Origin: Phorcus lineatus
Lineage: Eukaryota; Mollusca; Gastropoda; Trochida; Trochidae
Assembly (NCBI GenBank): GCA_921293015.1
Contig: OV121082.1
Coordinates: 20,563,748 to 20,627,747, forward strand
Reading direction: 5' to 3'
Length of the DNA stretch: 64,000 bases
Below are positions 1-64,000 of this stretch, one piece after another. Position numbers and translations under genes: made by a program. Below the pieces are notes generated by a model. That model had not been told where the DNA came from. It ran no database searches and worked only from the letters and a program-made list of their open reading frames with translations. Numbering within the stretch: the first letter of the stretch is position 1; each line of letters begins with the position of its first letter.

Positions 1-2077
1 TATTAAGTTCAATTTACACCACAGTGAATATTACGTTCTTTATCTATATTTTCTATGTTCAACTAGTCTTGTTTTTTTAGTCCTCACGGTAGTTTGAATC
101 CTTTCTGCACTGAAAGTTTTTCTTCAAGTGAGTGTTCATTTCTACCACAATGAAGTTTTAAACTAACCTGATAATATAGAAAATATAATTCAATTACATT
201 ACAAACAAAATTACTGTATTTCTGTTTCCATTTCATCAAAATATGTGTCCTTTTCAATGCATACAATGCGATACTCAAGACATCCTAGAAGTAATTTTAC
301 ACATTTGATTAAATAAGTCTTGACGATCCTGTTAAACATCTGGCAATAATTACAATTGTGTCTTAGTTTTGGAAGATGGAGCCCAACAATGGAACACAGT
401 GATTATTGTGTCTGACAAACAACATCAATTCTTATTTGTTTGCAACCAATGACCTCTACGTTTAGATAAAATACATGCATTGTATTTGGAATGCATTCTC
501 AGTCAACCAGGGGCGGACCCTACACTAATCACTATTAAGATGGTTTTGGACGAACTATATGGATTATGACATTTCCTTTTATCTTACTTAAAAATAATTT
601 ATTCATCTCTAAAGTTATAAATCTGACCATTCCAGAGTCATTTAGTCAACAAAATCACTTAATGTAAGTGACGCCCCGGCTTTATGAATATTATTAACAG
701 TATATAAACAATGCTTCTGATAACATATACTATAGTATCATAATATATGTTAATATACGTTTGTCACCTATATAAATTGCCAGCCATTATCATTAATGTT
801 GTTGAATTTCCAAGATTCTATTCTACAACACAGACTTTTGTGTCTGTTCAATGTTCTGGAGGACGATTAAACAGAACAAGAACACGATGATGAAACCACA
901 CACCAGCAAGGGAACCAGCCATTAAATTAATCGACTACCAGTAACTGATCATCACTTTTTGATGTTTCTGTATAAAATCAAGGCCATAGTGAGTTTTCCA
1001 ACTCTTCTCGCAGACTATATCAACTACTTTGTGCATTAGAAACTTTTCGTTTTTACAATCAACCCGTTTGAAATATAATAAACTAGATTCTTCTTATTTT
1101 ATCTAAAACGATATGGTACATGAAAAATCAGCTATTTCTTCATACTGGCACATGTGATCAGAACAGTGTTAAGAGAGCATTATATGAGATGCAACAATTT
1201 TTATTTTTCTGTTATCAAGTCACACCATATGCTTTCTTTAAAATGGATTGCATTATTAATGTGGCGTGAACAAATAATTCTATATTTCACACAACTATGT
1301 ATTCTTATGCTATCTTCAACTTTAATGCTAGGCATTTGAAATATTTTTATTTTCAAAGGGAACATTAAACATCAACTACAATTTTTTTTCCAGATTATAT
1401 CGGTTTACAAATGTGCATTTCACATATGTCCTTAACAGTGTTTAAATTGATAAATGAATGTGTATTATTCGCCTTACTAATAAAAACTCGGTCATTTTTC
1501 TCCCCTTCTACAGTACAATACTTACACTCGTCGAGCACTTAATTGACATATTTGCAACTTCATCCAAGCTAAATCAAATGTATTTTTAATCTTGTAAGTT
1601 AATTCTGAAGCACATACATTCGAATTAGGTTACTCTTGCAATCGTCAGATTGTCTGTTCACCCAAGATTAAGTAGACAGAACGTCCTCTATAAGTGAGGT
1701 CTGTCTTTAGCAGAATATACTGAGCAAGTTAAATGAAATTCGCCAATGCAAAGATATTTGTGGGTATTCAATTGAATATTCAATTAATAATCAGATGTTT
1801 TTAATTATCATAAACACCATAAGGAAAACAACTAATTTTATCAAACAATAATTGAGAAATACTTTGAGAATTGAAGCTGATGTATCTAAATAATATCACT
1901 ACAAAGAGAATATTATTTTACCATTTTTCACAGTAACGTTATTATCGATTAAAACACGGTAGTTTCCATAGTGTAAATGATGTATAAATAAAGTTTGCAT
2001 AAACTATGATTGCTGTTTAACATTGAAGATGTCTAAAAAATTCGAACTGTACAGGAAAACTATCATGTATATAAAGA

Positions 2078-2411
2078 TTATTACCCGAGGAAGTGTGTCA
2101 TATGACTTTTACGAAACGAGTGTGAATTTTCGCACGAGTTTCGTAAAAGTCGTATGAAACACTCCCGAGTGTAATAATTTCTTTATTACCGATTCTAATC
2201 CATTTCAAACGCATGGAAATATTCAGAAAACGGCCTCCTTCCCTTTCTACGGCCCGCTACAGTGACGTCATGAATAATGGTTTTATGACGTCATAGACGA
2301 CAAAATACGGTCGCTCGCGCTGAAAATATCGTTGCTAGGCAAAAGTGATATGTGCACATGTGCTCATATTGAAAATATGTCACCACTTATGATTAACCAT
2401 ATGGGTAATAA
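2078..2411. mobile_element. Hairpin MITE with TTATTACCC terminal inverted repeats
   Basis: The element begins TTATTACCC at 2,078 and ends with the exact complement GGGTAATAA at 2,403-2,411. Its left 100 bases form a near-perfect hairpin. The arm from 2,081 (containing CATATGACTTTTACGAAAC) folds onto the arm ending at 2,177 (containing GTTTCGTAAAAGTCGTATG), leaving a loop of about seven bases. Two TGACGTCA palindromes lie at 2,263 and 2,286. It has no coding capacity. Unit B (near 10,185) and unit C (near 18,098) keep the uninterrupted site before TCATTGCTATG, which in unit A reads ATCACTGCTATG just after the element. This supports transposition into unit A after the duplication. Confidence 0.75.
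2263..2293. promoter_or_regulatory. Paired CRE-type palindromes (TGACGTCA x2)
   Basis: Two exact TGACGTCA octamers start at 2,263 and 2,286, a 23-bp step, inside the MITE. TGACGTCA is the consensus site of CREB/ATF bZIP factors. Whether it is used here is unknown. The same pair arrangement recurs at 3,576/3,600 and 24,405/24,429. Confidence 0.4.
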
Positions 2412-3481
2412 ATCACTGCTATGTTACATTTACGCATCCGCTGTCTCCTAAAATGTTAGATTTTAGTTTATTGTCAAGAACATATATGTCAACGTAGACC
2501 TTATTGTGGACGTAGTGTAAGCAAAGTCACTAATGGTTGAAATACTACCCCTTATACCTTAGCTATAATACCTTTGCTAGTAACATCATTTAATAAGATA
2601 AATATATAAGAACGGAGTAGCGTTAAGAACATTTACCTTGATAACAAAATAGAAGAACTGGGGTCACCTAAGATGATCCAAAGGAAAAGAATAAAAGCAT
2701 GTGAAAGTATTAAAGATCTCTTTCATGTTTAACACTACAAATATCCTTCATACCTTTCAAGGCCACAAGGCTACTGTAAACAAACAAAAAGTATATCAGA
2801 TTAATCGTATCAAGCATTTGCCACATGCTCGTTATTCAGTCTTCAGTTTTCATCCTCGATATAAACAATATTTATTATTATATTAACTCATCTACTTGTT
2901 ATGACATTTCTTGTTTAAATTAATCTACTGAGAAAGGAACAATGTGTCATAACATTCTGCATTCAACATATGTGTCTTACGGCGATTGATCAAATTTACT
3001 TGGCTTAGCATATATTCAGTTACGTCTCATCTTTTGTTAACATTCGTTTTCGGTTAGGTTTAGGATTTTCTTTGTTTTCTCATACCAATAGCATGTTGCT
3101 CATTAAAACCGTTCAGTACATATTTTCATTATCTTCGAAATGGATATTTCATTAACAACAGCTCCAAGTGAAAGATGTTTTCTTTAAGATATCTTTATTA
3201 CGTCTGATGCTTCGAGAATTGATTCTCCAGTTCTCATACATCAAGACAAATTGGAAATCCAAGTTAATGATGATAAAACTTCGTCCTGTTGTGAAATGTA
3301 TCCATGTTACAAATGAGAACTTCTTTATATATATGGAGGATACTAAGCGACCTTTCATTAAATATTATTTTTATTAAATGAGCTAATGAATCAGTTTAAA
3401 TTGAGCGAAAGCGAGTTTCATATCAAGTCATTAACGATTTCAATAAATATAGTATTAAATTGAAGGACGTTTAGTTTCTGA

Positions 3482-3678
3482 TTATTACCTCAGTAATCAA
3501 GAATGATTGCCGAAAGTGTACTGAATGAAACAGTTCCGCGACTTGGCCGCCATTGTGACGGCGGTGCCAACATTATGACGTCACAACCACACAATATTAT
3601 GACGTCATTCATTATTGCTCTAGTTTTATATCGCCGTATAAATATTACACTGCAGTATCTTACAAGGGCGTGTAATAA
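3482..3678. mobile_element. Short MITE related to the element at 2,078
   Basis: It is bounded by TTATTAC (3,482) and GTAATAA (3,672-3,678), the same terminal heptamer as the larger MITE. Inside is a GC-richer core with CTTGGCCGCCATTGTGACGG, followed by two TGACGTCA palindromes at 3,576 and 3,600. Host sequence resumes with the block containing TGTTATTTTCAACCGTATA, which matches unit B near 12,455. Short open frames cross it on both strands, but their composition shows no protein family. Borders rest on the short inverted repeat and the loss of unit homology. Confidence 0.55.
3576..3607. promoter_or_regulatory. Paired CRE-type palindromes (TGACGTCA x2)
   Basis: Exact TGACGTCA octamers start at 3,576 and 3,600, a 24-bp step, inside the short MITE. 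The sequence between them (CAACCACACAATATTA) differs from the other two pairs, so the octamers are better preserved than the spacer. Confidence 0.4.
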
Positions 3679-4498
3679 ATCATGACAGACTTCCATCTCG
3701 AATATAGTGTTATTTTCAACCGTATAAAGGTATGCACAGACTCTATGTAAGCAAGGCAAAGAACAGTATAAAATGCAAATATCAATTCACTTGTTTATTA
3801 TTGATTTATAACTGAATGCCATAAATGTTCATGCCGTTTTGTATTGTGGAGCATTTGATGATTTAAAAATAATTATTCTATGTTGACAGAAATCGTTTTT
3901 TGTTTAGCTATTTCATATTTTACACAAATGATTGTTTTAGTTGGTAAAGATGTTCATCCAGCCTTCACTCTTCGGATTCCTTTAATCTATGAAAAATAGC
4001 TCTTTTTGAATTATTATATATTTTTTCAACACTTGGCAAAGAAATATTCAGTTTATCTGCTGTCCTTTAGATGTAAGTGCGGTGTCCAAAAGCAAAGTGA
4101 ACAATTATTTAACAAGGGTCCGGAAGTCTCCAAGTAGTACCAAGAGCAGCAATAGCGATGGTGAGTAAAGAGTTTATGGCCAACACTCAGTGGAACAATT
4201 CGAATGGAATGTAGGTATTTCATACAAATATATTGTGGACATCCTTTCTTGACAAATACCATGTTTAACTCATCGTTATAGGTGGCAAAGTAGGCGTTTC
4301 ACAAGTGGTGGAGCCGTGAATGGAACGTAAACTTTTCTACACTAATATAAAGAAAACAACTAATTTATTTATATTACGACTACATGTTTACTTTATGTTT
4401 TGTGCCTCAAAAAAGCTACAAGGATATGAAATGACATTATAGGGCCGATTTGAAATTGTAACGGAAGTAGAGCTCACAATTTGACGATTCTATTTTCG

Positions 4499-4680
4499 TT
4501 TCTGTAGCCAGTTATCTCAACCTCAAGCATATACTCTGAAACGTCGTGAATGGTACAAAAAAGTTGTAATTATCCTTTCCAAATTACCTTTCTGTAGCCA
4601 GTTATCTCAACCTCAAGCTTATACTCTGAAACGTCGTGAATGGTACAATAAAAATTTAAATTATCATTTCTAAATTACCT
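4499..4680. repeat. Two-copy tandem repeat, 90-bp period
   Basis: TCTGTAGCCAGTTATCTCAA starts at 4,501 and again at 4,591. The two 90-bp copies are almost identical over their first 60 bases, differing at one base (CAAGCATATACT against CAAGCTTATACT), and less alike in the AT-rich second third. This is far better conserved than the unit-level duplications, so it is young. No coding potential is seen. Confidence 0.9.
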
Positions 4681-5930
4681 CCAAAAACCTGATTCCTAAT
4701 TCTGCATCTACCAAACGTTGGAAGGTTTCACTGCAAGAAGTAATTGTCAATCATTGATTAATGATGCAATCAAACTTTTAAGTGATGTAAGCATGTTTAA
4801 AAGGTGATCTTGTCTGAAAGTGTATCTAATTGAATTAAAGTTTGATTCCATTTCAAAGGATTGTTGACGATGCCTTGAAAAATACACCTTCAATCTATTG
4901 TAGTTGACGTTAAGATCTAGGGATATTGAAATAATATTATCTTATTTGTTTCCATTTATATTATAACAACTTTCGAATAACTTTATAATTATATACACTA
5001 TTACACTATTATGAAATTGAATTAGGTGTTTACTTTAGTTGAATAACAATCCTTCTAAGCGATGTTCATTTTGGGAAAAAGGAAGAGCAACTTATAAAAA
5101 ATTATTATTTATAAATATCTCAAAACGAAAGATCAGTTTTATCAAGGGCTTTCTATACAGGTCCTTAGTTTTATTAAGTGTTAGATTTCAAACTTCATTG
5201 TTTTAACTTAATACCATTTATGAAAAAAATATATAATTTGCAATATTTATTATGTATACTTATTAACAGTATTGTAATTGTTGGTATTGTATTTGAAAAC
5301 TAGTTTTGTTTTCTCCAAGATGATATAACATTACTGCGTTCTATTCGGAGTTTTATTGGAGACGCTGATGGTGTTTAACTGATGATTGAATGTTTAAAAC
5401 ATTTTGTAGACAATGTGTATAGCAGAATATGTTCAGGTTTCGAATTAAAAAGAATTTCGAAACACAAACACATGATCATCGAAGTTAGATGCGCACAACA
5501 TTAGACTTTCGTATATCATTTCATATTTCTAGTATTGCAATTTTTTTTACATGTTAACACGGTCTTAAAATTCACTAACAGTCAAATTGCCCCCTGGTCA
5601 TACAAAAGTTAATACAGGTCTGTTATCCTCAACTTACAGCTTTTTTAAAATTAAAATAAAATAAAGTGAAGTTATTTATATTTCGTCACTAAGATATCTT
5701 AATTTAATGTGTAAGAACAATACATGATGTTCATGTATTTTATTTTAATAAAAGTAATTACGTGTCAATAAGCTCGTACGTAGCATATATATATTTATTG
5801 CTTGAAGATTTACACATTCTGTACACATATTCTATCACTGACCGACTCCCTACAATAACTAGGAGGATACATGTGTTTGGGCATGTGATCTGATGTCATT
5901 TTCTCCTAAACTTTAAAAAAAACCAGGATC

Positions 5931-6192
5931 GAGTGAGTGAGTGAATGTCGCGAGTATTATTGCAGGGAGAAAGCCCGCAGCACCATTACGGCTATGAATT
6001 ACATTTCGAGTGTCGGCTCGAACTAGCGAACCATGGGTGGTACTACGCTGGAATTCGGTGTAGCATTGCACCGAAACCTTACTGCGCATAGAAAAGTTTA
6101 TTACTGCAGACAAAGTTGCCGAGCCCCTGGAGGGGATACGAACCACGGACCTCTTGATACGGAACCGAACATGCTAACCACTGACCTATCCC
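5931..6192 (-). mobile_element. tRNA-derived SINE, near full length
   Basis: Read on the minus strand, the right end is a tRNA-like head. An A-box-like block TAGGTCAGTGGTTAGCATG lies at 6,188-6,170, and a B box GGTTCGTATCC at 6,144-6,134 (consensus GGTTCGANTCC). These are the internal RNA polymerase III promoter parts. A tRNA-unrelated body follows and ends at GTGAGTGAGTG on the plus strand (about 5,933). Body landmarks GCAGGGAGAAAGCCCGC and GAACTAGCGAACCATGGGTG recur in the copies at 16,745 and 47,316. The flanks CCAGGATCGA and ATCATATATAACCTGCAG join to match the uninterrupted unit C sequence CAGGATCGATCATATATTTC near 22,970. Confidence 0.85.
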
Positions 6193-7514
6193 ATATCAAT
6201 CATATATAACCTGCAGCGTCTTACGGAACAGTAATTATCTGTTTTATTTGACCAATCTAAAAAACATTGTTTTTGTCATTTCGTGAGAAGTAAAGATGTC
6301 AGTGCCGGTCAGGTCAAATATCTCATACACACAACCATGAAAGAATTGCTGGTAAAAGTGGAAATCAAAGTGTCTTATTATTAGTCATTATTGATTGTCT
6401 TAAATTGTTGTTGGAGGTGATCTAAAACCCTCAAATACCACATGAATTTTAGATAACTGTAAGTTGCTCCACGATGTTACTCAGTGCAAAGCTGTCCGAT
6501 TTCTATTTCTATTTTATGTTCGAGAGTTTCATAAAATTGCACTCTGCTATCATACAGACGGTTTTGATTGCAAAGGGAGTTGTCACATTCAATTTAGATT
6601 CACTGATAAAGATGAGGTTTATTAACCATAACAATATTAAAAATTTCCAAACTTTTGATAATGTTTATTTATTGACAGTTTAGGGCCGACATAACCTGTC
6701 CTTGGAAAATAATTTATGTTATAAATATTGATAACCTCCTTCTCAATTTGTTATGACCTCTGTATAATGGCATTTGGGATATAGAAAAGGTTGATGGAAT
6801 CGAATTAATTTTCTAATTACTTTTGACAACTTCCTATCTATTTGGGAGATTTTATGAATTAATGTGCCTTATGGTTTAATTGGCTGTAATTCAAACCTAA
6901 TGAAATGAATAATAAAACCCAATGAATCTCCTAGATATATGTAAAAAGTCTAAATTATCTTCTCCAGACAAATACAGAAGACAAGTTTTGATGTGTTGCT
7001 GTGTTCTGTTGCACGCACGTTTTTGATTGATGATTCTACTTTTGAAATATATGGTTTTATTAGTCAAAACCAAAACTAAAATACAACAATCATGTAGAAT
7101 AAAACTAGGCAATAACTTATTTACTTATAACTTTAAACGTCAATTTCAAGCTTACAACATTAACACGAGATCTCATCTATTATAAAGTTGTAAGTTAAAT
7201 GGATTATAGTCACATGATTATTGTTAACAAATGAAAATTAGTTTTTGCACTAGCTTCCCTCAGGAATCTATAAAATTCTATTTTTGTACAAACTGAACTT
7301 TACGGTCCCATCTCCTTCCCCAAATTATTAGTTTAGACTATCAAGAACGCTACATTTTAACATTTGAACAAATGTACGATTACTTAGATTTGCAACATGT
7401 TTTTCACAAAGCATTATTTGCAAATGTTGTTAGATAACGTTACTAAATGAAATATTTCTCTACTAAAGACAGAACTATTTCCAATATGAATAACGTTCTT
7501 TTCTCGGTCTGAAC

Positions 7515-8295
7515 CAATTCCAATAAGATGGAAAAGCATGCACACTCCAGATTCCTTAATCAACCAAAACCATATCTTATCTATTTAGTTTCATGAAAGC
7601 TATATTGGATAGTTAGACTCTTCCAAAGGTTATTCCTGACGAACACTTGAGAAAGCAATAACTCTGACTAATTCTCTAAACGCACATAAAAGTTACTCAT
7701 AAACAACAGACAAAGAAAGTAACAGCTGCTTTATGAAACCTGTACAACATTCACAATTATTGATGTCAAGTAAATTGGTAATCTGTTCCCAAAATAATCT
7801 TCAATCATGACATTCCTTTATAGAAGATCAATTAGGTAATGTCTCAATATCTGTTTGAAATGAAATTATTCTAGATTAGGCACACAGACTCCAGATACCT
7901 TAATCAACCAATAACAGATCTTGTTTCTGCTCTGTTTAGTTTCATTGGAAGCTATATTGGATAGGTAGACTGTGAATAACTCAGACTTAATCTTTGAATT
8001 GCATTTAGAAGTTATATATGTAAGGAAGACACGTTTTCTGGATAATAACTTCTTTATTGTAAAATTAACAAGAAGTTGTTATTATGAAATTATTTTATCC
8101 AAAAAATTATCAAAATAATTGACAAACTAAGGACAAAAGAAAGTAGCTGCTACTTTATTAAACCTATACAAGTATCATAGTAATTGATGTCAAGTAAATC
8201 GGTAATCTGTTCACAAAATGATCATAAGTATTATTACCTCTTTTTACAGGGGATTAATTATCTAATGTCCAAATATGGTTGAAATGAGATTAATC
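7515..8295. repeat. Local direct duplication of the unit-end module inside unit A
   Basis: Two ~350-400 bp copies follow one another. The first (about 7,515-7,870) has ACACTCCAGATTCCTTAATC, then GATGTCAAGTAAATTGGTAA and TTATAGAAGATCAATTAGGT. The second (about 7,880-8,295) has ACAGACTCCAGATACCTTAA, then GATGTCAAGTAAATCGGTAA and GGGGATTAATTATCTAATGT. Unit B shows one recognisable copy of the module start. The copies differ by many substitutions and small indels, so the duplication is not recent. Confidence 0.7.
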
Positions 8296-9936
8296 TGAAT
8301 AACCTTTAAATACTTTGATCCTGTTCTCATCTGATTATGGTTTGCAGATGTTAAGGATTATTCAGCATATTAATATTAATTCAATCATCAACAAATATGA
8401 ATTAAAGAGCGTCGGTCATATTTTATTCCATTTGAATGAGGAAAGCAGAAACAACACTAGTTTTCAAGGTGATAACCAATACTCTAATAAGTAATCTTAG
8501 GAAGATTACTAGATGGTTGATGGACAAGTTCCTGTGACTTGATTTTTTTACTGTTTTCAACTTTCAGTAGAAATGGAGATATACACAAACAGTTTTAAAA
8601 TGTTCTAAAGATAGCTTTACGTAAATAATTTGTTTTACATCAACATCTGGTTACAGTTTCCACTCTACATTACTACATTTATTTGAAGCATGTCATTTCA
8701 TGTGTCTTTTCATATTTTTGTTTCTTTGTCGATGCTTTCACCGGGAAAAAGAATTTTTGAAAGAGAGTCTGCAAACTGAAATACATTTTATATGTAAATT
8801 TCATGTAAATGAGGAAATGTGTTAAATATACAAATATAGACAAATAGATAACATACAAGGCACATTTTCGTGTTTGTTCCATCTTCGTTTGGAGGACACC
8901 TAAGCACACACAAAAAACGACGATGAAATATCAAATCACAAAGGGAACCTGACATTAAAACATTTCATGACATCTTAATCTTAACGCACAATTTATGAAA
9001 TACATGTACTTAGCGCAACAGAACCTATTTGTCTTTTTAAAATGTTCTATGTGATCTATACCTTCTGAACAGGATTAATCAATCTTTATTAATGTTCTAC
9101 TCTTCTATCTTTAAACGATTTGTTAAACGAAGACTCAGCAGTGTCTTGACTCAGGCACATGCGGTAAATATAGCGATTATGAGAACTCAAATTTATTATG
9201 CAAAATATTTATATTTGTCTGTTATCAAGTCATACCATATGTTTCCAAGTTGCATTATATAGTTAGATAAATAGTGATAAAGAATGAAGTAATACGTTAT
9301 GTTTTTTAACTGTCGACATTTAGATCCCAAAGACACATAAAACACACCATATGTTTTCAGATTATAAAATATATTATATGTACATTTCAATAATAATTTC
9401 TTGCATTCCATGTTCATAACAACGTTTACATTAAAAAATAATTGCCTTTATTCACCTTACAAAAAGGAAAAAAGAAAATCGTTTTATTTGTTTATTTTCT
9501 TATATCATGATGTACAATATTTACACACGTCACGCACTCTCATGACATTGTTGCAACTTCATCCAAGTTAAATCAAATGTACCCTTAAACTTGTAAATCT
9601 ATTCTGAAGCACGTCTTGTCATATCAGATTCCTCTTGCAACCGTCAGATTGTCTGGAATTTCTATTCACCCTTGATTAAGAAGACAGAACGTCCTTTATA
9701 GCTGGGGGCCTTCTTAAACAGAACAAACCGAGCAAGGAAAATGGATTTTTTCATTGCATAATCATATCCAAGCATTCAATTTGATATTCTATGGATAGTG
9801 GATTTCTATTTGTAATTATTATAAACACGATCGTGAACATGTCTGATTTCATAACAAACATAAAATACTATGAGATTTGAAGCTTAATTAAGCTCATGAC
9901 ACGGAAGTTCATTGAATGTATATTGTAATCTTGCAA

Positions 9937-9975
9937 TTAATAATTAATAATTAATAATAATAATAATAATTTTAA
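9937..9975. repeat. AT-rich microsatellite
   Basis: Runs of AATTAATAATTAATAATTAA pass into (TAA)n repeats ending at TTTTAATACCGGG. It is a simple sequence in unit B; units A and C do not carry it at the matching place. Confidence 0.8.
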
Positions 9976-12900
9976 TACCGGGAAATTTTCTGATTTAAAT
10001 AAAACACTATTTGAAAAATATACAAAAAGTATATTATTTTGTGAGTTTTTGACAGTAACGTTTTTATTAGTAATACTATGATACTTTCAATAGTGTGATT
10101 AATGTACCAATAAAGACTGCATAAACTACGATTACTGTTTAACGTTCAAGGTGTCTTACAGTTGTAGTGTCGTAGTAAATTTTCATGCATATCATTGCTA
10201 TGATACCTTTACCTATCCAGTGTCTTCTTAGATGTTAGATTTTAGTTTATTGTAACAGAACACAATGTCGACGTAAACCTTATTGTGGACGTAATATAAG
10301 CAAAGTCACTTATACTTGAAATACTGTCCCAACTGCACAATAAATCACTATTTTGGCAAACGTGTACTCAAATGAATGATAGCGGGAGAAATCCTTGTGG
10401 TCTACTAAGAGTCTGTTTTGATTATGGTAATCGACTAAAGGGAATAACATGAAATGGGATTGGGATAAAGGGAAATGACTGCATATACGATAGTTACCTT
10501 TATTTTTCTTACATGATAGTCAGCTTCAAACAATCAGCCTCATTTGATGAAAGAAGCTTCATTATGTATACTGCAATATAATTTAGCTAAACATATTGCT
10601 TCTAGTCACATCATTATATAAGATCAGTTTGGATAAATGGAGTAGTGTCAAGAACATTTACCTTAATCCTGAAAAAGAAGAATAGGAGTCACCCAGGATA
10701 ATGTAAAGGAGCTGCGAAAGAATTAAAGAACACCTTCATGTTTAATATCGCACATATTTATATATTACACATTTTTCCTTTTACTTTATTGTAAATGGCT
10801 ATAGCACTTTTTAACAGTACATCACCATACCGATGAAGAAAATAGAAGCTTATCTAGACATGCAATGAATCTAATATCTAGTATTGAAATTGTTGCAATG
10901 ACTTCATCTTAAATGAGATCATTGATTATTTCATAAATACCTTTTTGCAAATGCATTCTGAAACTTAGATAAAATATGAAAAATTATTTTCTTTACAATC
11001 GTATCTCAACAACACGGTCAATATGCTAAGCGCTTTGTGCCAATATCTTCCAAGTGATGACAAAAGAGGGCTTCACATTCATGGATGCAAACGGTTTTTC
11101 CCTAAGAAAAACCAAAAAGCTGGTTGGAAAAATATAACTTTGTAATTAAGCAATTAGCTTTTTGTGGTTAAATTATTCACGTAATGATATAAATTCATAT
11201 TAGTCCGTTGAAATAATGACTCACTAATCATGTCACTGTCCATGTTAAATTTTTGATAACAAGAGATTCATTATAACATAACAAACAAGAAGTAAAGCAG
11301 ACGGTTAACACATTCTTGTTATTCACAGTCGTGCCACAGATAAACCTTATTTGTTATTCAGTTCACCCACCACTGACATAATGACACTTTTTCATAAAAC
11401 TAATCTCCTCTGAAAGGAAAGATGCATAATAAAATTCTGAAATTAACATATGTGGACTTTGGTAATAAATCCAATTTACTTGTCAAAGCATAGATTAAGT
11501 TAATTCATATTTTCATTTGGTTCGTTTGTGGTAATCTTTTAGGAATGGTAATGACTGGTTTTCTAAGTTGCACTGTAGAACCGTCTTACAAGTAGTTCAA
11601 ATTATAGTCATTTCCTGTCGTAATCTTAACATAAAATAGCTATATGTAGATTAGTTTATATTTCAGGTGTTATGCTGGAGGAAATCTTAATTTCATAACT
11701 TGATGAAAAAGCATATTTCATCTTTTATGTTAAAGGCTTATTTCAAAGAGTATTTGTCTTTGTTTCCTCATAACTACAGCAGGGTGTTAATCAAAATCGC
11801 TTCCTACAACTTTCAATTATTTTCGAAATTGATATTTCATTAACTATAGCTCCAGGTGCTAGAGGTTTTATCTGACTTACGCCTGATAATTCGAGAATTT
11901 ATTCTCCAGTTCTCATTTTTAAATTACATCGTTACAAATTTGAAATCCAAGTTAACAATGATACATTTTTGTCGTGTTATGAAATGTATCCAATTAACAA
12001 ATAAAAACCTTCTAATCATTCAAATCAATGAAAAATCAATCTTTACAGTTATCTTTGTTAAGATATTTCAATACACTTTTGTAGTGTTATAATGTATTTT
12101 CATAACATTTCGATCAAGAAAAATTAATTGCAAACAGCAATAAATGAATTTATATCACTTTTGAATAGTTACCGCTATAAAGCTTTTATTTTGAATGCCT
12201 TCCTCAAACTGAAGGGATTATGTCAAGTATACATTTACATCACATTTCATAAAATGCTCGCAAAGCAGTTCTGTCCAAATTCAAATTCTTAAACTACACA
12301 ATTCCTCATTAGATCCATATTTCTATAATATTCAACTCATCATGGACACTATTTTGTTATTTCATTGAGTTTTCTTATTGTCATCAAATGCTTATTCTTA
12401 TATCGTGACAATGGTAATAAATTAAGTTCAATAAACTTGCGTTATTTCAAAATAGTCTTGCTTTCAACCTTAGTATCATAACAGTGTGCACAGATTTGTG
12501 TAAACAAGGCACAGCACAGCATGCATATATGGAATCATTTTCATGATTAATACCATTGCATGCCATCAGTGTTCATGCCATCGTACATCGTATGTCGCGG
12601 CTTTATTTGTGATTATAAAAGAATTATGACATATTGTTTGTTCAGCCGAAATTGTTATTGGTTTACGTCTTTATATTTAGCACATGTGATTTCTTTAGTT
12701 GGTAATTTTTTTTATCCAGTCCTTACTCTTCGGAGCCTATAAAAATGAAAGATAGCCGTTTATAAATTATACATGTGCCAAAACATGAAATGTAAAGTTG
12801 ATTTGCTGTCTTTAAGATGTACGTGCTGTCTAAATGCAAGGTGCATAAATTTTTAGTTATTACATGAGTCCGGAAATCTCCAAGCAAGAGGGCTGCAGAG

Positions 12901-15900
12901 AAAAGATTGTAAGGCCCACACACAGGGGAACATTTAAAAAATCGAAAACTGTAGATAATTCATACTAATATATTGAGGTTATCCTTCCGAGAGAAATATC
13001 ATGTTTATCTCATTAGGTTAAGTGGTAAAATAGGTATTTCACAAGTGGTAGAGCCGTGAATGTATCCTAAACTTCTGTACATTTGACAGAAATATAGATT
13101 CGTGAAAGGAAACAACAGCTTTATTTATTTTACGACGACATATTTTTTTGTGTTTTATTATGTTTTTAAACCGCCTCCCTATACTTGCATCTTTATCTCT
13201 TAAATGCGGGAATAATGATATTTTCTTGTGTTCGGTTGTAATCGGAAAATGGCCCTATAAATGTCAAGAATTAAAAATTGTGTGTCCACTTTAACGTGTA
13301 GATCAGTTAAACGACCTACTTTACCCTATCTACCGATGTTTTTTTCTTTGTGTCTGCTGTAAATATGTTTCGGAAATTACGTTTGAATAATTTATAATAA
13401 ACTGTCCGGTTTTATGATCACAAATCACGACACTTACCTGTACCACGCCACTGTATTGTCACTATACTGAACTGATGAGCATTAGTATTCTGATTTCCTG
13501 AAGCAGCCACTACTTCTTGATAAAATAACAATGTTTAGGAAGATTGACATATTTGACTCCAACAACATACTCTGTGTCCCTTTAACGATTATATTGTGTA
13601 GTTAATTTCAAGTACACACAGCTTGTTTCGAAACAGAAATAAGAAAGTGTTATATTTAAAAAAATCAGTATTTTTCAAACGTTATCATTAATTTCAGAGT
13701 ATGATAAATCTGGATCCACTGGCTTAAAATCGAAATGTGCAATCACTCCAAAGTTTGTTTGTCTCCACCTAACTCTTGATGGTTTCACTGCAAATAACAA
13801 TTGTAAATTGATACTTGTGATCGGGAAATTACATCAGTCATAGAGTAATGATGTAACCTCCTCACAATCAAATAATGTTAGCATGAATATAAAGGGATTT
13901 TGTCTCACAGTGCATTCAACTGACTTCAAGTTTGATTCAATTTCAAAGGATCACTGACGATACAGACAAAGACATTAAATCAATAATTGCTACTTGATGT
14001 TCAGATCTTGTGAAATTCAATGAAACTGTTTTTATTTCTTTTCCATTAATATCATATTTTTTACTGACTCGACGATTTTATATCATTGAAATTGACTTTG
14101 TTACACTATTAAGCAATTGAATTAGGCGTTTACTTTGGTAATGTCACAAAATTTTCCTTCTAATCAATGTAAATCTAGAAAATTTAATAGTAACACTTTT
14201 TTGGGATGTATTATATATACGGATCTCAAAATGAAGGGTAAATTTTATCAAGTCTTAAATAATGAATTTATTGCTTTTACTTATTACCTTATACCAATTC
14301 AAACAAGGTATCTCATTTGAAATATTTATTGAGTAAGCTTATGGAATGATAGCATCATGTTGTATGTAGTTATTTGGATTGTAGTTGATAGGTCACTAAC
14401 CTTATAAAACTTTATAAAAAAATTACTTTCCTGAACCAAACTCGATGGTCAACAATTGTCTGCCTTTCAGAAGTTATAAAAGATAGTTCCACCAAAATGA
14501 CTTCTTCGGACATAGGTATGGCCTATTTAGAAAACTGGTTTTGTTTCCTCCAATGTATATGGTATGACATCATCGTGTTGTATTTGGAGCTTATAATTGG
14601 TTGCAATAAATAAACTTTTAGGCGCTGATAGTGTTAAATGACATAGTATGTATAGACACACATCATCTAGTTTCTGTTTAACTCGTGTAAGATTGATTTT
14701 TTAAGAAAAGATTGTCGACATCACCAAATCTTCGTTTTCACAGAATAACACTCGACAAATTACATCAAAAGATCCACGTTATATCTCGTAAGATTGATCT
14801 TATCACGTATTGTGATAATTTGCTGAAGAATAATCTGAATTTGTGAAACGTGATTAAATGAATGTTTAATATATGAAAGTAATCAAAATACCTCATAGAA
14901 CAAGGATACAGACAACATTTTACTTTCGTTTACTTTTTACTGTCTTCCAGTAGTGCAAATGTAAACATAACAAAGAATATTGACCCACTTCTTAGAAAAA
15001 AGGGATTGGAGTGATTAACTTATAAAGTGAATAAGTCCTTATGGTCATGCAATGAGTAATATAGGTTTGTTCGCCTCAGGAAACTGTTGTCAAACGCAAT
15101 TTAGGTCAGTTATTGTTACTCACTCTTTAAATGACACCTTAAATGGTTAAGGTACATCATACATTTCCTACAGTTTGTTTTTAGAGTATTATTGTTGTTA
15201 CTATTGTCGGGGACACTTACACATTTAGAATATATCAATCAAAGGATCAATCAAATCAAAACACTATTATCAACCGCTAGTTAAAATGACAAACAAATGT
15301 GCTTATTATCATTGACTATGAATAATCTATAGATCCAAAAAGTCATTCAAAATTCATGGTCTCAAATACCACATAAAGTCATGATGTTATTCGGTGTAAA
15401 GCTGTTTGATTTCTATTTCCTATGTTAAGGTTTTTCATATAGAAATAGCACATCGCTATCGCAAAAGGCGATTGCCAAGAGAGCTGTCAAATTTGATTTT
15501 GATTTACTGGAAGATTATAAAAGGCACAAAGATACCAAACATGTTTGAAATACCCGACTGTTACAGATTTCTGAAAGCTTAAGATGATTTTAATTATTCA
15601 TAGTTTTATACGATTTATGTATTAAATAGATTTATAATTGAGATCCAACATGACTTGTCCTTGGAAAGTAAAAGTATAGATTAGAATGCTATGAACTCTG
15701 TATGGAAAAGGTTTATCTAATTAAATTAACTTTCCATTATCGGTTGACAACTTCCCTCCAATTGGATGACGCTATGGAGTAAAACTAATCTTTTCATAAA
15801 AAAAGAGTACATTAAGATGTCAACATCAATAAAATTATATGCTTGATGTAAGAAAAAAACTGTTAATGATGTTCCACTTTTGAAATAGTAACATCATTCG

Positions 15901-16744
15901 TGTTATACTTAACTGATTTTGAATGTATCTACTTATGTAGTTTCATTTGCTGTAGTTGTAAACTTATGTTATGAATAATAAAACAATGCATTTGTTAGAA
16001 TTAAAAAAATTACCAATCTTGTTTACTCTAGAACATATTTGATATGTTGCTGTGTTTTGTTGCATGCAAAGTTTTGTTTGATAATTGTGCTTATAGAATA
16101 AATTGTTTTATCAACAAAACCAAAATAAAATAGTCCATGTATGTATAAGAAAACGATGAATTTCACTTAGTATTTTAGCAATTACATCACAACAAATAAC
16201 ATACTTCCACATCAAACTAATTACGTTGACATGAGATTTCATCTATTGATGAGTTACAGGTTTGATGAATGTGAGTAACATGATTGTTTTGTAACAAATA
16301 AGAATACGATGTGCCACTTACTACATTCAGAAATATATAAACTTCTACTCTTTGAACAAACTAGTTGTACACAAATTTATCATTCACATCAAAAGATTCA
16401 CAGTTTATCATTTGAAATAATTTAAACGAGTATTTACGAAATCGTAGATTTTCAACACTTTTTGGACTGAATAAAAATTAAACCTTGGCATTCCATATTT
16501 GCACTAAGATGACACGATAGCTCTTCCCTTAATGTGTAGTCGAAAATTTTTATTTTGAATATTATCTGACATACTTTCTTCCACCTAAACCAATTCCCAT
16601 AAGATGAAAAGGCATGCAGACTCAAGATTTGTAAATAAACCATTACAATTCTTGTTTCTACTCTATTTAGTTTCAAGAGAAGGTATATTGGATGGGCAGA
16701 CTGTTTCAGAGGTTTTTCCTGACACACATTGGAAAATGGAGGGG

Positions 16745-16990
16745 AGGTGAGGTGATATGCGGTTTAAAGCCGCTTCTCAAGAGTATTTCACTTACATCCC
16801 TTCCGCTAGTATCAATGCAGGGAGAAAGCCCGCTACACTATTTTGGCTAGGCATTGCGGTGAAACCTACGAGCGTTGGCTGGAATTAGCGAACCATGGGT
16901 GGTACTGCACTGAATCCAGTGTAGCATTGCACCCAAACCTGACTGCGTATAGAACAGACTGCTAGTTCCATGCGCTATTGTTGTTCTCTT
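16745..16990 (-). mobile_element. tRNA-derived SINE copy, 5'-truncated
   Basis: This is the same body as the SINE at 5,931: GCCGCTTCTCAAGAGTATTT, GCAGGGAGAAAGCCCGC, GGCATTGCGGTGAAACC, GAATTAGCGAACCATGGGTG and TGTAGCATTGCACCCAAACC in order. The tRNA head with A and B boxes is missing; similarity stops near AGAACAGACTGCT or a few bases beyond (about 16,970-16,990). Loss of the head is the usual outcome of incomplete reverse transcription. It interrupts the end module of unit B. It should be transcriptionally dead. Confidence 0.8.
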
Positions 16991-19839
16991 TACAAGCTTT
17001 CTTTTTAGCAATAATATATAAATGGAATGATAAATGGTCTCCTGGAGATAACTTGAAAGAGATCATGTTTCCCTTCAACATCTGGTTACAATTACCATTC
17101 TAAATTCCTTAACAATCAAGAGCATTAACCATAATATTTGCGTTGAAGCAATTCATGTTATATGTCTTATTTAATTTTCTTTGTAAATGTTTCTCAGGGT
17201 AAAAGAAGCTCCAATGCAGAGTTTCAATCAACATCGGCAATAATGCATGACAATCTAATTCTATATTTTACACAATAATTTATCATTATGTAATCTTCAA
17301 CTTTTCACTTCACTATAATCTCTAGGAAACATCAAAGATAAACTACATGTTTTTCAGATTACATTGGATAACAGATGTACATTTCAATCATACTTTCTTC
17401 ATTCCATGTTCATTACAACATTTACATTTACAAATAGATGTGCTGATATCGTTTCCTCCATATATTTATTCTATTCTAATTTACATTATATGTAGACCAT
17501 AAGCTCTTACATGGCATTGTCGCAAATTCAGTAAAGGTAAATCAAATGTACTTTTAATCAGTGAAATCTATTCTGAAGAACGTACCTTCGTATCATGTTC
17601 CTCTTGTAATCGTCAGATTGTCTGGTTGTTTTGATCACCCTTGATTAAGAAGACAGAACGTCCATTATAGTGAAGGGTTGTCTTAAACAGAGCAGGGGAA
17701 GAAAAATCTTTGCAATGACGAATTTCCTTGCCAATTGTAGTTTTCATGGATCATCAAATGTTAAAGTTATGAATGTACAAAATTAACATTTATAGTTTTT
17801 TCAACCATTTGTTCTAAAAAATATTCATATCGATTTTTCAGAAACATTTTTAAATCTTAAAAAGCTTTAAACACTCATCGGCAAAATGTCTGATTTCATT
17901 AATATATTTATTTAGAATTATTATCAGTGTAACAGCTTATTTATCTGAATTAATATCACTAAAACAGTATTGAGATTTGTCATATCAGATTTCATAATTA
18001 CGATTTTAATGTGTAAATCAATAACGTTTTCATAAACTTTGATTACTTCTTTCCATATTCATGATTCTTAAAGTTGAACTATAGTTTTAAAAGGTCATAC
18101 AAATCATTGCTATGCTACACTAATGGCTTGAGTGTCCTTTTGATTTATGAAATGATCTATATCATAATGAAACGGATTACAAATGTAAACATTAACGTTA
18201 TTGTGAAGTTTATTTTGGCAAGCGTAAACTTTAATGATTTATATCACTTGATGTCCATATAGTCTACTTAGAGATAGCTTCAATCATGGTTATCGACTTA
18301 AGGGAATGAAATAAAATAAGAATGGGACCCTGAAAGCCAAAAGGGAAATTATTACATTTACTGCAGATACCTCTCTGTTAATTACAAGACGTACAAGTAC
18401 AAAGAATCAACTTTATTTTTTGATAATGACAGAAGATGGCTCTTTGGCTTCCATTTGTTCAATCTATTAGATTTATTGTCAAAATGCTGTTGAGAGTTAT
18501 ATCCTTTGAAAATGAGTGTCTGCAATATGTATCGTAAAACAGGGCAGATGCTTTTTGAGTCATTCAAGATAATTAAAGTTTAGGAAGCTCATTTAGCATT
18601 AAAGACGTGTTTTAATACCACAAATATAAAACCTTACCTAATCTTCTTTGGTCTTTCATGTATTTCCAATAGTATAATTCCATTGGTTTTCAAGAAAAGA
18701 CATGCGGCACAAAAATACGATTGGTATGTACTTTTTAAGATCATTTTCATTATTTTTCTAAGAATACTGTGCTTAAGTTGTTGGTTGAAAACTCAAAATG
18801 TTACATACTATAAAAAAAACTACATTACTATTAAAAAAAAGGTCTGAGACTTAAGGGTTAATGAAATATTGATTGTAAATCATGTCTTTTTGTCTGAACC
18901 AAAGAGACTATAGATGTTGCATTGTTAATTGAATTTAGAATCTTCTGTTGAACAGAACAGTTGTCATGACAGAAAGATGTGATTGAGCAGGTGTTGTTCC
19001 AGTTTTTGAGTTCTTGATTACTCCAATAATTGTTTTACATTACACCTTTTTAGCATATATGACGTAAGTAAATTTACCTGGAGTATGTTGAGAATCATAT
19101 AAAGTATACATCACCACGATTTATGTATTTCATCCTAACATTGTGACATTCACAATTACATTCTCGAAAATGCATTCAAACATTTAACAAACATGAGGTA
19201 TGTTAATTATTTTCCTTAAGTCTCAACTCAAATGTTGATACACACTGCATAACAAATATTGCAAAATAATCTTCGTGTTGACAAGCGGGAGCTGAATAGT
19301 CCTAGGCTTTAAACTGTAAACCGTTGCCCAACTCCCGACGACTCCATAAATAGCCTATTTAAAGGTAGGATAATTTATTTCATTTTAGAAAGATAGATTT
19401 GTGTCAGATGCGATTGTTAGATATCAATATTAGTTTGTCAACTGTATGGTGAATTGAGGATATCAAGACTTCATTATTACCCTTGACTTACTTACGAGAA
19501 GATAATTTTACATCCTTCAGGGCCACCAGAAACTGAAACTAACGAACCGGTAATCAATAGTTGGCAAATCGTTTCAAGCATTTGGCACAAATATGTTATT
19601 TTCTGTTGTAAAATATCCTTCAAAATAGTAACCAAATTTGATATAAGGTTCATATTTTGCAAGAAATTATTTTTTTAAAGTTAGATTTATGTTCTTAAAT
19701 GGATCGAGGTTTCTAAGGAGGCCAGGATTGAAAAATGTGCAGGTGTGATGCTTTTTTATTTTTTTGGATTCATATAATTATCTATTTAGCATATTTCGGT
19801 CGTGTCCGATTTCGGTTATCCTTTGATATATATATATTT

Positions 19840-20700
19840 ATCATATAATGGGTAGTGTTATTGATGCAATAAACCCATCTTGTAATCATGTTATCAGATC
19901 CCTGATAACAATACAAATGGGGGTAACTAGGTCGCACTACTTTCGCTAGCTCCGTACCGAGAAGAGCGAATCGTAAAACGTTTCCTCAGCAATACAAACG
20001 ATGTGTCGAGATCGGTATGTTTTGCAGACGTGGGCGTCAATGTTAACAAAAATGGCCGCCTTGTCAATCGGCGATTGTGATCGCATCGAGAACAAATGTA
20101 CAGGTACCATCACAGCTGTTATTGACATGTATAATGGGAGCAAACACTACTATGTATGAAGTGAGGTTTGAACACTCGCTCCTGACGAAGATTCCAACTA
20201 AGGTGCCTATGTGTCGTGTCCACCTGGTGCGAGAACCTTTGAACGTGACCTGTTGGCCTGTTCCTGTGTTGTATTGCTACGCGGGTCTAATTTTCAATTT
20301 CAAATGTTTTGAACGATGTTAAATATATCTTAAACATTTATGACGTTTTGTATTTTGTGTGATGTTTTATTCAAACAAAACGAGTACACTATTATAAAAG
20401 GTTTGACAAATTGGACTATTTTGCTCTTGTGTGACGTACTTTTCCTATGACGCGAAATGGAATGTGAGTTTGCCTAGTGATGACGTGGGTATATTCATAC
20501 GCCCTTTCCCAAAAAAGGAGCTTTATTTCAAAATGACATAATATCATAAAGAGATTAGTACCTTCGTATTGTTTAAACCGTAAATATCACTATATAAACA
20601 ATATTGACTATGTATTAGGGTCGGTAAACCTCGGCTAATACAATCTTTATTGTTTATATATTGATATTTACGATATCTAAACATACTCTGGTAATAATCT
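19840..20700. mobile_element. Palindrome-bearing non-autonomous element in unit C
   Basis: Homology to units A and B is lost across this block. Its middle (19,930-20,290) is clearly richer in GC than its surroundings, and its right part holds a strong hairpin. Arms at 20,579-20,603 and 20,648-20,672 pair with one mismatch over 25 bases, with a second inner pairing of GTATTAG with CTAATAC. Degenerate relatives of the TGACGTCA motif (TGACGTAC at 20,432 and TGACGTGG at 20,481) and a GGCCGCC block at 20,054 suggest kinship with the other MITEs. An 81-codon open frame at 20,077-20,322 matches nothing I recognise. Borders are approximate. Confidence 0.45.
20579..20672. repeat. Long hairpin (25-bp arms)
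   Basis: The left arm starts CGTAAATATCACTATATAAA and the right arm ends TTTATATATTGATATTTACG. The arms pair with one mismatch around a 44-base interior that itself pairs GTATTAG with CTAATAC. It could be the terminal structure of a foldback MITE. Confidence 0.8.
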
Positions 20701-21129
20701 CTATATAAATATATTTGTAGTGATGGGTTCTCATTTTTTTACTGTATTACCGTTAATAATGCCAAGCATCTGCGCAATTGCTTTTGTAAAACATTATCAC
20801 AACGTTCAGATTATTCACATTATTGTCATTTCTCGTTGTAAGGTTAAGATAGAATGTACCATTTGCATTGTCACAGGGATCATCAGAACTTTCCTATGAA
20901 ATTACATGCAAATTTGGTAGGTGTCACTAATGAACACAATTTGGTAAAAAATAAATCGGTTTGACACAGAACTAATTGTTAAGTGTGGTTTATGACACTA
21001 GATAAGCTTGTAGCTTCACAGTTCTTGATTTCACTTACACTCCATGATTCAAACTCGGACTCAAGTTAACCGATATGGCGTTGATAGAAGGCGGGATTTG
21101 TTGCAAAGAGATCATATGTTATTTAATGA

Positions 21130-21480
21130 TGCCAACATAATTAAACGCGACTACAATGGTAGGAGATCAATTATGAGATTCTGGAGGAAAATGTAGGAAC
21201 GACAGAATGGACTCGTGTATCATAGCGAGAGGCACGAGAAGTTCAGGTATGAGATCCTCATTGCGTACGTTAGACCATAAGCTGGTGCTGTTTGCCCTGA
21301 TATAATCTTGATGGATGGTAATGCAAGTCCCCATCGGGCTTGGGTTGCGAACCAGTTCCTAGAGCGGATACAGTAAGGCGCATCTATTTGTATGCGTGTT
21401 GGCCGGGCCTAAGCCCTATCGAGCATCTGTGGAGGATGCTGCAGGTGGCAATGGTTGGCTGTTTGGCAAAACGACAACAT
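21130..21480 (+). pseudogene. Dead Tc1/mariner-like transposase fragment
   Basis: The frame from 21,248 reads YEILIAYVRP, stop, AGAVCPDIILMDGNASPHRA and then WVANQFLERIQ, followed by a stop. After a frameshift, 21,400 onward reads WPGLSPIEHLWRML. Tc1/mariner DDE transposases usually carry a DNARPH block with the second catalytic Asp, followed by WP-x-SPDLNPIEHLW. Here the Asp position is Gly (MDGNASPH). The second block lacks residues of SPDLNPIEH, which points to a short deletion. With two stops, a frameshift and a lost catalytic residue, the copy is inactive. The N-terminal helix-turn-helix part was not found. Terminal repeats could not be located. Confidence 0.8.
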
Positions 21481-24084
21481 TAGAGAATTACTATACTACA
21501 GGTTACTTTCTTTATGATAATATACATTGTTGTTTCATAATGAATCAAAGTTCCAAAATTTAATATTCAAAATCATTGAATGTTTCGACTCATTTACATT
21601 GATAATAACGGTGATTTGACTCTTTTCTAACCATGTAATTCCTAAGTGTAATGCCTGTCATGTATTGTTTGTGTAATCGTCTGATGATAAGAACATCCCA
21701 GATTACATCTACGTGTGTCAAGGCTTGTTTCCAAGAGTATTGGTCTTTATTTTCCCAATAACAATAGCATGTTCCCTGCCTACATGTAGTTCAATTATCT
21801 TGAACCTGATATTTCATTAACAACATTGACAAAGGTTATATTTCAGATATCTTAATTACGCCTGGTGCTTTGAATATTCCTTCTCCATTTCTCATTTGGA
21901 AATGACATTGATAAAGATTGGAAATGAAATGTAGACACTTTTTAATTCATCTGGCATGAAAGGCCCGATTGGCTTTTGGCATGGTATGGCGCCCAGCGTC
22001 AATCTATCAACCTGTCCGTCCGTCTGGAAACCTTTTGCTGTTACAAATTCTTTTCCAGAACCATTGAAATCCTTTTCACAGACTCCTTGACTTATTAGGT
22101 TTTCTCAGTTAATACATTTTCTTCTTCTTATTCAAATGCAAAATACATACAGACTTCTAAGCTCATGGGAAACTAATCTAGAATTGGTGATTTTGTGGCC
22201 TCAAAAAGATGACCCTGTGACAATTTGTATGATACATTATAGATAGTCGTCACGATATCAGATGAATTTTGAAATTGACAAAGCTTGCAGTGTAAATAAT
22301 TGCTGTTAACTATTCCCTGCATATGGGTTTGTCCTACATTTGTCAATCATGAGTAAGTTTGGCTGTTACTAAATGTCTTTTTACCAGTGAACAATTTGGC
22401 CACAATACACTATCAGAAACAAAACAATACAATCATCGAACCAGTCTGGAGAAAACATTAGATTTTCGTTTATCATTTTACTCTCTTTCCGTACATAACA
22501 AAGAATATTGTTACAGTTCTTACAACTCAGGGACAGAAGTGATTAACATGGTCCCCTCTGGTCATATAAAGGTTAATATGGGTCTGTTAGCCTCAAGAAA
22601 CTGTTGTCAAAAACAGTAAAGACAGGTTCTGGTCGGGGACGTTTTAAATTTACACATCAATCAGATCAATATCTCCATATATAAATTAATACCTAAGTAT
22701 ATTAAAGTATTTTAATTTAAAAATTTCAAGATCAATAACCTCTTATCAAGCATATGTAGTACTGTAGTATGGTATTACCTAAACGACTAAAAGTCTTATA
22801 GGGTCACACAAATTCCATTTAATCACTCTTACAAGATTTCTTTCGGAAGTTGTGTCACGTTCTGTAAATACATTCTATCGAGAACGGATATCCTCCAATA
22901 GCTAGAAGGATATATGTGTTTGTCCATGTGATCTGAACTCATTTTCAACCCAACATGTGAGGAACAGGATCGATCATATATTTCCTGCAGCTTGTTGTTG
23001 AATGGCACTTCTCTGTTTCACAAGTCGATGGTGTTCACATTTAGGTGAAAGTGAATTGTCATTTAAGAGGTAATTGTCAGCTCAGTTGTCTGATGAAATA
23101 TATCAAATTAGAAACATGCATATCTAAGAAATTGAAGCACATTTTCTTACAGAAATAAAAAGTTTCACGAAAAGGAAAATAAATATCATCAATTATAAGA
23201 CAGTCATGTTTTTTTCACGAAAACTACCAACCAATTCATAAATGGACGTTTCTAGGCATTTTTAGAAAGTAGAAGTAACTGACATGATAAAAAGGTGCTC
23301 ATACTAAATAGTCGCATTCTTCAACTTAAACTTCGAAATAATGTTCCATTTTACAATTAAGAAGATTGATCAGATATATATTTTACACTATGAAGATAAC
23401 ATAGTTCATAGTAATATATATACATATAATAATCATATTCATTCGGAAAACAAATTGAACAAATAAAACATCAAAGTGTCTTAAATGTGAAATGTCTAAT
23501 GTTATTTTGTTTTTTACAAAATCTATTTCTAGATGTCCTTGGAAGCCAACATAAATACAACGAAGAGATCACATAAAAAGTAATGAAAAAAAACAAACTT
23601 ACAAAGCGCACATCTACACAAACATTGTATCTTCTCAATACGAAGTTGCATAACTTTAAATAAATATATTCTTGCATTTAGACCAGTTTCGTGAAAGCCT
23701 CGAAATAGGTAGATGTCTGTTTGGAGGTCACATTGCTATATCATGCCCTAGGGAGAAGATAAATGGGAACTATTTTCGTATTGGATGTGCTTCTTGTGAT
23801 TACCAGCACTTGCTACTTCATTCATGATAGACATCGTGTTTAACAAGAACAGAAAAATCTTTTTACTTACAGTATGTTTCTCAGAGATTACACATTACGT
23901 TTTTCATGAAAATTGTTTAAAGCTATACACGCTTGCTTTTAACACTAACATTTTTCTTATCTTGAGCCTCTTAAACAAATTCAATAATGTATAGTCAATA
24001 AGAAAGCAAACAAAATATGTAAGATGACTTTGTTGTTAATTGTAACATGACTTCGTTGTATCCTCGATTCTGATTGGTCGATTC

Positions 24085-24860
24085 TAAAAAATTACCCTAT
24101 GTTGAATGACAATGAATACCCACAAATTAGCAAAGGCGAATCACCGCGAATTGATACAACATGTTCACTAGTGCCGGCCCGACTCAAGTTTTATTTTTCC
24201 AGTTTCTTAGAAAATTCGTGCCGTACTCCGATTCGACATTTGTCTTTGTCCTTTTTTTATATTGTGTCTACCGGTAGATATAACAAATACACTTTAATAT
24301 GATTTATTTTTGAAGAACGAAAATATTTTCAACTGGCATACGTAGTCCAAGTTTGCCGCAAAGTTTCATGCGGCCGCCTTCTTTTGAATGCCGTTCCCAT
24401 AGTATGACGTCACAAAGGCCAACCGTTTTGACGTCATAATATTTACGTCGCTGTCACAATGGTTGTGGGCTAGTTCAAGACTTTTGTACTCGGGGTTTTA
24501 CGATATTTTTCTACGAACTTTATAATTGATGATTTCGGTCTCGAATTAAACAAGTATGTTGTAAGGTCTCGCTGTTACGAATGCCACTATTCGCTATTAT
24601 CACAACGATGTTTGTAATGTAAATAATGCCGGGAATTCACAATTGTTAGACCTTATCTAACCTCTTACAGAAATAGAACAAGTCCTTTCCACACAAAAAT
24701 AAGTACGCAAAAACAGAGTTCGCTCTTAAAACTTCTAATAACTAACGGTCATGTTAGAATATAGATAAATTAAATTTAAGCGTTTAAAACCTCCGGCTAA
24801 CGCCGTCGGTTTTAAACTAAATTTGCGGGTGTTGAATAACAATGAATCCCGGAAATTTTA
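24085..24860. mobile_element. Hairpin MITE-like element with paired CRE sites
   Basis: A GC-richer block unlike its surroundings. Near the left end is TGTTGAATGACAATGAATAC (24,100). Near the right end is the directly repeated TGTTGAATAACAATGAATCC (24,830). A hairpin lies at 24,771-24,823, where the arm GTTTAAAACCTCCGGC (from 24,782) pairs with GCCGTCGGTTTTAAAC. The core carries GCGGCCGCC and two TGACGTCA octamers. No transposase remnant is visible. Borders are approximate because there are no clear terminal inverted repeats. Confidence 0.5.
24405..24436. promoter_or_regulatory. Paired CRE-type palindromes (TGACGTCA x2)
   Basis: Exact TGACGTCA octamers start at 24,405 and 24,429, a 24-bp step, inside the unit-C MITE. 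Upstream is GCGGCCGCCTTCTTTTGAAT, resembling the GC-rich lead-ins of the other two pairs (CGGCCTCCTTCCC and TTGGCCGCCATTG). Confidence 0.4.
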
Positions 24861-25229
24861 CAAACGCAACTATTTATCTTCTAAACGTTCCTAGATTGTT
24901 TCATTGTTTGATAAATAGAGTCTTGTTACCATATCATTCTACACTTTGGTCGTCCCATCAGTTATTACACACTTCTGATATTAATAACAGTTATCCAATT
25001 ATGGGGACTGATTAAACAAACAGTCTTTACTATGAGGATGATTAAATGAAACAAGCACTTTAAAGTCTTTTCATCAGGTAAAACAATACATGAAACGATA
25101 CTAAGAGTTTAATGAGTAAGGTGTCAAACTTTACATTTCAAGAATGTTTCAATCACTTAAAACAAATCTCATGGCAGATTGTTGGAGCTGTTCGGTGTTT
25201 CACTACCTTCAAACCATGTCCGATTATCT

Positions 25230-25900
25230 CATGCATCATTTGGTAACGACTGAATGAACATATCGATTACATCATAAAAGTAGCTTCAAAAATGGTATCT
25301 TCCTTAGGTAAACTAAATGTATCATGTATTATCACGTTCAGTACTTAATAGGATATAGGTAATATTCATTAGAGACCATTTTGAACAATATCTTTTATGC
25401 ATGTGAGGTATGGGATAGATGTGCTCAATAACAGGCAACTAATTAGGAACAACTACAAATAGAAGCAAGAAGAATTCTAACAGTTTTACCAAACTATCTA
25501 AATTTTACAATATATATAACAATAACGCACCGTCGTATCTAAATGATATGCTACCCACCAACGTTGCATCCAAGATCAACTATAATCGTCGTAATCAGCA
25601 GCCTGACTTAGTCATAAAAATTTGCTACATATCAACAATCTAAATACAAAATTATGATAAAACGAACGAAGTACAACGAACGGAGAAATGTCAATATCAG
25701 ATTCGCAAAATTAAGTTACGTTTTGATCTATTCCGTGTGGCTCTTATTGATAAACCAAGTAGCTCCTGTGGAAATAATTTTGAGAATTCCTTCCACTGTT
25801 TTTCTATTGGAAATCATATGATTCAGAGATATCTGTTATTGTGTCAAATTTACACCGTGTAACAAACAAGAATTATTTTTTCAAGGCAATGTAGATCTAA
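25230..25900 (+). pseudogene. Decayed LINE (non-LTR retrotransposon) ORF2 C-terminal region
   Basis: Conceptual translation with several stops and frame changes gives pieces typical of the end of a metazoan LINE ORF2. They are HIDYIIKVASKMVSSLGKL (from ~25,258), RPFxxxxxMHVRYGID (the IRP-x-EYxxVWD region), NYKxKQEEF/EQLQIEARRIL, YNNNAPSYLNDMLPTNV, and finally IDKPSSSCGNNFENSFHCFS, which corresponds to the C-terminal Cys/His motif (CxCG...E..HxFF). I cannot assign the clade firmly; a CR1/L2-like element is the best guess. The copy is 5'-truncated, as LINEs often are, and inactive. It adds length to unit C relative to A and B. Confidence 0.7.
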
Positions 25901-28142
25901 CAAAAATCAGACCATAATAAGAAAATAGAACTTAAATTACTAAAAAGAAGGGCTTCTTGTAATTGTTGTTGGCTTCTTTTTCTTTTTTTTCACTTGTACA
26001 TGTATGTCCATCTTGTTCAAAAATGTAACTTATATCTGATGGTCATTCTAGGGAGAGGAGGTTCTCGATTATATAACTTGTACAAAATCCATTTCATATG
26101 AACAAAGTATGCTTTAAGCATAACATGATAACGACTTGAAGCATTTTGGCACCTTTTGTAGCCAAGATATTCACCGTAAATAACTCTTTCAGCTCTGTAT
26201 AATGGTGCAACGTAAACACTTCATCAAAGTTGGAAGCACATTTTTTAAAATGTTTTTTTAAAAAGGCATGTGAAGAATGATTTGCTAATTACATTGTTGT
26301 ATGAGATCATCTTTAAATCACGGTCTCAAATAACACATTAAGATAAGAAACCTGTAATTAGCAACATAAAGTTTTGAGGGGTAGAAGTTGTTATTCAATG
26401 CAAAACCGTTCTACTTCTATATCCATCTTATTTTCAGGTGTGTCATAATAAATTGCACTGTATTGTCATGCAACAATATTTTGATGGGAGCCATTACGTT
26501 TAGATTTTGATTAACTGATATAGACAAGGGCTAATTAACCATGACAAAATTACCGATGATCATATATACTTGTCAAATTACAGCAGATTCTATAAGTTCG
26601 TGATTATTTATATTCAATTATGGTTGAGTTCTGACGTTACTTGTACTTTGAATATGAATTGTATCTTATTTGTTGATAATCTTCTTCTCACCTTGTTCTG
26701 ACCTCTGTATAGTTTCCTCATGAATATAGAAAAAGTTGAATGTAATCAACTTCAGTTACCATTTGTTGTCAATTTCCCATACAATTGGCTGCCGCTATGG
26801 TTTGGAGTTAATCTAATATTTACGTAACGACTATGAGTCCATTAAAATGCCAACATCAGTAAAACTGATATGGTTGATGTTAAGATTAAACTAAATTGTT
26901 AATGGCGTTTTCACATTTTGACTTTATAACATTATTCATTTCAACCTAAATTGATTTTGAATGTGTCTACTTGTGTATTTGCCTTATTGTTTCAATGGCT
27001 GTAATTCTAACTGATTGAGTTAAAAATAAAACACACTGAATCTTCTAGATTTACGAAAACAATTATTTATTACACAGTATTTATTCTAGAGATAAAAAAT
27101 AAGTACCTTGATACGATGTTTGATGTATCTACTTTAAAAATGAACGGTTTACTTTTTCAAAACATTCATATCATGCGTATTACGTTGACGTGATATTCGA
27201 TCTATTGATTCGATGTAAGATAATTGGATGTTAGTAATACGACCCCTCTGTAACTAGTGAGAATAAGTATAACCAATAACTACTTTTATATAACTACAAG
27301 TTCTACTATTTGAACAGAACTACACGTCCTACACTTAATTACTGTAGACTAAAAAAAAAAAAAATCACATCTTAGACTTTGAACAAATGTACGCGCATTT
27401 AGATTTTCAACATTTTTATTTCATTTCATATGTTTTGATATAACGCCAACTAAATTATTGCATTTTAAATTATTTGCATTACATATTAGTAATAATATGC
27501 TCAAATACATTTTATTACGACACAGAAACACACAACAGAGCTATTTCAAATAAGATACAGTAAACTTTTTTCCATGAATAATGTCAACCAGTTCGAATAT
27601 CATGGAAGGTATGCAGACTCAAAGTTCCTTAATCAGCCAATAACAGTTCTTGTATCTGCTCTATTTAGTTCACTACAAGCTTTATTGGCTAGGCACACAG
27701 GTTATTGTCGGCGAACATGAGAGAATGGACATAAATCAGACAAATTCACCGAAAGCACATCAAGGAAAATGATTAACCAAGCGCGAAAGAAAGCAGCATC
27801 TGGTTTATGAAGCCTGGGGAACATGCATAATTATTGATGTCAAGTAAATTGGTTTTCTGTTCCGAAAATATCATTATTTATTAACCATTTTATAAAAGAT
27901 CGATTATGTGATGTCTTAATGTTGTTTTGAAAGTGTTGGGAGTTTGTTATAAATCATCCATAAAAAACTTGCTTGTTTATCATGACTCTTTATTTTTAGT
28001 TATCTTGAAAATGGTCTCTGGAAAAACTGTTTGTTCATGAGCATATCTAACACATCGCATGATGTCTCAAGGATGATCAACCAATATATTTGAGTTCAAT
28101 AGATTTGCACTAACATCCACAATCGCGAATGAACATCAAGTG

Positions 28143-28290
28143 AAGTTAGAGAAGATAGGTAGATAAAATCTCTTCATTGTCGAAAATATGATTTGAAATA
28201 ATTTTTTATATATTTTTTACGTGACAATAAGAGCGCAGCACCAGGTAGGGCGTTGTTCTTTGTTTAAAATGTCGATTGTGTCAGAAAATC
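28143..28290. repeat. Left member of a direct repeat flanking the RT fragment
   Basis: GATAGGTAGATAAAATCTCT, then a block ending AGCACCAGGTAGGGCGTTGT, parallels GATAGATAAAATCTCTGAAT and AGTACCGGGTAGGGCATTGT at 29,100-29,195. The repeats are far longer than a target-site duplication and are moderately diverged. Confidence 0.65.
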
Positions 28291-28920
28291 AGAAAAATAC
28301 CGTTTGGGTATAACCGATGGGTTATATCCTCTTCTTTTTTTCTCGTTTTTATCAATGATTCATTAACACCCTTAAGGCAAGCCAACTTTGGATTAGATGT
28401 CCGGTCTGTCTTGCTTGCTGACGATACTACACACTCGTAAGCACATCTCCTAGAGGCCTACAAGCATCATAAAATATTGTATTGAAATATGCTTCTTTAC
28501 GGCGGTTAACATAAAATCCATCAAAAAGTATCATACTCGTATTTAGCAAAAGAAAATTATATCATGTAACCTTCCAATGTATGCTTGGCAACAACAATTT
28601 CCCAACCAGACTCTACCGTATATGGAGGTGTACTCTTTATTAGCAATCTTTCAACAAAAACTCGAATTGAAAAGTGTTGTCAAAAAGCAAAACAGAACGT
28701 GAACTCGCTACGATGATTTGTATTGAATGATTCTTGCCTTCATCCATACCAACTACAGTGATTCATACCAAATTGTCCTACCATATCGTATTTTCTTCGG
28801 AGCCCAAAACCTCTTTAATTATTCTTTACATTCAACATTATATGAAAATATTCCTTTAAGCTTTTCGTTGTATGTTCACGAACTTATTCATATATCCTCA
28901 ACTGTAACATAGAATGAATT
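28290..28920 (+). pseudogene. Decayed LINE reverse transcriptase core fragment
   Basis: The frame through 28,321-28,437 reads SFFLVFINDSLTPLRQANFG followed by LDVRSVLLADDTTHS and a stop. LADDT at 28,414-28,428 corresponds to the catalytic (F/Y)xDD box of reverse transcriptases, and FINDSL to the preceding FINDLL block. Downstream, in other frames, come ISNLSTKTRIEKCCQKAKQN and NSL, the usual segment after the palm. Stops and frameshifts are frequent, so it is a fossil. It lies between two ~145-bp direct repeats (28,143-28,290 and 29,085-29,235). It is a different part of the protein from the piece at 25,230, so it need not be the same insertion. Confidence 0.72.
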
Positions 28921-29036
28921 TTTTTGGCTCATGAACCTATTTATGCTTATAAATATTGTATATGTTAATGTATAACTTGTATTACCTTATAATGTAATTT
29001 TTTAATCTTCGGTTATTGCTGAACGAAAAAAAGAAT

Positions 29037-29076
29037 ATCTCTCTCATTCTTTCTCTCTCATTCTCTTTCCCTCTTA
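29037..29076. repeat. Polypyrimidine simple repeat
   Basis: Runs of TCTCTC with CATT interruptions cover about 40 bases. Confidence 0.85.
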
Positions 29077-29084
29077 ATTGGATT

Positions 29085-29235
29085 TGGCGAAAAATATATG
29101 ATAGATAAAATCTCTGAATTGACAACAAGGTAATTTGAAATTCATTTTGTTTATTCGTACCTGAAAGTGATACTGCAGTACCGGGTAGGGCATTGTGCTG
29201 TCTTTAAAATACCGAGTGTCAAGCAATAAGCAACG
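29085..29235. repeat. Right member of a direct repeat flanking the RT fragment
   Basis: Partner of 28,143-28,290, in the same orientation and order. Just before it is a pyrimidine-rich simple sequence, TCTCTCATTCTTTCTCTCTC (29,037-29,076), which may mark the 3' end of the inserted material. Confidence 0.65.
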
Positions 29236-29239
29236 TCTC

Positions 29240-32200
29240 TATCTTTTGTCATCACCTTTTCTCTGTATGACGTAAGTTGACAAGACTCTCTTCAATTTCG
29301 TTTACATCGTTAATTGCAGAGGACATAGTTTATTATTCTGTAGAGACATGAATTAAAGGTTTTAAACTCTGAATATAAGCGATAACATTATAAATTGAAA
29401 GATCAATAGCTACTTTATGTCGTTTTCAAAGATCGTGTGTACCACACAAATACCTCAACTTATTTTCCTCACATAAACTATTCGTTTTTCTATCCGAATG
29501 TTTGATAAAGCTTAAAAGAGAAACGGCAGATTTGAATTATCTGTGAAATGGATATGTTTTTGTTTTATCTTAAATTTTCAAAAAGCTTGATAAATGCCAC
29601 TTTATGAATAATACATTCTCCACATCAAGCATATCAGTTTATTCATGTGATCATCTTAATATAGACCTCCTGCCAAGTAATGTTGCTGTTATCTTTCCAG
29701 ATAAAATGTTGCAATCTTTAGAATTCATAATAGCATTCCTCTCCAGTTTTATATATTCCCCATTCTTTGTAGAACACACAATCGGCATACTAACTAAGAA
29801 AACAAAACAAAATTTTGTGTTCAAAATATGAAATGTGAACAATACACATGAAAGGATATATTCCTAGAAATATTTTAATTCTATGACTAAAAATGTTGAA
29901 TTTTGAAGACCACTATTTTTGTATGTACAATGTTACAATAGTCTGTTTAAACGGCCTATGCAAATTAAAATCATAGCTGTCATTCCCTTTTACGACAAAA
30001 CACAGTCAGTAATATTTCTTTAAGAAATTAACGACTATGATGCAATGTAATGACAAAGGTTTGCCATTGATCATTTAGTATGATCACTAGATAGCTGACA
30101 GACAACTTCTTGTCAATCAAGTTTTCCTAATCTTTTTAGCACAAATGAAAGGTGAACATATTAATCGTTGCTTAGAGTGCCATATTATTTCTCATAAAAT
30201 GCTTCCCATTGAACATGCAAATTAGTGAATTTTAATCAAATTACCTTTAAAAAAATCTCGACTTGATTTGAATTAATTCAAATTAAATTAAAAAAATATT
30301 AATTCAAGAAATCTATTTTTGCAATTACTTTTGTGTTTCTTTATGTCGTTCAGATAGAGTTATTATAAAATAATAGAAAAATTTTCCTGAAAAATAATTT
30401 ATATACATATCAAACGTCTCTATAAGACATGCTACGTGTTACCTAAAGCAGTTAGAAAATGAAAACGTGTCCAGATAAAACATGTTTTTTTCATATTTCG
30501 TTTAAGTATTTTACATATAGATTGAAAAGATTTGAAACTGTTTTTCTTCTACAGATAATTGGAGAAAAGGTCATGTTTTTCCATTAACAACTAATAATGT
30601 TTTAAGTCCTACTTCCTGGATGGGTTGAACCGTCAAAAGCAATAACTATCTCAATTCGATGTGTGCAAATCATGTCACATATCTTTCTCTTTCGCTGTAC
30701 GCTTCTCAGTAAAATCAATTGTGAAGAAAGAGTTTGCATCTTGAGATTGCTTGCAATGCCAGTTATCAGTACATAAATCAAAATTAAAAAGACTAAATAA
30801 AAGCAGGTTGATTATTGAGTTAAAGTTTGATTTAAAGGCTTTTACATGCCTTTAACTAATTTTTTTTTAAAAAGGATACATTACATTAGGCAAATAATTA
30901 AAATATTAAACATGATACCCAATAATTTGACTCTGGTTTAGGCTCTGAGAATACTCTTGTATTATAATAAAAATGTTCATACATTCCAGGTACATAGTGG
31001 CAGAGCAAATATCCGTTCGCACAATGCACAAATGTTTTTGAATAATGTAACCCTTTCCCCACCACCACGCACACCCTCTTCAACTTAACATTTCAAACTA
31101 AGGAGTCATCACGTGAATGTCACAGATTGGAAATAATATGTCTTCAGAAACATAATCCAGTTTAAAGTCGATTGATATCTGTGTTGGGTTGATTTTTTAA
31201 ACTTAAATCAATCGAGGCAAGAAAAACAAACAACAATGGAGGTGTTCTCTCAAATCACATTTGTACTGTTCTTCGAAAATCTTTTCGAAACACAAGCCTT
31301 TTCCCACAGATTATCTATATTTGGATACATAATTTGCAAACAATAACTAAAGTTATCTAAAAAATACTGAAATAAAACTATAGTTGAGACCAAAAAGAGT
31401 GAAGAGATAATGTCAAAGATTTTACAATTAAACGTAACATCATGGCCATGGTGTCTGCTATGTGTTTTATAACTGAACTATGACCACCGATGAGGATTTT
31501 TATTCCGTTGATGCTTTCAAGTTCTCTTTCTTGGCAGTTGATGATCTAGTCTTTGTTACTATTCAATCTAAAACTATTGATATCTATGATTTATTGAAAT
31601 ATGTTATCCGTTAGTATAGCTTCTTGCGATTCGAATCATGAATATGTATTTTTATTGTATTGCTTTCAATAAAAATTCTAAAGAAAATGTTTTTCACAGC
31701 TTAAGGTGCATTGTTCACAACGTTCAATGAATGTATGATGGATTGATATTTTGAAAATGTCTATCTAGAGTTCAACGGTATCAACTTTTTGTCTGATGCT
31801 TTGTTTGCAATTTTTTCGTAAGATTTCTACAGAGTGAGCAATACAAGCCTCGTCCAATCAAATGGATACTAATCAAATTGATTTACAACAACCACATTTA
31901 TTGGAGTCTTTGGAGATACGTTTAATTATCTGTAACTTTAATTTCTGATTCATATTACTTTTCATTAATAGCTTGTTGGTTACTTTTTTGTAAGACGGAT
32001 TTCAGTTCATAAAAGCAGGCCCTAAATGCTCATTTGATGACAGTTAGTGACGTCATTTGAAAAATCATGTTGAGGCTGTATGTACAAATGACTCTGAAAA
32101 TCAATAGTTCACTTTGTGGAAAGTCCATACATGTATCAGGTTAATATATTTAATAAACAAAATATTTGAAATTAATATCCTTTAAGATGTAAATGTCAAC

Positions 32201-32680
32201 CCAAACGGAAATGGATTAATTATAATGAAATGTTTTGGACAGCGATTGATTTAATGAATACGTGCTTAAAAGCCAACAAACGAGTGTTTAATTACCTCAA
32301 CAACACTGCCAGTTTCATGCAGACAAGGTCTTAAAACCTACTAATAATGATGATGTGTTATGGTCGCAATAAATTATATTTTAAGGGGTTATTCAAACTA
32401 ACACCCATCCTTAAAAGACTAAGAAATTCTGTTTACAACTTTGAACTTCATGAAGTTTTTATATACCGTATTCGACGTATTAAGCGCCCTAGGAAATGTT
32501 TTCTTGAAACTGTCTGGTTTAATCACAGGATGGATTATGAGAAGAGATGCTATATTTGTCGTTAGTTAAAAAAAGTTGTTTAGATGCGCGTATAGGGATA
32601 GTTAAATTGATGCGTCAAATGTGTAAGAGTTACAGTGTTTCATGAGCCTTACTGACCAACAGTAACTGTCTACTATAATG
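29240..32680. other. AT-rich non-coding stretch
   Basis: Apart from the block near 30,540-30,745, which matches 52,555-52,740, nothing is recognised: no long frame, no transposon motif, no RNA gene. Short frames (61-75 codons) on both strands overlap each other and show no family features. A single TGACGTCA occurs near 32,050 without a partner. Confidence 0.5.
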
Positions 32681-32949
32681 CTACCCGATCTCTTTCATTT
32701 TTCTGCTCTATTAATTTTCATGATAATTTCAACTATAAATGGACAGAGGCTGTGCCGGAACTTGTCTCAATGGTTATTGTCAGCGACCGTACATAATCAA
32801 TATAACGTGTTTGAATTACCCAGGCACATCAGAGGCATCCATTAAAGAAGGACAGCGGAAAATAGCATGTGCTTTATGGACCCCAAAGTACAGGGGGACC
32901 ATTAGTCTGTGAAGGAAGTTGCCTACTAATGAAATCGGTTATTTCAGTC

Positions 32950-35900
32950 AAAAGACTTGTTGACTGGTGGTCTGCAAGATTGAGGTCAAGGTCACATCCC
33001 CTTACACATCATGCAACATCAGGTCATATAGATCTAGCCATTGCCTTTATGTATAATGTGTGTATTGATACAATGCAGTACTAAAGACACCAGTACAAAG
33101 AAACGTTTGTTCGAAAACCGTTACTACTTTATTAATATAACATTCTACTGCAATGTACCCTATCGAAAGTATGAGAGGACTGAAATGGTAATTGACAATG
33201 ATTACCTAGAGGAGAATCTAGATTTTGAGAGCACTGTCTAATACAAAATAAGGTAAATTTAGGTTAAAAAGGAGTTCAAGAAATTAGATGTTAAGGTTTT
33301 GTATATATGTCCTTTTGTAATTTGTTTTGATTCTTATTTGATTAACATCAAGGTCTCTTTTTTAAGTCTTCTTCCATTGGCTGATTTTGTTTTACATAAC
33401 CAGTTTTTAAGTAATCGGAACTAAGCCAGGGCTTCAGACGGTGTTGAGGCAATGCATACAGATTGCACATTTGAGCAAAGACATGCAAATTGTATTTTCT
33501 CTTTGTAGAAAATCTAAAGTTCTCTCCGATATTATTTAACAGGCAAATAAACTTGCCGAGATAAACAAAAATTGTTTTAACACTTAAACTAAATCAAATA
33601 TTTATGGGAAGGATTGCTGTTTGTAAGTGAGGTTCTGTGTGTAAGCATGTAGATAAATTACATCAAATGAGTCTTTCACTTTTGCGCTATATCAGAAAAG
33701 AAAATAACATACATTTATCTCAAATCTGAATAAAAGAAAATATAAATAGCAGAATTTTATCGTATTTCGGGCTAGGAGGCCTAAAGTTCACTTCCAGATG
33801 TAGATTAAATGAAACAGTTTCTTTCAGAGCTATCTTGATTTAAATTCGTTATTGACAAAACCTATTAACATGTTTCCGTGACTTATGCGATATTTTAAAA
33901 AGGGTTTCGCACAAGAATAAGCTTGCTATTATTTCTTGCCAATGTTAGAACTAATGATAGATATTGGATGTAATCTTATTTGTACATAACTGCCACGGGT
34001 ACATCAAGATGCCATTGTCAATAAAAACTCATTTGTTTGATGATGGAAATAAATGTAGAAGTGAATTGTTATTTTCTTTCCATTAGATGAGAAAAATTAA
34101 CTTTAACTCAATTTAGAAATATAATTTGTTATACTGTCTTTTTAACATTTCATTGTCTTTGATTCAAATCTTAATATTTTGAAATTCTAAAAAAGGTGAA
34201 AGAATTCACTTCCCTTAGAATTGATGGAATTTGTGTAATCATGTGAATTGCTTAAAACATGTTACAATTAGCAGTAATGCTTTTTAGTTGTAAAATTTTA
34301 ATAAATCATACAGTTACAGTTGACAAAAAGTCATGAAAACCAACCATCTAGTTACAACTAGCTGTACTGCTTTTCGTCCCGATGTCCGTTATCAGCATCA
34401 CTGTTGCAAATATTGTTGACAGAATATTCACATGTTTTTTTTAATTATTCACTTGTGCAAATGACGTTAAAAAAAGATTCAGACAACCACAAAATGAATT
34501 TAAAGGATAAATATAAACAAACGTAGGACAAACTACAGCATGTAACAGTGACCAGGATGCCAAAAGAATCTAGTCTTTGATTGGTTCAACACTTACTTCC
34601 AGCTCGAATTCATTAGTCGATTACAAGTTTGCCATATTAAGCATGACCTAAACAGTAATTCCCTAAATGTTAAGACGGATCATTTACAGCTTATTTGAAG
34701 TAAATTGTAAAAGACAACAGGTTTTATTATTTAGTTTCGTATATGTGTACATGGAGTACACATTCATTGTGTTGATTTAAATCTTATGATTTTGAAACTA
34801 TAACTTAAGACTAAATGTGATTCTTATTGATCATGTGAATTCCTGCTTTTTGCCGTGAAATTGCCTCTTCAATTGCAAAGGTTTGATACAGATTAATACT
34901 CAGTGAATTAATATAGTCATTTTTTTTAAACTATTATGAAACGCCAATGGCTTTATCATTTAACTGAAATAATGTATGTGAAACATCAATTGATATATCC
35001 AAACAAAATGTTGTATGTACTTACTATGTAAAAAGATCTTCGCAAAAATAAAACACTACATACTCCCCATAGAAGATATAAGTTGTGCAAGCTACCGCTG
35101 ATTTGTATATTTCTACATATTGGTTGCCTTAACAAATCCTTGTGGCATTACACGAATGGATATAATATGCATATGGTAGTTTGCTCTAACAGAAACTATA
35201 TATACTGTGTCCTCTAACATATTCAATTTATATCAATTTATGAAAAATGAGCGTGAGTGAGCTTGGCTTCCCTTAGTGCTCCAGATACAAATATTGTACC
35301 ATCTCGAATATTTTAATTGATCCATACTTTCAAGGTTTTCACTTGTGTTTCATGAAGTTAAATATATCTCTTTCATTAGCTAAATCTACAGCTATCTTTT
35401 TCATAAAGCTAAATAAATCTTTAGGAAGTAAGTGACTTTATAATTTCGGTCATGTTTCCAAAATGAAACAACAAAATTAGAGGCAAGCCGAGGAATGATG
35501 GCTGTATTAAGTATACCGATGCTAGCACTTATAGTTTTGGAGATATATTTGTTGACTGATAGAGTAGAGTCAAAGAGACTATCTTATATAATGAGCATTT
35601 ATCATACATATCAGGGACAAAACTTGTGCACAATGCATGCACTTTGTTCCGAATCAACTGATAATGTAATTAACTGAGAAAATATGACAAAATGTGCACA
35701 ATATTGACTGAATCATAAAACGGCGGTTTATCAACCCTCTGGTGATTAGTTTTCAGTTTTCAGAGGAACAAAATGTGACGGGAAAACTGAGAAAATTAGC
35801 ATACATACAAAGGTGTACATCTACACATCATAGTGAATACAAGTTCATGTGACAATTTTCTTCACATTACTGCAATGAATGTTTGATTAATGACTAGAAC

Positions 35901-38440
35901 AAATTTTGATTGCAGACAAGAGAAAATGTGCAACAATTTTTCTTACATTCAAATAATTAGTTTGCCAGTTATGAGCCTAAACAATTTTTACGGAAAAACT
36001 TTTTAAATGCACAAACTTAACGAAACACGAACAAGGAACATCTACACATAATATTGATTACATGTATCACGTTTCCTCACACCAATTAAATAAAATCAAT
36101 CAATGTCTGAATTATGAACGAAAAGTGTCATGGACGCGCTTTATACCGCTGACTATTTCGTAGCGGAGGAATATTGAATTCCATGGATGACATGTGCTCA
36201 ACATTTGACTTCATCCTTTTTTGACGCAGGAATTAGATGTCACCATGTATTATGATTTGAATACAGCTTCACACAATTACACTACTTTAGTTAACATAAC
36301 AGAACGATTAATTTGATTATTTCCAATGAACGATAACCACAGCAACCCTTTTTTTACTGCAAAGAGCTATTGATACATGTGTTGACAATACACAATCGAT
36401 CGTCTGTAAAACAGATGAGTCAGTCCTCAACAACTTAGGGAAGAAAGAATGCAATGTCCCTGACAAAAGATGGTTAAAGAGCTCTTCGGGGATTTTAAAC
36501 AGATATTTTCTTTGATGCTTCATTAAGCAATTTCCTTGACGTCAGTTGTGTGTATTGCTTGAAGCCTGTCATCCATGTTAAAAAAAACTAAATATAAGAC
36601 AATCTAGGAGAGAATTAAAAGAACCAAAAATCCACTAAATTTACTATTGAATCTAAATATATTTCTGTCTTGGTATTGTTATTTCAAAGAGAAAATTATG
36701 ACACCATAGACTGTAAAAACTCTGTCGTAATTTTGCTGTAACACACTGTTTTAAAAGAATTCGAATGAAATAATGCGTATTTGAAATCTGATAGCGATGT
36801 GATATTCAATGCCACGTATAACAATTACCCTATGTCTTCTGTTTACTAAATCATGTGATATATACATGTATAATTGCTGATAGTATAGTTGCACCATTTC
36901 TCATTTTTTTAAAATTTTCAATACATAAAGGTGTTTAAAATATGCCTGTATGCGTTAAAACCACCAAGTCAAAATGACGTTAATCGGGGAACAAATTTTA
37001 CTTGCCTTGGATTTGGCCAAGCCCACTTAATTATACAGTATTTTTACTGGTTTTGCAAGAATCTCAAAACACAAGTCTTCTTACATCGTATGGTTTTGAG
37101 TTACCTTTTAATTCCAGCTCATAATGTCTTTTATATTCGACTGATGTAGTTGCAGGATTACGTTTGATTTCCAATTCGAGTCACTTCAAAGTTGAAATAA
37201 GGAATAATCGATAACTAACTATGTATGGAAAACCTGCTTACAATGCTCGATGTGAACGTTATTTGAAGCTTTTTTTTAATGTACAGATGAAACAAATAAA
37301 AGTATATAACATGAAAGCGACGCAGTTATTATAGTCTTCCTTTTCCGAAGCTTATCATTTTCCGAATGATCAGGGACTATCAAAAGCCATGGGGCACATG
37401 AAGTCAGGCAAAGCAAGGTTCAAGGTTAATTTACCAGTTTATGAGCAGTACATAACTAATATTGATAACAAATTATTTAACATTATCATACGATAAATGT
37501 TGTTTGATATCAATATCAACAGTTTTTCATTCGAAAGTGTAGAGATTATGTTGTCACATAAATGATCATCTCGTGAAATTGAAATTATAAGCGTTTTTGG
37601 AATAGTAGGGTAATCACAAGCCAAACTCTACAGCGAATTATATAGGATGCTTTCTTATCTCAGCTATATGGCACTTCAAACCAAAACATAAAAAGACATG
37701 TTAGGGAAGAAGCTTAACTGAAGGAATTTCAGTTGTAGTGTTGTTGTATACTGTACAGTCGTTTGCTGCTCAGCAATCGAACAATGTCCTTTGTGTATCC
37801 ACTGGTCTTATTGCATTTAGAGAAATAATTGCATTGGTTAAGTGCAAAATCCTTAAAGGCGAGAAAATTATACTTGTAGTATCGATCTATTCTTTATTAA
37901 ATCATTAGTTTTCACTCTTTCCTTAGAGATTTGTAGGCAAAGTAAGTAAACGATTCTGACCAAAAGTTACCACTGTTCTTTGGATTCTTCGAGTAGTATA
38001 TTCAAAATGATATAATCCCATTTTTTTAACTTGACCAGCCAGAGCAAATGGTATTATTATTTATCATTTATTCTATAAAAAGTCATTAATATTTGTAGAG
38101 TGATACATCGTTCTTTCAATTCATTTCTTTTGGCATTAATTCAATTCAGACAAATTAAAGTGATAAATAACAGAGCTTTTCAATTGATAAACTTTTGATG
38201 AATTCATGTCCACCAGTGTTGCAGTCGTTGTCAGTATGATTCTGCTAAAGACAATAGAAATTTCGACTCTGCAGCTTTAGACATCGAAAGACAAATGAGT
38301 AAATGTAATAGAGCGGAAGGGCTTGATGGCAGAAAATTTTTACATTATTAACCTACTAAATAATATATTTACGTAAATGTATTAGGACATTAAACATATA
38401 AATAAGTTATGAGAAATCTTCACCATTTGTCGTGTTAGGG
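32950..38440. other. AT-rich non-coding stretch with weak unit homology
   Basis: A block near 33,990-34,080 (CATCAAGATGCCATTGTCAA, then TTTGATGATGG) resembles unit C near 26,840-26,900 and unit D near 48,565-48,660. This suggests that another partial unit begins here. Two stretches, about 34,150-34,280 and 34,745-34,880, resemble each other (CAAATCTTAATATTTTGAAA against AAATCTTATGATTTTGAAAC, then AATCATGTGAATTGC against GATCATGTGAATTCC). Otherwise no gene, RNA or mobile element was recognised. Confidence 0.4.
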
Positions 38441-38644
38441 GCAAACAACATCATGCATAGACGTGTACCCGTGGATTGATTCACATTTGTACACAAGCTC
38501 TCGTTAGGATTCATGTCATAAATCTGTGTCTGTTAGCACCCAATGCTGTTAGTTGCGCTAACTTGTCATACCTCATTGTAGGAAGTAATCAATATTACCA
38601 GTAGTGTCTTGACCATTGGACATATGATATATAGGGTTGTCTAT

Positions 38645-39030
38645 TTCACTGTCTGTTGTGCACATGGTATTCCAGCCCTTGGTGGCACGTGTTTCTGTGC
38701 GGAGCTCAGTTGACCGCTATCAGTGAAGATCGGCAACATCTGGCGTGGCTCGCCGGATGGGTGGGTTTCCCGATGATTGCTGCATTAACTAAGGTTATTC
38801 CCTGCCCCACACTGAGGCACGAGTTGAGAAAGAGACTTTATTCAAAATGTGCCTCTGTTCACCCAGCAGAACTAATTGGGTACCTTGTGTAGATTGTGTT
38901 GGAGGTGACCTTTAAGCGCTGTAACCGGCAGCTTGGGTTAGACCAGGGTAATAATGCAGGGAGCGCCTTGAGCATGCATTCGGTGTGGATATGTGCGCTA
39001 TATAAATACCCTAATTATATTATTAATTCT
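38645..39030 (+). mobile_element. SINE of a second type, with GCGCTATATAAATA tail
   Basis: A GC-rich island in AT-rich DNA. The right end reads AGCGCCTTGAGCATGCATTC, then GGTGTGGATATGTGCGCTAT, then ATAAATACCC and a short ATTAT-rich tail. This kind of 3' end is common on invertebrate SINEs. The head region (38,650-38,790) includes GATCGGCAACATCTGGCGTG and CCGGATGGGTGGG, which has a faint resemblance to the 5S rRNA internal promoter; I do not regard that as proven. An open frame of 78 codons across it is a by-product of GC content. No clear target-site duplication was found. Confidence 0.6.
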
Positions 39031-41750
39031 CTTAATCACGTCACCTGACGATTACATTCGAAGGATCCCTTGCATTAGAGCAACTTAGGTCGTCATCTGC
39101 ATTCAGATAGCTTATTCGGTTTCGAAATTTAGCTGAACTATTTGTATTTGAAGTAAAGGCAAGGCAATTGTTATGTAATGTAAATAAAGGTACATGTAGT
39201 ATATATTTCTAAGACATAATCAAACGTTGTGTTGGGTAAGGATGAAAACAATGGTTGTAAGAATGTCAAAAGTTGTGAGTGGGCTTAGAAAGTTGAGGTG
39301 TTTTTTTCGAATTCTTCATATTTATTCTTTTTCGGACACCTAAATTCATCATTGATCAAGTTCTAATTTCAAATCTCTATTACCTATTCTACCTATGCAT
39401 CTCGATTCATGATGTTCTCCATTGAATTAGAACCATCATCGAACTCCCTTAATAATACATTTACATTTTAGCCTTTAATAGTCAGATTCTGAAAGCGCTC
39501 AAGTAATTTCGTAATTAATCAAAGAATGCTCTACAAATATAATTATACACAAGATTGATTTCTTAAACTTCTTTGAGAAAAGAGTTCAATTTCTTTAATT
39601 CTTAAATAAAACATTGTCTCTAAAGTAAAACAAATAAAGCAGTAACCCCCAACGGTTATTAGAGTAATACTTCCTTGACTAGAAATATCTGATAGCAAGT
39701 GATTGATGTTTACAAAATAGTCTGAGCCGTTTGCATGCAAAAACCAATAGTTTGCCCATCAAAGTGAAGAAATGCTCTTAATAACTCAACACTCCAGCAG
39801 CTCTTGTGAAGGTTTGTGGCGCAATTTAACTTATGGATTTTCCCCAGATGACTTAAATGGGCAATAAGGAGCTCACAGGAAGCATGCATTGATCAACTTT
39901 GTGATGTTGACACAAAGTGTTTCCCTTTTCAGAGTTAAGGAATCACCTGTTAGAATTAAGAGGTGCAATTTTCAAGTACCTGTCGCTACTAGCTATTTGA
40001 AGGCCAAGGAAGCATATTACTGAAAAAATAATCTTTGTGATGATCCGCGATAGTTACAATGTATAAATCACGTAGTTCAAATAAGTAACAATGAAATTGC
40101 TGTCATTTATGAAAAAGCAATGACATGAATTTGTTAATGTTGTAAGAAGCTTCATCTTACTAAAAACATCCGTTGAGTTCAAGCTTGTAGCTTCAAGCTC
40201 CTTATATTAATTAACGACATTTCATTGGCTGAAAAAATAACAGATGATAATTCGAGTATAACTTTGAAAAAAATGCTAATTCAGCATAAACAACGACTCA
40301 TTCTTAACGAACTGCTTGGTAACGGAATGGCGATATCTAAATCACGGTTATTTAATTTGATTCTTCACATGGAAACGCATTTACTTACATTTGTTTATCT
40401 CTAAAATTATTGTACGTGTCATGTGTTATGAGATTTATCAAATCATCGAATGCCTACAAAATACCAGAACACAAATTGTAATCAAGTGCATGAAGTTTCT
40501 CTTTAATTCACAAATGTAAGCGGCACCTCGATTCCAGTCTGTTGATAGTTTTATGCTACAGAGACGTCACTGAGTAAATACAAATGCCTTATATACTACT
40601 TCCCTATCTCCAGAAGATTCATTAGGATCGTTTGAAGCACGAATATGTACGAGATGTTTGTGTCTTCTTAGTTCTTGTCAGGGCAAGCGTTTTCCATCTT
40701 ACAGAGAAATTGGTCAAGTTTTTCGTGTGTTCTTCTCTAAACTCCAAGCAACATGAACTGCTATCACCAATATTCTGTCATGTCAACGCTTGAAAAGACG
40801 TTCTCAATATTTCTGAATGATTTAGTGTGACAAAAGATTGTTTCTAAAGATAAAATGTAAAAATGTCGTTGCTTCACTGCTAATTGAGTTATGAAGGCTT
40901 ATTCATATTCTATTGTAGATCAAACTACATCAGTCAGTTAAATAAACAGTTATGCGCGTGTTTGGAGTTATTTGAGATCTTGAGTGAAACAATTCAGTGA
41001 TCTAGGATATGTTAAGGATATCTCATTGTACATATTTACAATGAAAACAACAATGGTCATTATCTTTATCAGCAGAGGGCTGCATATTATTTGCTTCTGT
41101 GGAAGCTGTCGGGAGGAAAGCGTCATATTCCTGAAATCACCAACTTAAAGCACAATGACGGTGGTCTTCAATTTCGACTTTTAAATCTTAACTGCCTTTT
41201 AATGTAGTGTTCTATGATGAAATATACATGAAAGATTACTTTTGAAGAGAAAAATAGAAATTGTTATGCAAGTGATGATTATTACACATGCTGCCGTTAG
41301 AAAACACCAGGTATGACACAGGTTACGTCAAGATATACAAACAGATGTACCACAGATCACTAAAATGATAGAGAGTCCAAAACCAATGAGCTGAAAAGTA
41401 ATTCTTGTACTTTTCACGTAGACGCCAGGGTGTGGATTCGAATCTCACAAGGAACTCGACTCAATAACGATCTTGAAGGAATGTCTTAAAAATTTCCCCA
41501 AATCAAAGTAAAAATTCATTCCAACTTTTAACTTTGTAAAGTTAATATTTCACAAAAATAATTATTTATGAAAGTCAAATTTCACCAAAATTAATAATCC
41601 GTCAACATGGATGTATAACAAATTCATTTTATCATTTCAAAGTAAAATCATTCCATGCGAAAACAAATCCGTCAAAAGAAATCAATCGGAAAATATCACC
41701 CATGGATTTGTTTAACATGATTGAAAATTTAACTTTATCACCTGGAAATT
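39030..41750. other. AT-rich stretch, nothing recognised
   Basis: No gene, RNA or mobile element could be supported. Near 41,425 the plus strand has TGTGGATTCGAATCTCAC, which contains a B-box-like GGATTCGAATC but lacks a convincing A box and T stem; it may be a SINE head fragment. Confidence 0.4.
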
Positions 41751-41774
41751 TCGAAAGAGATACTGTAAGTTGTG

Positions 41775-42385
41775 TACAGCTGCATGCCAAAAGTTTGTTC
41801 ACATACCTGTATATACTAGTGCAAATATCATGTAATTTGAGATGCCTTTGAGGTATCGTAGCGTTGCGAAAAATAAACGTATGATATTGAATTTTCAATA
41901 CACATATGCAGATCCAATCTTCTTTAAGGCAAATGTTTATCATACCTGACAATTACCCGTGACAGTCTTGGCAGGCCATTGAAGTGACCAGGGGTCAAAA
42001 TTACGAAAACACGAATTTCTATTTTTCTCCATAAAATTTTTTAAAAGTTATCATCTTCTTTAAAAATACGTCACGTTTGTACCTTAGCGCAAAGTCAGTG
42101 TGATTATGTTGGTTTTAATGTCAGAGAGTCGATATGGAACATTTAATTTGACATTTAACGAAATCGAAATTTGTCTTTAACAATATGCCAAAATTAGAAT
42201 TTTTGCACCAGAGACAAGACGATCCCCAAGAAGAGTTCAAGAATGGTTATTTCACACATGGAAACTGGGTGATCCATTTTCAGTTTTGCTGAAGTTATTA
42301 TATTGACGATGAAACGAAACCCAAATTTCATGATATTTGCACTACGATTCAGTGGTAAGTGAACAAACTTTCGGTATGCAGCTGT
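41775..42385. repeat. Inverted repeat, ~64-bp arms around ~480 bp
   Basis: The left arm (41,775-41,838) contains TACAGCTGCATGCCAAAAGT, TTGTTCAC and TAGTGCAAATATCATG. The right arm (42,322-42,385) contains the complement CATGATATTTGCACTA, GTGAACAAACTTTCGG and TATGCAGCTGTA. The arms have equal length. They differ mainly in an 8-9 base patch in the middle and a few single bases. Weaker similarity may continue outward. A 106-codon minus-strand frame (41,632-41,952) spans the left arm; I recognise no family in it. Confidence 0.75.
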
Positions 42386-42389
42386 AGCA

Positions 42390-43100
42390 TATGAATTCAG
42401 ATTGGGAAATTACATTTTTGTCGTGACAAACTTAGAAAAAAGACCATAATTCTTGAAATAACGATAAACATTATATATATCACCCACAGATTTAAGAGGT
42501 GCCTTTTGATATTTTCAGATTTTGAAAATATTGTTTTACCGCTTCCATGTAAACAAGATGAAATTAGAACGTGCATGAATTGTATCATGTCTTTCTGCAT
42601 CAGTGGGTTTATTTCAGGATAATGAAGATGTTATGAATAATGCGGCATTGGTGGGATGTGTCATCTTCTGATGACTCCATTGGTAATTTATATTTTCTAT
42701 GATAAAAGCTACCTCTTCAAATGTAAGGATAACTATTGATAACTTTAGTTTTAATTTTCCTTGTAATGATTTTTTTTATTCCACTTTTTTTGGAAGTACA
42801 GCAAATCATATAAAACATTCGCAACAAATCATTTCTTTAGTACATCTTAGCATTGTCACTAAACATGAACAGCACAGTTGATTAGGAATGGTCAGTGAAC
42901 AAGTTATGACAACTAGACCAGAATTTTACAAATTTGTTGGGGTTACAATTTGAAAAGGCTATCGTATTTGTTACATTAAAGTAATTTGCCAACTCTCTCT
43001 GAATATGCGTAACTGATAGTGTCATCTTATTTAGGTAACTTCTGAAAATAGTATCTTTAATGACAAGACATATTTCCTTGTATTGTTGATTAATTCATCT
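42390..43100. other. AT-rich stretch, nothing recognised
   Basis: Only short overlapping frames are present. No repeat or motif could be assigned. Confidence 0.4.
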
Positions 43101-44439
43101 CAATTATCCTTTCAAATTCAAAACAAAGTCTATTTTCTTACACGAGCGAATTGCTAAATTGTCAGGCATGTGCTCCCAACAAATTTTTCATAATCTTCGA
43201 AATCAATACTCCATGAACATTTGTTCCGAGTGATATATATTATATCATTGACATCATGAAGACTTAATTGACATTATCAAACTTGATTTAAAGTTCTAAC
43301 TGTCAATATTAAACATAATGACTTTGATATGTGATTAAGTTAATTATTTAAAGATAATATTCCAAGTTATTATTCTAACAGGAATAGAATAGGATAAAAA
43401 CGTTTGATTTGAATTTGTTATTGCTGCAGTTTGTAAATATGTTACCATATAGATCCTTCTCATACATGGACAAAAAACAATAATTTAACGTAATTTTGCT
43501 GAGCAATTCTGTAATATCTAGAAAATCAGGAAAAGGTTTTACTCTGAAATGAGTGTAAAACCAGCACACACACTCGACAATTCTAAGCATGTGAAACAGA
43601 ATGATATGAAGATATAAATATATCCTAATAGGGTGTGGGATGTGGGTTTCTGCGGTACTAAGGTAAAATCTCAAAGTATTCCATCGGAATATGTTTTCCC
43701 TTCATCTAAAAAAGTCTTTAATGAATAAAAGTTGAATAGGTCGATTTTCGGTTAACACCATTTTACATGATATTTTCAGAAGTTCGGAAGTAATGAAACA
43801 GACTTTAGTTAAGCATCTGTAGTAGAGAAAGATACTTTATCTGTAGGTTCTTCTTGTTGGACACAATCAATAAAACTGTCCATGAATATGTTTAGTAATG
43901 GATCATTATCCCCTTCTCGCTGCTTTACTTGCATTCAGTTAAAATGGTTGGATTGATTAGTGAATGATTCCAAGCTGATTCCTTTCCTTACTTGTAAATT
44001 TTCATATTAAATATATGTAAATACATTTCGAATATTAATAAAATATTTACCAAAAAATCATAATATCTTAAATGTTGAGGTGTTATAATCATATGAAGAT
44101 TCTTGTATTCATCATCCTCGGTCAACCAGGGTCTGCACATTCCGATTCTCTTCACAATCACCTTTGACAATTGTCATCAGGTAAATCTGTACTGAAATAA
44201 ACCGCCCTAAACTCTTGTCTTGATTCAGTTTTTGATGGGGTTCGTCATAGAGACACATGGATTGAAGTCCTACAAATAATGTGTTTAAAGACGTTCATGC
44301 TTGTATTGTTTATGAAATAATTAGAGCACCTGTAATAAGTGTGAACGATAGGCACGTTTTTGAAAAGTGAATACAACACAATAAGTGAAGTCAATTTGCT
44401 ACAATCTGAGATAGGTAGTGTCCCTACAAAGAAGCTGTT

Positions 44440-45116
44440 TTGGTTGATATAAAAGATTAAATTGGATGGAGTTTGTGAGTTGTGTGCATCAACTATGTTT
44501 AAGTACAATCAATCGCTCAAACGAAATTTGCTATGTCATCTCGGAAGGATGAAACAGACTAAGCCACATACTAGGCCTGTGTATCATGGCCTTTGTGGCG
44601 GGACGATTTATCCCGGTTCTAGTTTTAATGAGCGAGACAATATATCATGGAATTATTGCCAAGGAACCTGCGAGACGATTATCATCACGATACAGTGGTT
44701 GCGATACAATACGTATCCCGATTCTATACACTTCATGAAAGAACTAAACATAGGACATAGAACAGTATTGTTATTTCTTAAAGACCAACCTGTCATAGAT
44801 ATGACATGAAGGGAAATCACAAAATTGGAGAGACTGTGAAATTAGAAATTAAATATCATACATTTTCTGTTTTTGTTTCTGTTCTAATCACGTTATCTCT
44901 GAAATAGAATAAAAACCTTTTTAGCTTTAATAATTATTTGTTTAAAACACATTATGTTAACAGTATCAGGATATATTGTCTCTTAAAGCGATACATTAAT
45001 GTATCATGGATACAAATATCCTGATATATTGTCTAAACATGTTTTGTATCGATGCACTCGTATCGCGAAGTAGACGATGCAAACATCGATACTATCGATG
45101 AATCGTTACACCACTA
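44440..45116 (+). mobile_element. hAT-like DNA transposon remnant (right end and possible BED-finger piece)
   Basis: The right end on the minus strand reads TAGTGGTGTAACGATTCATC and continues with repeated ATCGATA-type hexamers. This resembles hAT terminal and subterminal repeats. The sequence inside has duplicated ATCCTGATATATTGTCT-type motifs (44,963 and 45,018). A 115-codon plus-strand frame at 44,462-44,809 starts with VCELCASTMFKYNQSLKRNL and then LCHLGRMK. That is the pattern of a BED zinc finger (C-x2-C, then HL), the usual hAT N-terminal domain, but the last His is displaced and the rest is not recognisable. An alternative for the frame is an IS1595-type transposase piece. No matching left terminal repeat was seen. 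Unit D homology resumes right after 45,116. Confidence 0.5.
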
Positions 45117-47315
45117 CCACATACTGTACCAATTCCTGTGATGTTTGTACAGTTATTTGGTCTGACATTGTATCTTAACTGAATTTCAGTTTGATTCCCT
45201 ATCAAAGAATTGCTTACGATGCAGTTATGCCATAACATAATCATAGAACACATCGTTGTCTATGGACTCTTAGATCTTGTTAAATTGAATCAATCTTTAT
45301 CTAATTTATTTCTATTTACATGATAACAAATTTTGAATAATTTGACAGTTTGATCTTACTTAAAATGAATTATCGGTGATCTAATTGAAGATCTAAAAGT
45401 AATGGTAGCACAATTGAATAAATGAATTTAGCACATCTCAAAGCCTCCTAGCAATATTTTTTATAATGTTTATTTCTATTTCAAGTGACAATTGCCGGTA
45501 GGTGTTTTCTACGTATTAGATAGATTTGAAAATGCCAAGCATGAAAAAATTGTCTCTTTCCAAATGTCAGTGTATGCCGTTTCGGCAGTTCCATCTAAGT
45601 GACAGTACATCATCAGATATCTGTCAGTTCCACCAACGGCCCGGGACAGTCAACAATTTATATGGTTTATATCCCTCCCATTGTGTAACTTGATAAGAAT
45701 GTAGATATTTTTTATCAATTTACATTTGAATACAAGGCGCCCTCTCGCAAAGTTTAAGTTAACATGGGTCAGTTACCTTACAGAGACTGTTGTCACACTA
45801 ATCAGACAATAAAGCTACTTTTGGTTTAAATTCATATCTAAAAGAAATCTTTATCCTGATTTTTTGTCTTGTTATGAATTTGGACATGTACACTGATTAA
45901 CTTCACCTAAACATTTTAAGTACATGTACATGGACCTAATGGGAACAATAAAAAAAGAATTTTAAAACTTTTGTCACTGACATGGTCAGTATTTATTTTA
46001 TCCTCTCGATTACTTTTTTCTTTCTGTTTATTGGACTCCTGTTCCTGCAGTTTAAATCAAAATATTATGTATGTGTGCGTTAACGTTACGATATTTGTTG
46101 TGTTGTTGTGACGCACCGCTGCCAATGTAGTCTCAAACTTTGGAAACATCAAAATTGATCCTATATATAAATAATATATAATATATGATAAATGTCGATA
46201 TTTTCAAAGCTTATGGCCCGGGTGTTACGTATACATCTTTCATACATCTTTCAAAAGAAAAGTAATTAATTATCATTCCACGCTAGGGACGGGAATCGGG
46301 ATAATGGTTTCAGTTTCAGAAACCGTTTGATAAAGGATAAAGAAATTTGGTGTTTGGTTCTGAGGTATCAATACCTTCAGACAGGTAATCAGGTTTGCGG
46401 TGTACATATACCTTGATGAAGTTTGGAGATGAGAAGCAGAATACTTTTTTTAGGAATGATGCACTTTCTCTGTTATTCTTATTATCTGATTTTTTTACAT
46501 TTTAGAAAATGAGAAACTTATGAGCGGGGGGACGTTGATGACTATGTCGATTGGAAGATTGATAACATTGATAACATACATATTGTGTTTTCGAATGACG
46601 TTAGCCCTTGATGAATAATTTGGTACTCATCACTTTGTTTCCTCCTTGCAGAATGATGTAACCTAAAATGAGTTAAAGTTCTTCTACTGGGTCAGGCAAT
46701 TCGATTTAATAACATCTAGTAAGATTTCGCACAGGAGAGGTGTCACGTTCTGTACACACGTTCTATCGAAGACTGAAGGCCTACGATAGCCAGGACAGAC
46801 TGCAAATGATGTGAACTCACCACACGAAGAAGAAGATCGATTATACATAATCTGTACCTTGTTGTTGGATGGTAATTGCCTGTTATATTTGGCGAGTTTT
46901 TACAAGGTCGTCAAATTGAAATGGAAGTGAAATTTCGAATAACGATATTGATTGCTTTGGTAAAAAGTTCATCAAAGTATCATGAAAGACAAACACTCAT
47001 TTCACTTATAATCATCTTTCATGGATAGGTTGGGGTTTTGCATGAGACTACCTATGGGGTACCGGGATGTAGTGGTAACCAGGTTGATCTCTTTTTCCAA
47101 TGAATGTTCGAATCCTGATTTAGGGACCAAACATTTGTCACCTGGGCTTTATTTTTGTGTGTGTTACTAAGTAAGACACTTTATCCTCAATGCTATATTT
47201 TTATGAACTCCTTGATGAGTAGTATATAAGATCCTTATGATTTTGCAGATCGGTTGTATTATACAATTCTTGTACGAACTTATATGATCGTGGCAAAATG
47301 ATCGTGGCTAAGAGC

Positions 47316-47600
47316 CGAGTTTGGGTTTCACGCCGCTTTCAAGATTATTTCACTTATATCACGGCTTCAAGTATTATTGCAAGTAGAAAATCCCGCAAAA
47401 CAATTGTGGCTATGCATTGCGGTGAAACCTGAGGAAATCGGCTGGAACTATCAAACCACGGGTAGATTTGCACTGAAATTCAGTGCATGTTACTGTATGT
47501 AGAACAGTTCTCTGCTGCAGATATTGTTGCCTAGCCCTTGACAGGATTCGAACCCCAGACATCTTGATCCGAGTCCGAAGGCCCCCGGGAATTTAGAAGC
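47316..47600 (-). mobile_element. tRNA-derived SINE copy with intact B box
   Basis: The body begins GAGTTTGGGTTTCACGCCGC, the longest left end of the three copies. It continues through ATATCACGGCTTCAAGTATT, TATGCATTGCGGTGAAACC and GCAGATATTGTTGCCTAGCC. The minus strand carries a perfect-looking B box, GGTTCGAATCC at 47,554-47,544. The A-box region, expected near 47,580-47,600, is disrupted by CGGCCCCCGGG-like sequence and is not convincing. It lies in unit D. It is diverged from the other copies by scattered substitutions. Confidence 0.82.
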
Positions 47601-50466
47601 CGTAACAATGATAAAGCTCTAAAAATTACTCGATGCACACACTTAAATATTTATCGGAAATGATATTCATAATTTCTGAATATTTAACAAAAAAGCGAGG
47701 AACAGCAAGACAAGTTGCTGTGTGTAATCTGTTGATATTCATATATACAGACCTATCGATTCTAAAACGATGCTATTCTGTGCAAAACCATCTTTTTTTC
47801 TGTCTAATTTTTCAGGGGATTTCATATCAAATGACAGTGTCTTGTCACAACAGATAATTTTGAATACCGTGTAAGCTGTCTCTTAAAAGATTGAGTGACG
47901 AATATAGATAAGCTGAATTAACCGAAAAAATATCAACAACCCGAAATAGAAAATAAATTAAAAGAGACATGTTATTTGTTTCACATACTGCGTAATACGC
48001 CTTCCTGTCACTTTTGATATGGCTCTCTCGACTTAACTTTATCGAATTTGCCACGTACTAAAGGCTTAGTATATGAGGAAGTACGCAATACATTTTTTGA
48101 AGAGAAATATCAATGTAGATACCATAATGCATGAACGGTCTCAAAAGTTTATCAGATTATTTTAAACGTACTTGTCACAAAAATAATTTTACTATGGAAA
48201 TCAATTTAGTGACAAATGTTTCTATAAGTTTTAAATGTTGATATAAATCAATGCATGGCAAATATGACATTTGAGAGGGCAACGTAAAACCACTTGTTGG
48301 TTTGAACAAATTATCAATATTTTCTGTATATCAAATATGGTTTTCAATAAATACGGAATAATCATCCATATTTTGAAAACATCTTTAATGATACATGTCA
48401 TTTCGATTACATTTAATAAAACACAGAGAAACAGCAAGAGTTATATAACTTATTTTTTGAAACAGTTTTTCATACAGATGGTACAAATGAAATGAATAAA
48501 CTCACCATTATCTCTTGTCAATGGTACATAGAATTTATTGATTACATTACATTTATTTTTATGATAAACATGAGTACATTAATGTTACCAATACCAGCAA
48601 ACCAGTTTGCTTGATGTTAAGAAAACAACTTCTTTGTGATTGGCATTCTCTAAGTAGATGTGCTGTTGAATGAAGAGAATTCTTATGAACATAAAACTTA
48701 TTTATCCTCTCAAGGCGAGATTTCGACATAGAATCTTATGACTTTTTCAAAGAGTTGACAAATAATGATGATATATAATCAATAACAAATTCATTCTTCC
48801 TTAAGGGTTTGAAGCTAAAATCTACATGTTGTGTTTCATTTTGCTTCATGAAGCGTTCCATATCTGACAACACTTTACAGTAATATCAAACGCAAAATAA
48901 CGTTGAAAGGTTATGTCACTTAGTACACCATTAAAGGAATTATGATTTGTTGCAGGTTTTTACACTATTAACTTAGACCTTAAGGTTTGAAAACGCTATC
49001 ATTATTCTTTGAAAATTTCTGATGAATCTTATTTTACAATTCATGAATGAGTTCATGCATTTAAATCTACCACACTTGTATTTTATGTATTACAAATTTG
49101 CTATGTATGGATATGTGAATATGTTTATCACTCCTGTTAGAATTATATGTTTGTTTACAAAATAGTTGAATTTTTCTTTTACAGTAAAGTAATGACATAT
49201 CTATCATCTATTTCTCGTATTTCTATAAAAGTCTTAACCTCTTTCCAAAGCATTAACAGGCTGGTACATTTTAGTTTCATCAATCAATAAATATAATTTC
49301 CTGGTTTTGCTCTATTTAGTTTCATTAAAAATGCATTTACATAACAATATTATGCCATATTTGTTGCCAGCGATCATGGGCGAATGAACATAAATCAGTC
49401 ATAATTCTCTAAAGGCACATCAAAGAAATTGATTAACCAAGCAAAAAGAAAGTATCATCTGCTTGGTGAACCCTTGGAGAACATGTCTAACCATAGAATA
49501 TCAAGGAAATAACAACTCAGTGCCTAAAATGATCATGATTTACGTGTTTATAGATGATTCATTGTGTTGTGTCTCATTGTTGTTCTGAAATTGCAGGGAG
49601 TTTATTCAAAATTAATTATAAACAATTAACAATCACAATTATTCATATTTGATAAGGTTTTGTGGGAACAGGAGTATTATCTTTGAAATGTCACCTGCCA
49701 TGTTTTTCAATTACAATTAACCTTTACCATGTTTATAGCCTATTTCGATATGTTAAAATCTATAACACCTTGTATACACCTATGTCCCACACAATTATCA
49801 CAAACTACTTTCTTCGCTAAAATGAGGAAGATGCGTTGTATTATGTATAAATTAAAAAAATGCAATTGAGTGGCAGTGATAATGCTTTAAAGAAAAGGAA
49901 GAACAATTCTGATACTTTTTTTTCATTTAATAATATTGATCAAGTTTATATTTCAAATTTAAACAGCATGACAGATATTCCTTCAGATAAGAACTTTCTT
50001 TATTAACGTTCCTTACTTTAAACATGTCCAGTTTACTGCTATAAGCATCTTAATGTTAAACTCCTGCTTAATAGATAATTAGATTAACTCCGAAAATATT
50101 TCATGTACGCTATGATATGGGTTGACAGTTACATTCTACCAAACGCTGTACATGCACTTTTAAAAGGGAAATTGAAATCTTAAGAGTCGACAGTCGACGA
50201 AATTCAGTTAGTACAGAATGAGTTCTGTTAAGATACGTTCTTACGTTTTATAGAGACATCACAACCATGAGAACCTCTACCGTGGGTCAAAGAGACCATT
50301 TTTTATCTATCCAAAATAGAAGCATTCAAAATGTTAGTCAAGCATTATCCGTGATACAATGAATCATTAGAAGTTTCCATTGAACATATATGTACATTTA
50401 TGATGATATGATGCTCAAAAATTCAAAACTTGTTAACAGATATAACTAAAGAATCAATAAACTCAA

Positions 50467-51798
50467 GTGACAAGTGACCTTTTTAGAAAGATAAAAGAAT
50501 CAAGATCGAATTCAAAGTGCACAATACCTGAATTTGTATTCAAAACTTGTGATGAAAATGTTAAGTGTCACGGTGAAATTTATTGTATACAATGTAATGG
50601 ACATGGGTCAGTGACTCTTCTATTGACACACTTGATTGATTGCGTTTTTCGAGAAACCTGGAGTATTTATGTGTATATTTCTCTGATCAAATATTTTGGT
50701 GTTTCCACACCAAACAGGCGTCAACAGACGCTTCAATCAAACGTATTAGTAGGTATTTACAAAAATAAGCGACTTTCAGTTGGGATGACTTTCATCGTTA
50801 AATTTTGTATGAAGATAGGTCCAATACTTTTGAATGGATTTGAAATATTGGAAAGGTTCATCTCTATGCATGCAAAACGTTTCTCGGTGTTAAACCAAGC
50901 ATATGAAGAACGATGTCTATAGATAATTAAGCATATTCCCATTATTCATTTATCCTTCATTTATCCAGAGCTGTTAGATTCTACATTTAGAATATGCCAG
51001 TTAACAGAGCTAACAAAACGCTATGACATGATGAAACTATATGACAGAAATGCTTAAAGAAATTGGGTGACTGATATAAGAGAGATTCATAACAAAATAG
51101 GATATGGTCATATTGATACATCAAACGTGTTCATTCACAACCAGGTTTAAACACTTAGACAACAAAGAGAATACAAGGTAAATACTTACAATAGAATAAC
51201 TAAAAATCATATGAAAGGTTGATTAATTTAGATAATTATGAATACTCAAATTATGTCTCACAAATGTTGTTAATTAGTCATGGATTGGATATTGTGTGGA
51301 TCAGCCAATCAGTTGGCAATAAGTTTTTATTTCTCCGTAGATTGAAAGATGTGGCTATAAATATGTTTTACCAATCTTGGAATGGTATAATGCAAATTAG
51401 CACAAGATATAGATTATATAAAGAGTATAAAAGCCTTTTATCACCGGAAAATACTTAACTGCCATTACTGTAAAAAAAATCCGCAATTTGTATATAACAT
51501 TAAGATCTGGTTTAATACCTTTAAAAGCAAATGAAAGAAGATGGTCTGACATTGATTATTGTTTAAGAATTTGTCAATTGTGTAAATATGATGTAGAAAA
51601 TGAATATAATTTTTACTTGTATGTGAACACTATAATGACTTAAGAAAACTGTATTTTTTAACTTTTCTGTGTGTTTCTGCAAATATGTTTAAATTTAAGT
51701 GCCTCATGAGGACGGAGAATGAAGCCCTAATGCTAAGTAAATGTAAATATGTGTTTCATTGCCTAAACAAAATGCTTGAATTGGGATATTTGTACTGA
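50467..51798 (+). pseudogene. Decayed LINE ORF2 C-terminal region
   Basis: The strongest part is 51,219-51,798, read in three successive frames. It gives QSWNGIMQISTRYRLYKEYK, then (from 51,452) RNLYITLRSGLIPLKANERR and CLRICQLCKYDVENEYNFYL, then (from 51,685) FKFKCLMRTENEALMLSKCK and YVFHCLNKMLELGYLY with a stop at 51,796. This order (R-G-LIPL, ERRW, a CxLC...E..F finger-like motif, LMR-x-ENEA, CLNKR) is the usual tail of a large family of metazoan LINEs common in molluscs. Upstream, 51,010-51,110 reads MMKLYDRNA, stop, RNWVTDIREIHNKIGYGH. The 151-codon frame at 50,467-50,922 probably belongs to the same protein (RETWSIY..., YFGVSTPNR...) but is less certain. At least two frameshifts and internal stops make it inactive. 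Confidence 0.75.
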
Positions 51799-53084
51799 AA
51801 ATTTATTATGTATAAAATTTATTATGTATTGAACAGCACATGTATATGGGCCAATGACCTACAAACTTGAATGACCACACTTGAATTTTTTTTTGAAACA
51901 GATATGCAAACAGAATGTTATAAATTTGTAATATGAATGCTGTAGAAGATTCTCTATTTCTCCTCTTAGGCTGTCCTGTCTTTATATGTCTACGAATGAA
52001 ATTTCTAACCATAGCTAACAAAAATATAAGCTGGAATGAATATTTAATATAACTGTTATTTAGCAAGACTATTGTACAAAACATCATTTGATCATTTGAT
52101 CTAGTCATTAATGAATACTACATCTACACGAGATGCAAGTCCTAAAATAAAGATTGAACTAAGAAACCTGGAAACAAGTGAAAATAACGTGACCCTGCTC
52201 CTGGTTGAAACTCACCTGACATCGAGGTCAAGCAAATCTCCAAGTGACATCATAGGCGGGAAATGATTTAGGTCGACGTTGGGCTGTGCACTTTTGTACC
52301 AGGAGACCACATCAAATGAAATGTTAGACTCAAAACAGACCCTTTATAAACAAGCGTTTAAGGTTTGACAACCATAACGTAATGTCATCTGACGTTTTAA
52401 CTTTTGCTTAATTAACGATCCTTTGATATTTGTTTTCTTATTTAATCAATTCAAAATATAAAAGACACTTGATGGTAAAAAGTATCAAAATCAATTTACA
52501 TTTTCAGTAATCAATCAATTATTTCACAATCAGATTAAAAATGGTTTGAAATTTGTCTCTGACAGAAAGTTGGATGAAAGTCATGTTTTTCAATTAACAT
52601 TTTTTACTTCAACCTTACTACCTGAACGCATTTAAACGTCAGAAGCTTCTTCCCCGATGCACATTATTTTAAATTCCTTTTATTTTGTACTTCTTTGTCA
52701 AAGCTACTCAGTGCATCTCTTGTTTGAAGGAAGAGTTTAAAAAATGTAATGGATTGCACATGTTAGTTACAAACGACTTTTTAAAGAGACAAATATAATA
52801 AGATAGACTATTGTATCAAAGTAATTTTAAAATGAAGTTTACTCTAATAAATTGAATATCGATAAATTACATTTCCTAGGAATTTAACATTGTAAAAAAT
52901 GATTCATACTTATTTTCTTTGGTTCATAAATCGCTGCTTATCGCTTCCGCTCTAAACTACGAATTTGTGCGTCGATTTTGTAGAACATAAAATTGAAAGT
53001 AAATTCCTATTTCCCTTTCGTGTCAAATCTTGCATTACAAATCCTTCTAATATGTGTTTTGTCACATAGGTGACATGCGCGACG

Positions 53085-53280
53085 TCAGGACTTTTGAAAT
53101 TTGAAAATAGACCTGGATAGTTGATACAGTTGTGTGACTTCAGATCCTCCATCATCATCGCCACTGTCTTCATCAGAATCTATTCCATTGTTTGGTGGAG
53201 TCACGAATATTGGCATCAGTGAGGTCACCATATAAGCTTTATAACGTTTGCCCATGTATTACACCTTCTGGATATACATT
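53085..53280 (-). pseudogene. piggyBac-like (PGBD-type) transposase N-terminal scrap
   Basis: A 48-codon minus-strand frame from 53,231 to 53,085 reads MPIFVTPPNNGIDSDEDSGD and DDGGSEVTQLYQL before a stop. Just upstream, one frame over, is LYGDLTDANI. PGBD/piggyBac transposases of animals commonly begin with an (I/F)-x-TPP...DEDSGDED acidic segment of this kind, ahead of the DDE domain. The DDE domain itself is absent. An acidic low-complexity segment of another gene is possible, but the TPPNNG-SDEDSGDDD order favours piggyBac. Confidence 0.45.
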
Positions 53281-53739
53281 TGGGACACCATTATATTAAT
53301 TCAATGGAAACATATGTAATTTATTTTTCACTTAAGCATCTGTTGGCAAAATGTATTATCTTTCTGTTTATGCATTGACATTTTTAAGAACCGTTAAACT
53401 TTAACCTGAGAAGTTTCTATTTCTGAGAAGTTTTGTTGTATTTCACTCTTTAGCAGGAGAAAGTCCAAAATAAATGTGTGATAATATCAGCAACAAAAAA
53501 CTTTAACGCGCAGATTATTTGAATGTAGGTAAAACTATTCATCATTACAGCTGTGTGATAAGTGGATGGTAAGACATAAAGGAATAATGGTTTGAACGGC
53601 TCAGAAAACAGAATGAAAGTATTTCTTATGAAATAAATACTACAACATTTTGCAAAAATGGAAATAAATCGCAAGTATATAACATATGGGTGCAACTAGT
53701 TAGCTTTGACAAAAACTTTACGTTGTCCAATTCTCAGAA

Positions 53740-53892
53740 GTAGATTATAATAAGGGTACTGGACCAACAGAACCAAAAGGTATCTTCTCATTAACCTTAC
53801 GTCATAACTACTCCGCAGGTTTGACCTGTAAGGGGTTATGAGTAGACACGCTTCATTCATTACTAATCCAGTACCCTTATCATAACCTACTA
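53740..53892. mobile_element. 153-bp MITE with ~25-bp terminal inverted repeats
   Basis: The left end AGTAGATTATAATAAGGGTA (53,740 on, continuing CTGGA) is matched by the complement of the right end, AGTAGGTTATGATAAGGGTA (continuing CTGGA), with two mismatches in 25. Near the centre is a smaller palindrome, CAGGTTTGACCTGT, around 53,817. It has no coding capacity. A target-site duplication is not clear. Confidence 0.85.
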
Positions 53893-53899
53893 TTACAAA

Positions 53900-55360
53900 T
53901 TAATATATAGAACAGATTCAAACCTCTGTCACGTTGTCACGATCACAATATTCTACCAAATAAAGCGGGAAACTAAACATTGGGGACCATCACTGCCTTG
54001 CACCCTCATGTGGTGCACACGTAACATGCTACATATGAAATGCAAGTAGTGTAATCTGTAACACTAAAAAGATGTGTAGAAATATAATTTACAAAAAAAT
54101 ACATCTTGTTTCATTCATTTCAAAGAACCTTTCTCACCATTTAGAATGTTTCTACGTGACACCATTTTGGATTTTATGGCACCGTTAAGCCTACTTGCAG
54201 CGACCCGAGGGGGATAACTCTGTTATAACTATGTTACATAAGCATAACACTGATATGAGCCTCAACACAAAACATACATTTGAGTTGCAAGTATTGAATT
54301 ATTGTGATTATTTTAAGATTAATGGGTTAAGTATTGGAGTCCAGTTAGCAAGCGAACATATAACAGACTTTAGATTTAGAGATATTAGTGGCTGCATAAA
54401 AAATTGCCTTGCCAGGATGATATTTAGACTTTACCATAAAGGTTGTTCTATTTCTATCTTTTTATATTCATTTCGACATTATTTTTTCAACAATTCCTGT
54501 ACATGTAAACTAAATACGCTTCGACAGATAATTCGGAAAATGTATACAACACAAAATGTAATACGAAGTTTTTTTCATGGTATATAAAGCAAATTTAATG
54601 TTACATTTTAAAACATGTTATTTGTTATCTTTCGTTATTCGGTACAAGGCATAAAGGTATTTTCTTTAAAACTTGGCTAAAACGCGCTCACGCAAATGAG
54701 TACATATGAGTTTGGCTCATAAAGGATTCTGAAATCCCGCTCACGCAAAATACTGTGAATTTACATGAGCCCATTCCAACTGATCATTCATGCTGAAACG
54801 TTTCTGAAACTAAAAAGTGAGGAATACCTAATTTCTTTTTTTTTCCTTTTCCGTTATTTGGATATGTTTATATTTTGATAAAAAGTCGACCCAAGTACAA
54901 AAAATAAAACTACAGTCTCACATTAGGACATTTATCATATTCTTGATTTTTGCCATTAGGAAAGCCCGAGTTCAATTCAACAACTTGTGTGTTATCAAAG
55001 GACTCGCTTTTTATTTTTTAGCACTTAAATATGTACCAAAAAAACTTTTTTTAAAAGAACATATTTCCTGGTTAGAAAGTTGAATAGTCCGCGAAAAAGT
55101 AAAATGTCTCAAGATTACTATTTCATTAAAAATACCCATATTAATCCAATATGAATTCTTTAGCAAAAAAAGGTATACTCTTTGATTTAATGAAAACAAG
55201 ATTAAGAAACCAAAACCCATATTTCAAGAAAAACATTCAACCCCTCTTAATTGAATTAGTTTCCGCCATTTAGAGACATAATATCTTGCGCAAGATTGTG
55301 GACATCATAATTTTTAACCCGACTTAAAGCTATTGTGTTAAGCCGTTTAACCTATTTTTT
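53900..55360. other. AT-rich stretch with one unassigned 130-codon frame
   Basis: The plus-strand frame at 54,195-54,587 (starting MQRPEGDNSV) is among the longest in the window. It has no recognisable domain, no signal peptide and irregular Cys spacing; I cannot tell it from chance. The short GC-richer lead-in GCAGCGACCCGAGGGGGATA (54,197) may be part of an unrecognised repeat. Nothing else was seen. Confidence 0.25.
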
Positions 55361-55619
55361 GTTTGTTTCTGCTCTATTTCTTTTAATTACAATAAGAAGT
55401 AGGCAGTGGCTGTTTTATAAAATTGTTTCAGGTTTGATTGTCAGTGAACGTAGCACACAATACATAATCATTGCGACTGTAACGAATTAGGGGGAAATCT
55501 GATACATCCATTAATCATTATCAGTGGTAGAAAGCCTATGGACCCCGGAGAACAGGAGAAACCATTGAATATCAAGGAAGTTTCCAATTACGAAAAATGT
55601 TTACCTCAATCAAAATGTT

Positions 55620-57580
55620 TATGGACTACTGATAAGCAAAAATGAGGTCAACCTCAACTCCAAATACATTGAAACAACGAACATAACTGTGTTACATTTT
55701 CTGTGAAGGGCATGTTACATTTTGTTGCATTTGTAAGTTTAAGAGTTATTGTGGAGGAAGTTCAAGTTGTCACGTTGAATGAAAAATAAGTACAAGGTAC
55801 AAAGATATGCTATTTTCATTTATTTCATTACCCATTAGTTAGATTCAAATACATTCTCCTCAATTGTAAAGTGCAGAACATCTTTTATTCCATTAAAAGG
55901 GAATTTTCAAAATAGATTTAATTCAAATATGCATGTAGAGTGCACATTATGAGGGTCATTACATTACATTAGTAGAAGATTAATAATCCAAATAAAGTAG
56001 GTATTTTATTTTGTAAGCATTCCTTTCTTTAAACAGTTTTCTGTCAGTGATTTAACAGGCCTTTGTTACAAATAATTCCCCTGTATGCTAATGTTTGGCT
56101 TACGTAACAATCCATGAAGTCATCGGAACTAAGCTATTGACTAATCCGTCTATTTTCATCTAATGCATATCAAATGGCCTACATGCGAAGCAATGTCAAG
56201 GAAGGATACCTGTAACTTTACAGATGACTTGCCTAGATACAGAGTGATAACATAAGAACAGGGTAATGTGATGTCTTTTAGAAGATTTCAAAGATCTAGG
56301 CTGTTTTCAATATGTATTAGAATGTTGAATGCCAGAAAACATTACAGTTGGGTATTTTAAAGTAATGAAATGTATTGACTTAGGGTCGAGAGACCAATGT
56401 GGTGCTAAATAGCAGTACGTAACACATGAAATTATAGATACTAAATATCTTATATATCATTATCCATATTTGAATATTTTTAATATATACTGACGAGAGC
56501 AGCCATCATATAGCTCAAATATGTAAGATACTGTAGTTTAATATTCATGTGTAATTGTAGGAATACATTTAACAAAAACAGATTTGACCTGCTCGATTGC
56601 GCAGTGTTATCATGCTGTACACGTTTCCTTTCTGCGAGGGTTTCTTTAACAGATGCATGAACTTGATAAGATGTAATTCCGTCACGTCGGCAATGGGTGC
56701 TGTGCTGCGAATTCAATTATGTGATTTTAATCTCTTCATCTTGAACTTTATCAGAAAAAAACAATCCGTAAAAGAATTATGAACCTTGACCATTTTATTT
56801 TACATCGATTGCAACTCGTCTATCCCCAGCAATTCGACTCTGGTCATTTTGTTCCAGTTGCCCTGGTCAACCGTGCCTATCTGATCAATATTACTTGTCC
56901 GAGAGTCCGGTTGGTTGCCAATACGTCTCTTCTGATCTCATTGGTTACATTTGTTCAACATTCATGTCTTTACTGATAATAACTGCCAACGACCTTTTTA
57001 TTTACATGGTGGTTAAGAGTAAAATGTACCTGTATTTTCATTAAGAAAGATTTACATTGGTTATGACTTTTAGCACGTTTTCCATGAAACTAAGCTTAGA
57101 ACTTTTCTATGGTCAAGAACTCAAAAACCATAAATCCTCGCTCATTGAATCATGACATGTACGTGTAGTGGAGCCTTTTCGAGTTTTCAACTTATTCCTA
57201 CTTTACTTTTGGCCGTTTCTATGCAATCTTAACTTCTGAAAATTGTTTCCGGTACAACATATTAAAAACCATCAGGTGTAGCTGATTGAAACTTGGTATA
57301 TGGAATAAACATAATGTGTAGTAGTGCCTTTTGGGGTTTTTGACTTCTTCAGCGTTTTGTTGGGGTTTTTTGGGGGCTTTTTACAAGGAAACACAAGTCA
57401 AAATGCGTTGTATGTAACTATTTGAAAAAACACCTTGCTTGATTTGTATTCCTGTTATGATGTTGTTTATTAATTGCGTTATCGGGGTTTCTTTTCATCC
57501 TGTATATTGTATAATTATTTGAATTTGATAAATCATTAATATTACATGCATAAAATGTTTTCTTTGTAATTTAGTTCGAC
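55620..57580. other. Non-coding stretch, nothing recognised
   Basis: Only short overlapping frames on both strands (60-78 codons near 56,480-56,980) without family features. No repeats or RNA motifs were identified. Confidence 0.4.
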
Positions 57581-57589
57581 AACTTAACA

Positions 57590-58845
57590 TATTTCGGCCT
57601 AAGAGTAATTTAGGGATCCGGATGACGGGGTCTCTAAAACAACTGTAAAATGCAACCAAGTCCTTCAAAAAAGCCAAAATGAGATTTTTCTTATAGCTGA
57701 AATAGTTTCTATACAATGATATATAACATGAAACCTTTTGAGTATGGTTGCAGACCGATTTATCACCTTGAAAACGTCTAATTTTCAAGTTTGGTTGCAG
57801 TCCCCTATAGGCAATTGCAACCAAGTTCTTGAAACCATCAAAATACACGTTTTCATAGAACAGAAGAGTCTTAACATAATTTGGTTGCAGAGAGAAACTA
57901 AACGATGATATCGCAAATGTTGGAACTTTACCTGGCTGTTTATTTACATTTCAATGAAACATCGGCAACTTGCTCAAAGCTACTGAGTCCGGTTTTCGAT
58001 CATGTCGTGTCCCGCTTCGCTGTCGTTTCTGACAAAGTGGATGGAAAATTTCTACTAACCTTGTTAAATCTAACATTCTCTATAGTTTATCATGTCTTGG
58101 AAAGTATTTATGACATTCCTTGACCAAATTATTCCTAAATTGCCATTTGTTTTTACAACATGGCTCCGAGACGAATTCGAAATTGTTGTCAAATCTCAAC
58201 ACTATTCTCATTGGCTGTAACAGATGCCTCTGGTAGCAAACTAATTTTGATATAAAATAAACATCATCAAGTAAGTTTAATGACTAGTTTCTATCTAAAA
58301 ACCGATCAAAATCAATCATGAATAAGTAAAAACGAACGTCAAAATTTTATTGAAAATGTTTTATACTGAAGTAGCCAATTGAAAGACGTGTTACTTAGCG
58401 CATGGTATTACGTCACACGTTGTGTCAGAGGGAACATGTCAAACTGAAACTGTTGATTTGGTCGTTTTCTCGTTAACTTAGGTAAATTTGAAGTCTCCTG
58501 CAACCAAATTGATCTGATAACCCTTTCAAAAAATAATTTTTTTACCTGCAACCAAATTATTATTAGCCAAGACATGAAAAATGATGAATATTTGACAAAA
58601 AATAATTTGGTTGCAGTTGCCTATAAGGGACTGCAACCAAACTCGAAAATTACTCGATTTCATTGTGATTTGTCATTTTGCAAACAAATTCCAGGATTCC
58701 TAATAATACAGTATGTTACAGTCAATTATTTCAGCTTTCAGAATATCTTCATCTGAACTATTTTGAAGGACTGGGTAGCATTTTATAGACGTTTTAGATA
58801 CCCCGTCATTCGAACCTCTCAATTACTCTTAGGCCCATATTTCTG
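57590..58845. mobile_element. 1.25-kb foldback element with ~300-bp inverted arms
   Basis: The left arm (about 57,590-57,895) starts CGGCCTAAGAGTAATTTAGG. The right arm (about 58,485-58,845), read in reverse, starts GGGCCTAAGAGTAATTGAGA. Both continue in register through GATGACGGGGT, TCTAAAAC, AGTCCTTCAAAA, TTTGGTTGCAGTCCC and TATAGGCAA. The motif TTTGGTTGCAG or its complement occurs about nine times, in both orientations, all within the arms. The 600-bp centre has a 72-codon frame (57,905-58,123) of no known family. Open frames run across both arms (57,495-57,848 minus; 58,574-58,756 plus) and share LVA-x-AY-x-GLQPN-x-KI. The arms differ by substitutions and indels, so it is not a fresh insertion. 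Faint arm similarity may continue outward to about 57,480 and 58,950. Confidence 0.8.
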
Positions 58846-58849
58846 TTAT

Positions 58850-59700
58850 TTTCGATACATAATATTTGCAGAATATTATGAAGAATTCACCATCAAAAGC
58901 TTCTCCACTTGATCAAAATTCAGTTTGATTAAAATGTAACTATGATATTTCGGATTATATGCAGTATGATGAATGACTTGTTTTTTTTATGATGTTCGTA
59001 CTGTATTCAGAATTCTTTTACAATTGAGTTGAAATGTTTTGCCAATGGTTACCTTGTATTAACTTCAGATTATTTTAAAAGCCTTTCAGATTTAGCTGTG
59101 CTGAGAAATGGGTATGTTGTAATAATCATTTTGATGATAAAATCATGTGTAACCTAATTAGATATCAAAAACTAGTAATCAGGCTGATATGTAAAGGGAT
59201 TGTAGGAAAATGATAATATAAAAACGTTAATTCTATCCTATACTGAAATGTGAAACAATTGTTTGCTATAATCAATCTGAAAAAAGCCCATTGTGTGTAA
59301 ACATATTTTCTCCATATGATATATAAAAGATAATATTCTTACACTGATAGTTTGTGTGTGTAGATTTTATTTGTTGTGACATTAACCAGTTTTCTGATTT
59401 GTAAAACACCTGTTGTCGGGGACATTCTTAACTGGTGCTTGTTTGTCTATTGACTGGCATTCGAATGTTTTTAGAAAACATCATCATAAAACATCGTCGT
59501 CATTTTAGGTAGAAACTAAGATAAATATTTGAATAGATGATGAGGGGAAAATAGTTTAAATGGAAGAAGTTTTGCATTAATTGCAATGATATCTTCATAA
59601 AATGATTTTTTTCAGTCCTGGTAGTCTAGAACATGATCTCAAACGTTTTAATTTTATCCTTAGACCGCCTATTAGTATGTTGATTCAGCAGCAATCAGTG
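58850..59700. other. AT-rich stretch, nothing recognised
   Basis: No frame of note and no repeat was identified. GTCGGGGACATTCTT near 59,416 resembles TGTCGGGGACACTTACAC of unit B (15,207) and GGTCGGGGACGTTTTAAA of unit C (22,629), but only over about ten bases. Confidence 0.35.
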
Positions 59701-59719
59701 TCATATTTATATGTATTAT

Positions 59720-60400
59720 TATTTCCCTCGCCACACTTACTGGCTTGATGTTGGGGACTCGCTTCTGAGCCTGCGAGAGGCACACTTCTAAATAATTACA
59801 AAGGAAGGTTTTTCATTATTTTATTATAAAAACATTTAAAGCAGTGTACATAAATACACACTTCCTGATCTAACCTATTCTACCTATCATACGTTCCTAC
59901 CCCATACTTACTCTACTCCCGATATACTTAACCCATCCTGGGCGGCCAAAGCCCCGCGTCTCCCTGGCTTGTCTAACCTCCTAGTTTTTCTTGTGCAGCT
60001 CCACTCTTCCGAAAAGTTCCTCCATTGCTTACTTCACTAACTGACTTCACCAACCTCACTCCGACCTAACCTAACTGCTCGTGCATCCCCTTTTAAACCC
60101 TGATCACGTACATTGATCATCTTAAGGGTGTGTTTTTCTCTTAACCAATCATTTCGTAATTCCAATTGACCAAATGTCACATTGTCAGAATACTTGGCCT
60201 AAACTCATTTCTCATCCGTGTTTCTCATAATTGATACCCAAAGAACACGCACCTTTTGATCACCTACCCTATTATGTCTGTTGTCTACACATTTACTACT
60301 TTCAAATAATATCTCCCTATTCTAACTTTATTTTAAATATACTGAATATTTCCTAAAAACCCATATTCTAACTTACTTTTAATCTCACTACATAACATCA
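59720..60400 (-). mobile_element. Possible solo LTR or retroelement promoter region
   Basis: A block with strong strand asymmetry: C and T rich on the plus strand, hence G and A rich on the minus strand. Read on the minus strand it offers a TATA-like TTTAAAAGGGG (60,097-60,087), then about 270 bases later a polyadenylation signal AATAAAA (59,825-59,819). Soon after comes GAGGGAAATAATAATACA, which could be an LTR 3' end. A TG start could be TGTTATGTAG near 60,393. No coding region, primer-binding site or target-site duplication was seen, so an LTR is only one reading; a decayed host promoter is another. Confidence 0.3.
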
Positions 60401-60599
60401 GCAGCAAATTTATTTGCTTTGGTTAAACATAGCGAGGTAAATGGTTGCATAAACTTCTCACAACATTTAAAACAAAGACCAAGAATCCAAGCTGCATCTC
60501 TGGTTATTTATATAGAATCGATCTCCACCCACACACATGCGTACGTATTTCTCAAACTTCTATTTCGGCCAAATACATGTAGAGCTGGGGGTTTATTTA

Positions 60600-60695
60600 A
60601 TTAATTTATTTTATTTTTGGGGCTTTATTTCCATATGTTCAAATATTATTTATTATTATATATTATTATTATCTATTCATACCCATGATATATTA
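60600..60695. repeat. AT-rich low-complexity sequence
   Basis: TTAATTTATTTTATTTTTGG near the start and ATTATTTATTATTATATATT near the end form simple sequence. Confidence 0.7.
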
Positions 60696-60699
60696 TTTA

Positions 60700-63600
60700 C
60701 TAATTGGGTACGGTATTTTAAGATATGTGATATTTCATATAATTTTCTTTTAATATTTCTCAATGACGAATTAGTAAATGTTGCAATTTGAGCTGAAACC
60801 TTTAAGAATCGTCACTTTATCATGGACTTTATATTATACTGAACGTGTATAAGTTAGAGACCAGTCAGTTGATCTCTATTATCCTAACTCTGCAGCTTTC
60901 CTACGTTTAATAAAACACAACTAAAGGCCTTTGATAGGATACGGATAATATATCTAATTAACTATAAGAGGTAAATATCCGTTCCCCCAACTTATTCCCA
61001 ACTCTAGTGAATGGTTCTAATTTGCTGGATGGTATTAACAATGATGATTCCTTTCATAATAATTAATTAAAAGTAGGCGTTCATTCGTCGATATTGAATA
61101 GTTAACTTTGTCCTTCGAAGCCACAAAAAAGAACACGTTGTTTTCTTTGCCGTTAGTTAACCCAATACAAAGGTATCATAGCAACAGCGACTTTGCTTAT
61201 AAAAGAACCACCTAGTCCTGCCCATGCGGAAGGTAAACCTGATTAAAATCAATAAAGCAAAATAAAAAACCAAATTAGATCAGAGGTCAGTATTTGTAAA
61301 GTTACTACCAGAAAGCAATGCATGCAAATCACGATAAATTCGTTACCTACAACCAGACACAACATACATGCATACTCACTTCTGACAAATAGAAACAATA
61401 CTATGTGTAAATGTCCTTTCGTCGAACTGGACACATTGTAAATAATTATCATTTAGTGTTGGTCAAAAAAATGTCGTTTGTCAGAGTGGCATAAAACTAA
61501 ACTAAAATTACGAGGAATCTCGGTCCAAAACAATGATCGCCACAGGAACCGATTTTGTGTAATATTTAAATTTGTTGATCACACGTTGTCTTCGAAATAA
61601 CTTGAGTCGAATATTGATATTACAATTTATCTTTAAAAAATCATATTTATGGATGGAGATCATATATATATAGTATGAGCGATATATTTTAGGAAAATCT
61701 GTTTATTTAGAGAGTGATATAGTGATGATTATAGATTTGTTAGACAATCCCTGATAAATAATGTTCTATTTTATTTGACATTTCCATCAGCTCTAACATA
61801 ATCATTATTCATTGAAACAGAAAGAAACGGCTTTTCGCGTGTTTTTTCATCACTTAATCAAGATATGGAATTGTGATGTTTGCCCCTCTGAACATAATAC
61901 ACTTGGAATTAACAAATAATCAATGGGGACAATTTGTAGGAATAAATGTTATAAAACCGCGCTTTTGCCCCTTTAAAGGTCACGTTGTACAGGTAAAAGT
62001 GTTAACACTTGAATATGCAGTTCCACGTGCGTTGACATATCATCTGCCTAAAGCAGAGGCATGAATAAACTTTAATACGCGTTAGGACTGTAAACACAAG
62101 GCACGATCGCAAATCTGTCAGTTAATAATAACCTGTAACCTTAATATCACACATCATTTAACTAGTTCATTAGATCACCACAACAAAATTATATAAATAT
62201 ATGTATAACATTGTGAATATAAACATTCACGTAGCTTTTCTGATTGCTGTCTCAAATCTCAAGTTATTTATAACAACCAAAAACATTCATCGGAAATTTT
62301 ACATCTTGACTTTCTGTGACTTCAGATCAAAGCGTTCTCAAAAGCAATTTTTCTATGAAGCATTGTCTGAGAAGCAAGGCATATTGACTGTATATTTTGA
62401 ATTGTAACCGAAAAAAACACGAGCTTTTTAAATTAACCGCTTGGATTGTTATATTACATATTTGCCTAGTACTTAGAGTTCCCAAGGTCAGGCCTATCTA
62501 ATCACGTGTAAATGCGTCTTGTCTATGATGTTTATGTCAGACATCTGAGCTATGAGAACACCTATTATTCATGAAACGTCATTCAACTGGCTCAAACGTT
62601 GTTATATGCGACTTGCAGAACTTAATGTAGCATTTTATAGTCCATCTTGGTTCCAAAGATGTTGGATGGAAAGTTCAAATCGTTTAAATTTATGCGTTTC
62701 CCTGGTTTTAGGACGGGTCTGGACAGTGCTCGATGGAAAGAACATAACATTCCCTAAGGAGCGAATATATAGGAGATGTGATTCAGATATGATTTTTCTT
62801 CCAACAAGAATAGATTTTCGAGCTTTAGGCGGTAGCTATCTGTACGCAGTTATGAACTATGCCCTAGATTGGTTTGAAAGAATACATTATCACCGCTAAT
62901 GTAAGATAGGATAAACTGGTGACGTTTATACACATTTGAGATTTAAACTAAAAATATGAATGGAAGGCAAAATAAGCTTTGTTATTCCAATTGGTATATA
63001 TCCAATATTTAGAGAAGGCAAACACGTTTCTCCCTGACCATGCTATTGCAGTTTTGATATTCTTATCACAATTTTCCTTTGTGAGTCGTAAGTGGATATT
63101 TTTTGGATATGTAAAGCAAATAAATTTACTTGATTTGAATCAATAAGACAAGGAACAAGAATTCAAGGTGATTTTTTAAAATTTAACGAAGTGATTGTGT
63201 AGCCGTTTATATTCGATTTAAAATAAAATTTATCATGAAGTCAAATTCAATACGATCACATTGCCATTTTTTTTTAATTATGTCCTATAAATGGAGATTA
63301 TTATTGGTTATTCTTAACTTAATTGACAATCTACATGTACGTCAATTCACCCAAAGCTTGCTTTCGGTGCATACTTGCAATAGCTGCAAACGTTGTAATT
63401 GAAACATACTACACTAAGGTTTTGTGTCCAATCTGTGATAATACTATCATTCATTTTCCTTACCTAGAATTGGGAATAGTATACGATTCTGTCCATCTGA
63501 AGTAATGATTGTCAATTGGGTTGCAGAACCCCATTAAATTAATTTTTAATGAATTACGATAGTGAATTGATGAGGTTACATTTTTAGGTAATTGTTATAG

Positions 63601-64000
63601 CAGTTAGCAAATTGCCTGATCCTGATTAATAGGACTCAATCACAAATCATGATGAACTTTTTAATACGTGTAATAGAGGGGTTAGTGAAAGAGTAGAAGA
63701 TTGGTATCCATATTGGATACTTTAAAAGAGTGCTTCTGAAGACATGGTTAATTAGCAACAAAACACGCATTAAATGTAAACAAATCTCTACTAAAGTAGA
63801 CTCTAGCTTCGCCTATAAAAGTAGTATTATTTCAAAACGATAAGTTTTATTAAGCTTTATTCGTGCCATCGTATCAAATACTCTATTATGATGATGACAT
63901 ATCAAACACGCAAGTGTACATATGCGAGGAATGGAAAAATTAACGAACTGAGGATTTTGAGGAAAACCAGTCTGAAATTTGCAAGGTTAAAGATAAATTT
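60700..64000. other. AT-rich stretch with one unassigned 115-codon frame
   Basis: The plus-strand frame at 62,552-62,899 (starting MRTPIIHETS, ending WFERIHYHR) is rich in aromatic and Cys residues but fits no family I know. Three shorter frames (61,873; 62,201; 63,323) show nothing. No tRNA, repeat or transposon motif was recognised in the last 3.3 kb. Confidence 0.25.

Follow-up and report, generated by a model that had tools for sequence, protein, structure and literature searches.

Paired CRE octamers in a 64-kb window: a candidate bZIP-type module carried by mobile DNA

Introduction

Promoters with tandem cAMP-response elements (CREs) are known from the glycoprotein hormone alpha subunit gene and the HTLV-1 LTR, in which two or more nearby CREs act jointly; they are spaced as 18-bp repeats in the alpha subunit gene and as 21-bp repeats lying further apart in the HTLV-1 LTR. 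To our knowledge, the CREs of neither promoter have been seen as repeated insertions.

Within mobile DNA, the CRE motif TGACGTCA has been described in the mouse ERVK LTR IAPLTR1/1a, where it is bound by CREB1 and, in neurons without DNA methylation, contributes about half of the LTR's reporter activity (PMC9729108). The locus analysed here resembles IAPLTR1/1a in that mobile DNA carries a perfect TGACGTCA, which in IAP lies within the promoter; IAPLTR1/1a differs in being an LTR retrotransposon, for which the accessible portions of the report describe no CRE pair at a 23-24 bp step (PMC9729108). Human MER85/PGBD3 piggyBac MITEs are likewise short non-autonomous elements tied to bZIP sites, in their case AP-1 (TRE) sites; according to the accessible portions of that study, however, the fusion protein binds its TREs (TGANTCA) at non-MER85 peaks, via c-Jun tethering (PMC3459987), whereas here the sites lie inside the insertion. 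TRIMs of bivalves, an invertebrate group to which this window may be similar, are small and non-autonomous too, but differ in having direct terminal repeats, and TGACGTCA is absent from the main text of the corresponding paper (PMC6934838). Among the titles and abstract beginnings listed for one open-access library, there was no paired-CRE module in MITEs or mollusc elements.

Results

The window, i.e. the whole 64-kb stretch of DNA that was analysed, contains eight copies of TGACGTCA, compared to a mean of 0.82 in 100 dinucleotide-preserving shuffles (largest count 4; none with eight). By their sequence, these octamers are canonical cAMP-response elements. Six of the eight form three perfect pairs, exactly at the positions claimed in an earlier note on this DNA; the elements carrying pairs 1, 2 and 3 are referred to as E1, E2 and E3.

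2263..2270, + strand: first TGACGTCA of pair 1
2286..2293, + strand: second TGACGTCA of pair 1, step 23
3576..3583, + strand: first TGACGTCA of pair 2
3600..3607, + strand: second TGACGTCA of pair 2, step 24
24405..24412, + strand: first TGACGTCA of pair 3
24429..24436, + strand: second TGACGTCA of pair 3, step 24

With spacers of 12-20 bp, these three pairs stand against none in 100 shuffles, and among all octamers of the window only TGACGTCA has more than one same-strand pair with a step of 20-28, namely three. The pairing thus exceeds chance, as had been claimed. Since a step of 23 occurs once and a step of 24 twice, the 'fixed' step of the earlier note holds in the sense of within 1 bp in three cases. 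A relaxed pair scan (CpG decay allowed, total cost ≤2.5, steps 22-25) added a single pair at 52223 with a cost of 2.5, a level reached by 5 of 12 Markov sequences, so that TGACGTCA pairs in the window are either perfect or absent. The 'degenerate relatives' proposed at 20432 (TGACGTAC) and 20481 (TGACGTGG) find no support as further members: each has two mismatches, their step is 49 and the 60 bp upstream are devoid of GGCC.

Upstream of the first octamer, each pair is preceded by a GGCC(G/T)CC box, which starts at a distance of 31, 31 and 33 bp, with order and strand being the same in all three modules. The 'GGCC-rich lead-in' noted earlier is hence borne out in a sharper form. The heptamer, which was defined after the three sites had been seen, has one further copy on the + strand of the 64 kb.

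2232..2238, + strand: GGCCTCC box of E1 (module of pair 1), 31 bp before the first octamer
3545..3551, + strand: GGCCGCC box of E2 (module of pair 2), 31 bp before the first octamer
24372..24378, + strand: GGCCGCC box of E3 (module of pair 3), 33 bp before the first octamer
3637..3644, + strand: TATAAATA, TATA-box-like, 29 bases past the end of pair 2; found by eye in E2 only

In E2, an AT follows the GGCCGCC box and gives CCGCCAT, which we take to be a YY1-like motif. When 240-bp stretches were ranked by CpG richness, the modules occupied rank 1, a tied rank 2 and rank 5; after removal of the octamers' own CpGs they were still within the top 2.6, 5.7 and 1.7% for CpG. The left 45 bp are alike in E2 and E3 (p = 0.003) and in E1 and E3 (p = 0.012), and those of E1 and E2 show no likeness (p = 0.41). 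No significant likeness was found in any of the three comparisons of the spacers between the octamers (p = 0.07-0.12) or of the right flanks (p = 0.39-0.93). The three modules are situated in a genome that is AT-rich and probably from an animal, all of them on the + strand.

Insertion was assessed by comparison of three diverged tandem units, of which units 2 and 3 serve as paralogous empty sites for E1.

2071..2411, + strand: E1, 341-bp insertion with pair 1, no counterpart in tandem units 2 and 3
2071..2186, + strand: left-end foldback (hairpin) of E1, end sequence ATAAAGATTATTACCC
23019..26314, no strand assigned: extra DNA of unit 3 containing E3 (outer limits), exceeding units 1 and 2 by ~3.1 kb

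With positions 2078-2411 removed, unit 1 aligns to unit 2 over the junction 10190/10191 with a margin of 7 bases, and units 2 and 3 are mutually continuous at this site (junction 18102/18103 in unit 3). This cut alignment was used instead of one with the insert kept, which gave scattered gaps, and the edges of E1 are good to within a few bp. At the target site, a 2-bp AT is compatible with a duplication, the units being highly diverged; no direct repeat was found in the region 1950-2500. The foldback consists of 58-bp arms (2069-2126 and 2129-2186; 79% complementary), the left of which begins 2 bp beyond the edge estimated for the insertion, and has a fold z-score of -12.7 (folded as 2070-2186). 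A 9-bp match, TTATTACCC/GGGTAATAA, connects the two ends of E1.

Pair 3 lies in DNA that the other units lack: 231 bp in unit 1 (6244 to 6475) correspond to 3,371 bp in unit 3 (23018 to 26389), and 169 bp in unit 2 (15182 to 15351) to 3,316 bp (22999 to 26315). Taken singly, the anchors closest to this DNA are weak (E 0.008-0.03), and strong ones at 5813-5903/22856-22946 and 6475-6845/26389-26788 agree with them. The only inverted pair found for E3 surrounds the CREs at 23902/24546 (19 nt, 74%); E3 also lies between the two copies of a 49-nt direct repeat, which are 71% alike at a distance of 730 bp. The stretch at ~25380-25860 near E3 resembles the C-terminal portion of an ORF from a non-LTR retrotransposon, but Pfam searches with two open stretches near E3 found nothing up to E 0.1.

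E2 was dropped as a mapped insertion, as its flanks align to units 2 and 3 no better than shuffles. It contains GATTATTACC at 3480 and GTAATAAATCA at 3672, both of which also occur in E1 and are singly not beyond shuffles (p = 0.29 and 0.10). An inverted pair at 3433/3875 (23 nt, 78%) has its right arm within DNA common to unit 2, and the region 3200-3900 holds three direct repeats, the longest of 24 nt, with a 19-nt one (79%) flanking the pair.

The description of the three as MITEs therefore stands in part: pair 1 is in an insertion and pair 3 in extra DNA, but pair 2 is without demonstrable boundaries. Membership of E1, E2 and E3 in one MITE family lacks support. Comparisons of their flanks and ends revealed no common terminal repeat, and the idea of close copies was rejected, as the best matches of the 250-bp flanks did not exceed what 200 shuffles gave in any of the six comparisons (p = 0.10-0.76). 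The 10-mer GATTATTACC was considered as a terminal repeat shared by several elements; it occurs with at most one mismatch at 12 places (6.6 expected, maximum 17) and in one inverted pair (0.19 expected, maximum 2), which makes this reading weak. In contrast to IAPLTR1/1a, a direct-repeat search around the pairs gave no clear LTR structure.

The TGACGTCA pair pattern was found in 101 stretches of viral contigs and in at least 119 of prokaryote genomes; a blastn search of the window against the 220 stretches listed gave no match at E 1e-3. The GGCC box plus CRE pattern yielded 35 stretches and the foldback-arm word 9, and these 44 had a single match to the window up to E 1 (24 bp, E 0.52). As the collections consist of viral and prokaryote records, they are uninformative on the element family. 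Used as a control, they showed that among the 122 viral pairs at 101 loci, some on near-duplicate contigs, steps of 21 and 24 were the commonest (35 and 34 pairs), which probably reflects codon repeats; since a step of 24 is frequent there, the step by itself proves nothing.

Discussion

With a probability of about one half, we suggest that the pairs represent a compact promoter- or enhancer-type bZIP (CREB/ATF) module carried by mobile DNA, with the layout GGCC(G/T)CC - 31 to 33 bp - TGACGTCA - 23 to 24 bp - TGACGTCA seen in three cases only. Each octamer would be occupied by one bZIP dimer of the CREB/ATF type, the upstream GGCC box would attract a zinc-finger protein, possibly YY1- or Sp-like, and most likely the mobile element in which the module resided was transcribed from it. 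E2 may have been mobile too, a common source element is conceivable, and every new insertion would deliver a ready CREB/ATF-responsive site with possible effects on host genes.

A similar appearance could result if the modules were short, CpG-rich promoters serving host genes or non-coding RNAs of this tandem array by means of a CRE pair and a GGCC box, with mobility playing no role. The CpG-rich modules with their promoter-like layout, the TATA-like box of E2, the common + strand of all three and the lack of a demonstrated insertion for E2 fit such an origin. It is nonetheless rather unlikely in our view: the DNA around E1 and E3 is missing in other tandem units, and Pfam searches with 10 open stretches of the window found no match above the cut-off (two weak matches below it, E 0.02 and 0.094), with none of the ten lying directly downstream of E1 or E2. 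That chance and selection by the reader produced the pattern is scarcely credible; there are three cases only and the octamer was picked after reading, but the absence of pairs from all shuffles and the singularity of TGACGTCA among the octamers already contradict this within the window.

The earlier note had also considered a transposase-binding structure. On this view, the two palindromes would act as a recognition site or as a cruciform needed for transposition. Any two copies of TGACGTCA can pair mutually, the three segments fold better than most shuffles, with z-scores of -2.4, -3.2 and -4.7 (equalled by 6, 1 and 0 out of 200), and E1 has its strong foldback. Such a hairpin is, however, the automatic outcome of two palindrome copies, and another foldback at 20546-20706, the ends of which resemble those of the E1 foldback, has no CRE pair. 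In E1, the one mapped insertion, the pair occurs once, with 192 bp separating it from the left end and 118 bp from the right, and this internal position argues against a terminal transposase site; together with the missing common terminal repeat, it renders the proposal improbable. Even less probable is an upstream part of RNA polymerase III units, as in the 7SL, vault and EBER genes. Several Pol III genes have a CRE at around -50 and a TATA-like box at around -30, and the TATA-like box after the second CRE of E2 would match, but two CREs 24 bp apart are absent from the layouts described in the accessible portions of that source (PMC7279448). E1 and E3 have no TATA-like box by eye, and the window contains neither tRNA genes (ARAGORN, bacterial-code setting) nor Rfam families at gathering score.

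Returning to the bZIP-type module, the proposal that mobile DNA spreads CREB/ATF-type sites retains pair 1 in an insertion, pair 3 in extra DNA and the identity of TGACGTCA with the CRE motif, and loses the single MITE family. As at least one module arrived as inserted DNA, mobile DNA may spread a ready-made regulatory switch. A bolder and unlikely extension is that a three-part switch (GGCC box, CRE and CRE at set distances) is common to otherwise unlike insertions, by selection or by capture by different elements, and seeds cAMP/CREB-responsive sites genome-wide. If the module recurs in insertions throughout the genome, this would illustrate cleanly how a defined transcription-factor switch is dispersed by mobile DNA, and the spacing of the module would provide a built-in functional test.

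Results and discussion

The octamer TGACGTCA occurs eight times in the 64,000 bases of the window against 0.82 expected (maximum of 4 in 100 dinucleotide-preserving shuffles), and six of these eight are arranged as three exact pairs (2263/2286, 3576/3600 and 24405/24429; pairs 1 to 3), which lie in the candidate elements E1, E2 and E3, respectively. The earlier note had placed the pairs at these positions and considered them unexpected by chance; both points hold, as not a single such pair arose in the 100 shuffles. Among same-strand pairs at start-to-start steps of 20–28, TGACGTCA has three while no other octamer of the window reaches two, and it ranks third of 256 palindromic octamers by observed over expected (8 vs 0.71), the two ranked above it occurring once each. 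Scanning for degenerate pairs (cost scheme with cheap CpG decay, steps 22–25, limit cost 2.5) yielded a single additional pair, at 52223 with a cost of exactly 2.5; since 5 of the 12 Markov sequences also reached this cost, with 2.0 in one case, pairs in the window are either perfect or absent. With n = 3, the fixed spacing is a lead and not a rule.

The GGCC-rich lead-in described earlier could be sharpened to a heptamer, GGCC(G/T)CC, which together with the two octamers forms a module of identical order and strand in all three elements.

GGCC(G/T)CC boxes of the modules
2232, + strand: box of E1, 31 bp upstream of the first octamer
3545, + strand: box of E2, 31 bp upstream of the first octamer
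24372, + strand: box of E3, 33 bp upstream of the first octamer

Outside the modules, the + strand of the window holds one copy (20054; Markov mean 0.37 per 64 kb) and the opposite strand three, bare GGCC occurring 49 times; the heptamer was defined post hoc from the three sites, so that a naive probability overstates the case. The 45 bp left of the pairs are alike in E2 and E3 (p = 0.003) and in E1 and E3 (p = 0.012), and an exact match, TATGACGTCACAA, surrounds the first octamer of E2 and E3. No significant likeness was found in the left 45 bp of E1 and E2 (p = 0.41), the spacers (p = 0.07–0.12) or the right flanks (p = 0.39–0.93) of the three elements, and no comparison of their 250-bp flanks exceeded shuffles. 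A lone TGACGTCA at 32048, with GGCC at 32018 (30 bp upstream) and without a second octamer, is perhaps a decayed module.

Self-comparison revealed three diverged collinear tandem units (~0.8–8.3 kb, 8.85–16.7 kb and 17.25–28 kb; about 8–10 kb each), which are mostly 65–85% alike across aligned parts, with partial matches at 45–50 kb (45100–49600). They provide ready empty-site tests for insertions. The alignment of units 1 and 2 stops at 2034 and resumes at 2412; with 2078–2411 removed, it runs through the junction with 7 bases to spare, which places the insertion at ~2071–2411. Units 2 and 3 are mutually continuous at this site (10108–10206 matches 18019–18118).

Empty-site junctions for E1, checked in sequence
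10190/10191: unit 2
18102/18103: unit 3

When cut unit 1 was aligned locally with unit 3 alone, the match stopped short of the junction, and unit 3 is read as an empty site from the three-way alignment and its match to unit 2. As the insertion lacks a counterpart in units 2 and 3, pair 1 lies, by parsimony, in DNA gained by unit 1. The earlier note had assigned all three pairs to MITEs. Insertion is upheld for pair 1 by the cut alignment. Pair 3 lies in surplus DNA of unit 3 (3,371 bp vs 231 bp in unit 1; 3,316 bp vs 169 bp in unit 2), where the nearest anchors are weak and stronger ones consistent (5813–5903/22856–22946; 6475–6845/26389–26788). Around pair 2, the likeness of unit 1 (3324–3720, in three pieces) to units 2 (12000–12500) and 3 (21880–22440) stayed within shuffles.

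A foldback (two 58-bp arms, z −12.7) forms the left end of E1; it has the end sequence ATAAAGATTATTACCC and the right arm ATAAAGAAATTATTACAC. A second foldback at 20546–20706 (161 bp, z −9.4), which contains no pair, has the similar ends ATAAAGAGATTAGTACC and ATATAGAGATTATTACC; the two thus probably belong to one foldback family. The right end of E1, GGGTAATAA, is an inverted repeat of the bases TTATTACCC without the outer ATAAAGA. E1 may be a single element or a foldback next to another insertion. Between pair 1 and the ends of E1 there are 192 bp on the left and 118 bp on the right.

Other repeats were also observed. A 49-nt direct repeat (71%; 24089–24137 and 24819–24867, 730 bp apart) flanks pair 3 on both sides and possibly belongs to the element carrying it. 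The stretches 25380–25860 (+) and ~28200–28400 (+) resemble decayed non-LTR retrotransposon coding sequence; neither had a Pfam match up to E 0.1. A dispersed repeat (5949–6169, CpG-rich; 16761–16957; 47324–47579; aligned parts 66–78% alike) is SINE- or LINE-like by look. Two inverted-arm elements (57596–58835 and 41775–42386; arms of 237 and 65 aligned bp) both hold an ACGTCA half-site and CTTAGCGCA between their arms, the latter maybe by chance given a further copy at 9009.

All three modules lie in CpG-rich DNA (window: GC 32%, CpG observed/expected 0.77). Among non-overlapping 240-bp stretches, those from 2101 (pair 1), 24341 (pair 3) and 3401 (pair 2) hold 20, 17 and 14 CpGs and rank first, second (tied with 19861 and 5941) and fifth. 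Without the CpGs of the octamers, pair-centred stretches retain 12, 10 and 13 CpGs, and only 2.6, 5.7 and 1.7% of all stretches have as many. The CpG-rich stretch 19861–20160, with the sole extra + strand GGCCGCC/GGCCTCC, adjoins an ATG-led open stretch and may be a first exon.

Host promoters within the tandem array would account for this CpG richness but do not explain why the sister units lack E1 and E3, and are a rather unlikely source of the modules. We consider it improbable that the octamer pair is a transposase or hairpin structure, as it is internal and single, and hairpin folding (z −2.4, −3.2 and −4.7) is automatic with two palindromes. For Pol III upstream regions there is the CRE near −50 documented for 7SL, vault and EBER genes (PMC7279448), yet neither Rfam nor tRNA matches were found and this origin appears very improbable. 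Pairing by chance, contradicted by the octamer excess, the empty shuffles and the sole octamer with at least two such pairs, can hardly be entertained.

Two CREs with a GGCC box 31–33 bp upstream in a CpG-rich setting resemble a promoter or enhancer more than a terminal transposase site; E2 also carries TATAAATA at 3637. Centre-to-centre distances of 23 (pair 1) and 24 bp (pairs 2 and 3) correspond by our own arithmetic to 2.2–2.3 helical turns, hence two bZIP dimers would face different sides. Protein binding and transcription are inferred, as is any influence on neighbours. TGACGTCA is the CRE, a motif to which CREB1 and other bZIP dimers bind; in neurons whose DNA is unmethylated, where CREB1 binds, it supplies half of the activity of an IAP LTR reporter (PMC9729108). 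The IAP LTR provides a precedent from elsewhere for mobile elements driven by a CRE.
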